Virus record (IMG/VR): IMGVR_UViG_3300032288_003597 | Location: 1 to 30,536 of that record | Direction: 5' to 3' (one strand) | Length of the DNA stretch: 30,536 nucleotides | Source: a virus | Part shown: in pieces, positions 1-30,536 of the stretch | Position numbering within the stretch: position 1 is the first letter of the stretch | How the letters are laid out: each line of letters starts with the position of its first letter | The notes under the pieces: generated by a model | Databases searched by the model: none | What the model saw: the letters and a program-made list of their open reading frames with translations, nothing else | What the model was told of the DNA's origin: nothing | Made by a program: the position numbers and the translations under genes

Positions 1-22
1 TAGAAACTGTAGGAAAAACTTT

Positions 23-682
23 GTGACAAACATTGTTGTGTGTTTTCCGGGCGGAGCAAGCGGGCATTTTATAGCAAATTTATGTAGCTTGTTATTATTT
101 AATGTAATACCTTCACAGGTCTTACCCAACGGGTCAATGCATGATAATAACAATAATTTTATTAAACATCCGTTAAGTCTTGAAGGAAGAATATTAGACA
201 AAAGTATAGATAGTTATAAACAAGAACTTAATGTTATTCAGGAACTAAAAAATTTTTCAATAGCTATTGGCCATTTTAGATATGTAAATGAATTAGTTGC
301 TACAAATAAACAAGTAATTTATATCACATTTGATAACGATGATAAAGAGAAAATATATTATAATTTAAAAAGAAAAACAGATCCTAATTTAATATCTGAA
401 CAACATTATAATGCAATTAAAGGGTCCGACTGGCCTAGTTTTTCTGAACATCTTAACGGAAATATTTCACCTGAGTTTTTTTCCGATAGGCAAAATAAAG
501 ATTGGTTAAGTGATTGGTTTTATAAATTGCCACAAAATTCAAATAATACTTGTGAAATAAAATTTAAGGAAATTATTTTCGGAGAAAAGTTATTAGAAAA
601 ACTTTGTTCATTTTTAAGTACAAAACAAAATATCGATGCAGCTAGTTCATTGATCAAACAATATAGAAAAAATAATGGATAA
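23..682 (+). CDS. Possible sulfotransferase-like P-loop protein
   Basis: Protein of 219 residues starting at a GTG preceded by AGGA at positions 11-14. The N-terminus has a hydrophobic beta strand followed by PGGASGHFIANL (about residues 9-20), a glycine-rich loop resembling the phosphosulfate-binding loop of sulfotransferases or a relaxed P-loop. A WLSDWFYKLP stretch and a C-terminal helical segment follow, as in phage sulfotransferase-type proteins. No full Walker A lysine is seen, so ATP binding is doubtful. The gene overlaps the next by 8 bases, so they are probably co-transcribed. The substrate is unknown. The family call rests on the N-terminal loop alone; a hypothetical phage protein is the fallback. 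Confidence 0.45.
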   Translation: MTNIVVCFPGGASGHFIANLCSLLLFNVIPSQVLPNGSMHDNNNNFIKHPLSLEGRILDKSIDSYKQELNVIQELKNFSIAIGHFRYVNELVATNKQVIYITFDNDDKEKIYYNLKRKTDPNLISEQHYNAIKGSDWPSFSEHLNGNISPEFFSDRQNKDWLSDWFYKLPQNSNNTCEIKFKEIIFGEKLLEKLCSFLSTKQNIDAASSLIKQYRKNNG

Positions 683-992
683 TAAAATAAACCCTTGGTG
701 GTTTAATGCCAAGCAATTTATAATCGCTGATTGGCAAAGTCACCGAGTTCGTTTTATTTTTGAAATGATAGCTTGGGTAATCAGCGTAGGTTGTAGCATC
801 ACCTATGCAATCACAGTGCCCAATTTACCGTTTGTTCCTTTGTATGCAGCTTTTATTGTTGGCTGCGTAATCAGTGCAGGTTGTGCTTACAGCAGAGGCA
901 GTTTTGGTATATTTGGCAATTATGTGTTATTGGCTACCATTGACAGTGCAGGCCTAATTAAACTATTATTACAGACTTATGTCCTACATTGA
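675..992 (+). CDS. Small three-helix membrane protein
   Basis: Protein of 105 residues. It has a charged, tryptophan-containing N-terminus (NPWWFNAKQF) and then three hydrophobic segments at about residues 27-47, 52-72 and 78-100, with little soluble sequence between them. It should sit in the host inner membrane. The length and helix spacing recall small transporter or holin-like proteins, but no diagnostic motif is visible. It overlaps the preceding gene by 8 bases and the DNA polymerase gene by 14, so its expression is tied to replication genes. Function unknown. Confidence 0.7.
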   Translation: MDNKINPWWFNAKQFIIADWQSHRVRFIFEMIAWVISVGCSITYAITVPNLPFVPLYAAFIVGCVISAGCAYSRGSFGIFGNYVLLATIDSAGLIKLLLQTYVLH

Positions 993-3642
993 CGCATTAT
1001 TTGACAAACAGCGTGATAGAATTCATGTAGTGGAACGGATAAATGGTCAAAGACAGTACCAAGAATATCCCGCTAATTATGTGTTTTATTATGATGATCC
1101 CCGGGGCAAGCATCGTACAATCTATGGCACACCAGTAACAAGATTTGCTACTAGAAACAGCAAAGAGTTTCATAAAGAATTAAAAATTCAAAGCGGTAAA
1201 AAACTTTGGGAAAGCGACTTCAAGCCTGTGTTTAGGTGTCTTGAAGAAAATTATCTTTCTGCCGAACCTCCCAAATTGCAAACAGCATTTTTTGACATTG
1301 AAGTTGATTTTGATCCTGAGCGTGGATTTAGTCCTGTTACTGATCCCTTTAACAAAATAACAGCAATCAGTGTTTACTTAGATTGGTTAGATAAACTGGT
1401 TACACTGTCTATTCCTCCCAAATCAATGAGCTGGGCAACAGCAGTAGAAATTGCTGCTAAATTTGACGACACTTATATATTTGAACGCGAAGAAGATCTA
1501 CTAGATACTTTTTTAAACTTGATTGATGATGCAGATATACTGTCAGGCTGGAACAGCGAAGGCTATGACATTCCATATACAGTGGGCAGAATTACTCGTG
1601 TACTCAGCAAAGATGACACTAGAAGATTGTGTCTTTGGGGACAGTTTCCTAAACAACGCGAATTTGAAAGATTTGGTGCAGTCAATGTTACATTTGACTT
1701 GATTGGTCGTGTACATATGGACTATATGCAACTGTATAGAAAATATACTTACGAAGAACGACACAGCTACAGTTTAGATGCTATTGGTGAGTATGAGCTC
1801 GAAGAGCGCAAAACTCCCTATGAAGGCACATTAGATCAACTGTACAACAAAGACTACGAAACATTTATTACCTATAATAGACAGGATACTCGCTTGATAG
1901 CGAAACTGGATAGAAAACTTCGTTTTCTAGATTTGGCAAATACCATTGCTCACGATAACACCGTGTTATTGCAGACAACAATGGGTGCCGTTGCAACTAC
2001 TGAACAGGCAATTATAAATGAAGCACACAGTCAAGGATTGGTCGTTCCTAACAGAAAAGGCAGAGAAGAAGATGAAGAAACGCAGGCCGCAGGTGCCTAT
2101 GTTGCTTACCCCAAAAGAGGTATGCACGAATGGATTGCAGCCATTGACATCAACAGTCTCTATCCCTCGGCCATCCGGGCCCTTAACATGGGACCAGAAA
2201 CCATTGTCGGGCAACTCCGACCAATAATGACAGACAAATACATTCAAGATAAAATTGCAGGGGGCGACAGCTTTGCTGCTGCTTGGGAAGGTCTGTTTGG
2301 CAGTATGGAATATGAAGCTGTCATGAGAGGTGATCCCAGTGTTGAAATCACTGTAGACTGGGAGCAAGACGGCACCAGTGACATAATGAGTGCTGCTGAT
2401 GTTTGGAGATTAATTTTTGACAGCAACAAACCTTGGATTTTAAGTGCCAACGGCACTATTTTTACTTTTGAAAGAAAAGGTATTGTGCCGGGACTGCTAG
2501 AAAGGTGGTATGCAGAGCGCAAACAAATGCAGGCCAAACTAAAAGAATCTACTACACCCGAAGACCAAGCCTATTGGGACAAAAGACAGTTAGTTAAAAA
2601 AATTAATCTTAACAGTTTGTATGGCGCTATTTTAAATCCAGGCTGTAGATTTTTTGATCAAAGAATTGGACAATCCACTACACTAACAGGCAGAACAATT
2701 GCCAAACACATGGACAGTTTTGTTAATGAATGTATTTTTGGTAAGTATGATCATGTGGGCGATGCAATCATATATGGTGACACAGACTCTGTTTACTTTA
2801 GTGCGTGGCCAGCTCTACAAGCAGATGTTGCTGCAGGGCGCATGGAGTGGAACAAAGACATAGCTGTGCAACTGTATGACAGCATTGGTGAACAGGTAAA
2901 TGACAGTTTTCCTGCATTCATGGAACGAGCATTTCACTGTCCTAGACAAAATGGCAGTATTATTAAAGGTGGTCGAGAACTTGTTGCCAGCAAAGGTCTT
3001 TTTATAAAGAAAAAACGCTATGCTGTATTAATCTATGATAAAGAAGGCAAGCGACTTGACACCAAAGGCGCTCCAGGCAAAGTAAAAGCCATGGGATTAG
3101 ATTTAAAACGCAGCGACACACCCAAGATTGTACAGGACTTTCTCAGCGAAATTCTATTAGATGTGTTAACAGGCATCGACAAAGAAATCATTGTTGATAA
3201 AATCAAAGAATTTAAATATAAATTCCAAGAGCGGCCAGCCTGGGAAAAGGGTACACCTAAACGAGTTAACAACTTGACCAAATACACAGCTGAAGAATCT
3301 AGACTGGGCAAAGCCAATATGCCAGGACATGTAAGAGCCGCTATGAATTGGAACAACCTTCGTCGTATGCACAGCGATAATTACAGCTTACAAATAGTTG
3401 ACGGTATGAAGGTTATAGTCTGTAAACTCAAAGATAATCCTTTAGGGTATACCAGTGTTGCTTATCCCACCGATGAAACACACATTCCACAGTGGTTTAA
3501 AAATTTGCCTTTTGATGACAATGACATGGAAGATACTATTGTTGATCAAAAAATAGATAATCTCTTGGGCGTGTTGCAGTGGAATCTTGCTGAAGTAACA
3601 GATATAAGATCAACTTTTACTACATTGTTTAGCTTTGAATAA
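979..3642 (+). CDS. 43: Family B DNA polymerase, T4 gp43-like
   Basis: Replicative DNA polymerase of 887 residues, close to T4 gp43 in length. The 3'-5' proofreading exonuclease motifs are complete: Exo I FDIEVD (D106, E108), Exo II NSEGYDIPY (D197) and Exo III YNRQDTRL (D303). The polymerase motifs are also complete: A at DINSLYPSAIR (D390), B at KKINLNSLYGA (540-550), C at YGDTDSVY (D601, D603), and the KKKRY motif near 677-681. The C-terminus ends TTLFSFE, a short hydrophobic tail that fits the clamp-binding peptide of this family; the gp45-like clamp is encoded 2.1 kb downstream. It should copy the phage genome as part of the replisome. No sign of an intein or split gene. Confidence 0.98.
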   Translation: MSYIDALFDKQRDRIHVVERINGQRQYQEYPANYVFYYDDPRGKHRTIYGTPVTRFATRNSKEFHKELKIQSGKKLWESDFKPVFRCLEENYLSAEPPKLQTAFFDIEVDFDPERGFSPVTDPFNKITAISVYLDWLDKLVTLSIPPKSMSWATAVEIAAKFDDTYIFEREEDLLDTFLNLIDDADILSGWNSEGYDIPYTVGRITRVLSKDDTRRLCLWGQFPKQREFERFGAVNVTFDLIGRVHMDYMQLYRKYTYEERHSYSLDAIGEYELEERKTPYEGTLDQLYNKDYETFITYNRQDTRLIAKLDRKLRFLDLANTIAHDNTVLLQTTMGAVATTEQAIINEAHSQGLVVPNRKGREEDEETQAAGAYVAYPKRGMHEWIAAIDINSLYPSAIRALNMGPETIVGQLRPIMTDKYIQDKIAGGDSFAAAWEGLFGSMEYEAVMRGDPSVEITVDWEQDGTSDIMSAADVWRLIFDSNKPWILSANGTIFTFERKGIVPGLLERWYAERKQMQAKLKESTTPEDQAYWDKRQLVKKINLNSLYGAILNPGCRFFDQRIGQSTTLTGRTIAKHMDSFVNECIFGKYDHVGDAIIYGDTDSVYFSAWPALQADVAAGRMEWNKDIAVQLYDSIGEQVNDSFPAFMERAFHCPRQNGSIIKGGRELVASKGLFIKKKRYAVLIYDKEGKRLDTKGAPGKVKAMGLDLKRSDTPKIVQDFLSEILLDVLTGIDKEIIVDKIKEFKYKFQERPAWEKGTPKRVNNLTKYTAEESRLGKANMPGHVRAAMNWNNLRRMHSDNYSLQIVDGMKVIVCKLKDNPLGYTSVAYPTDETHIPQWFKNLPFDDNDMEDTIVDQKIDNLLGVLQWNLAEVTDIRSTFTTLFSFE

Positions 3643-4747
3643 AATAATTCCTTTAGTAAACATCAACAGTGACTATTACAAGAACAATCCAAAATTTAGT
3701 TCTGAAGATGTAGCAGAAGATTTTCGTTATACTTACGCTAGTAGAAGTATGACTTTCGATAAAAATCTTAATTTAAAAGGACTGTATTGTTACCATCCGT
3801 TTAACACAATAACTATCGATAAATTTGGCGATGTGTTTATGTGTGTTTGTCAAGCATGGTTGCCTATCAGTGTTGGAAAAATTTGGGAATTTGATTCTTT
3901 AGATGATATTGTGTCCAGTCCTCGAGCAAGAGAATTGCAAGCCAGTATTTTAGACGGCAGTTATAGATACTGTGATCATAATACTTGCGGAATTATTAAA
4001 AATAAGGATTTAAAAAGAACAATAAGCCACAGACCAGACACAGTGAATTGGATTAATTTTAGTATTGATTCCTCCTGTAATCTGACCTGCCCAAGTTGTC
4101 GAACCGAATTTAAATTTATCAGTGAAGGAGCTGATTATGATAATAGATTAAAAATAGTTGATCATATTATCAAATGTATTGAACAACACAATCATTGGTT
4201 AAAGTTTACACTAGCTGGTGATGGCGACCCTTTTGCCAGTTTAATATACAGGCATTTAATGTCTAATTTAAATATTCAAGGCAAACAAATTGAAATAGAA
4301 ATAGTAACAAATGGCTTGTTATGCAAAGCACATTGGCATAAACTATCAGGTATTCATAAGAATCTTGTAAGGACTAAAATAAGTTTTGATGCTGGCACTG
4401 AATCAGTTTACAATATTACTCGCAGGGGCGGCGACTGGAATAAGTTATTAGAAAGTTGTCGGTATCTAGTAAAATGGAAACAAAAAACATACAGTGACAT
4501 GACACTAACTGCTAACTTTGTAGTTCAAACTGCCAATTATCAGGACATGCCAGCATATGTAGAACTCTGTGACAAATTAGGATTTGACGAAATACATTTC
4601 CAAAAAATAACTGATTGGGGCACATTTGCAAATTTTCAAGAACAAGCAATATGGCAACAAAGTCACCCAATGCACGATGATTATTTGCACACACTTCAGC
4701 ATCCCCTGTTAAATAACAAAAAGATCAATTTTACTAATTTGCAATGA
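3635..4747 (+). CDS. Radical SAM protein with N-terminal twitch/SPASM-like domain
   Basis: Protein of 370 residues. The radical SAM cluster motif is SCNLTCPSC (C148, C152, C155; CX3CX2C). Ahead of it lies a second cysteine region (C52, C70, C72, C113, C118) shaped like a twitch/SPASM domain, with the typical Gly-Lys-Ile...Ser-Leu-Asp-Asp-Ile linker, so an auxiliary iron-sulfur cluster is likely. This order, auxiliary domain first, is known from the twitch-domain radical SAM family. The substrate cannot be read from sequence; relatives dehydrogenate alcohols or modify peptides. The listed start is a TTG overlapping the polymerase stop, with no clear Shine-Dalgarno, so the start is uncertain. 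Its stop overlaps the methyltransferase start as ATGA. Confidence 0.85.
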   Translation: MNKIIPLVNINSDYYKNNPKFSSEDVAEDFRYTYASRSMTFDKNLNLKGLYCYHPFNTITIDKFGDVFMCVCQAWLPISVGKIWEFDSLDDIVSSPRARELQASILDGSYRYCDHNTCGIIKNKDLKRTISHRPDTVNWINFSIDSSCNLTCPSCRTEFKFISEGADYDNRLKIVDHIIKCIEQHNHWLKFTLAGDGDPFASLIYRHLMSNLNIQGKQIEIEIVTNGLLCKAHWHKLSGIHKNLVRTKISFDAGTESVYNITRRGGDWNKLLESCRYLVKWKQKTYSDMTLTANFVVQTANYQDMPAYVELCDKLGFDEIHFQKITDWGTFANFQEQAIWQQSHPMHDDYLHTLQHPLLNNKKINFTNLQ

Positions 4748-5703
4748 AACTGAGCCAGCTTGTTCAATTAAAAAATAATTTACAAAATCTAAGTTTATCT
4801 CCACTTCTGACAGAGACAGAAAAATTAGACGCGGCTGTAAGCAGCAACTATAATTTACAACTAAGCAGTAACTATAAAGAATCTTTGAACAAACTTGTAG
4901 ATTTTTGTAACACAGTAGAAAATAGTATAGATACTTTACAAAGTAGCATAAAACAATTTATTGAAGATACAGATAAAGAAATTTCTGAAATTACACAACC
5001 AATGATGCGGCTAGGTTATCAAGTAAATGGATTTTTTGGTTCAAACTTAACTAATTTTGATGTAGAAAGAAATGACAGGCAGTTAGAATTATCCTATGAT
5101 GAACGCAGTGAAATAGGAACAGTTATAAGATCATACACCCACTGGAAATATCCAACATTAGAAATTGGACCAGGAGACGGAGATTGGACCGAAAGTCTTG
5201 TGGCTGCAGATCCTTTATACATAGTGGATCGTCATCAAGAATTTATCGATTCGACACTTAGCAAATTTAATGAAGTTTACCAAAGGCGACTGCGGCCTTA
5301 TCTAACAGGTTTACACGCAAATAGACCTGAATTTGACTATACTATGTTACCACAAAATCAATTCGGTTTTATATTTGCTTGGAATGTTGTAAATTTTTGG
5401 CCTTACACAGAAACCAAACACACACTTCAACAATGTTATGACCTTCTAAGACCCGGTGGTGCAATGATGTTTAGTTTCAACAACTGCGATGTTATTCAAT
5501 GTGCTGAATATGCTGAATCCGGATATAAAAGCTATTTTACACCTAAGTTATTGAATACAATGTTTGACGAACTAGGATTTGAGGTAAAACAGTACAGATC
5601 GACCAGTGTAGCTGTGCATTGGGTAGAAATAGTTAAACCCGGACAGTTGGCAACAACCAAACGACATCAAACATTGGGCAGAATTTGTGCTGTAGGCGCT
5701 TGA
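4744..5703 (+). CDS. Class I SAM-dependent methyltransferase
   Basis: Protein of 319 residues. The first ~110 residues are helical and probably coiled-coil (rich in Leu, Asn, Lys and Glu). The C-terminal part is a Rossmann-type methyltransferase: motif I LEIGPGDGDW (about residues 139-148) for SAM binding, an acidic post-I position in YIVDRH, motif IV region FGFIFAWNVV, and LRPGGAMMFS (about 235-244) typical of the fifth strand. It is translationally coupled to the preceding radical SAM gene through an ATGA overlap, so the two may act on the same substrate. No DNA-methylase catalytic motif (DPPY or NPPY) is visible, so a small molecule or protein is more likely than DNA. Its stop codon overlaps the -35 box of the clamp promoter. 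Confidence 0.85.
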   Translation: MKLSQLVQLKNNLQNLSLSPLLTETEKLDAAVSSNYNLQLSSNYKESLNKLVDFCNTVENSIDTLQSSIKQFIEDTDKEISEITQPMMRLGYQVNGFFGSNLTNFDVERNDRQLELSYDERSEIGTVIRSYTHWKYPTLEIGPGDGDWTESLVAADPLYIVDRHQEFIDSTLSKFNEVYQRRLRPYLTGLHANRPEFDYTMLPQNQFGFIFAWNVVNFWPYTETKHTLQQCYDLLRPGGAMMFSFNNCDVIQCAEYAESGYKSYFTPKLLNTMFDELGFEVKQYRSTSVAVHWVEIVKPGQLATTKRHQTLGRICAVGA

Positions 5704-5728
5704 CAGACCTAAATAAATCTTATACACT
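5700..5728 (+). promoter_or_regulatory. Sigma70-like promoter for the sliding-clamp gene
   Basis: A perfect -35 TTGACA (5700-5705) is followed by a 17-base spacer and TACACT (5723-5728, 4/6 match to TATAAT). Initiation would fall near 5735, upstream of the GGAGA ribosome site at 5739-5743. An AAATAAAT element lies in the spacer and could alternatively be read as a late-promoter-type box. Confidence 0.5.
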
Positions 5729-5747
5729 AACCCTTATTGGAGAACTT

Positions 5748-6479
5748 ATGAAAGACCACTTACTAGACATTGTACAACATACTCACGGCCTAGGCGTTAT
5801 TGACCTTGTAAAAATTGTAGGCACAGATGCAGAAACCAAACTGGAAGCTATTGCCGAAGATCGCAGTGTGATTCTTCAGGCTAAATTCAAAGGTGTAGTT
5901 GGAGAATTTGTTGGCACATTTGGTATGCCTAACTTAGGCAAACTTAATACTATTTTGAATATTCCTGAATACAAAGAAGATGCAGCTATTACTGTTAATC
6001 GGCAGAACAAAGAAGACGAGTCTGTACCAGTAGGAGTACATTTTGAAAATAAAGCTGGAGACTTTAAAAACGACTATCGTTTTATGGCTGCAGAAATTGT
6101 CAACGACAAACTAAAAACTGTGCGAATGAAAGCAGTTAATTGGAATGTTGACATTGTTCCTGCTGCTGTAAACATTCAACGGCTAAAGTTTCAAGCCAGT
6201 GCCAACAGTGAAGAAAACAACTTTCTTGCCAAAACAGAGAACGGGGATTTAAAGTTTTATTTCGGTGATCACAGCAGCCACGCAGGTAACTTTGTATTTG
6301 CACAGGGCGTTAGTGGCAAACTAACTAAATCTTGGGCATGGCCTGTTGCTGTTGTTATTAGTATTCTTAGTTTGCCCGGTGACAAAACATTCAAAATCAG
6401 TGACGAAGGTGCAGCAATGATCACTGTTGACAGTGGCATTGCAGAGTATAATTATATTCTTCCTGCCCAGACAAAATGA
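5748..6479 (+). CDS. 45: DNA polymerase sliding clamp, T4 gp45-like
   Basis: Processivity clamp of 243 residues (T4 gp45 has 228). The start is the ATG at 5748, because GGAGA sits 4 bases upstream; the frame is open further 5' but without a good ribosome site. The sequence shows the alternating beta-strand and helix pattern of gp45 with no catalytic motif: an N-terminal LLDIVQHTHGLGVIDLVKIV, the GTFGMPNLGKLNTILNIPEY region that follows the first sheet in this family, and a C-terminal ITVDSGIAEYNYILP strand. It should form a ring around DNA that tethers the polymerase and, in T4-like phages, also supports late transcription. The clamp loader genes are not in this window. Confidence 0.88.
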   Translation: MKDHLLDIVQHTHGLGVIDLVKIVGTDAETKLEAIAEDRSVILQAKFKGVVGEFVGTFGMPNLGKLNTILNIPEYKEDAAITVNRQNKEDESVPVGVHFENKAGDFKNDYRFMAAEIVNDKLKTVRMKAVNWNVDIVPAAVNIQRLKFQASANSEENNFLAKTENGDLKFYFGDHSSHAGNFVFAQGVSGKLTKSWAWPVAVVISILSLPGDKTFKISDEGAAMITVDSGIAEYNYILPAQTK

Positions 6480-6826
6480 TCAAAGGCATAACACCAACTG
6501 GAAGGTATACATTGGTGTCTGGCGGGAATTCATCGAACCCATATATCAGTCCAGGAGCCGCAGGTGCTGGTATGATTCGTTGGAATCCCAATATGAATTG
6601 CATGGAAGTCAACGACGGGAACATGGGGAAAACCATCGAGACAAACTATGCCAGTGTTGGTCTTACACAAGAAGCAGAAAGTTTGCTAGACTGGGTTAGA
6701 CAAAAGCAAGACGAAGAAGCAAAATTACAAAATTTGATGAACGCTCACCCCGGTCTTAAAGATGCGTACGAAAAATTTAATTTAATGAAAATGTTGTGCG
6801 ACAATGAAACAAATACCGCAAGATAA
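6476..6826 (+). CDS. Conserved-type phage protein of unknown function
   Basis: Protein of 116 residues coupled to the clamp gene by an ATGA overlap. The N-terminal half (SPGAAGAGMIRWNPNMNCMEV and following DGN) resembles the Gly-x-x-Arg-Trp/Tyr-Asn...Glu-Val...Asp-Gly motif seen in many phage surface or tail-associated proteins. The C-terminal half is an acidic amphipathic helix region (LLDWVRQKQDEEAKLQNLM). No enzyme motif is visible. Its position between the clamp and DpdA says little about function. Confidence 0.7.
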   Translation: MIKGITPTGRYTLVSGGNSSNPYISPGAAGAGMIRWNPNMNCMEVNDGNMGKTIETNYASVGLTQEAESLLDWVRQKQDEEAKLQNLMNAHPGLKDAYEKFNLMKMLCDNETNTAR

Positions 6827-8375
6827 TTTAACTGCAAAACAAAAAGACTATGCGGTTTTCTTGCCGGCACTGAGTAGTTTCTATGCTACATATGTAGGCA
6901 AACAAAGGCATAATCCAAATTATATCGACGCAGCTCGTATGCCTAAACTGTTTGATCGAGGCATGGAGGGTCTTAACTGGCTTAATCCAAACGAAGGGTA
7001 CTTTCCTTATAAGTGGGCTTTGTACAGTGCAGGTCATGCTAATTTAGATACCAACAAGTTCGACGCTAAAGAGGATATGGTTCGTAACCGTGATCCAAAC
7101 AGTTTTGTGTTAGGCGATTCGGGCGGATTTCAAATTGGTAAAGGTGTATGGGAAGGTAATTGGAAAGATCCCAGCTGCCCCAAAGCACAGAAAAAACGCG
7201 AACAAGTACTCAAGTGGATGGATGCCTACATGGATCGAGGCATGATTCTAGATATTCCTGCATGGGTGGCCAGAAGTCCTGCAGGGCAACGAGCCACAGG
7301 TATCACTACTTTTGCAGAAGCAGTACAAGGAACTTATGTTAATAACGATTACTTTATGCGTAATCGTACAGGTAGATGTAAATTTCTAAATGTGCTGCAA
7401 GGTGAAAATCATACCGAAGCAGATATTTGGTATGACCAAATGAAAAAATATTGTGACCCAAAACAATATCCCAACGATCATTTTAACGGGTGGGCCATGG
7501 GCGGTCAGAATATGTGTGATGTGCATCTTACACTAAAAAGACTTGTAGCATTAAGATTTGATGGACTATTAGAACCTGGGCTACATGACTGGATGCACTT
7601 CTTAGGCACAAGCAAATTAGAATGGGCTTTGTTGTTAACTGACATACAGAGGGCAATTCGCAAATATCATAATGAAAACTTTACGATAAGTTTTGACTGT
7701 GCAAGTCCATTCCTTGCTACAGCCAACGGACAAATTTATTACGATGTTGTTACTCCAGATCGAGCAAAATGGAGCTATCAAATGCAGCCCAGCGTCGACA
7801 ACAAAAAATATGCCACAGACACTAGGCCTTTTAGGGATGCTGTACTGCAAGATAAGCTATTTGATACTTTTTTAGAAAGTCCTGTCAGTGAGCGACTGCA
7901 AATAAATGATGTTTGTTATTACAAGCCAGGCGACCTAAATAAAATAGGCAAAGAAGGAAAAACTTCTTGGGATAGTTTTAGTTACACACTGCAAATGGGA
8001 CACAATGTATGGACACATATTCATGCTGTTCAAGAAGCAAATCGTCAATGTGATGCTGGTCGATACCCTGATATGTTAGTTGCTACCAGCACTGATCGCC
8101 GTAATACACGACTCTACGATAGAACCTATTTCCGAGACATTGTTAACGATATTTTTGCCACATCTGAGCGAGGCCGTGCAGAACAACTAGTAGAACATTA
8201 CAACAGATATTGGCTAAGTATTGTTGGTACCAGAGGATATACTGGCAAAAAAACAGTAAATGCTAATACTATGTTTAATAGTTTATTTGAAGTAAGTGAA
8301 GCTCAAGAACATCCCATAGATGATTCTGGTTTAGATGAAAATAAATTAAATGAATTGGAGAATCAAAATGTATGA
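6804..8375 (+). CDS. dpdA: DpdA-like DNA guanine transglycosylase (TGT superfamily)
   Basis: Protein of 523 residues. The tRNA-guanine transglycosylase signature LGDSGGFQ is present (D105-Q110), with a second conserved region SFDCASPF in which D298 fits the catalytic nucleophile (FDC-x-P in Tgt), plus MGGQN near residue 230 in place of the Tgt GGL-type loop. The CXCXXC zinc site of bacterial Tgt is not evident. In phages, such divergent Tgt relatives (DpdA) exchange guanine in DNA for a 7-deazaguanine. folE, queD, yhhQ and queE homologues in the same window support a DNA rather than tRNA role. It overlaps the upstream gene by 23 bases. The DpdA subgroup cannot be fixed by eye. Confidence 0.85.
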   Translation: MKQIPQDNLTAKQKDYAVFLPALSSFYATYVGKQRHNPNYIDAARMPKLFDRGMEGLNWLNPNEGYFPYKWALYSAGHANLDTNKFDAKEDMVRNRDPNSFVLGDSGGFQIGKGVWEGNWKDPSCPKAQKKREQVLKWMDAYMDRGMILDIPAWVARSPAGQRATGITTFAEAVQGTYVNNDYFMRNRTGRCKFLNVLQGENHTEADIWYDQMKKYCDPKQYPNDHFNGWAMGGQNMCDVHLTLKRLVALRFDGLLEPGLHDWMHFLGTSKLEWALLLTDIQRAIRKYHNENFTISFDCASPFLATANGQIYYDVVTPDRAKWSYQMQPSVDNKKYATDTRPFRDAVLQDKLFDTFLESPVSERLQINDVCYYKPGDLNKIGKEGKTSWDSFSYTLQMGHNVWTHIHAVQEANRQCDAGRYPDMLVATSTDRRNTRLYDRTYFRDIVNDIFATSERGRAEQLVEHYNRYWLSIVGTRGYTGKKTVNANTMFNSLFEVSEAQEHPIDDSGLDENKLNELENQNV

Positions 8376-8577
8376 AAATAGAATTCGCCATCTTAAAGAA
8401 ATGCATCGTGTACTTGACCATAAAATAAATGATCACGAAAAAAATCATCCAGGAACCGAACAAAATCAGGTCACCGAATGGAAAAAACAAAAATTAAAAT
8501 TGCGGGATGAAATAAGTCGATTGGAAAAACTTCAATGGGAACATGATCACGACACTGTTGACTTTGGTGATCGTTGA
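8368..8577 (+). CDS. YdcH/DUF465-like small coiled-coil protein
   Basis: Protein of 69 residues starting at the ATG at 8368, chosen because GGAG (8357-8360) lies 7 bases upstream; an ATG at 8350 is in frame but lies before that site. It is almost all helical: RIRHLKEMHRVLDHKINDHE, then a short break, then WKKQKLKLRDEISRLEKLQ. This matches the layout of the DUF465/YdcH family (leading helix with His and Lys-Ile, then a KKQKL-x-LKDEI helix). The family's function is unknown. It overlaps the end of dpdA, and its 3' end contains the promoter for the following gene. Confidence 0.75.
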   Translation: MYENRIRHLKEMHRVLDHKINDHEKNHPGTEQNQVTEWKKQKLKLRDEISRLEKLQWEHDHDTVDFGDR

Positions 8578-8586
8578 CATTATAAT
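8558..8586 (+). promoter_or_regulatory. Sigma70-like promoter upstream of 8607
   Basis: TTGACT (8558-8563) and a perfect TATAAT (8581-8586) are separated by exactly 17 bases. Initiation is expected near 8593, with an AGG ribosome site at 8598-8600 and the ATG at 8607. The -35 and spacer lie inside the last codons of the preceding gene. Confidence 0.7.
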
Positions 8587-8606
8587 AGCACTTTAATAGG
8601 ATTAAT

Positions 8607-8900
8607 ATGAATCTTGAATCTTATGCCATGTTTTTGGTTGGCACAATTTTAGTATCTACTTCTATAGTTGTAATTGGCCTTATGCTGTTATTTTTAAATT
8701 TTATTTTTACCAAATATTGGCGCCCGGTGAATTTCGGCTATTGGGCACCATTTTGGGTAACCGATTTTGTTATAAAAACCAGCGGGCCTAGGCGGTTTAT
8801 GACCGAAGAAGAATTTGCTGAATATCAAAAACAATTAAACACACCAGATCGTGATGCTCCTCCCAAATCTGACCATAAACTTGATTTGAACAAATTTTAA
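8607..8900 (+). CDS. Small single-pass membrane protein
   Basis: Protein of 97 residues with one strong hydrophobic helix at about residues 7-35 (MFLVGTILVSTSIVVIGLML and beyond). An aromatic stretch with Tyr-Trp-Arg-Pro and GYWAPFWVTDF follows, then a polar C-terminus with an acidic MTEEEFAEYQKQL helix. It is probably anchored in the host inner membrane with the C-terminal 55 residues exposed. It has its own promoter (8558-8586). No family is recognised. Confidence 0.7.
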   Translation: MNLESYAMFLVGTILVSTSIVVIGLMLLFLNFIFTKYWRPVNFGYWAPFWVTDFVIKTSGPRRFMTEEEFAEYQKQLNTPDRDAPPKSDHKLDLNKF

Positions 8901-9785
8901 ATGAAAAGTCTTGTTATTGGCATGGGCATTGGTCAGCTGTACAAAACTGTGCTGTCTGACTTAGGACATGAAGTCATTACTGTGGATTTAAATCCAAACA
9001 CGAATCCGAATTATTTGGATTATAAATCTGCATACATAGATCACAGGTATTTCGACACAGTCCACATCTGTACTCCCAATTATCTGCATTTAGAAACTGC
9101 AATTGATGTGGCCGCAAAAGGTGCTGGCATAGTGTTTGTCGAAAAACCTGGTGTAGAAAATCACAGTCAATGGCGAAAAATGGTTCATGATTTTCCGCAC
9201 ACTAGATTCTTAATGGTTAAAAATAATCAGTATCGTGACGAAATCAAACATTTTCGTGATTTAGCTGCGCGAAGTGAAACTGTAAAAATTATTTGGAATA
9301 ACAACAATCGTATTCCAAGACCTGGCACATGGTTTACAACAAAAGAATTAGCATTTGGTGGAGTAAGTAGAGATTTAATTCCTCACATGTTAAGTTATTA
9401 TTGTGTATTGACAAATTATAAGTTAGGAACAAAATTATTTGGTAAAGCCGATCAAAGATGGCAACTGCAAGACATAGACAGCAGTGATTATGGGCCGGTT
9501 AAACAAGATGGCGTATACAATGTAGATGATTTTTGTGAATTAGAATATAAAAATAACTCAACCACATATATTTTAACAGCAAACTGGCGCACACTGAAAC
9601 CAACGGACATTAGTATAAGTTTTGGTTTAAATTCTAGTGCAGTAAAACATGAGCTGGGTTTGTGTCCTGAATCGGCTTATAAAACAATGATTTGTACAGC
9701 ATTAGACAACATTGACAACAAACAATTTTGGAATGATCAATTGGATCAAGACACTTGGATACATCAACAAATTGAAAGACTATGA
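8901..9785 (+). CDS. Gfo/Idh/MocA-family NAD(P)-dependent oxidoreductase
   Basis: Protein of 294 residues beginning directly after the preceding stop codon. The N-terminal Rossmann fold has VIGMGIG (G7-x-G9-x-G11) and an acidic residue D29 at the end of the second strand, which favours NAD over NADP. HICTPNYLHLETAI and VEKPG (E81-G84) are the hallmark motifs of this family; K82 is the usual catalytic lysine. The C-terminal half would carry the substrate-binding sheet. Relatives oxidise or reduce sugars, inositols and nucleotide sugars. It overlaps the next dehydrogenase gene by 4 bases, so the pair probably acts in the same pathway. Confidence 0.88.
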   Translation: MKSLVIGMGIGQLYKTVLSDLGHEVITVDLNPNTNPNYLDYKSAYIDHRYFDTVHICTPNYLHLETAIDVAAKGAGIVFVEKPGVENHSQWRKMVHDFPHTRFLMVKNNQYRDEIKHFRDLAARSETVKIIWNNNNRIPRPGTWFTTKELAFGGVSRDLIPHMLSYYCVLTNYKLGTKLFGKADQRWQLQDIDSSDYGPVKQDGVYNVDDFCELEYKNNSTTYILTANWRTLKPTDISISFGLNSSAVKHELGLCPESAYKTMICTALDNIDNKQFWNDQLDQDTWIHQQIERL

Positions 9786-10708
9786 AGGTTAGAATTCTTA
9801 ACACTTCGGGCCATGGCAGCTTTAGTGAAGCAAGTTATGATTGTCCTGAGGCAATTGACAATGGTATTATTGTAAAAAATATCATGACCGGAGTCTGCAC
9901 CAGCGATCTTGCCATGATGCAAGGAGAGTTTGGGCCGTTACCATTAAACATGCAAGGACACGAAGGACTGGGGCAAGTAACAAACATAGGCTCCGATGTA
10001 CGCACTGACATCGAAATTGGAGATTTTGTTGCTACCAGAGGAGAACCTGCTTATGCAGATTATTATCCAGTTCGCGATGGTGAATTTGTAAGAGTACCCG
10101 AAGCAGAACCTAAATATATTTTAGAACCAGTGGCCTGCGGAATAAACATTATAACAGGCAATGAACAAGAACTGTTAGCAAGACAAAGAACAAATGCAAA
10201 ACTACTAATTTTGGGCACTGGGTTTCTTGCTTATGTGGCTTACAAGACTTTGAAATTAAAAAACTTTGAATTTGAAATTGATGTGGCGGGCAAAAGCAAC
10301 CAAGATATCTGGCAAAGAGAATCTGTTACACTAATGTCAATGCCCGATAAACACTATGATGTTGTGATTAATCTAAAAGATCAACACGCATGGTTAGAAC
10401 AACAAGATTTGATTAATAACAATGGACTACTAATTGATGCAGTTGGTAGAACTATTTCACAACGAGAAAGTGAAAATTTGTTATGGAAGGCTGTTACCAC
10501 TGTAAGGCCTAGTCCAAGAACATCTGGTTTTTTAGATTGTATGTTGCAGGCAGTTAAATGGATAAAATTTAACGAACTTGTGGTTGACGATTTTTGGAGT
10601 CAAGGGTATAATAGAGATACGAACTGGCAGCAGGCCTTCGAAGACGGAATTAACCGCCCCAAATTTTACAGCAGGGGCTACATATATTGGACAAATAATG
10701 GCAATTGA
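9782..10708 (+). CDS. Zinc-type medium-chain alcohol dehydrogenase-like protein
   Basis: Protein of 308 residues, shorter than the usual ~340-350. Catalytic zinc ligands of the family are visible: C39 in GVCTSDL, H60-E61 in MQGHEGLG, and E115 in ILEPVACG. The four-cysteine structural zinc loop found in many alcohol dehydrogenases is absent. A nucleotide-binding glycine motif ILGTGFLAY lies near residues 143-151. It is likely to oxidise or reduce an alcohol or sugar together with the Gfo/Idh enzyme upstream, to which it is coupled by an ATGA overlap. Substrate unknown; a role in the sugar-type cassette up to 15.4 kb is inferred from context. Confidence 0.82.
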   Translation: MKVRILNTSGHGSFSEASYDCPEAIDNGIIVKNIMTGVCTSDLAMMQGEFGPLPLNMQGHEGLGQVTNIGSDVRTDIEIGDFVATRGEPAYADYYPVRDGEFVRVPEAEPKYILEPVACGINIITGNEQELLARQRTNAKLLILGTGFLAYVAYKTLKLKNFEFEIDVAGKSNQDIWQRESVTLMSMPDKHYDVVINLKDQHAWLEQQDLINNNGLLIDAVGRTISQRESENLLWKAVTTVRPSPRTSGFLDCMLQAVKWIKFNELVVDDFWSQGYNRDTNWQQAFEDGINRPKFYSRGYIYWTNNGN

Positions 10709-11222
10709 TATCAGCAGCCGCCAACAAGTAGACTATTTTATTGGCACTGAAGTTGAAAATACTATTATGAAAGGTGAAAAAACACTTTTTGTAGTAGGCA
10801 TAAAAGACCCAGAAACAATCGCAGCACTGGCAGAGCAACATAACATAAGACATTTATATTTTGGCACAAGTCAAAGTTTTCATCCTCAAAGTGTTTATGA
10901 TTGGCGAGCATGGGATGACATGATTAGACCTTTACTGATCAAAGATTTTTGGGTCACACTGGACTTTGGCGTTGAATATGCTAAAGATATTCATGAAGAA
11001 AGTTGGTGTGAATATAAAACTTTTATTCCCATGATCAGTGTGAAATTACCTTATATTAAACTGTATAATTATCACGCTACACTTAAAATTGATGATAACA
11101 CTTGGGGCGATACCAACACCGGTGTTTGGTGTCATCCTTTGAATGAACTATTAACACGCAATACCTACACTGACTGGAAAGACTATGTGGGTGACCAACC
11201 TGTATTTCCCGAGGACAAATAA
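10698..11222 (+). CDS. Conserved-type phage protein of unknown function
   Basis: Protein of 174 residues starting at the ATG at 10698; the frame is open further upstream, but that part lies inside the preceding dehydrogenase gene. Distinctive segments are DYFIGTEVENT, TLFVVGI, a histidine-containing LYFGTSQSFHP, and GVWCHPLNELL near the C-terminus. These look like a compact alpha/beta domain. No catalytic motif is certain; the paired acidic and histidine positions could bind metal or ligand, but this is speculation. It overlaps the previous gene by 11 bases and abuts the next. Confidence 0.72.
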   Translation: MAIDISSRQQVDYFIGTEVENTIMKGEKTLFVVGIKDPETIAALAEQHNIRHLYFGTSQSFHPQSVYDWRAWDDMIRPLLIKDFWVTLDFGVEYAKDIHEESWCEYKTFIPMISVKLPYIKLYNYHATLKIDDNTWGDTNTGVWCHPLNELLTRNTYTDWKDYVGDQPVFPEDK

Positions 11223-11704
11223 TGGAACAAAGACAACAAGCATTGGCAGAACAACGACAAAGAATTAAAGATATTGCTGAGCGTAAAATTTGGGTAACTT
11301 TCCGCAAGGAGGGTATACATAAATACCCAGCAGCAGCTACAGATCTCTCACTGGCCACAGGTGATGAATATGATGTTTCGTTTCTTGGTTATCCTCATCG
11401 TCACATCTTCCATTTTAGGGTGTGGATCGATGTGTGGCACAACGACCGAGACATCGAATTCATCCAATTCAAAAGATGGCTGGAAAACTTGTATGCCAAA
11501 GACAATTCCGCCAATAACAATAATAAAAATGGAATTTTAAGTTTAGATTATAAAAGTTGCGAAATGATTGCTGACGACCTTTATGATCAAATCGCAGCAA
11601 GGTATCCAGATCGTGCAGTATGGATTGAAGTAGCCGAAGACGGTGAAAATGGTGCATTGATCAAATACGAAACTCACAAACCCAGTATGAACTTGAAAAT
11701 TTAA
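11222..11704 (+). CDS. Possible T-fold protein, distant QueD/PTPS-like
   Basis: Protein of 160 residues. A helical start (about residues 1-22) precedes a pattern resembling the T-fold of 6-pyruvoyl/6-carboxy-tetrahydropterin synthases: YPHRHIFHFRVWIDV (H59, H61, H64) where QueD has LHGHSY; DRDIEFIQFKRWLENLY where QueD has its DF-x-x-LK segment; SCEMIADDLYDQI where QueD has its PTSENLA helix; and WIEVAEDGENGALIKYE where QueD has the Glu-Thr strand. No cysteine stands just ahead of the HxH, so it may not catalyse the QueD reaction. The T-fold reading is inference from motif order. If wrong, this is simply an unknown phage protein. Confidence 0.72.
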   Translation: MEQRQQALAEQRQRIKDIAERKIWVTFRKEGIHKYPAAATDLSLATGDEYDVSFLGYPHRHIFHFRVWIDVWHNDRDIEFIQFKRWLENLYAKDNSANNNNKNGILSLDYKSCEMIADDLYDQIAARYPDRAVWIEVAEDGENGALIKYETHKPSMNLKI

Positions 11705-11716
11705 AGGAAAATTACT

Positions 11717-11905
11717 ATGGCTCAACCTAAATACATTGAAAAATATCTACGCATGACTTCTGAAGTCACACAAATTTTTGAAGATCTCGAAGCATATCGA
11801 GATTATTGCAGATTCAATTTTCTTAAGTTTAATGAGCGCGATCTATATCGCAGTGATCAGTATCGAAAATTTGATCGAGAGCGTAGTCGCTCAGTTAAAC
11901 AATAA
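11717..11905 (+). CDS. Small conserved-type phage protein, unknown function
   Basis: Protein of 62 residues with an AAGGAAA ribosome site 6 bases before the ATG. It is mostly helical, charged and aromatic: KYIEKYLRM, IFEDLEAYRDYCRF, then an Asp/Arg/Tyr-rich tail. No motif points to a function. It sits between the possible T-fold protein and the glycosyltransferase. Confidence 0.7.
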   Translation: MAQPKYIEKYLRMTSEVTQIFEDLEAYRDYCRFNFLKFNERDLYRSDQYRKFDRERSRSVKQ

Positions 11906-11907
11906 CA

Positions 11908-13008
11908 ATGGCAAATATATTTTTAGTTGATTTAGAGCCGGTTGAAACTCGCTACACAGCGCAGTGGAAAACCCATGTACCTGAACTACTACGAAAGGCC
12001 GGACATCATGTTCAAATTCTTAGTGGCCCTGCGGATATTCCTAGTGCAACCACTCCAGGTGCTTTTCTTAACTTTGGTGGTACTAATATCTATAAGTCTA
12101 GTCAAGTTGAAGGTATGGGTCGTTTATTTTGCGCCGGAGCCGTTAGGCCTGGCGATCATTTTTTGTTTACTGACGCTTGGCATCCTGGTATCATAAACTT
12201 AAAATACATGAGCGAACTTCTTAACTGTCCAGTTAAGATTCACGCACTATGGCATGCTGGCAGTTATGATCCTCAAGACTTTTTAGGCAGATTAGTAGGA
12301 AATATACCTTGGGTAAGACACGCAGAAAAAAGTTTTTTTCATGCCATTGACTATAACTATTTTGCCACCAACTTTCATATTGAAATGTTTGTTCGCAATT
12401 TGCTCAATGATGGCATGTTAGAAAATCCCTGGTTAGAGGATGATTTAGATAAAATCTTGTCGGGAAAGTTCAACAGAATTGTACGCACAGGTTGGCCCAT
12501 GGAGTATATGGTAAATACTTTAGCACCTTTTGCTGGCATGCAAAAGCGTGATTTAATTGTGTTTCCCCATCGTATTGCTCCTGAAAAACAAGTAGAAATA
12601 TTCAGAGATTTAGCAGCTAGCATGCCTGAATATGAATTTATTGTTTGTCAAGATCAAACATTGACTAAAACAGAATACCACAATATTCTTGGACAGGCAA
12701 AAATTGTGTTCAGTTGTAGCTTGCAAGAAACTTTGGGAATCGGCTGCTATGAGGGCGCAATTGTTGATGCAATTCCGTTAGTGCCCGATAGACTGAGCTA
12801 CAGTGAAATGTATGGTGTAGATTTTCAATACCCCAGTGAATGGACTTTAGATTATAAAAGCTATCAAGCAAATAAAGTAAAACTAATAGCACAAATTCGA
12901 CAGATCATGTTGAACTATGAAAATTTATTGCCTAAAGTGAAAGCGTTAACGCAACGCTTAACAGACAATTTTTTTAGTGCAGGTGCATTGGTTGACAACA
13001 TTCGATAA
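11908..13008 (+). CDS. GT-B glycosyltransferase, group 1-like
   Basis: Protein of 366 residues starting 2 bases after the previous stop. The C-terminal domain has FPHRIAPEKQ (R222 and K227 in the positions that bind nucleotide-sugar phosphates) and the EX7E element of retaining GT-B enzymes (E274...E282, in LQETLGIGCYEGAIVDAIPL). The N-terminal half has ILSGP and LFTDAWHPG segments of an acceptor-binding Rossmann domain. It should transfer a sugar from a nucleotide sugar. The acceptor could be a small molecule, modified DNA base or cell-surface glycan. The flanking oxidoreductase and aminotransferase genes favour a dedicated sugar-type product, but this is inference. Confidence 0.8.
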   Translation: MANIFLVDLEPVETRYTAQWKTHVPELLRKAGHHVQILSGPADIPSATTPGAFLNFGGTNIYKSSQVEGMGRLFCAGAVRPGDHFLFTDAWHPGIINLKYMSELLNCPVKIHALWHAGSYDPQDFLGRLVGNIPWVRHAEKSFFHAIDYNYFATNFHIEMFVRNLLNDGMLENPWLEDDLDKILSGKFNRIVRTGWPMEYMVNTLAPFAGMQKRDLIVFPHRIAPEKQVEIFRDLAASMPEYEFIVCQDQTLTKTEYHNILGQAKIVFSCSLQETLGIGCYEGAIVDAIPLVPDRLSYSEMYGVDFQYPSEWTLDYKSYQANKVKLIAQIRQIMLNYENLLPKVKALTQRLTDNFFSAGALVDNIR

Positions 13009-13579
13009 AATTTTTGAGTTCGAACAACAGTTAGCCAAATACACAGGCGCTGCTTATGCAGTCATGACCGACTGTTGTACCCACGCTATAGAACTTTGTT
13101 TAAGATTTGATAAAATAAAACAGTGTGAGTTCACGGCTTACACTTATCTTAGTATTCCTATGACCATGCACAAATTGGGCATAGAATATCAGTATATCGA
13201 TCAATCTTGGATTGGTGAGTATCAATTTATAAATACAAGAATATGGGACTGTGCTAGAAGATTAGAATCCAATATGTATCGACCAAATACTTTGATGTGT
13301 TTAAGTTTTGGTCATGACAAACCTCTTAGTATAGGTCGCGGCGGCGCTATTCTATTAGACGATGTTGAGGAATACGATAAACTTAGACAGATGCGCTACG
13401 ATGGAAGAGATTTAATTATTAGTCCTTGGCAAAATCAACAGGTATTTCGTATAGGCTATCACTATAGACCAACAATAGAGGAAGCCACTAAAGGTCTTGA
13501 ACTTATTAAAAGTTATAATAACACTAAACCATTATTCAAAGAATATCCAGATCTGCGACAATTTACAATTATAGAATGA
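12977..13579 (+). CDS. Short DegT/DnrJ/EryC1-type PLP aminotransferase
   Basis: At most 200 residues, about half of the normal 370-400 for this family. The N-terminus has EFEQQLAKYTGAAYAVMTDC followed by a Thr-His-Ala helix, equivalent to the family's Gly-x-x-x-Ala-x-x-x-x-Ser-Gly-Thr-x-Ala-Leu segment. D91 (IWDCARRL) matches the Asp that binds the PLP ring nitrogen, and K115 (SFGHDKPLSIGRGGAI) matches the Schiff-base lysine. The C-terminal domain is reduced to ~60 residues. The start is uncertain: GTG 12977, GTG 12983 and TTG 12992 are in frame, and CAGG at 12980-12983 suits the TTG best. It overlaps the glycosyltransferase gene. It may transaminate a keto-sugar or keto-cyclitol, alone or as a dimer. 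Confidence 0.78.
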   Translation: MQVHWLTTFDKIFEFEQQLAKYTGAAYAVMTDCCTHAIELCLRFDKIKQCEFTAYTYLSIPMTMHKLGIEYQYIDQSWIGEYQFINTRIWDCARRLESNMYRPNTLMCLSFGHDKPLSIGRGGAILLDDVEEYDKLRQMRYDGRDLIISPWQNQQVFRIGYHYRPTIEEATKGLELIKSYNNTKPLFKEYPDLRQFTIIE

Positions 13580-15381
13580 ATAATGTTTACTTATTTCAAC
13601 CACAGTACTCGGTAGAATACAGGAAAGAAAAAACTTACTGGATTCCATATAGTGCCGGCTGTATTTGGAGTTATGTAAATCAGTATAATGACATTCAGCA
13701 ACAATTTGAATTGAAGGAAATAATCTTCAAGCGTGAAGACCCCGACAGTGTTGTTGCACGAATGAAAAACCCCGTGATATGCGGCTTTAGTTGCTATGTG
13801 TGGAATGTAAAATACTGTTTAATTCTTGCAGAAAAAATTAAAAATAGTTGGCCCGATTGCATAATACAGTTTGGCGGGCCACAGACCAGTGGTGCTATGT
13901 CTAAATACAAATTTATTGACAGCATTATCTTAGGCGAAGGCGAAGAACAATTTTTAGAAACTCTACGACTAATAAGCAGAAATCAAAAGCCTGAGTTATT
14001 TTATAACAAACAAAGATTACAAGACCTAAATATTCCTAGTCCGTATACATCAGGAGTATTTGATTCAATGATGGGCCAACATCCCAATGTTGTTTGGAAT
14101 ATGACTTTTGAAACTAACCGTGGCTGTCCGTATCAATGCACATTCTGCGACTGGGGCAGTCTTACATACAACAAAGTTCGGAAGTTTGAAGTTGAAAAAG
14201 TTAGAGCGGATTTGGAATGGGCTGCTTCTAAAAATATTGGTTATTTGACTTGTGCAGATGCTAACTTTGGTATGTACAAAGAACGCGATTTAGAAATTGC
14301 TAAGATTATTAAAGAAGTAGCAGACCGTAGCACCATTGACAGTGTAAACTTAATATATGCAAAGAATAGCACTGAAATCGTATTTGAAATCGCAAGGTTA
14401 ATGGGTGAATACAGCAGAGGTGTTACGGTTGCTGTACAGAGTATGCATGGGCCTACATTAAAAGCAATTAAACGAGTTAATATGAAAAGCAATGATCTTG
14501 CTCATATGCTAAGTTTAGGTGAACAGTATGGCGGTGTAACAACTCATACAGACATTATTCTTGGTTTACCATTGGAAACAATAGAATCTTGGAAACAGGG
14601 ATTTAATGAAATACTTGAACTAGGACAGCACGACGGCATTGAGATGGTCTTTAGTATTTTGTTGGAAAACAGTGAAATGAATAATCCAGACTATAGGCAT
14701 TTGTATGGTATTAAGTCTATAGAGGCGCAAGATTACATGCCTTTTTTTAACGATGATGATTGGCGCGAAGTTGAAGAAACTTTTAATATTGTCAATCAAA
14801 CCAGCACAATGACTACAGAAGATATCATAGAAGGATACTTGTATGGCTGGATGATTATTCATTTTCATAACAGTGGATACAGTCAACTTGTTGCCAAATA
14901 CCTGCGTAATATACATGGCGTTGAATATCGCAAGTACTACGACGCACTATTTGAGCAAATTAAATGTAGTGAATTTTTAAAAGAACATTTTAATTACCTA
15001 AATAGTGTTGTAGAAACTTATTTGACTACAGGTATTCTTAAAGATGTAGACAATCACATCAAAGGCGCACACGGACTACACGGTTTTAGTTATAAGTTTT
15101 TCTTTGAACATCAAAAAGAAATTTTAAAGTTATCACTTGCAGTGGCAGAATCTTTTGCTCTATTAGATAAAGGAATTTTGGAATTGCAGGCAAACTACAT
15201 TGTAAATACAGATATACAATATCCGTTAACTGTGTCCAGCGACATCAATGTTAATACTTGGACCAAAGAGACAACGATATATCAAATTAATTCAAAAATT
15301 CAAATAAATGATCAATTTGATTTTTACCAATACCGCAAACAAGGATTGATAAGAAACAAATTGACTTTAGTTAAAGCTTAA
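13576..15381 (+). CDS. Radical SAM protein with B12-binding-like N-terminus
   Basis: Protein of 601 residues coupled to the aminotransferase by an ATGA overlap. Residues ~1-140 resemble a cobalamin-binding Rossmann domain (VICGFSCYVWN, IIQFGGPQTSG, SIILGEGEEQFLETL), but the DXHXXG cobalamin ligand motif is not evident, so B12 may bind base-off or not at all. The radical SAM motif is RGCPYQCTFCDWG (C184, C188, C191), followed by HTDIILGLPLET at the far end of the barrel. About 200 C-terminal residues are family-specific and mostly helical. The reaction could be a methylation or rearrangement on an unactivated carbon; the substrate is unknown, and gene order suggests the sugar-type pathway. Confidence 0.85.
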   Translation: MNNVYLFQPQYSVEYRKEKTYWIPYSAGCIWSYVNQYNDIQQQFELKEIIFKREDPDSVVARMKNPVICGFSCYVWNVKYCLILAEKIKNSWPDCIIQFGGPQTSGAMSKYKFIDSIILGEGEEQFLETLRLISRNQKPELFYNKQRLQDLNIPSPYTSGVFDSMMGQHPNVVWNMTFETNRGCPYQCTFCDWGSLTYNKVRKFEVEKVRADLEWAASKNIGYLTCADANFGMYKERDLEIAKIIKEVADRSTIDSVNLIYAKNSTEIVFEIARLMGEYSRGVTVAVQSMHGPTLKAIKRVNMKSNDLAHMLSLGEQYGGVTTHTDIILGLPLETIESWKQGFNEILELGQHDGIEMVFSILLENSEMNNPDYRHLYGIKSIEAQDYMPFFNDDDWREVEETFNIVNQTSTMTTEDIIEGYLYGWMIIHFHNSGYSQLVAKYLRNIHGVEYRKYYDALFEQIKCSEFLKEHFNYLNSVVETYLTTGILKDVDNHIKGAHGLHGFSYKFFFEHQKEILKLSLAVAESFALLDKGILELQANYIVNTDIQYPLTVSSDINVNTWTKETTIYQINSKIQINDQFDFYQYRKQGLIRNKLTLVKA

Positions 15382-15395
15382 TATAAAATATCATA

Positions 15396-16142
15396 ATGAC
15401 AGACAAAAAACAAACAGCAGTAGACGCAATGGCGGGCGACGGCGGATATTCAGAAGGCTACTTAGGTAGCTACATTCGTGCTAGAATGAGACGCGATAAC
15501 AAGCGTTTTTGGGCGGGCGATAATATCAGCGAATACATCAATGATAGCGAAAAAGAAGTATTAATCAACGAAGCTGCCGAAGCTTTTGAAGTAGTACTGG
15601 ACAGACTACTAATTGACAGAGAAACTGATCCTAACAGCAAAGGTACAGCTCGACGCCTTGCTAAAATGTATTTTAACGAAATAATGGCAGGTAGATATGA
15701 ACCAAGACCAGACGCAACTTGTTTCCCAAACGACAGCCAGGACCGTTATGAAGGTATGCTGGTTGTTCGCAGTGAGCTTCGCAGTATGTGTAGCCATCAT
15801 CACCAACCCGTTACTGGCGTTGCTTATATTGGTATTATTGCTGCTGAAAAACTCATTGGCCTTTCAAAATATACACGCATTGCACAGTGGTGCGCCCGAC
15901 GCGGTACTCTCCAGGAGGAACTTGCTAATGACATTGCTAGGGAAATCGAAGCAGCTACGGGAGCCAAAAACTTAGGTGTTTACATACAGGCAGTACACGG
16001 ATGCTGTGAGAATCGCGGTATTATGGCACACAGCAGTTTAACACAGACAACAGTACTAAAAGGTTCTTTTAAAGAAGATCCTGGTGCTAAGAAAGAATTT
16101 TTTGATAATATTAAACTACAACAGGAATTCGCTCCAAGATAA
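15396..16142 (+). CDS. folE: GTP cyclohydrolase I (FolE)
   Basis: Protein of 248 residues, longer than Escherichia coli FolE (222) because of a ~60-residue N-terminal extension containing SYIRARMRRDNKRFW. The catalytic zinc site is complete: SMCSHHHQPVTGVAYIG gives C132, H134 and H135, and HGCCENRGI gives C203. IGLSKYTRIAQW is the conserved helix after the active site. It converts GTP to dihydroneopterin triphosphate, the first step of 7-deazaguanine (and folate) synthesis. QueD-like, QueE, transporter and DpdA genes in this window point to the 7-deazaguanine route. A TATAAAATA run stands just upstream, which may be promoter-related. Confidence 0.95.
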   Translation: MTDKKQTAVDAMAGDGGYSEGYLGSYIRARMRRDNKRFWAGDNISEYINDSEKEVLINEAAEAFEVVLDRLLIDRETDPNSKGTARRLAKMYFNEIMAGRYEPRPDATCFPNDSQDRYEGMLVVRSELRSMCSHHHQPVTGVAYIGIIAAEKLIGLSKYTRIAQWCARRGTLQEELANDIAREIEAATGAKNLGVYIQAVHGCCENRGIMAHSSLTQTTVLKGSFKEDPGAKKEFFDNIKLQQEFAPR

Positions 16143-16153
16143 GGAATTATATA

Positions 16154-16528
16154 ATGGAAACAGGTTTGGTATACGCAGAAGAAGCAAAGGTAGCAGTTCA
16201 ACCAAAAAAAAGAAAAATGAACTGGTTCAAGAAAATGATTACTAGTTGGGTTCGAGAAGATTGGGAACATGCTCAGCAAGCAGGTATTCGTTCAAATCGA
16301 ATTCGAGATCACGACGGGCCCATACCTACTATCAGAGCCTCTGATTCTGTTGAAATAGAAGGACTGTCGTTCAAAGTAATGCCTGCTCATGGAGGTGTTA
16401 TTGTTCAAATGCGAAAATACAATAGAAAAATAGACACAGAAAATTATACTACCTATATTATTCCTGAAGGCGAAGATGTTGCAGAACGAGTAGGTCAGAT
16501 TGTTTCCATGGAACTGTTGCGTCATTGA
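16154..16528 (+). CDS. Conserved-type phage protein of unknown function
   Basis: Protein of 124 residues, with AAGGA (16141-16145) as ribosome site. The basic N-terminus has PKKRKMNWFKKMITSWVRED, perhaps an amphipathic or nucleic-acid-contacting helix. The C-terminal part is a small beta-rich domain with FKVMPAHGGVIVQMRKYNR and TTYIIPEGEDVAERVGQIVS. No enzyme signature. It lies between folE and a cupin gene in the same transcription direction. Confidence 0.75.
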   Translation: METGLVYAEEAKVAVQPKKRKMNWFKKMITSWVREDWEHAQQAGIRSNRIRDHDGPIPTIRASDSVEIEGLSFKVMPAHGGVIVQMRKYNRKIDTENYTTYIIPEGEDVAERVGQIVSMELLRH

Positions 16529-16554
16529 CTTTCTATCAATTATCAGGAATCGAT

Positions 16555-17016
16555 ATGTTATTAAAACTTTTAGAAAGATTAGGTCGGAAGCGTATTGTAA
16601 TGGACAGGGTCAACAACGAACCTTATTTAGAAAGATATTATGTTTTTTTAAAAGATCGCAAGTATTTTCCATTTAATGTGTTTTTACATAAATTTTTAAA
16701 AAGTGACCCCGACGACTTACATGATCATCCTTGGCCTTACGCGACACTAATTCTAAAAGGTGGATATTGGGAGTGGGTCCCTCAGTTTAACAGTCTAGGT
16801 CAGAAAATAGGAGAAATTGCTAAATGGCGAGCTCCAGGTCATTTTCGTTTTTGTACTGCAAAAAGCCTGCACAGAATTGAACTAGATCCAGATGTTGAAT
16901 GTTGGACATTGTTTATGCCAGGCCCACAACAAAGAGAATGGGGTTTTACAACACGAACTGGATGGGTACAGCACGAACAATACTTAACACAACGAGCAGC
17001 CGAAAGCCATAAATGA
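16555..17016 (+). CDS. Cupin-fold protein
   Basis: Protein of 153 residues starting at the ATG at 16555, chosen because AGGA (16545-16548) lies 6 bases upstream; an in-frame TTG at 16525 lacks this. The cupin metal-binding pattern is visible: LHDHPWPYATLILKGGYWEW with H56 and H58, and LHRIEL with H106 in the second motif. GHFRF and the strand WTLFMPGPQQREWGF complete a beta barrel. Cupins range from isomerases and dioxygenases to simple binding proteins, so the reaction is open. It overlaps the phosphoribosyltransferase gene by 4 bases. Confidence 0.78.
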   Translation: MLLKLLERLGRKRIVMDRVNNEPYLERYYVFLKDRKYFPFNVFLHKFLKSDPDDLHDHPWPYATLILKGGYWEWVPQFNSLGQKIGEIAKWRAPGHFRFCTAKSLHRIELDPDVECWTLFMPGPQQREWGFTTRTGWVQHEQYLTQRAAESHK

Positions 17017-17537
17017 CAAAAAAGACTTATATCAAACATAGGGAATACATAGGTTTAGTAAGCCAAATTGGTCGTAAACTTGCTGCCAGTGCTTGGAAAC
17101 CTGACTACATCGTGGGTATTACTCGTGGGGGCTTATACCCTGCTTTATTGTTAAGTCACTACTTAGAAATTCCTATGCATACTCTCAGTGTTCAACTAAG
17201 GGACAGCCAGCTGTCATCTGAAAGCAATTTGTGGATGGCTGAAGATGCTTTTGGTGATTCCAGAACAGGTAATTTTAGAAAAAATATTTTGTTAGTAGAC
17301 GACATTAACGATTCGGGACAAACATTTAATTGGATTATGCAAGACTGGCAACAAAGTTGTAAACCCAATGATCCTGCTTGGGATAATATTTGGAATCATA
17401 ATGTTAAATTTGCAGTGCTTGTTGACAATCTTGCCAGCTTGTGTCGTGCAAAAATGGATTTTGTTTCTAAAGAAATTAACAAAGCCGAAAACCCAGAGTG
17501 GATTGTATTTCCCTGGGAAGAATGGTGGATGCAATAG
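17013..17537 (+). CDS. Phosphoribosyltransferase (purine type)
   Basis: Protein of 174 residues. The PRPP-binding loop is ILLVDDINDSGQTFNW (D96, D97 and G101-T103 region), the signature of type I phosphoribosyltransferases. YIVGITRGGLYPALLLSHYL supplies the upstream PPi-binding loop (RGG). Its length and C-terminus (WIVFPWEEWW) recall xanthine-guanine phosphoribosyltransferases, whose Trp-containing hood follows an IVFPWE-like strand. It would couple a purine base with PRPP to give a nucleotide. With GMP reductase and MazG-like genes nearby it may adjust guanine pools during modified-base synthesis; this link is inferred. Confidence 0.87.
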   Translation: MTKKTYIKHREYIGLVSQIGRKLAASAWKPDYIVGITRGGLYPALLLSHYLEIPMHTLSVQLRDSQLSSESNLWMAEDAFGDSRTGNFRKNILLVDDINDSGQTFNWIMQDWQQSCKPNDPAWDNIWNHNVKFAVLVDNLASLCRAKMDFVSKEINKAENPEWIVFPWEEWWMQ

Positions 17538-17566
17538 TTATATAAAATGTTCTGTACTACAGACAT

Positions 17567-17574
17567 GATAAATA
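17567..17574 (+). promoter_or_regulatory. Possible T4-type late promoter box upstream of queD
   Basis: GATAAATA matches 7 of 8 bases of the T4 late promoter core TATAAATA. Initiation ~7 bases downstream would fall at about 17581, which is exactly the 5' edge of the hairpin at 17582. A short inverted repeat CTGTACTACAG lies just upstream (17552-17562). Single 8-base boxes arise by chance in AT-rich DNA, so this is tentative. Confidence 0.35.
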
Positions 17575-17581
17575 TTTGTTT

Positions 17582-17625
17582 AAGAGGTCTTGACGCTCAT
17601 CCCTCTTTAAATATTCTGCGTGTCA
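17582..17625 (+). promoter_or_regulatory. Hairpin with pseudoknot potential in the queD leader
   Basis: AAGAGG (17582-17587) pairs with CCTCTT (17602-17607) around a 14-base loop. Within the loop, TGACGC (17591-17596) can pair with the downstream GCGTGTCA (17618-17625) through ACGC/GCGT or TGAC/GTCA, giving an H-type pseudoknot. PreQ1-I riboswitches have this small-hairpin-plus-pseudoknot plan with an AGAGG...CCCTCT stem, but the A-rich AAAAACTAA tail of the known aptamer is not present. A competing reading is a sigma70-like promoter in the same DNA: TTGACG (17590-17595), 16 bases, TATTCT (17612-17617). The ribosome site AAAGGAG is at 17646-17652. Confidence 0.35.
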
Positions 17626-17659
17626 TCAAACTTGCTACTTTAAACAAAGGAGACTAGAG

Positions 17660-18166
17660 ATGGCAAATCTACAACCAATACACTACAAATATGTTAGTAC
17701 TAAGGAATACCACGATGCATTTCCTTGTGCTTACAGGCAATGGCGAGCCGATAGTCATTGCAATTTAATTCATGGTTACAGTTTTAGTATGAAATTTTAC
17801 TTTGGAACAAACGAATTAGATGTTCGTAATTGGGCTATGGACTACGGCGGCCTAAAAGAATTAAAAAAAGTACTTGAAGATCAATTTGATCATACGCTTT
17901 TGGTCAGTGCTGATGATCCAGAAATTGAAACTTACAAAATACTTGAACAGAAAAAGATGGCTAAACTTACAATTCTGCCACGACTGGGTTGCGAAGGACT
18001 AGCCGACATGTTGTACAAATATGTTAATGGCGTATATATTCCAGATTTACTAGGTCAAGGCGAAGCTAATAGATTATGGTGTTATCGTGTTGAAGTTCGA
18101 GAAACACAAAGCAACATGGCCTATAGAGAAGGTCATCGCGAATGGAACGAAGATTTGTTTGAATAA
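17660..18166 (+). CDS. queD: QueD-like (PTPS family) protein with altered zinc site
   Basis: Protein of 168 residues, AAAGGAG ribosome site 7 bases upstream. Family features: SHCNLIHGYSFSMKFYF with C34 at the catalytic cysteine position and H38 as zinc ligand; WAMDYGGLKELKKVL where QueD has the DF-x-x-LK helix; QFDHTLLVS where QueD has LDHxxLN; and YRVEVRETQSNMAYR at the terminal Glu strand. However, two of the three histidine zinc ligands appear to be tyrosines: Y25 in PCAYRQ (normally AAHRL) and Y40 in HGY (normally HGH). It should form 6-carboxy-tetrahydropterin from the FolE product if active; the altered site makes another substrate or a binding role possible. Confidence 0.82.
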   Translation: MANLQPIHYKYVSTKEYHDAFPCAYRQWRADSHCNLIHGYSFSMKFYFGTNELDVRNWAMDYGGLKELKKVLEDQFDHTLLVSADDPEIETYKILEQKKMAKLTILPRLGCEGLADMLYKYVNGVYIPDLLGQGEANRLWCYRVEVRETQSNMAYREGHREWNEDLFE

Positions 18167-18351
18167 TTACAAACAGATCTGAGTAAGGACAACAAAGAAG
18201 TTGCTAGGAAAAAAATCAATGATATTTACTGTGCAAGATTACGATGTTGTTCTGATAAAGCGGTGTATAACCGTGGGGCAACTTGAGTAAAGCGTCAACA
18301 TATTATGTTTTATATGTGTTTGACAATAAACATAACCATTAAGGAGGAAAA
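18167..18351 (+). promoter_or_regulatory. 185-base untranslated leader of the transporter gene, possibly structured
   Basis: The longest non-coding stretch in the window. A small hairpin CGGT-GTATA-ACCG (18261-18273) is nested inside a longer-range pairing of ATGTTG (18244-18249) with CAACAT (18296-18301). The inner CAAC of GGCAACTT (18279-18282) could compete for the same GTTG, giving two exclusive folds. TAAAGCG occurs twice (18256-18262 and 18288-18294). TTGACA at 18320-18325 has no -10 box at the right distance. The ribosome site AAGGAGGA (18341-18348) is strong. A ligand-sensing leader is plausible before a 7-deazaguanine transporter but is not shown. Confidence 0.35.
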
Positions 18352-18972
18352 ATGTTTAACAAACTCTTAGCAGGTGTAGACCGTACATTAGCTTACAAGT
18401 TAATGTTGGCGCACATTGTAATTATTGCAGTAAGCAATTATCTAGTGCAATTTAAAATGAATGTCTTTGGTTATCCATTGGCCGCGGCAGCATTTACATT
18501 TCCGCTAGTCGTTGTATTAACAGATTTAACTGTGAGATTGGTGGGTAAAGAAACAGGAAGAGCTGTAATTAGCTTGGCATTTATTCCTGCCATTATTGTT
18601 AGTATTCTTGTAGTGCTAGCAGGTGGTGCACCATCTAGCGTGGCATTTAGAATCGGCCTAGGTTCAGGTATTGCTTATTTTCTAAGCAACTTACTGGATG
18701 TTTATGTGTTTCAATATTTCCGCGAAAAATATCAATCATGGTATATTGCACCAACACTGAGTGCGGTGGTCAGTACTTTCTTAGATACATATGTATTCTT
18801 TTTCACCGCATTTGCCTATGGCGCCAACGAGTTCATGGCAGCTAACTGGCACATTGTTGCTACCAACAACAGCATCAGTAAAATTCTTGTAAGTTTGTTA
18901 GTTATTCTTCCTGCTTATGGTGTGTTACTTAATCATTTGCAGAAAAAGATTTCAAATAACTCAGCACAGTAA
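18352..18972 (+). CDS. yhhQ: YhhQ-family queuosine precursor transporter
   Basis: Integral membrane protein of 206 residues with about six hydrophobic helices. It carries YhhQ/QPTR (DUF165) landmarks: SNYLVQ in helix 1, TFPLVVVLTDLTVRLVGKE (the DLTVR signature), LSNLLDVYVFQYFRE, a membrane STFLDTYVFFFTAF segment and a final LPAYGVLLNHL, all aligned in order with E. coli YhhQ as I know it. YhhQ imports preQ0 and preQ1 across the inner membrane. Here it would supply the phage modification pathway with precursor taken up by the cell. It has a very strong ribosome site, its own long leader, and a terminator directly behind it, so it may be a separately controlled unit. Confidence 0.92.
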   Translation: MFNKLLAGVDRTLAYKLMLAHIVIIAVSNYLVQFKMNVFGYPLAAAAFTFPLVVVLTDLTVRLVGKETGRAVISLAFIPAIIVSILVVLAGGAPSSVAFRIGLGSGIAYFLSNLLDVYVFQYFREKYQSWYIAPTLSAVVSTFLDTYVFFFTAFAYGANEFMAANWHIVATNNSISKILVSLLVILPAYGVLLNHLQKKISNNSAQ

Positions 18973-18985
18973 TTGTTATCAAAAT

Positions 18986-19014
18986 ATTCACGGAGCATAG
19001 ACTCCGTGAATTTC
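18986..19014 (+). terminator. Rho-independent-type terminator after yhhQ
   Basis: A perfect 10-base-pair stem ATTCACGGAG (18986-18995) / CTCCGTGAAT (19002-19011) closes a CATAGA loop and runs into TTTC. The T run is short, so termination may be partial. It lies 13 bases after the yhhQ stop and 17 bases before the GMP reductase start, so it also separates the two genes. Confidence 0.75.
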
Positions 19015-19030
19015 TATATGAAAGTTTACA

Positions 19031-20050
19031 ATGAGAATTGAAGACGAAGTCAAACTTGATTTTCGAGATGTTTTAATACGGCCAAAACGCAGCACTTTAC
19101 ACAGCCGTCGACAGGTTGATTTAACCAAAGTTTATAAATTTAAACATAGTAGACATGAATGGACAGGCATTCCAGTCATGGCCAGTAACATGGATGGGGT
19201 AGGCACTATTGATATGGCCAAGGCACTACAGAAACATAAAATGTTTACTTGCCTTGTTAAAACATACGCAGAAGATGATCTATTTAATTTAGTTGGCTAT
19301 TTTGGTGGTAACTATTTCGCAGTAAGCACAGGTACCAGTGAAAATGATTTTAGACGACTTAGTCTCATTATTAATTCATATCCTGAAATTCAATTTATCT
19401 GTATAGATGTTGCTAACGGATATCAAGAAAGATTTGCTGATTATGTATCAGATGTTCGAGAAGCATTTCCCGATAAAACAATTATTGCCGGTAATGTTGT
19501 AACAGCAGATATGACACAGGAATTAATTTTACGAGGAGCAGACATTGTCAAAGTCGGAATCGGACCGGGATCGGTATGTACAACTAGGATACAAACTGGG
19601 GTTGGCTACCCGCAACTTAGTGCGATCATTGAGTGCGCTGATGCGGCACATGGCCTCAATGCCCATATTATTGCTGATGGTGGTTGCACTTGTCCAGGCG
19701 ATGTGGCTAAGGCATTTGGTGCAGGCGCGGATTTTGTCATGTTGGGTGGTATGTTAGCTGGACACGATCAAGGTGGTGGAAAAGTTAATGATGGTAAAGT
19801 AACTTTTTACGGTATGAGTTCAGACACAGCCATGGACAAACACCACGGAGGTGTTGCAGAATATCGAAGCAGCGAAGGTAGAACTGTTGAAATTGCCTAC
19901 AAAGGGGATGTTCACGATACTGTATTAGACTTATTGGGTGGTATTAGAAGCACTTGCACATATGTTGGAGCCGAAACATTGAAACAGTTACCCAAATGCA
20001 CAACTTTTGTAAAAGTAAACAGACAAATTAATGATGTGTTTTTAAAATGA
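19031..20050 (+). CDS. guaC: GMP reductase
   Basis: Protein of 339 residues, close to E. coli GuaC (347). The active-site loop [19 protein letters not shown] holds the catalytic C183 and the following Thr of the GMPR/IMPDH family. [10 protein letters not shown] near residue 50, [20 protein letters not shown] (phosphate-binding) and FYGMSS with a flexible flap ([16 protein letters not shown]) follow in order. There are no CBS domains, and the flap and VNR-type tail favour GMP reductase over IMP dehydrogenase. It converts GMP to IMP with NADPH, releasing ammonia. In this context it could shift guanine nucleotides away from normal dGTP or recycle host guanine; both are inference. Confidence 0.92.
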
Positions 20051-20322
20051 ATAAACGAGTAGAAGAAGCATTAGGTATATTGCAAGAAGAATGTGCCGAA
20101 GTAATTGTCGAAGTCAGCAAATGTCGTAGATTTGGTATAGAAAATAAACACTACAAATCTGGTTTGGCACATAAAAAAATGTTGGAAAATGAACTAGGTG
20201 ATGTTTTAGCATTGGTTGACATTCTAATAGAAGAAAGTATAATAACCCATGATGGTCTTAATATTGCAAAACAAGCAAAAAAAGATAAACTAAGATTATG
20301 GTCAAATTTATATGAAACTTAA
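20047..20322 (+). CDS. MazG-like nucleotide pyrophosphohydrolase
   Basis: Protein of 91 residues, coupled to guaC by an ATGA overlap. The EXXE...EXXD metal-binding pattern of all-alpha NTP pyrophosphatases is present: [14 protein letters not shown] (E15, E18) and [13 protein letters not shown] (E49, D52), followed by a helical lysine-rich tail. Such enzymes hydrolyse (d)NTPs or alarmones to monophosphates. Coupling to GMP reductase suggests work on guanine nucleotides, though the substrate cannot be read from sequence. Confidence 0.85.
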
Positions 20323-21166
20323 AGTTAGCGAAATTTTTTATTCGGCACAAGGCGAAGGTCGTTTTGTGGGTGTACCCAGTGTGTTCCTTCGTACTTTCGG
20401 TTGTAACTTTACTTGTAGTGGTTTTGGTTGTCGACCTGGAGAGAAAAGCACCGAAGCTGACGAAGTGGCTAAAAATGTTCATTTATATAAAACATTTGAA
20501 GAACTGCCATTGGTCAATACTGGCTGTGACAGTTATGCATCGTGGCATCCAGCATTTAAAGATTTAAGCCCAACTTACGACACAGATACCTTAGTTAACA
20601 AGCTGTTAAGTCTTACACCAAACAATCATTGGGTACAAAATAATGGCAACGATGTGCATTTGGTAATCACAGGCGGTGAACCTTTACTGGGTTGGCAGCG
20701 GGTCTATGAAGAATTACTAAATAGTCCAAACATGCAAGATTTAGAAAATCTTACATTTGAAACAAACGGTACACAAAAATTACAACCAAGATTTGCCGAT
20801 TATCTCGACGACTGGAATAAGTTAGGCAGAGAAATTACATTTAGTGTAAGTCCAAAATTAAGTGCTTCAGGTGAATCATGGTCTGACGCTATTTGTCCAG
20901 ATATAGTCGCTGAATATCAAAATCATGGTACTGTTTATCTTAAGTTTGTGATTGACAGTGAACAACATTTTACAGAAGTAGATCAAGCAGTCGCCGAATA
21001 TAGAACAGCAGGATTCAATGGCATAGTTTATGTTATGCCACAAGGCGGTGTACTAACTCCCTATGCACAAAATCGAGTAAAAGTGGCAGATTGGGCATTG
21101 GCTAGAGGTTATAACTATAGCCCGCGACTACATGTTGATCTTTGGGGTAATGGTTGGGGTAAGTAA
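20312..21166 (+). CDS. queE: 7-carboxy-7-deazaguanine synthase (QueE)
   Basis: Radical SAM protein of 284 residues. The N-terminus [20 protein letters not shown] and following VFLRTFGCNFTC are diagnostic of QueE. GGEPLLGWQRVYEEL and LTFETNGT supply the SAM-binding GGE motif and the later strand; KFVIDSEQHF and VYVMPQGG follow as expected. The cluster motif is unusual: C31 and C35 are spaced normally, but the family's third cysteine (CD-S/T-x-Y) seems to be C72 in GCDSYASWH, 36 residues later, with an extra C40 in the insert. It makes 7-carboxy-7-deazaguanine from carboxy-tetrahydropterin. It overlaps the MazG-like gene by 11 bases. Confidence 0.92.
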   Translation: MKLKVSEIFYSAQGEGRFVGVPSVFLRTFGCNFTCSGFGCRPGEKSTEADEVAKNVHLYKTFEELPLVNTGCDSYASWHPAFKDLSPTYDTDTLVNKLLSLTPNNHWVQNNGNDVHLVITGGEPLLGWQRVYEELLNSPNMQDLENLTFETNGTQKLQPRFADYLDDWNKLGREITFSVSPKLSASGESWSDAICPDIVAEYQNHGTVYLKFVIDSEQHFTEVDQAVAEYRTAGFNGIVYVMPQGGVLTPYAQNRVKVADWALARGYNYSPRLHVDLWGNGWGK

Positions 21167-21399
21167 TGTATATGTATGAGCCTACCAGACTTAAAGATTG
21201 GACATTAAATCAAATTGATAATTGGAAATTAAAGTTTTCTTGGACACCAAAGCGTTGTTTCTTGTCTAACAAACTTATATGGGGATGTTGGTCATATTAC
21301 GGGGTAAAAATGATCACTGGACCTGGTGAGCCAGTATATGATAGTAGATGGGTTGATCGAACTGAATTTATAATATGGCAGTTAAAGAAAGGTTTTTAA
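21166..21399 (+). CDS. Hypothetical small protein
   Basis: Protein of 77 residues starting within the queE stop codon. It is rich in tryptophan and basic residues (LKDWTLNQIDNWKLKFSWTP, IWGCWSYYGV) and ends in a helix WQLKKGF. No family recognised. Its single-base overlap with queE suggests joint translation, but nothing shows a role in that pathway. Confidence 0.65.
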   Translation: MYMYEPTRLKDWTLNQIDNWKLKFSWTPKRCFLSNKLIWGCWSYYGVKMITGPGEPVYDSRWVDRTEFIIWQLKKGF

Positions 21400-21762
21400 A
21401 TGGCAACAGCAAAAACACCTGCGAAAAAAACAACAGGTAAACTAACAGTAAAAGCAAAAGATCCCAAGGCTGAAGCTACTAAACGAGGCGAGCCTTATGT
21501 AAATATTTTAAGTATTGACCTAGATCCAGAAAATGTTGGTCAGGGTGCTTTTGAATTAGATTGGAATGAACAATTCATTACAAAACTGCTCAGAGCAGGT
21601 TATCAAGGCAAAACAGATGCAGACATTGTTGATCGATGGTTTCAAGATGTGTGTCGTAATGTTGTTTTAGAAACTTTTGAGCAGTACGAAGCAAATAATC
21701 CTAGACCAACCAGTGGTATAAAGAAAACCAACTTGGGTGGTGGCCGCACTGAAGTTAGTTAA
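21400..21762 (+). CDS. Conserved-type T4-like phage protein, unknown function
   Basis: Protein of 120 residues. The first ~28 residues are Lys/Ala/Thr/Pro-rich and probably disordered, as in DNA-associated tails. The folded part has YVNILSIDLDPENVGQGAFE, a LDWNEQFITKLLRAGY helix and DIVDRWFQDVCRNVVLETFE helix. It resembles a short protein I associate with marine T4-like phages, but I cannot name a function. It starts directly after the previous stop. The 21 bases after it are A/T-rich with a run of seven T but no stem. Confidence 0.72.
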   Translation: MATAKTPAKKTTGKLTVKAKDPKAEATKRGEPYVNILSIDLDPENVGQGAFELDWNEQFITKLLRAGYQGKTDADIVDRWFQDVCRNVVLETFEQYEANNPRPTSGIKKTNLGGGRTEVS

Positions 21763-21783
21763 AAAATTCTTTTTTTATTTGCA

Positions 21784-22437
21784 GTGAAAACTTTATATGT
21801 AAACGGTGATAGCCATAGCTCGGGTCATGAAGCAGGAGGTCCAAATTATGCTTACGGTAAACATATAGCCCAAGCACTAGGCTACGATTATGTTTGTGAC
21901 GCAGTGCCAGGTTGCAGTAACAACAGTATTATTCAAAGAACACAGGAATATCTTAAATCTAATACTCCAGACTTTTTAATAATTGGTTGGAGTACTTGGG
22001 AAAGAGAAACATGGTACTGGGATAATCAATCTTATAATATTACTGCCAGCGGGCACGACAAAGTACATCCAGCATTACAAGATCGTTACAAGCAATGGGT
22101 AATTGAACAAAGTATGCCCGAACAACAATGGCACAAAGAATTTACAGCTCATGATGACATTTGGAATTTTCATAATTCGATTAAACACATTCCACATCTA
22201 TTTTTTAACTGCTTTAGTCATTTCTTTTATACAGTAAGGCAAAATAAAATTCAATACAATTGGGGTAATAATTATATCGACCCATATAATCAAAATTTCA
22301 CCTACTACTATTGGTTAGACAAAACAGGATATAAACCAGTTAATCCAAAATTTTATCATTATGGCGCTGATGCACACAAAGCATGGGCTGATTTCATTTT
22401 ACCAAAAGTTAAAACTATATTGACTACAAATGAATAA
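21784..22437 (+). CDS. SGNH-type hydrolase-like protein
   Basis: Protein of 217 residues with a GTG start. Block I is VNGDSHSSG with the putative nucleophile S10 preceded by D9; CSNNSIIQRT fits the second block, FLIIGWSTWERE the third strand, and YGADAHKAWADFI near the C-terminus supplies the Asp-x-His pair (D196, H198) of block V. Such enzymes remove acyl groups from sugars, lipids or peptides. An aromatic-rich centre (YYWLDKTGYKP) may bind carbohydrate. There is no clear ribosome site before the GTG, so the start is tentative. Its 3' end contains the promoter for the RNase H gene. Confidence 0.72.
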   Translation: MKTLYVNGDSHSSGHEAGGPNYAYGKHIAQALGYDYVCDAVPGCSNNSIIQRTQEYLKSNTPDFLIIGWSTWERETWYWDNQSYNITASGHDKVHPALQDRYKQWVIEQSMPEQQWHKEFTAHDDIWNFHNSIKHIPHLFFNCFSHFFYTVRQNKIQYNWGNNYIDPYNQNFTYYYWLDKTGYKPVNPKFYHYGADAHKAWADFILPKVKTILTTNE

Positions 22438-22448
22438 TATGCTACTAT
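22420..22448 (+). promoter_or_regulatory. Sigma70-like promoter giving a likely leaderless mRNA
   Basis: TTGACT (22420-22425), a 17-base spacer ending in TGC (extended -10), and TACTAT (22443-22448). Six bases after the -10 comes the ATG of the RNase H gene at 22455, so the expected transcription start is the A of the start codon. No Shine-Dalgarno sequence is seen upstream. Confidence 0.6.
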
Positions 22449-22454
22449 TATTCT

Positions 22455-23429
22455 ATGCGATATCTTATAGTTGACACAGCAAACACTTTCTTTCGTGCCA
22501 GACATGCAGCACATCGACAGGCCGATACTTGGGACCGTTTAGGTTTTGCTATTCATGTTACACTGAGCAGTGTTAATAAAGCATGGCGGGATCAAAAAGC
22601 AGACCATGTAGTATTCTGTTTAGAAGGCCGCAGTTGGCGCAAAGATTTTTATGAGCCGTACAAGAAAAATCGTGCAGTTGCTAGAGCCGCACAAACCGAA
22701 ACCGAACAAGAAGAAGATCGACTGTTTTGGGAAACTTTTGATGCACTTAAAAGTTTCTTACAAGACAGAACAAATTGTACTGTTCTCAGGCACGAAGAAT
22801 TGGAAGCAGATGACTTGGTGGCAGGATGGATTCAAGCACACCCTGAAGATAACCATACTATTGTAAGTTCAGACACGGACTTTCATCAACTGCTGGCAGA
22901 AAATGTCAATCAGTACAATGGTATAGCTGATGAGTTACATACCATTCAAGGAATTTTTGATAAAAAAGGCAAGCCAGTAATCGACAAGAAAACTAAGTTG
23001 CCAAAAATTATTCCTGATCCGGCTTGGATTTTATTTGAGAAATGTATTCGTGGTGATCCCACAGACAATGTGTTCAGTGCATTTCCTGGTGTGCGAAAAA
23101 CTAAACTTTTGGAAGCGTACAACGATAGAAATAATCGAGGATTTGCTTGGAATAATCTAATGTTACAGCGGTGGACTGATCATAACGATATGGAACATAA
23201 GGTATTGGATGATTACAATCGCAATCGAGTGCTGGTTGATTTAACTGCACAACCCGATGATATTAAATTAAAAATTATAGAAACTATTCAACAAAATTCT
23301 ATTGTTAAAAATAAACCAATGATTGGCGCACAATTTTTAAAATTTTGCGGCCGTTACGACCTTGTAAAACTCAGTGATAATAACACAAGTTTTGCAGAAT
23401 TTTTGTCAGCGAGTTATCCAACATCATGA
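22455..23429 (+). CDS. rnh: RNase H / 5'-3' flap exonuclease, T4 Rnh-like
   Basis: Protein of 324 residues (T4 RNase H has 305). Metal-binding acidic residues of the 5' nuclease family are visible in order: D7 in LIVDTAN, E57 in FCLEGRSWR where an Asp is more usual, E117/D119/D120 in LEADDLV, D140 and D142 in SSDTDFHQL, and D201/D204 in GDPTDNV. FYEPYKKNR is the helical-arch start of the family. It removes RNA primers and flaps from lagging-strand fragments during phage replication. GDPTDN...FPGVRKTK is the helix-hairpin-helix-like DNA-binding turn. It has its own promoter and overlaps the next gene by 4 bases. Confidence 0.92.
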   Translation: MRYLIVDTANTFFRARHAAHRQADTWDRLGFAIHVTLSSVNKAWRDQKADHVVFCLEGRSWRKDFYEPYKKNRAVARAAQTETEQEEDRLFWETFDALKSFLQDRTNCTVLRHEELEADDLVAGWIQAHPEDNHTIVSSDTDFHQLLAENVNQYNGIADELHTIQGIFDKKGKPVIDKKTKLPKIIPDPAWILFEKCIRGDPTDNVFSAFPGVRKTKLLEAYNDRNNRGFAWNNLMLQRWTDHNDMEHKVLDDYNRNRVLVDLTAQPDDIKLKIIETIQQNSIVKNKPMIGAQFLKFCGRYDLVKLSDNNTSFAEFLSASYPTS

Positions 23430-23659
23430 ATAAAGAACTACTTAAAGAATTTCAGTTGCAGGCAGGGGGTAGTCATTACCCTAGCATTAATCCTGAACTG
23501 CAAGAAAAATTTGCTCAGCAAATTGTTAAATACTGTATAGACCTTGTAGAAAATGCACAATTGCAAGACATGGTCTATACTACTTTTCAACAAGAATTTG
23601 CTCGCGGTGTTAAAGAGCGCATTGCCGATCAAATTAAACAAAAATTCAATGTACATTAA
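23426..23659 (+). CDS. Small conserved-type phage protein, unknown function
   Basis: Protein of 77 residues, ATGA-coupled to the RNase H gene. It has the segment AGGSHYPSINPELQEKFAQQ followed by a helical C-terminus with CIDLVENAQLQD and KERIADQIKQKF. The Gly-Gly-Ser-His-Tyr-Pro motif is distinctive but I cannot assign it a function. Confidence 0.72.
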   Translation: MNKELLKEFQLQAGGSHYPSINPELQEKFAQQIVKYCIDLVENAQLQDMVYTTFQQEFARGVKERIADQIKQKFNVH

Positions 23660-23903
23660 AAACGAAAAATTTGTAAATTGTATTCGTACCGTTAGACAAA
23701 AAGATGATGACTGGATGTTGACCAACGGGTTTATAATGACACCCCGGGCCGGCTTTGAAATTAGTCAACAATGTCCTAAAGAATACAGGATGATTATTTC
23801 TGAATGTATGAATAACGGATGGTTAAAACCTGTCGCACACATCTACGACCGTGAACTAATGTTTGAAAAATTAAGCTTTGGCAATTGCAGCGAATCTGAT
23901 TAA
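23649..23903 (+). CDS. Hypothetical small protein
   Basis: Protein of 84 residues. The start is the ATG at 23649, inside the end of the preceding gene; an upstream ATG at 23553 would place 32 residues in another frame of that gene and is unlikely. Visible features are IRTVRQKDDDWMLTNGFIM, TPRAGFEISQQCP and a C-terminal Ile-Tyr-Asp-Arg-Glu helix. No family recognised. Confidence 0.65.
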   Translation: MYIKNEKFVNCIRTVRQKDDDWMLTNGFIMTPRAGFEISQQCPKEYRMIISECMNNGWLKPVAHIYDRELMFEKLSFGNCSESD

Positions 23904-23918
23904 GTTAAGGATTATAAT

Positions 23919-24095
23919 ATGATGCAATTTCAACAATGGCTGTATGAAATGTGGTTACAACACTGTGAAGAATACATGCAATGGTATCAAAGAATGCCCA
24001 TGTATAGTGCAGACGAGTACTATGCAAAATATCAAGAGTGGCTCACTGAACAATATAACAAGGATCAAGAAAACAATGACGGAACTAATAGCTAA
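23919..24095 (+). CDS. Hypothetical 58-residue protein
   Basis: Short gene starting ATGATG, with AAGG (23907-23910) 8 bases upstream. The product is highly aromatic and glutamine-rich (MMQFQQWLYEMWLQHCEEYM, then PMYSADEYYAKYQEWL), forming one or two amphipathic helices with a polar tail. It fills an otherwise empty 170-base gap and overlaps the next gene by 20 bases, which supports it as a real gene. TATAAT at 23913-23918 directly before the ATG is probably chance, since it has no matching -35. Confidence 0.72.
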   Translation: MMQFQQWLYEMWLQHCEEYMQWYQRMPMYSADEYYAKYQEWLTEQYNKDQENNDGTNS

Positions 24096-24552
24096 ACCAA
24101 TTCTAAAAAATAAATTTTGGGTAGTCGAAGATCATGGCAATCAAGTTGCTACTATTCAAGCCATAGAAAACGGCGGATTTGTCTATGTAGACACAACATC
24201 TAGAAAAAGATTTAGCACTATTAAACTACTGTCAAAAGAACACAACATTACTTTTGACAAAGATGTTAAAACAAAAAATAAACCCGCACAAGATCATACA
24301 GTATACGGATATCCAGTAACCAATCGACCTTGGAATATATTGTGGGATGTAAAGCACCAATTTGGTGTATACACAAAAACCAGTAAGAGTAAAAGTTATT
24401 ACTGTGCCGGTCATTACATAATTAAATTTAATAACGGTTGGGTAAAAAGCTTTTGCCCAAAATTAATTACACTGAATAGATATCCCTTTCAAGGCCCATT
24501 TATGAGCAAAGAACAAATGCAGGAAGCACTCAAGGCAGCAAATGGAAAATAA
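24076..24552 (+). CDS. Conserved-type T4-like phage protein, unknown function
   Basis: Protein of 158 residues starting at the ATG at 24076 (an upstream ATG at 23944 lies inside the previous small gene). Features: ILKNKFWVVEDHGNQVATIQ, a Lys/Arg-rich SRKRFSTIKLL, DHTVYGYPVTNRPWNILWDV, then TKTSKSKSYYCAGHYIIKF and CPKLITLNRYPFQGPF. It is probably a beta-rich protein with conserved Tyr-Pro and Pro-Lys-Leu motifs; I associate this layout with marine T4-like phages but know no function. It overlaps the next gene by 11 bases. Confidence 0.75.
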   Translation: MTELIAKPILKNKFWVVEDHGNQVATIQAIENGGFVYVDTTSRKRFSTIKLLSKEHNITFDKDVKTKNKPAQDHTVYGYPVTNRPWNILWDVKHQFGVYTKTSKSKSYYCAGHYIIKFNNGWVKSFCPKLITLNRYPFQGPFMSKEQMQEALKAANGK

Positions 24553-24763
24553 TCTAAGTTTACATCTAAAAAACTTTAATGACAAAGTTAAAGTCATGAA
24601 TCAGAGCAACAGTAAACAACTGATCCTTTCGGCTCAAGAAGCCCGCGATATACAAGCAGAAATGTTTGAAATATTGAATTTATGTGCAATTATGACACGA
24701 AAATTGTCAGCAGGCAACACAGGCACTGATGTTACTGTTGCCATGGACGGCGGTAGTTTTTAA
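24542..24763 (+). CDS. Hypothetical small helical protein
   Basis: Protein of 73 residues starting inside the end of the preceding gene. It is predicted mainly helical: HLKNFNDKVKVMNQSNSKQL and LSAQEARDIQAEMFEILNLC, with a glycine/threonine-rich C-terminus. An internal ATG at 24596 is a possible alternative start. No function can be given. Confidence 0.65.
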   Translation: MENNLSLHLKNFNDKVKVMNQSNSKQLILSAQEARDIQAEMFEILNLCAIMTRKLSAGNTGTDVTVAMDGGSF

Positions 24764-24778
24764 CTGCGTATATTAAGA

Positions 24779-24786
24779 CATAAATA
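24779..24786 (+). promoter_or_regulatory. Possible T4-type late promoter box
   Basis: CATAAATA matches 7 of 8 bases of the T4 late core TATAAATA. It lies in a 42-base intergenic gap, 19 bases before the ATG at 24806, with initiation expected near 24793. An overlapping TATACT (24785-24790) could be a sigma70 -10 but has no convincing -35. Confidence 0.4.
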
Positions 24787-24805
24787 TACTGTAAGATCAA
24801 ATATC

Positions 24806-25093
24806 ATGAGTAGACCTAAGCCCACAGTTCTAATCGATTATGTCGATAAGCAAACTTATAAAACAGAACAGATTCTCAGCAGCGAGGGTATTTGGGCAGT
24901 ATTCTATGACAATCAACCCATTAATTTAAAAAGCCATAACATGCTGGTCAACTACCCGGGGCCCAAGTATAAGAAGACCAGTTTCTCAAATCCGGGTCAT
25001 GCAATTAATCTTTGCAAAAAACTAAACAGTTTGTTCAAAACCGACAAGTTCACTGTGGTGTTGTTAAAAAGCGGTGATCAAATCTTCCCCTAA
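24806..25093 (+). CDS. Conserved-type T4-like phage protein, unknown function
   Basis: Protein of 95 residues. Notable segments: PTVLIDYVDKQTYKTEQILS, then WAVFYDNQPINL, then NYPGPKYKKTSFSNPGHAIN with basic and glycine/proline turns, and LCKKLNSLFKTDKFTVVLL. The basic Tyr-Lys-Lys-Thr stretch could contact nucleic acid. It resembles a small protein family I associate with marine T4-like phages. No enzymatic motif. Confidence 0.72.
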   Translation: MSRPKPTVLIDYVDKQTYKTEQILSSEGIWAVFYDNQPINLKSHNMLVNYPGPKYKKTSFSNPGHAINLCKKLNSLFKTDKFTVVLLKSGDQIFP

Positions 25094-25445
25094 AAGATAC
25101 ACACAAAGTCAGCTGACCAAAATATTTGCACTGCAACTTGGTCGCTCCACAGCTGATTTAAAATTTATTTGGCATAACCACACTGATGATTTAAGCATAA
25201 GACTTAGCATGACTGGTTATCAGTTTGTAATCAAAGAATTAAAATTAAAAGTTTTTTCCTTTGAGCTGCCTAAACCTTTGACAAATAAAAATTTACTTCA
25301 ATTAGAAAGATTGTTCCCAGGTCCATATTACTATTGGAGCCGTACTGCTAAATTTATTTTGCTAGATGAACAAGATGCCAGCTGGTTACAGTTAATGGGC
25401 GGGGATCTTGCTTCTTACTTGGACAATTTAGAAAGTAATACCTAA
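25074..25445 (+). CDS. Hypothetical protein
   Basis: Protein of up to 123 residues from a GTG at 25074 overlapping the previous gene by 20 bases; the ribosome site is weak, so the start is tentative. A basic N-terminus (SSPKRYTQSQLTKIFALQLG) leads to a mixed alpha/beta region with FPGPYYYWSRTAKFILLDEQ and a C-terminal LMGGDLASYLDNLES helix. No family recognised. Confidence 0.65.
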   Translation: MIKSSPKRYTQSQLTKIFALQLGRSTADLKFIWHNHTDDLSIRLSMTGYQFVIKELKLKVFSFELPKPLTNKNLLQLERLFPGPYYYWSRTAKFILLDEQDASWLQLMGGDLASYLDNLESNT

Positions 25446-25518
25446 GTATACATTTTTTTTGGTTGACCAAAATTCCTGAATTTGCTATAATAATGGCATA
25501 CAGTAACAAAACAGGAGT
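25430..25518 (+). repeat. Duplicated promoter/leader module, copy 1
   Basis: This stretch and 25929-26007 share the same order of elements: AAGTAATACYTARGTA at the end of the upstream gene, AAAATTCC in the promoter spacer, then a 35-base block from GCTATAATAATGGC to ACAGGAGT that differs at one base. Copy 1 has an extra T-run (CATTTTTTTT, 25451-25460). Confidence 0.8.
25463..25491 (+). promoter_or_regulatory. Sigma70-like extended -10 promoter for 25524
   Basis: TTGACC (25463-25468), 17-base spacer, TGC then TATAAT (25486-25491). The spacer contains an inverted repeat AAATTC-CT-GAATTT, placed where a repressor would block polymerase. Initiation near 25498; CAGGAG ribosome site at 25512-25517. 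Confidence 0.8.
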
Positions 25519-25523
25519 CGAAA

Positions 25524-25937
25524 ATGGCCTTTGTAAGTCAAGAGCTTAAATCTAAACTGGCACCCAAAATTAAAGCAATTTGCAAAAAATACGGGATCAA
25601 AGCCAGCCTAGCTGTTCGCAATCACAGCACTCTTTGTCTGAACATCAAGTCTGGCAAAATTGATTTTATTGGCAATTCTAATAAAGTCTGTGGCAACGAC
25701 CATTATCAAGTATCTCGAGGTTTTCAGTCCAATCAGTCTGGTTACGATAATGTCAATGTATATCATTACAAAAACCATTACAGTGGCCGGGCCCTAAAGT
25801 TTTTGTCAGAAGTTATCCCTGCCATGAATCAAGGCAATCACGATAATTCGGATATTATGACTGATTACTTTGATGTGGGTTGGTATGTAGATGTTAACAT
25901 TGGCAAATGGAACAAACCCTACGCCCTTGAAAAGTAA
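25524..25937 (+). CDS. Conserved-type phage protein, unknown function
   Basis: Protein of 137 residues. It opens with a basic helix (KSKLAPKIKAICKKYGIKAS), then strands LAVRNHSTLCLNIKSGKIDF, a Gly/Asn/Tyr-rich middle (NQSGYDNVNVYHYKNHY), and WYVDVNIGKWNKPY. The fold is likely alpha/beta with many aromatic and histidine residues. It has a strong promoter and a good ribosome site, so it is probably expressed early or strongly. I have no function for it. Confidence 0.78.
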   Translation: MAFVSQELKSKLAPKIKAICKKYGIKASLAVRNHSTLCLNIKSGKIDFIGNSNKVCGNDHYQVSRGFQSNQSGYDNVNVYHYKNHYSGRALKFLSEVIPAMNQGNHDNSDIMTDYFDVGWYVDVNIGKWNKPYALEK

Positions 25938-26007
25938 TACTTAGGTAGTACTTGCTCAAAATTCCCAATTTTGCTATAATAATGGCTTACAGTAACAAAA
26001 CAGGAGT
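25929..26007 (+). repeat. Duplicated promoter/leader module, copy 2
   Basis: Second copy of the module at 25430-25518, placed 499 bases further on in front of a different gene. The block from the -10 region to the ribosome site is identical except for one A/T change. The downstream proteins share only a short Met-Ala start, so regulation, not protein sequence, was duplicated. Confidence 0.8.
25952..25980 (+). promoter_or_regulatory. Sigma70-like extended -10 promoter for 26013
   Basis: TTGCTC (25952-25957), 17-base spacer, TGC then TATAAT (25975-25980). The spacer holds a perfect inverted repeat CAAAATT-CCC-AATTTTG. CAGGAG (26001-26006) is the ribosome site. Confidence 0.78.
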
Positions 26008-26012
26008 TGCAA

Positions 26013-26303
26013 ATGGCTTCAATCCAGGAAATTAACGCAACCATTATCAGCGGTGTTTTCACCAATGATCAGTTGGATTCTATTGTAATGGCAATCAAAT
26101 TTGCTCGAAATCAATTGGCAACCAAAAACAAGTTTTCCTTGGTCAAAGGTACTCAGGTCAAGTTTACTAGTAGCCGTTCCGGGCAAGTTGTTCTTGGTAC
26201 TGTTGAAAAAGTAAACCGCAAGTTTGTAATTGTGCGTGAAAAAATTCCAGGCGCTTTTGGTATGCAATGGCGAGTGCCTGCTAACATGTTGACTGCGGCA
26301 TAA
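26013..26303 (+). CDS. Small conserved-type phage protein, possible SH3-like barrel
   Basis: Protein of 96 residues. The start is the ATG at 26013, six bases after CAGGAG; a TTG at 26007 is too close to that site. An N-terminal helical half (IQEINATIISG, DQLDSIVMAIKFARNQL) precedes a basic strand-rich half (KGTQVKFTSSRSGQVVLGTV, then NRKFVIVRE and WRVPANML), which looks like a small SH3-like or KOW-like barrel that may bind nucleic acid. That reading is inference. It has its own promoter. Confidence 0.75.
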   Translation: MASIQEINATIISGVFTNDQLDSIVMAIKFARNQLATKNKFSLVKGTQVKFTSSRSGQVVLGTVEKVNRKFVIVREKIPGAFGMQWRVPANMLTAA

Positions 26304-26309
26304 TAGCAA

Positions 26310-26338
26310 CAGACAATAATTCACTAATCAGGTATAAT
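26310..26338 (+). promoter_or_regulatory. Sigma70-like promoter for the MoxR gene
   Basis: CAGACA (26310-26315, 4/6 match to TTGACA), 17-base spacer, TATAAT (26333-26338). Initiation near 26345 and an AAAGGAG ribosome site at 26350-26356 before the ATG at 26362. Confidence 0.6.
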
Positions 26339-26361
26339 ATAGTTTTAGCAAAGGAGAAAAC

Positions 26362-27474
26362 ATGTCTAAGGACTCATCAATCACTGAACATCGCACTGTA
26401 ACTGCACTGACAGCTCGTCGTGCTATTATTAAGTGTTTTAAGAAACAACGACCCTTGTTCTTGTGGGGGCCGCCCGGTATTGGCAAATCTGAATTGGTTG
26501 CTGGAATTGCCAAAGACATGGGTGGTCTAATGATTGACCTTCGTCTTGCACAGATGGAACCCACCGACCTGCGTGGTATTCCTTATTACAATAAAGACAA
26601 AGGCCTTATGGATTGGGCGCCGCCCATTGATTTGCCCAGCCAAGAACTGGCAGACCAGTATCCTCTTATTTGTCTGTTCTTGGACGAAATGAACAGTGCG
26701 GCTCCCAGCATTCAGGCCGCGGCCTATCAGCTGGTTTTGAATCGCAGGATTGGCAAATATGTTTTGCCTGACAATGTAGTAGTGATTGCCGCTGGTAACC
26801 GCGAAAGCGACAAAGGTGTTACTTATCGTATGCCTGCTCCGCTGGCTAATCGTTTTGTCCACTTGGAAATGCGAGTAGACCACGAAGCTTGGGAACAATG
26901 GGCTACCCTTAACAAAATCAACTCTGATGTGGTTGGTTACATTGGCTTTGCCAAACAGGATCTGTTTGACTTTGACCCCCGAAGCTCAAGCCGGTCATTT
27001 CCAACTCCCCGTTCTTGGACTTTTGTCAGTGAACTCTTGGAGGACGATGACTGTACCGACAGCGAGCTAACTGATTTGATTTCGGGTGCTGTGGGCGAAG
27101 GTGTTGCGGTCAAGTTCATGGCACACCGCAAGGTTGCAGGCCAACTGCCTAAGCCTGAAGATATTCTGAATGGCAAAGTCACTGACCTTAAAGTTAAAGA
27201 AATTTCGGCCATGTACAGTTTGACAGTGAGCCTGTGCTATGAACTTCAAGACTATATTCAGAAAGTCAGCGGCAAGCCTGATGAAAAATTTCACACCATG
27301 GCTGACTATTTCTTCCGTTACATGATGGATAATTTTACCACAGAACTTACCGTTATGGGTGCTCGTGTTGCACTGACCACTTACAATCTGCCGTTTGTTC
27401 CTGGCAAGCTCAAGCATTTTGATGAGTTCCACAAACGATTTGGCAAATACATTGTGGCTGCTAACACCAAGTAA
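26362..27474 (+). CDS. MoxR-type AAA+ ATPase
   Basis: Protein of 370 residues. Walker A is GPPGIGKS (G36-S43, K42), Walker B is LICLFLDEMN (D108, E109), sensor 1 region VVVIAAGNRE (N in the GNRE), and an arginine-rich PAPLANRFVHLEMR follows as in MoxR proteins, which process substrates or insert metal into partners carrying a VWA domain. The second half is helical. A VWA/metallopeptidase gene lies one small gene downstream, the usual MoxR-VWA pairing. In a phage such pairs may remodel a host or virion complex; the target is unknown. It has its own promoter. Confidence 0.92.
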   Translation: MSKDSSITEHRTVTALTARRAIIKCFKKQRPLFLWGPPGIGKSELVAGIAKDMGGLMIDLRLAQMEPTDLRGIPYYNKDKGLMDWAPPIDLPSQELADQYPLICLFLDEMNSAAPSIQAAAYQLVLNRRIGKYVLPDNVVVIAAGNRESDKGVTYRMPAPLANRFVHLEMRVDHEAWEQWATLNKINSDVVGYIGFAKQDLFDFDPRSSSRSFPTPRSWTFVSELLEDDDCTDSELTDLISGAVGEGVAVKFMAHRKVAGQLPKPEDILNGKVTDLKVKEISAMYSLTVSLCYELQDYIQKVSGKPDEKFHTMADYFFRYMMDNFTTELTVMGARVALTTYNLPFVPGKLKHFDEFHKRFGKYIVAANTK

Positions 27475-27486
27475 GTTTTAGGGGCA

Positions 27487-27515
27487 GGGTCTTACTCCTT
27501 TCTCCCGTAAGTCCC
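27487..27515 (+). promoter_or_regulatory. Hairpin between the MoxR gene and the next small gene
   Basis: GGGTCTTAC (27487-27495) pairs with GTAAGTCCC (27507-27515) except for one T-T mismatch, closing an 11-base pyrimidine loop. There is no T run behind it, so it is more likely an mRNA-stability or attenuator element than a classic terminator. The AGGAG ribosome site of the next gene is 10 bases downstream. Confidence 0.6.
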
Positions 27516-27535
27516 CAACTGTATAGGAGCGAATT

Positions 27536-27832
27536 TTGAGCATCAAAATTGTAGAACTTGATTGGAGATTCAAAGGTCGTAAAGCCTTTAAATATAGAGT
27601 TGGATTAGAAGATTCTATGGAAAGTTCTACTCCCCAATTGGCCAAGTGGCTAAAATGGGCAACTGAAACATGGGGTATGAGTGTGCCTTTGGATATGTTT
27701 CTCAGTAATACCGAATTCGAAAGAAATCCACATTGGGTCTGGCATCATTATGACAGCGTGACTTGGAAACGCCTGTATTTACTGCTAAAGTCCGATCAAG
27801 ACCTGGCATTATTCAAACTTAAATGGATGTAG
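27536..27832 (+). CDS. Small LRWS-family-like protein between MoxR and VWA genes
   Basis: Protein of 98 residues with a TTG start supported by AGGAG (27525-27529) six bases upstream. It has LAKWLKWATETWGMSVPLDM in the middle and ends SDQDLALFKLKWM. That end matches the shared C-terminus of the array of small proteins at 29175-30536 (acidic residue, hydrophobic, Phe-x-Leu-Arg/Lys-Trp). Its place between MoxR and its likely partner suggests the small family and the MoxR/VWA pair belong together. Function unknown. Confidence 0.72.
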   Translation: MSIKIVELDWRFKGRKAFKYRVGLEDSMESSTPQLAKWLKWATETWGMSVPLDMFLSNTEFERNPHWVWHHYDSVTWKRLYLLLKSDQDLALFKLKWM

Positions 27833-27845
27833 TACTTGAGTATTA

Positions 27846-27874
27846 ATGACAAATATTCATAAATCTGCTATAAT
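27846..27874 (+). promoter_or_regulatory. Sigma70-like extended -10 promoter for the VWA gene
   Basis: ATGACA (27846-27851), 17-base spacer, TGC and TATAAT (27869-27874). AAGGAG follows as ribosome site and the ATG is at 27898. TAGTACTTG just upstream (27830-27838) also occurs at 25946-25954 before the 26013 gene. Confidence 0.75.
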
Positions 27875-27897
27875 ATATACATTAACAAGGAGTATAA

Positions 27898-29175
27898 ATG
27901 TCAAGTTCGGACTCTAAACAAAAAGGCATTGGCGGCAGATTAACGGACACGGTTGATCCTGCTTTGGATCGTGCAGTGCGTGAAAAACTAACCACTGCTC
28001 GAATCGGACTTTTGCTTAAGGCGCCTTTCTTTGGTAATCTTGCTACTCGACTGCAATTGGTTAACGCAGATGCATGGTGCAGTACCGCAGCCACCGATGG
28101 TCGCAAATTCTATTACAATACTGATTTTGTAAACAAACTCAAACCCAAAGAGTTGGAGTTTTTGTTTGGGCACGAAGTTTTGCATAATGTCTATGATCAC
28201 ATGGGTCGTAACGGCGACCGTGACCGTAGATTGTTTAATTGCGCCGCAGACTTCTGTGTGAACAGTGACTTGATTGAGCAACGAATCGGCGATAAGATTA
28301 CTCCTTGCCTTTACGATGCAAAATACAAAGGGTGGAGTGCTGAAGAAGTTTACGATGACCTTTATGACCAAGCAGAAAAAATTGATATCAGCAACCTGCT
28401 GGATCAATTGCTGGATGAGCACTTAGATGGTGAGGGTGAGGGTGCTAACGGTGACGATGATGGTGAAGAAAAAGATGGTAAAGGTCGTCCTCGACTGAGC
28501 AAGGAAGAACGCCAACAGATTAAAGATGAAATTCGTGAAGCTTTGTTGCAGGCAGCGCAGGCCACTGGGGCGGGAAACTTGCCGTCAGGAGTCAAACGAC
28601 TTATTAAAGATTTGACCCAGCCTGTAGTTAACTGGCGTGACTTGTTGGAGCAACAAATTCAAAGCACTGTTAAAAGTGACTTTACTTGGATGCGCCCCAG
28701 TCGCCGCAGTTGGCATTTGGATGCTGTAATGCCTGGCATGATTCCAGGAGAACAGATTGATGTTTGTATTGCCATTGACACATCTGGTTCGATTGGTGAA
28801 GCAGACATCAAGGCTTTTATGGCAGAAATTAAAGGCATCATGGAATCCTATGATGAGTACAAAATACAAGTGTGGAGTTTCGATACTGAAGTTTATAATC
28901 ATCAAACTTTTTCCAGCGACACACTAGACGACATTCTGACCTATGAACCTCAAGGCGGCGGTGGTACTGACTTTATGGCTAACTGGGAATATATGAAAGC
29001 TAATGATATTCAGCCTAAAAAGTTTATCATGTTTACAGACGGTTTTCCTTTTGGTGAGTGGGGAGATGCAGATTATTGCGACACGGTGTTTATCATCAAA
29101 GGCAATGAACAGGCAGAACCACCGTTTGGTGTTTGGGCAATTTATGAAAGAGCCAAGGAATTGGCAAAGACTTAA
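27898..29175 (+). CDS. Metallopeptidase-like / VWA-domain protein (DUF2201 type)
   Basis: Protein of 425 residues. The N-terminal domain has GHEVLHNVYDHMGR with an HEXXH zinc motif (H92, E93, H96) and a following NCAADFCVNSDLI, as in the putative metallopeptidase domain usually joined to a VWA-like domain. A charged linker rich in Asp, Glu and Gly (about residues 175-205) leads to the VWA domain, whose metal site is complete: CIAIDTSGSIGEADI (D294, S296, S298) and GGGGTDFMANW (Thr), with FIMFTDGFP supplying the later Asp. It is the expected partner of the MoxR ATPase upstream. The target protein is unknown. It overlaps the next gene by one base and has its own promoter. Confidence 0.9.
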   Translation: MSSSDSKQKGIGGRLTDTVDPALDRAVREKLTTARIGLLLKAPFFGNLATRLQLVNADAWCSTAATDGRKFYYNTDFVNKLKPKELEFLFGHEVLHNVYDHMGRNGDRDRRLFNCAADFCVNSDLIEQRIGDKITPCLYDAKYKGWSAEEVYDDLYDQAEKIDISNLLDQLLDEHLDGEGEGANGDDDGEEKDGKGRPRLSKEERQQIKDEIREALLQAAQATGAGNLPSGVKRLIKDLTQPVVNWRDLLEQQIQSTVKSDFTWMRPSRRSWHLDAVMPGMIPGEQIDVCIAIDTSGSIGEADIKAFMAEIKGIMESYDEYKIQVWSFDTEVYNHQTFSSDTLDDILTYEPQGGGGTDFMANWEYMKANDIQPKKFIMFTDGFPFGEWGDADYCDTVFIIKGNEQAEPPFGVWAIYERAKELAKT

Positions 29176-29411
29176 TGAGCGCAATCTACACTATTGAACA
29201 CCACTCTAGTCGTAGAAACACCATAAGGGTCCACTTCTTAGACGAGGGGTGGGCCCAAGTTAATGACTATAATCATTGGATTCAAGAAACAATTGACGAA
29301 ATGGTATTGTGGTGTGACCAACACAAGTGTGGTGAGAGAACTGCCTATGACATGTTTAGATTTGCTAGTAAAAAAGAACTGACCATGTTTTTACTGCGGT
29401 GGGACAAATGA
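29175..29411 (+). CDS. LRWS-family small protein 1
   Basis: Protein of 78 residues starting within the VWA gene stop. Features: IQETIDEMVLWCDQHKCGER and the end KKELTMFLLRWDK. It shares with the next genes a helix ending in Trp-Cys and a C-terminal Phe-x-Leu-Arg-Trp motif. The final codons (GCGGTGGGACAAATGA, 29396-29411) also carry the ribosome site and start of the next gene. No known family; function unknown. Confidence 0.75.
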   Translation: MSAIYTIEHHSSRRNTIRVHFLDEGWAQVNDYNHWIQETIDEMVLWCDQHKCGERTAYDMFRFASKKELTMFLLRWDK

Positions 29412-29641
29412 ACCAAAAAGTTTTTATAGAAAAAAATTCCTATCAATTGGTCAGTGATGAGCGCGATATCATGCTACCTTGGAAACTTACCAAAGAAATT
29501 CAGACATGGTGTAATGCTAACAATATAATAGCAGAACAGAATCCACGACAAGTAATACTTCAAACCGCGTTTGGGGTTGCTCTTTGGCGTATTAAAGACG
29601 AAAAACAAAGAATGTGGTTTGCCTTGAGGTGGTCGTCATGA
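29408..29641 (+). CDS. LRWS-family small protein 2
   Basis: Protein of 77 residues, start at the ATG at 29408 overlapping the previous TGA as ATGA; an in-frame start at 29399 lies within the conserved end of the previous gene. It has WKLTKEIQTWCNANNI and ends RMWFALRWSS, the same plan as its neighbours: polar start, Trp-Cys helix, a central strand with ALWRI, then Phe-Ala-Leu-Arg-Trp-Ser. Function unknown. Confidence 0.72.
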   Translation: MNQKVFIEKNSYQLVSDERDIMLPWKLTKEIQTWCNANNIIAEQNPRQVILQTAFGVALWRIKDEKQRMWFALRWSS

Positions 29642-29910
29642 CTGGAGATATAAAACTGATCAAAGAAATAGCTAATGCAACAGCCAAAGAATTACAAGAA
29701 GAAATAGATTGGGAAGTTCTATGCGAAATGTTAAAAGAAATAGATTGGGTCGAAGTCAAATTAGATTGGCCAAAAATGACTGCGTCTTTAGCACACGAAA
29801 TTAAAGAATGGTGCAGGGCAAATTTAAAAAATGCTTATCACGCTCGAGGGCGTACCTGGATATTTTCAACAGAAAAAGATGCTAGCATGTTTATATTAAG
29901 GTGGTCATGA
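29638..29910 (+). CDS. LRWS-family small protein 3
   Basis: Protein of 90 residues, start at the ATG at 29638 in an ATGA overlap, with GAGGTGG (29626-29632) as ribosome site. An extra acidic N-terminal helix (ATAKELQEEIDWEVLCEMLK) precedes the family core: LAHEIKEWCRANLKN, TWIFSTEKDASMFILRWS. The doubled Glu-Ile-Asp-Trp segment may be an internal repeat. Confidence 0.73.
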   Translation: MTGDIKLIKEIANATAKELQEEIDWEVLCEMLKEIDWVEVKLDWPKMTASLAHEIKEWCRANLKNAYHARGRTWIFSTEKDASMFILRWS

Positions 29911-30173
29911 ACACTGTAAATTTAAAACCAGTTGCCGGTGGCTGGGTAGCAGAGCAACCAAATTTCCTAGTTATGGCGAAATCTATAGTTGACAATGAGC
30001 CATGGTACACAGTTAGTTGCCGTAAAGAAGTCAGTGCGTGGATACGAGAGTGTTTTTGGGACCAAGAAAATCAGCAATGGTTTCAAAACATTGATGAACA
30101 ATGGCATATCAACATGAATGTGTTTGATGTCAATGAAAAAATTTACACGCTATTAGGGTTAAAATGGTCATGA
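29907..30173 (+). CDS. LRWS-family small protein 4 (divergent)
   Basis: Protein of 88 residues, start at the ATG at 29907 in an ATGA overlap behind AAGGTGG. The C-terminus is YTLLGLKWS. The core is looser than in its neighbours: CRKEVSAWIRECFWDQENQQ has Trp-Ile where others have Trp-Cys, and the central part is Trp-rich. It shares a VNLKPVAGGW N-terminus not seen in the others. Confidence 0.7.
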   Translation: MNTVNLKPVAGGWVAEQPNFLVMAKSIVDNEPWYTVSCRKEVSAWIRECFWDQENQQWFQNIDEQWHINMNVFDVNEKIYTLLGLKWS

Positions 30174-30424
30174 CAGTGACTTACCGGCCCTTGAAGGGTT
30201 TTCCTGGCGTAAAAGTTCCCCAGCTACATCGTGTGGTCTACGCAAAGACTGTGGATCATGTATTAGCTCAGTATCAGCGAAGCTATAAGGATTATCTAGT
30301 GGATGAATGGTTAAAATCAAACTGTCAGCATCCTTATTATCACAGTCCGGGATATCTTCGTGAAAAGTTCATTGAATTTGAATGTGACGAAGATGCAGTG
30401 ATGTTTGCGTTGAGGTGGTCATGA
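30170..30424 (+). CDS. LRWS-family small protein 5
   Basis: Protein of 84 residues from the ATG at 30170 (ATGA overlap; an ATG at 30164 is also in frame). A basic N-terminus (TYRPLKGFPGVKVPQLHR) is followed by a Tyr/Asp-rich helix with LVDEWLKSNCQHPYY and the family end FECDEDAVMFALRWS, which matches protein 3 and protein 2 best. Function unknown. Confidence 0.72.
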   Translation: MTVTYRPLKGFPGVKVPQLHRVVYAKTVDHVLAQYQRSYKDYLVDEWLKSNCQHPYYHSPGYLREKFIEFECDEDAVMFALRWS

Positions 30425-30536
30425 CTGCTCCACATCGCTGTCGCTGGCAGTATAACGGGGCGGCACCGTTCAATGACATTGTGGCCTGGTGTTTTCAACA
30501 TTTCGGCAGTAAAGTTACTTGGAGTTATCTCAATGA
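30421..30536 (+). CDS. LRWS-family small protein 6 (partial, runs off the window)
   Basis: At least 38 residues open to the window end, start ATG 30421 in an ATGA overlap behind GAGGTGG. The visible part has FNDIVAWCFQHFGSKVTWSY, matching the Trp-Cys helix and following strand of its neighbours. The expected LRWS-like end would lie beyond the window. Confidence 0.65.
   Translation, partial: MTAPHRCRWQYNGAAPFNDIVAWCFQHFGSKVTWSYLN

Follow-up and report, generated by a model that had tools for sequence, protein, structure and literature searches.

What is the array of small genes that closes this viral contig, and does it belong to the MoxR/VWA pair beside it? The window analysed here is the whole IMG/VR contig of 30,536 nt, and the array runs into its 3' end. 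In the ORF listing it spans 29175-30536 and comprises five complete small genes and the start of a sixth, which runs off the contig, all on the + strand like the other features described below. Gene 1 (29175..29411) starts within the VWA stop codon (TAATG), ends in LLRWDK and belongs to family B, which also supplies the first array gene after VWA in L003-L006. Gene 2 (29408..29641), of family C, ends in ALRWSS. Gene 3 (29638..29910) ends in ILRWS and, as judged by AlphaFold and hhalign, combines an N-terminal gp23-like helix with the C-terminal domain described below. Gene 4 (29907..30173) has a WYTVSC core and ends in GLKWS, and gene 5 (30170..30424) ends in ALRWS. Gene 6 (30421..30536) is truncated, and its complete orthologue in L003 is a 59 aa ORF at 9998-10177 ending in LLRWS. 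Every joint between array genes in the window is an ATGA overlap, i.e. translational coupling. The sequence-only reading had placed six short genes here, from 29175 to the window end, with a shared LRW-type C-terminus.

We use "LRW domain" for the C-terminal βαββα domain that ends in F-x-L-R/K-W. Among ORFs of at least 40 aa in the window and 81 loci, the C-terminal motif occurs in 157 of 3439 on the VWA-coding strand compared with 2 of 3539 on the other. With a profile built from the final 24 residues, 103 matches at E<1e-3 fall on the coding strand and none on its complement. Single-linkage blastp with composition correction off places 582 of the 635 distinct members in one component at E<1e-5. 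Common descent of the array genes, which the earlier reading had proposed, is thus confirmed at the level of sequence. The shared fold that it had offered as a check is also predicted: a β-α-β-β-α arrangement in which the last helix closes the chain with F-x-L-R/K-W, with a mean AlphaFold pLDDT of 86.4 for gene 3 and 84-91 for the L253 core.

A PDB search with this fold returned no significant match, and its BFVD matches are mostly unnamed small proteins of uncultured phages. Searches of Pfam, PHROG, NCBIfam and PADLOC gave no family match, only isolated weak ones. Members are present in 25 of 28 large contigs, with up to 35 per genome. One subfamily, A3, was sought in 84,980 cellular genomes and not found, and neither two single members nor a 1605-aa concatenation found a tblastn match in cultured phages. 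A whole-record profile search of cultured phages (E<=1) gave about 44 candidate members in Sinorhizobium phage Phosso, 5 in Atu_ph07 and 3 in Pseudomonas phage 30-3; the Phosso members keep the F-K-L part of the motif, not R-W. No prior description of the array was found in the open-access PMC literature. The LRW family is large, changes fast and consists of small phage proteins with one predicted, new fold. Its architecture, a constant C-terminal domain behind a variable N-terminus, is well supported, and it is the function that we infer.

The neighbours of the array are a MoxR-type AAA+ ATPase (26362..27474; phrog_1297 E=3e-96, Pfam AAA E=8e-7), conserved in the phage lineage, and a VWA protein with an N-terminal metallopeptidase domain (27898..29175; Pfam DUF2201_N E=4e-42, DUF2201 E=4e-17) and an HEVLH motif. 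As adjacent AAA+ and metallopeptidase-vWA genes, they match the MoxR-vWA pair known in group 2.2 jumbo phages and named on the basis of Atu_ph07 (ASV44729.1/ASV44728.2), for which a part in the assembly and processing of virions has been proposed; the small-protein array is absent from that description (PMC7824862). Between the two lies a gene with a TTG start (27536..27832) that had been counted as a further array paralogue. It has an LRW-type end, FKLKWM, but is only a distant relative, with a weak profile score (E ~1; homologues in related loci down to ~1e-3).

The expanded, diverging set does adjoin the pair in this window, as had been noted, and overlaps the VWA stop codon. In 26 of the 46 loci with MoxR directly upstream of VWA an LRW-type gene sits between the two, and in 18 of 52 one directly follows VWA. 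These observations favour a role of the small proteins as adaptors or substrates of the MoxR/VWA-metallopeptidase machine, as the sequence-only reading had suggested, and so does the pair's proposed part in virion assembly and processing, given the capsid fragments in some members. Across genomes, however, the array has no consistent linkage to the pair. In most large contigs the distance is tens to >100 kb: the array lies at 158-167 kb and the pair at 56-60 kb in G011, at 191-213 and 288-291 kb in G022, and in G012 two arrays (51-55 and 200-204 kb) accompany a pair at 4-8 kb. MoxR and VWA are each found in 24 of 28 big contigs, and the pair also occurs in cultured phages away from any array and in phages where few array genes, or none, were found. 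Three array contigs (102-157 kb), which may be fragments, have no pair. Since the pair is present in nearly all these large phages and the arrays are often distant, co-occurrence follows phage lineage. LRW proteins, unlike the pair, are neither ATPases nor peptidases, and usually lie elsewhere in the genome. The array is not a dedicated MoxR/VWA accessory, and a joint role as adaptors or substrates is improbable.

The joints between array genes are dual-coding. In AGG-TGG…ATGA the Arg-Trp codons also serve the following gene as its ribosome-binding site, and the Arg codon preceding Trp is AGG in 79% of cases, computed with ascertained sites removed, versus 5% of Arg codons in long ORFs. The same joint, AGGTGGTCATGA, joins the end of gene 3, a Shine-Dalgarno sequence and the start of gene 4 at 29899..29910, and recurs between genes 5 and 6 at 30413..30424. 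A purely DNA-level constraint on the LRW end was considered and rejected, as LKW ends (AAATGG, AAGTGG) are retained and the F-x-L positions are conserved, in Phosso even where R-W is not. Neither the joint nor the captured fragments described below had been recognised in the sequence-only reading.

The arrays change by acquiring, losing and reordering cassettes, in many cases at these joints. The sequence of L003 has 98.9% identity to the window as far as 29910 and resumes at gene 6, lacking exactly two genes, 4 and 5, with breakpoints in the joint. In a comparison of two arrays with 90% identity, 12 of the 24 breakpoint ends (counted by hand) fall within 30 bp of a joint, versus about 9% expected. 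Integron-like arrays likewise combine small cassettes, a recurring joint and high turnover, but the LRW joint differs in being a ribosome-binding-site/stop/start overlap. In passing, neither an integrase or attC site nor a reverse transcriptase with template repeat, as at targets of diversity-generating retroelements, was noticed.

Some members, a minority, have as their variable N-terminus one fragment, or several in a string, of core phage proteins: capsid gp23, the P-loop of helicase/terminase, DNA polymerase motifs and ribonucleotide reductase (RNR). The L323 type, for example, has a P-loop/polymerase/RNR string. Of 944 distinct members, no more than about 30 to 45 contain a recognisable fragment. 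An unbiased scan gave 19 real versus 0 reversed fragments at >=30 bits. Motif counts in members exceed those in shuffles for polymerase motifs A (4 versus 0) and B (3 versus 0), RNR N[LP]CxE (6 versus 0.07), RQxGKS (8 versus 0.1) and GVQPM (13 versus 0.4). The WYTVSC core of gene 4 bears P-loop fragments in L139 and L184. An endolysin fragment, GRGFVQLTG, was seen in one case only (L101_3388). Conserved parent segments are the sole ones that short searches can recognise, which is a detection bias. A 6-of-8 k-mer scan performed no better than on reversed sequences, and only its longest runs were retained; N-terminal matches to L246_11316 were set aside as likely out-of-frame artefacts, the relatives' ORFs starting inside the VWA gene.

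Pfam Gp23 matches members at E=5e-12 and 1.4e-8, and gp23 matches reach E=1e-13, from two gp23 regions and on different cores. The N-termini of several members align to residues about 49-101 (about 90-130 in Tequatrovirus, the Gol neighbourhood) and 151-215 of the gp23 of T4-like phages. These members are not capsid proteins: unlike gp23 with its full-length HK97 fold, they hold just 26-60 residues (profile positions 2-56 of 376) before a different C-terminal domain. In the window, a segment of gene 3, DIKLIKEIANATAKELQEEIDWEVLC (29647..29724), aligns by hhalign with gp23 residues 189-214 over 26 columns (42% identity, 61.5% probability, E=7.8e-5 for a single comparison), and a linking relative, L242_9035, matches gp23 151-210 at E=1e-6. 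Gene 3 thus probably carries a gp23 helix.

Polymerase motifs, the RNR NLC motif and P-loops are classical intein and intron sites. The fragments might accordingly act as DNA, as target sites of homing endonucleases, inteins or introns or as recombination seeds, with the protein sequence incidental. We regard this as highly improbable. In the one family analysed, the gp23 fragment is under purifying selection (dN/dS 0.09-0.21), and between L250 and L253 it is swapped on a nearly unchanged core; entropy is 1.0-1.3 bits at third positions versus 0-0.5 at positions 1-2, and most gp23 tblastn matches are in the frame of LRW-type ORFs. Synonymous sites are thus free to vary while the frame is kept, which disfavours homing sites. 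The gp23 segment spans >100 bp, and in these phages nothing interrupts the reading frames of polymerase, RNR and gp23. No splicing or endonuclease domain of an intein, intron or homing element was found by Pfam or PHROG in sampled members, whose predicted fold is the small β-α-β-β-α domain.

The chimeric proteins look like molecular mimicry and, as far as we found, are undescribed; we know of no family that joins a constant domain to N-terminal fragments of core phage enzymes. The reading we prefer, tentatively and short of even confidence, is that the array is a library of recombining cassettes for small conflict proteins, some of which mimic conserved phage proteins at the protein level. Its genes would be expressed together in a coupled block, probably early; in the products the LRW domain would be a shared scaffold or docking unit, and the N-terminus would give specificity. 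Captured modules would compete for any factor that recognises the parent or assembles with it. Host immune sensors directed at conserved phage proteins are the likeliest such factors, and host factors bound by the parents are possible ones, the gp23 module corresponding to the EF-Tu-binding Gol region of T4. A bolder version is possible but doubtful: the constant scaffold would display strings of the most conserved motifs of capsid, polymerase, ribonucleotide reductase and packaging/helicase ATPase, and these strings, passed on as cassettes, would saturate the host's immune receptors, or rival factors, that recognise those proteins.

Gol is the most conserved gp23 region and binds EF-Tu (PMC3014915), and capsids and terminases trigger defence systems (PMC9712102). 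The Lit/Gol, CapRel and Avs defences sense the same parent proteins or regions (PMC3014915, PMC9712102), but they are host sensors, whereas here the phage itself carries the fragments, as read from sequence. Small, diverse and rapidly changing genes in coupled operons are also typical of early host-takeover blocks and of phage decoy and anti-defence proteins, the DNA mimic Ocr among them. Several of the captured motifs belong to active sites that lie buried in the parent fold and would make a poor surface decoy. The isolated T4 Gol peptide activates Lit and does not block it, which counts against mimicry.

The fragments could instead be weapons against co-infecting phages, entering and poisoning a relative's complexes while the carrier's own diverged proteins are unaffected. 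The parents are essential phage proteins, cassette turnover is high, and the G012 gp23 fragment is just 42% identical to that phage's own gp23 and about 40% to cultured T4-like gp23. As several fragments are short motifs without a known assembly role and the gp23 fragment is predicted to be disordered, we consider this unlikely.

Given the scarcity of recognisable fragments, mimicry may not be the common function. With >90% of members lacking one, LRW may bind a host machine, the captured coding DNA being gene-birth material kept for new, unrelated functions. Tiny coupled genes resemble the early host-takeover blocks of other phages. A putative sigma-70-like promoter with an extended -10 (27846..27874; ATGACA-17-TATAAT, 11 of 12 consensus positions), which may drive VWA and the array, fits the same picture. 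Against it, parent residues stay conserved, and the same few parents and motifs recur on different cores with the motif order unchanged, which random capture does not predict. We judge such a host-takeover library somewhat unlikely.

Even without a mimic function, the array stands for a small-protein family that is widespread and undescribed, with cassettes that meet in dual-coding joints and have visibly turned over in recent times, and Sinorhizobium phage Phosso, a culturable relative, makes it testable. If the mimicry is functional, it would represent a general phage strategy of displaying conserved core-protein pieces against the factors that recognise them, and would indicate which protein segments bacterial immunity senses.

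Downstream of the VWA metallopeptidase gene (27898..29175, plus strand), five complete small genes (29175..29411, 29408..29641, 29638..29910, 29907..30173 and 30170..30424) and a truncated sixth (30421..30536) follow one another. Consecutive genes overlap by ATGA and the first overlaps the VWA stop. The array is still running at the end of the window, which is the full IMG/VR record of 30,536 bases. Its proteins end in F/L-x-L-R/K-W, followed by zero to two further residues. In the window and its relatives, this end motif is found in 157 of 3439 coding-strand ORFs against 2 of 3539 opposite-strand ORFs, and a 24-residue profile gives 103 matches at E<1e-3 against none on the other strand; the motif is therefore above chance.

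Scanning viral contigs for the gene joint only, independently of VWA, revealed at least 120 loci, most with further members beside the matched one. Profile searches yielded about 700 members (635 distinct), rising to 942 once whole genomes were added, with up to 35 per genome in contigs that may be fragments; a search of cellular genomes, which covered one subfamily, found no match. The C-terminal consensus is F-x-F-K/R-D/N-E-x-D-A-x-W/L/M-F-x-L-R-W, and an upstream helix ending in Trp-Cys is also common to the widest members. The libraries searched contain no model for this LRW family. At E<=1, the cultured relative Sinorhizobium phage Phosso yields about 44 candidates, of which some form runs of overlapping genes with a weaker end motif.

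AlphaFold predicts a common β-α-β-β-α domain in which the LRW motif closes the last helix (mean pLDDT 86.4 for window gene 3; 84-91 for the core of a related protein, L253). A fold search against solved structures gave no significant match, and among predicted viral structures most matches are small proteins without a name from uncultured phages, while one is from Atu_ph07. A conserved protein of ~80 residues ending in YFxLKWG lies 4-6 kb downstream of VWA in several loci (L027 14359-14601, L031 13052-13288 and similar); it has the plan of the array members and could represent an ancestral relative present in single copy.

Genes of the array typically finish with the codons AGG TGG TCA TGA: AGGTGG serves as ribosome-binding site, and start and stop overlap in ATGA. 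Since AGG encodes the Arg before Trp in 79% of cases (ascertainment sites removed), whereas it makes up 5% of the Arg codons of long ORFs, the shared end is, on codon usage, partly a translation signal. Judging from the persistence of Lys variants and of the F-x-L positions, a protein-level constraint remains.

The same joint is often the site of turnover. A near-identical phage, L003, matches the window at 98.9% identity for 4.9 kb, as far as base 29910, where it passes directly to gene 6; it is missing exactly genes 4 and 5, and the 12-base joint contains both breakpoints. Two arrays of about 90% identity (contigs G006 and G022) differ in 12 places; of the resulting 24 breakpoint ends, counted in G006, 12 are <=30 bp from a joint, against 9% expected (hand count from printed distances). 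Arrays following VWA mostly have family B first and family E near the end, with scrambled content between.

A minority of members carry N-terminal fragments of core phage proteins, and for many N-termini the searches gave no parent. Pfam Gp23 detects two members above cut-off (E=5e-12 and 1.4e-8). Searching 807 N-termini against 2150 long ORFs identified gp23 as the sole clear parent, with fragments from two separate gp23 regions on different cores. A more sensitive scan, in which 19 real queries and no reversed ones reached 30 bits, added the helicase P-loop; its parent may be helicase, terminase or a mosaic of the two. DNA polymerase motifs A and B, ribonucleotide reductase (RNR) N-L/P-C-x-E and RQ-x-GKS were added by counting motifs, with shuffled members and other small ORFs as controls. 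Among the 46 distinct N-termini on the FSRAKWY core alone are segments of gp23 as well as P-loop/RNR and RNR plus gp23-C strings whose order is conserved. The VDGxxWYT core, the type of window gene 4, also occurs with P-loop, endolysin-like and polymerase-motif N-termini (L101 3388-3678, L139 5193-5591, L155 884-1153, L184 694-1038). Residues 4-29 of window gene 3 align to gp23 residues 189-214 (single-comparison E=7.8e-5), and one relative, L242_9035, joins this class to gp23 at E=1e-6; through this link, the N-terminus of gene 3 is probably, though not certainly, a gp23 fragment.

In one family of related loci (L248-L253), dN/dS of the gp23 fragment is 0.09-0.21, much as in the core, and some pairs are close to saturation at synonymous sites. 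Third positions of motif codons vary. At the DNA level, the gp23 matches are mostly in the reading frame of LRW-type ORFs; two extend upstream of the start taken for the ORF, and two are in ORFs that end in LYSLTWS plus a tail. Together, these patterns argue for selection on the protein sequence of the fragments. L250 and L253 differ little in the core (pN 0.02) and strongly in the fragment (pN 0.23), a pattern that indicates module exchange.

The neighbouring MoxR and VWA genes form a known pair: in group 2.2 jumbo phages a MoxR-vWA chaperone pair that includes a metallopeptidase domain has been described, with a proposed role in virion assembly (PMC7824862). Of 28 large contigs, 24 have the pair. 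LRW genes are common around it, and 26 of 46 loci have one between the two genes. The sequence-only reading had proposed a joint role for array and pair. Arrays in the large contigs are mostly elsewhere, and MoxR and VWA are adjacent in Phosso and Atu_ph07 with no array beside them; a dedicated joint role is thus unsupported. A tolerated insertion site or co-expression may account for the linkage. The VWA gene of two contigs (G010 118934-120166, G013 70509-71741; the contigs of L169 and L195) contains one internal TAA, possibly a frameshift, recoding or an assembly error.

Elsewhere, the window carries GTP cyclohydrolase I, PTPS/QueD-type and Vut_1 (YhhQ-type) genes and, by eye, TGT/DpdA-type and QueE candidates, the last two without a Pfam match (6804-8375, 15396-16142, 17660-18166, 18352-18972, 20312-21166). 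Together, these genes suggest a 7-deazaguanine DNA modification pathway. The metabolic load is unusual, with radical SAM/SPASM, GFO/IDH/MocA-type oxidoreductase, B12-binding-like radical SAM and IMPDH/GMP-reductase-like genes (3635-4747, 8901-9785, 13576-15381, 19031-20050). A 61-base direct repeat (90% identical; 25468-25528 and 25957-26017) at the starts of two ORFs is possibly a repeated regulatory element.

Most captured segments come from stretches that are among the best conserved in the parent protein: GVQPMTGPVG and DINSLYPS lie at the 98th conservation percentile, KKINLNSLYG at the 96th, SNLCCEILLP at the 95th and the helicase P-loop at the 93rd. The helix from gp23 and the P-loop of the terminase reach only about the 70th. 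This pattern is only suggestive, because detection favours conserved segments. On a Tequatrovirus gp23, the gp23 segment maps near residues 90-130, in the neighbourhood of Gol. Gol, a stretch of 29 residues within the protein's first quarter, is the most conserved part of gp23; it binds EF-Tu and can activate the protease Lit (PMC3014915). Triggers of bacterial immunity include capsid and terminase proteins (PMC9712102). Anti-competitor action and simple gene birth are serious rival explanations. On account of the mostly conserved segments, the position near Gol and the immune triggers, we favour protein-level mimicry in host-phage conflict. The analysis itself establishes the LRW family with its predicted fold, the joint, the turnover of genes, the captured fragments and the constraint on them. 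We infer the timing of expression as well as the function, in which the LRW domain would serve as a scaffold and the array products would be decoys.
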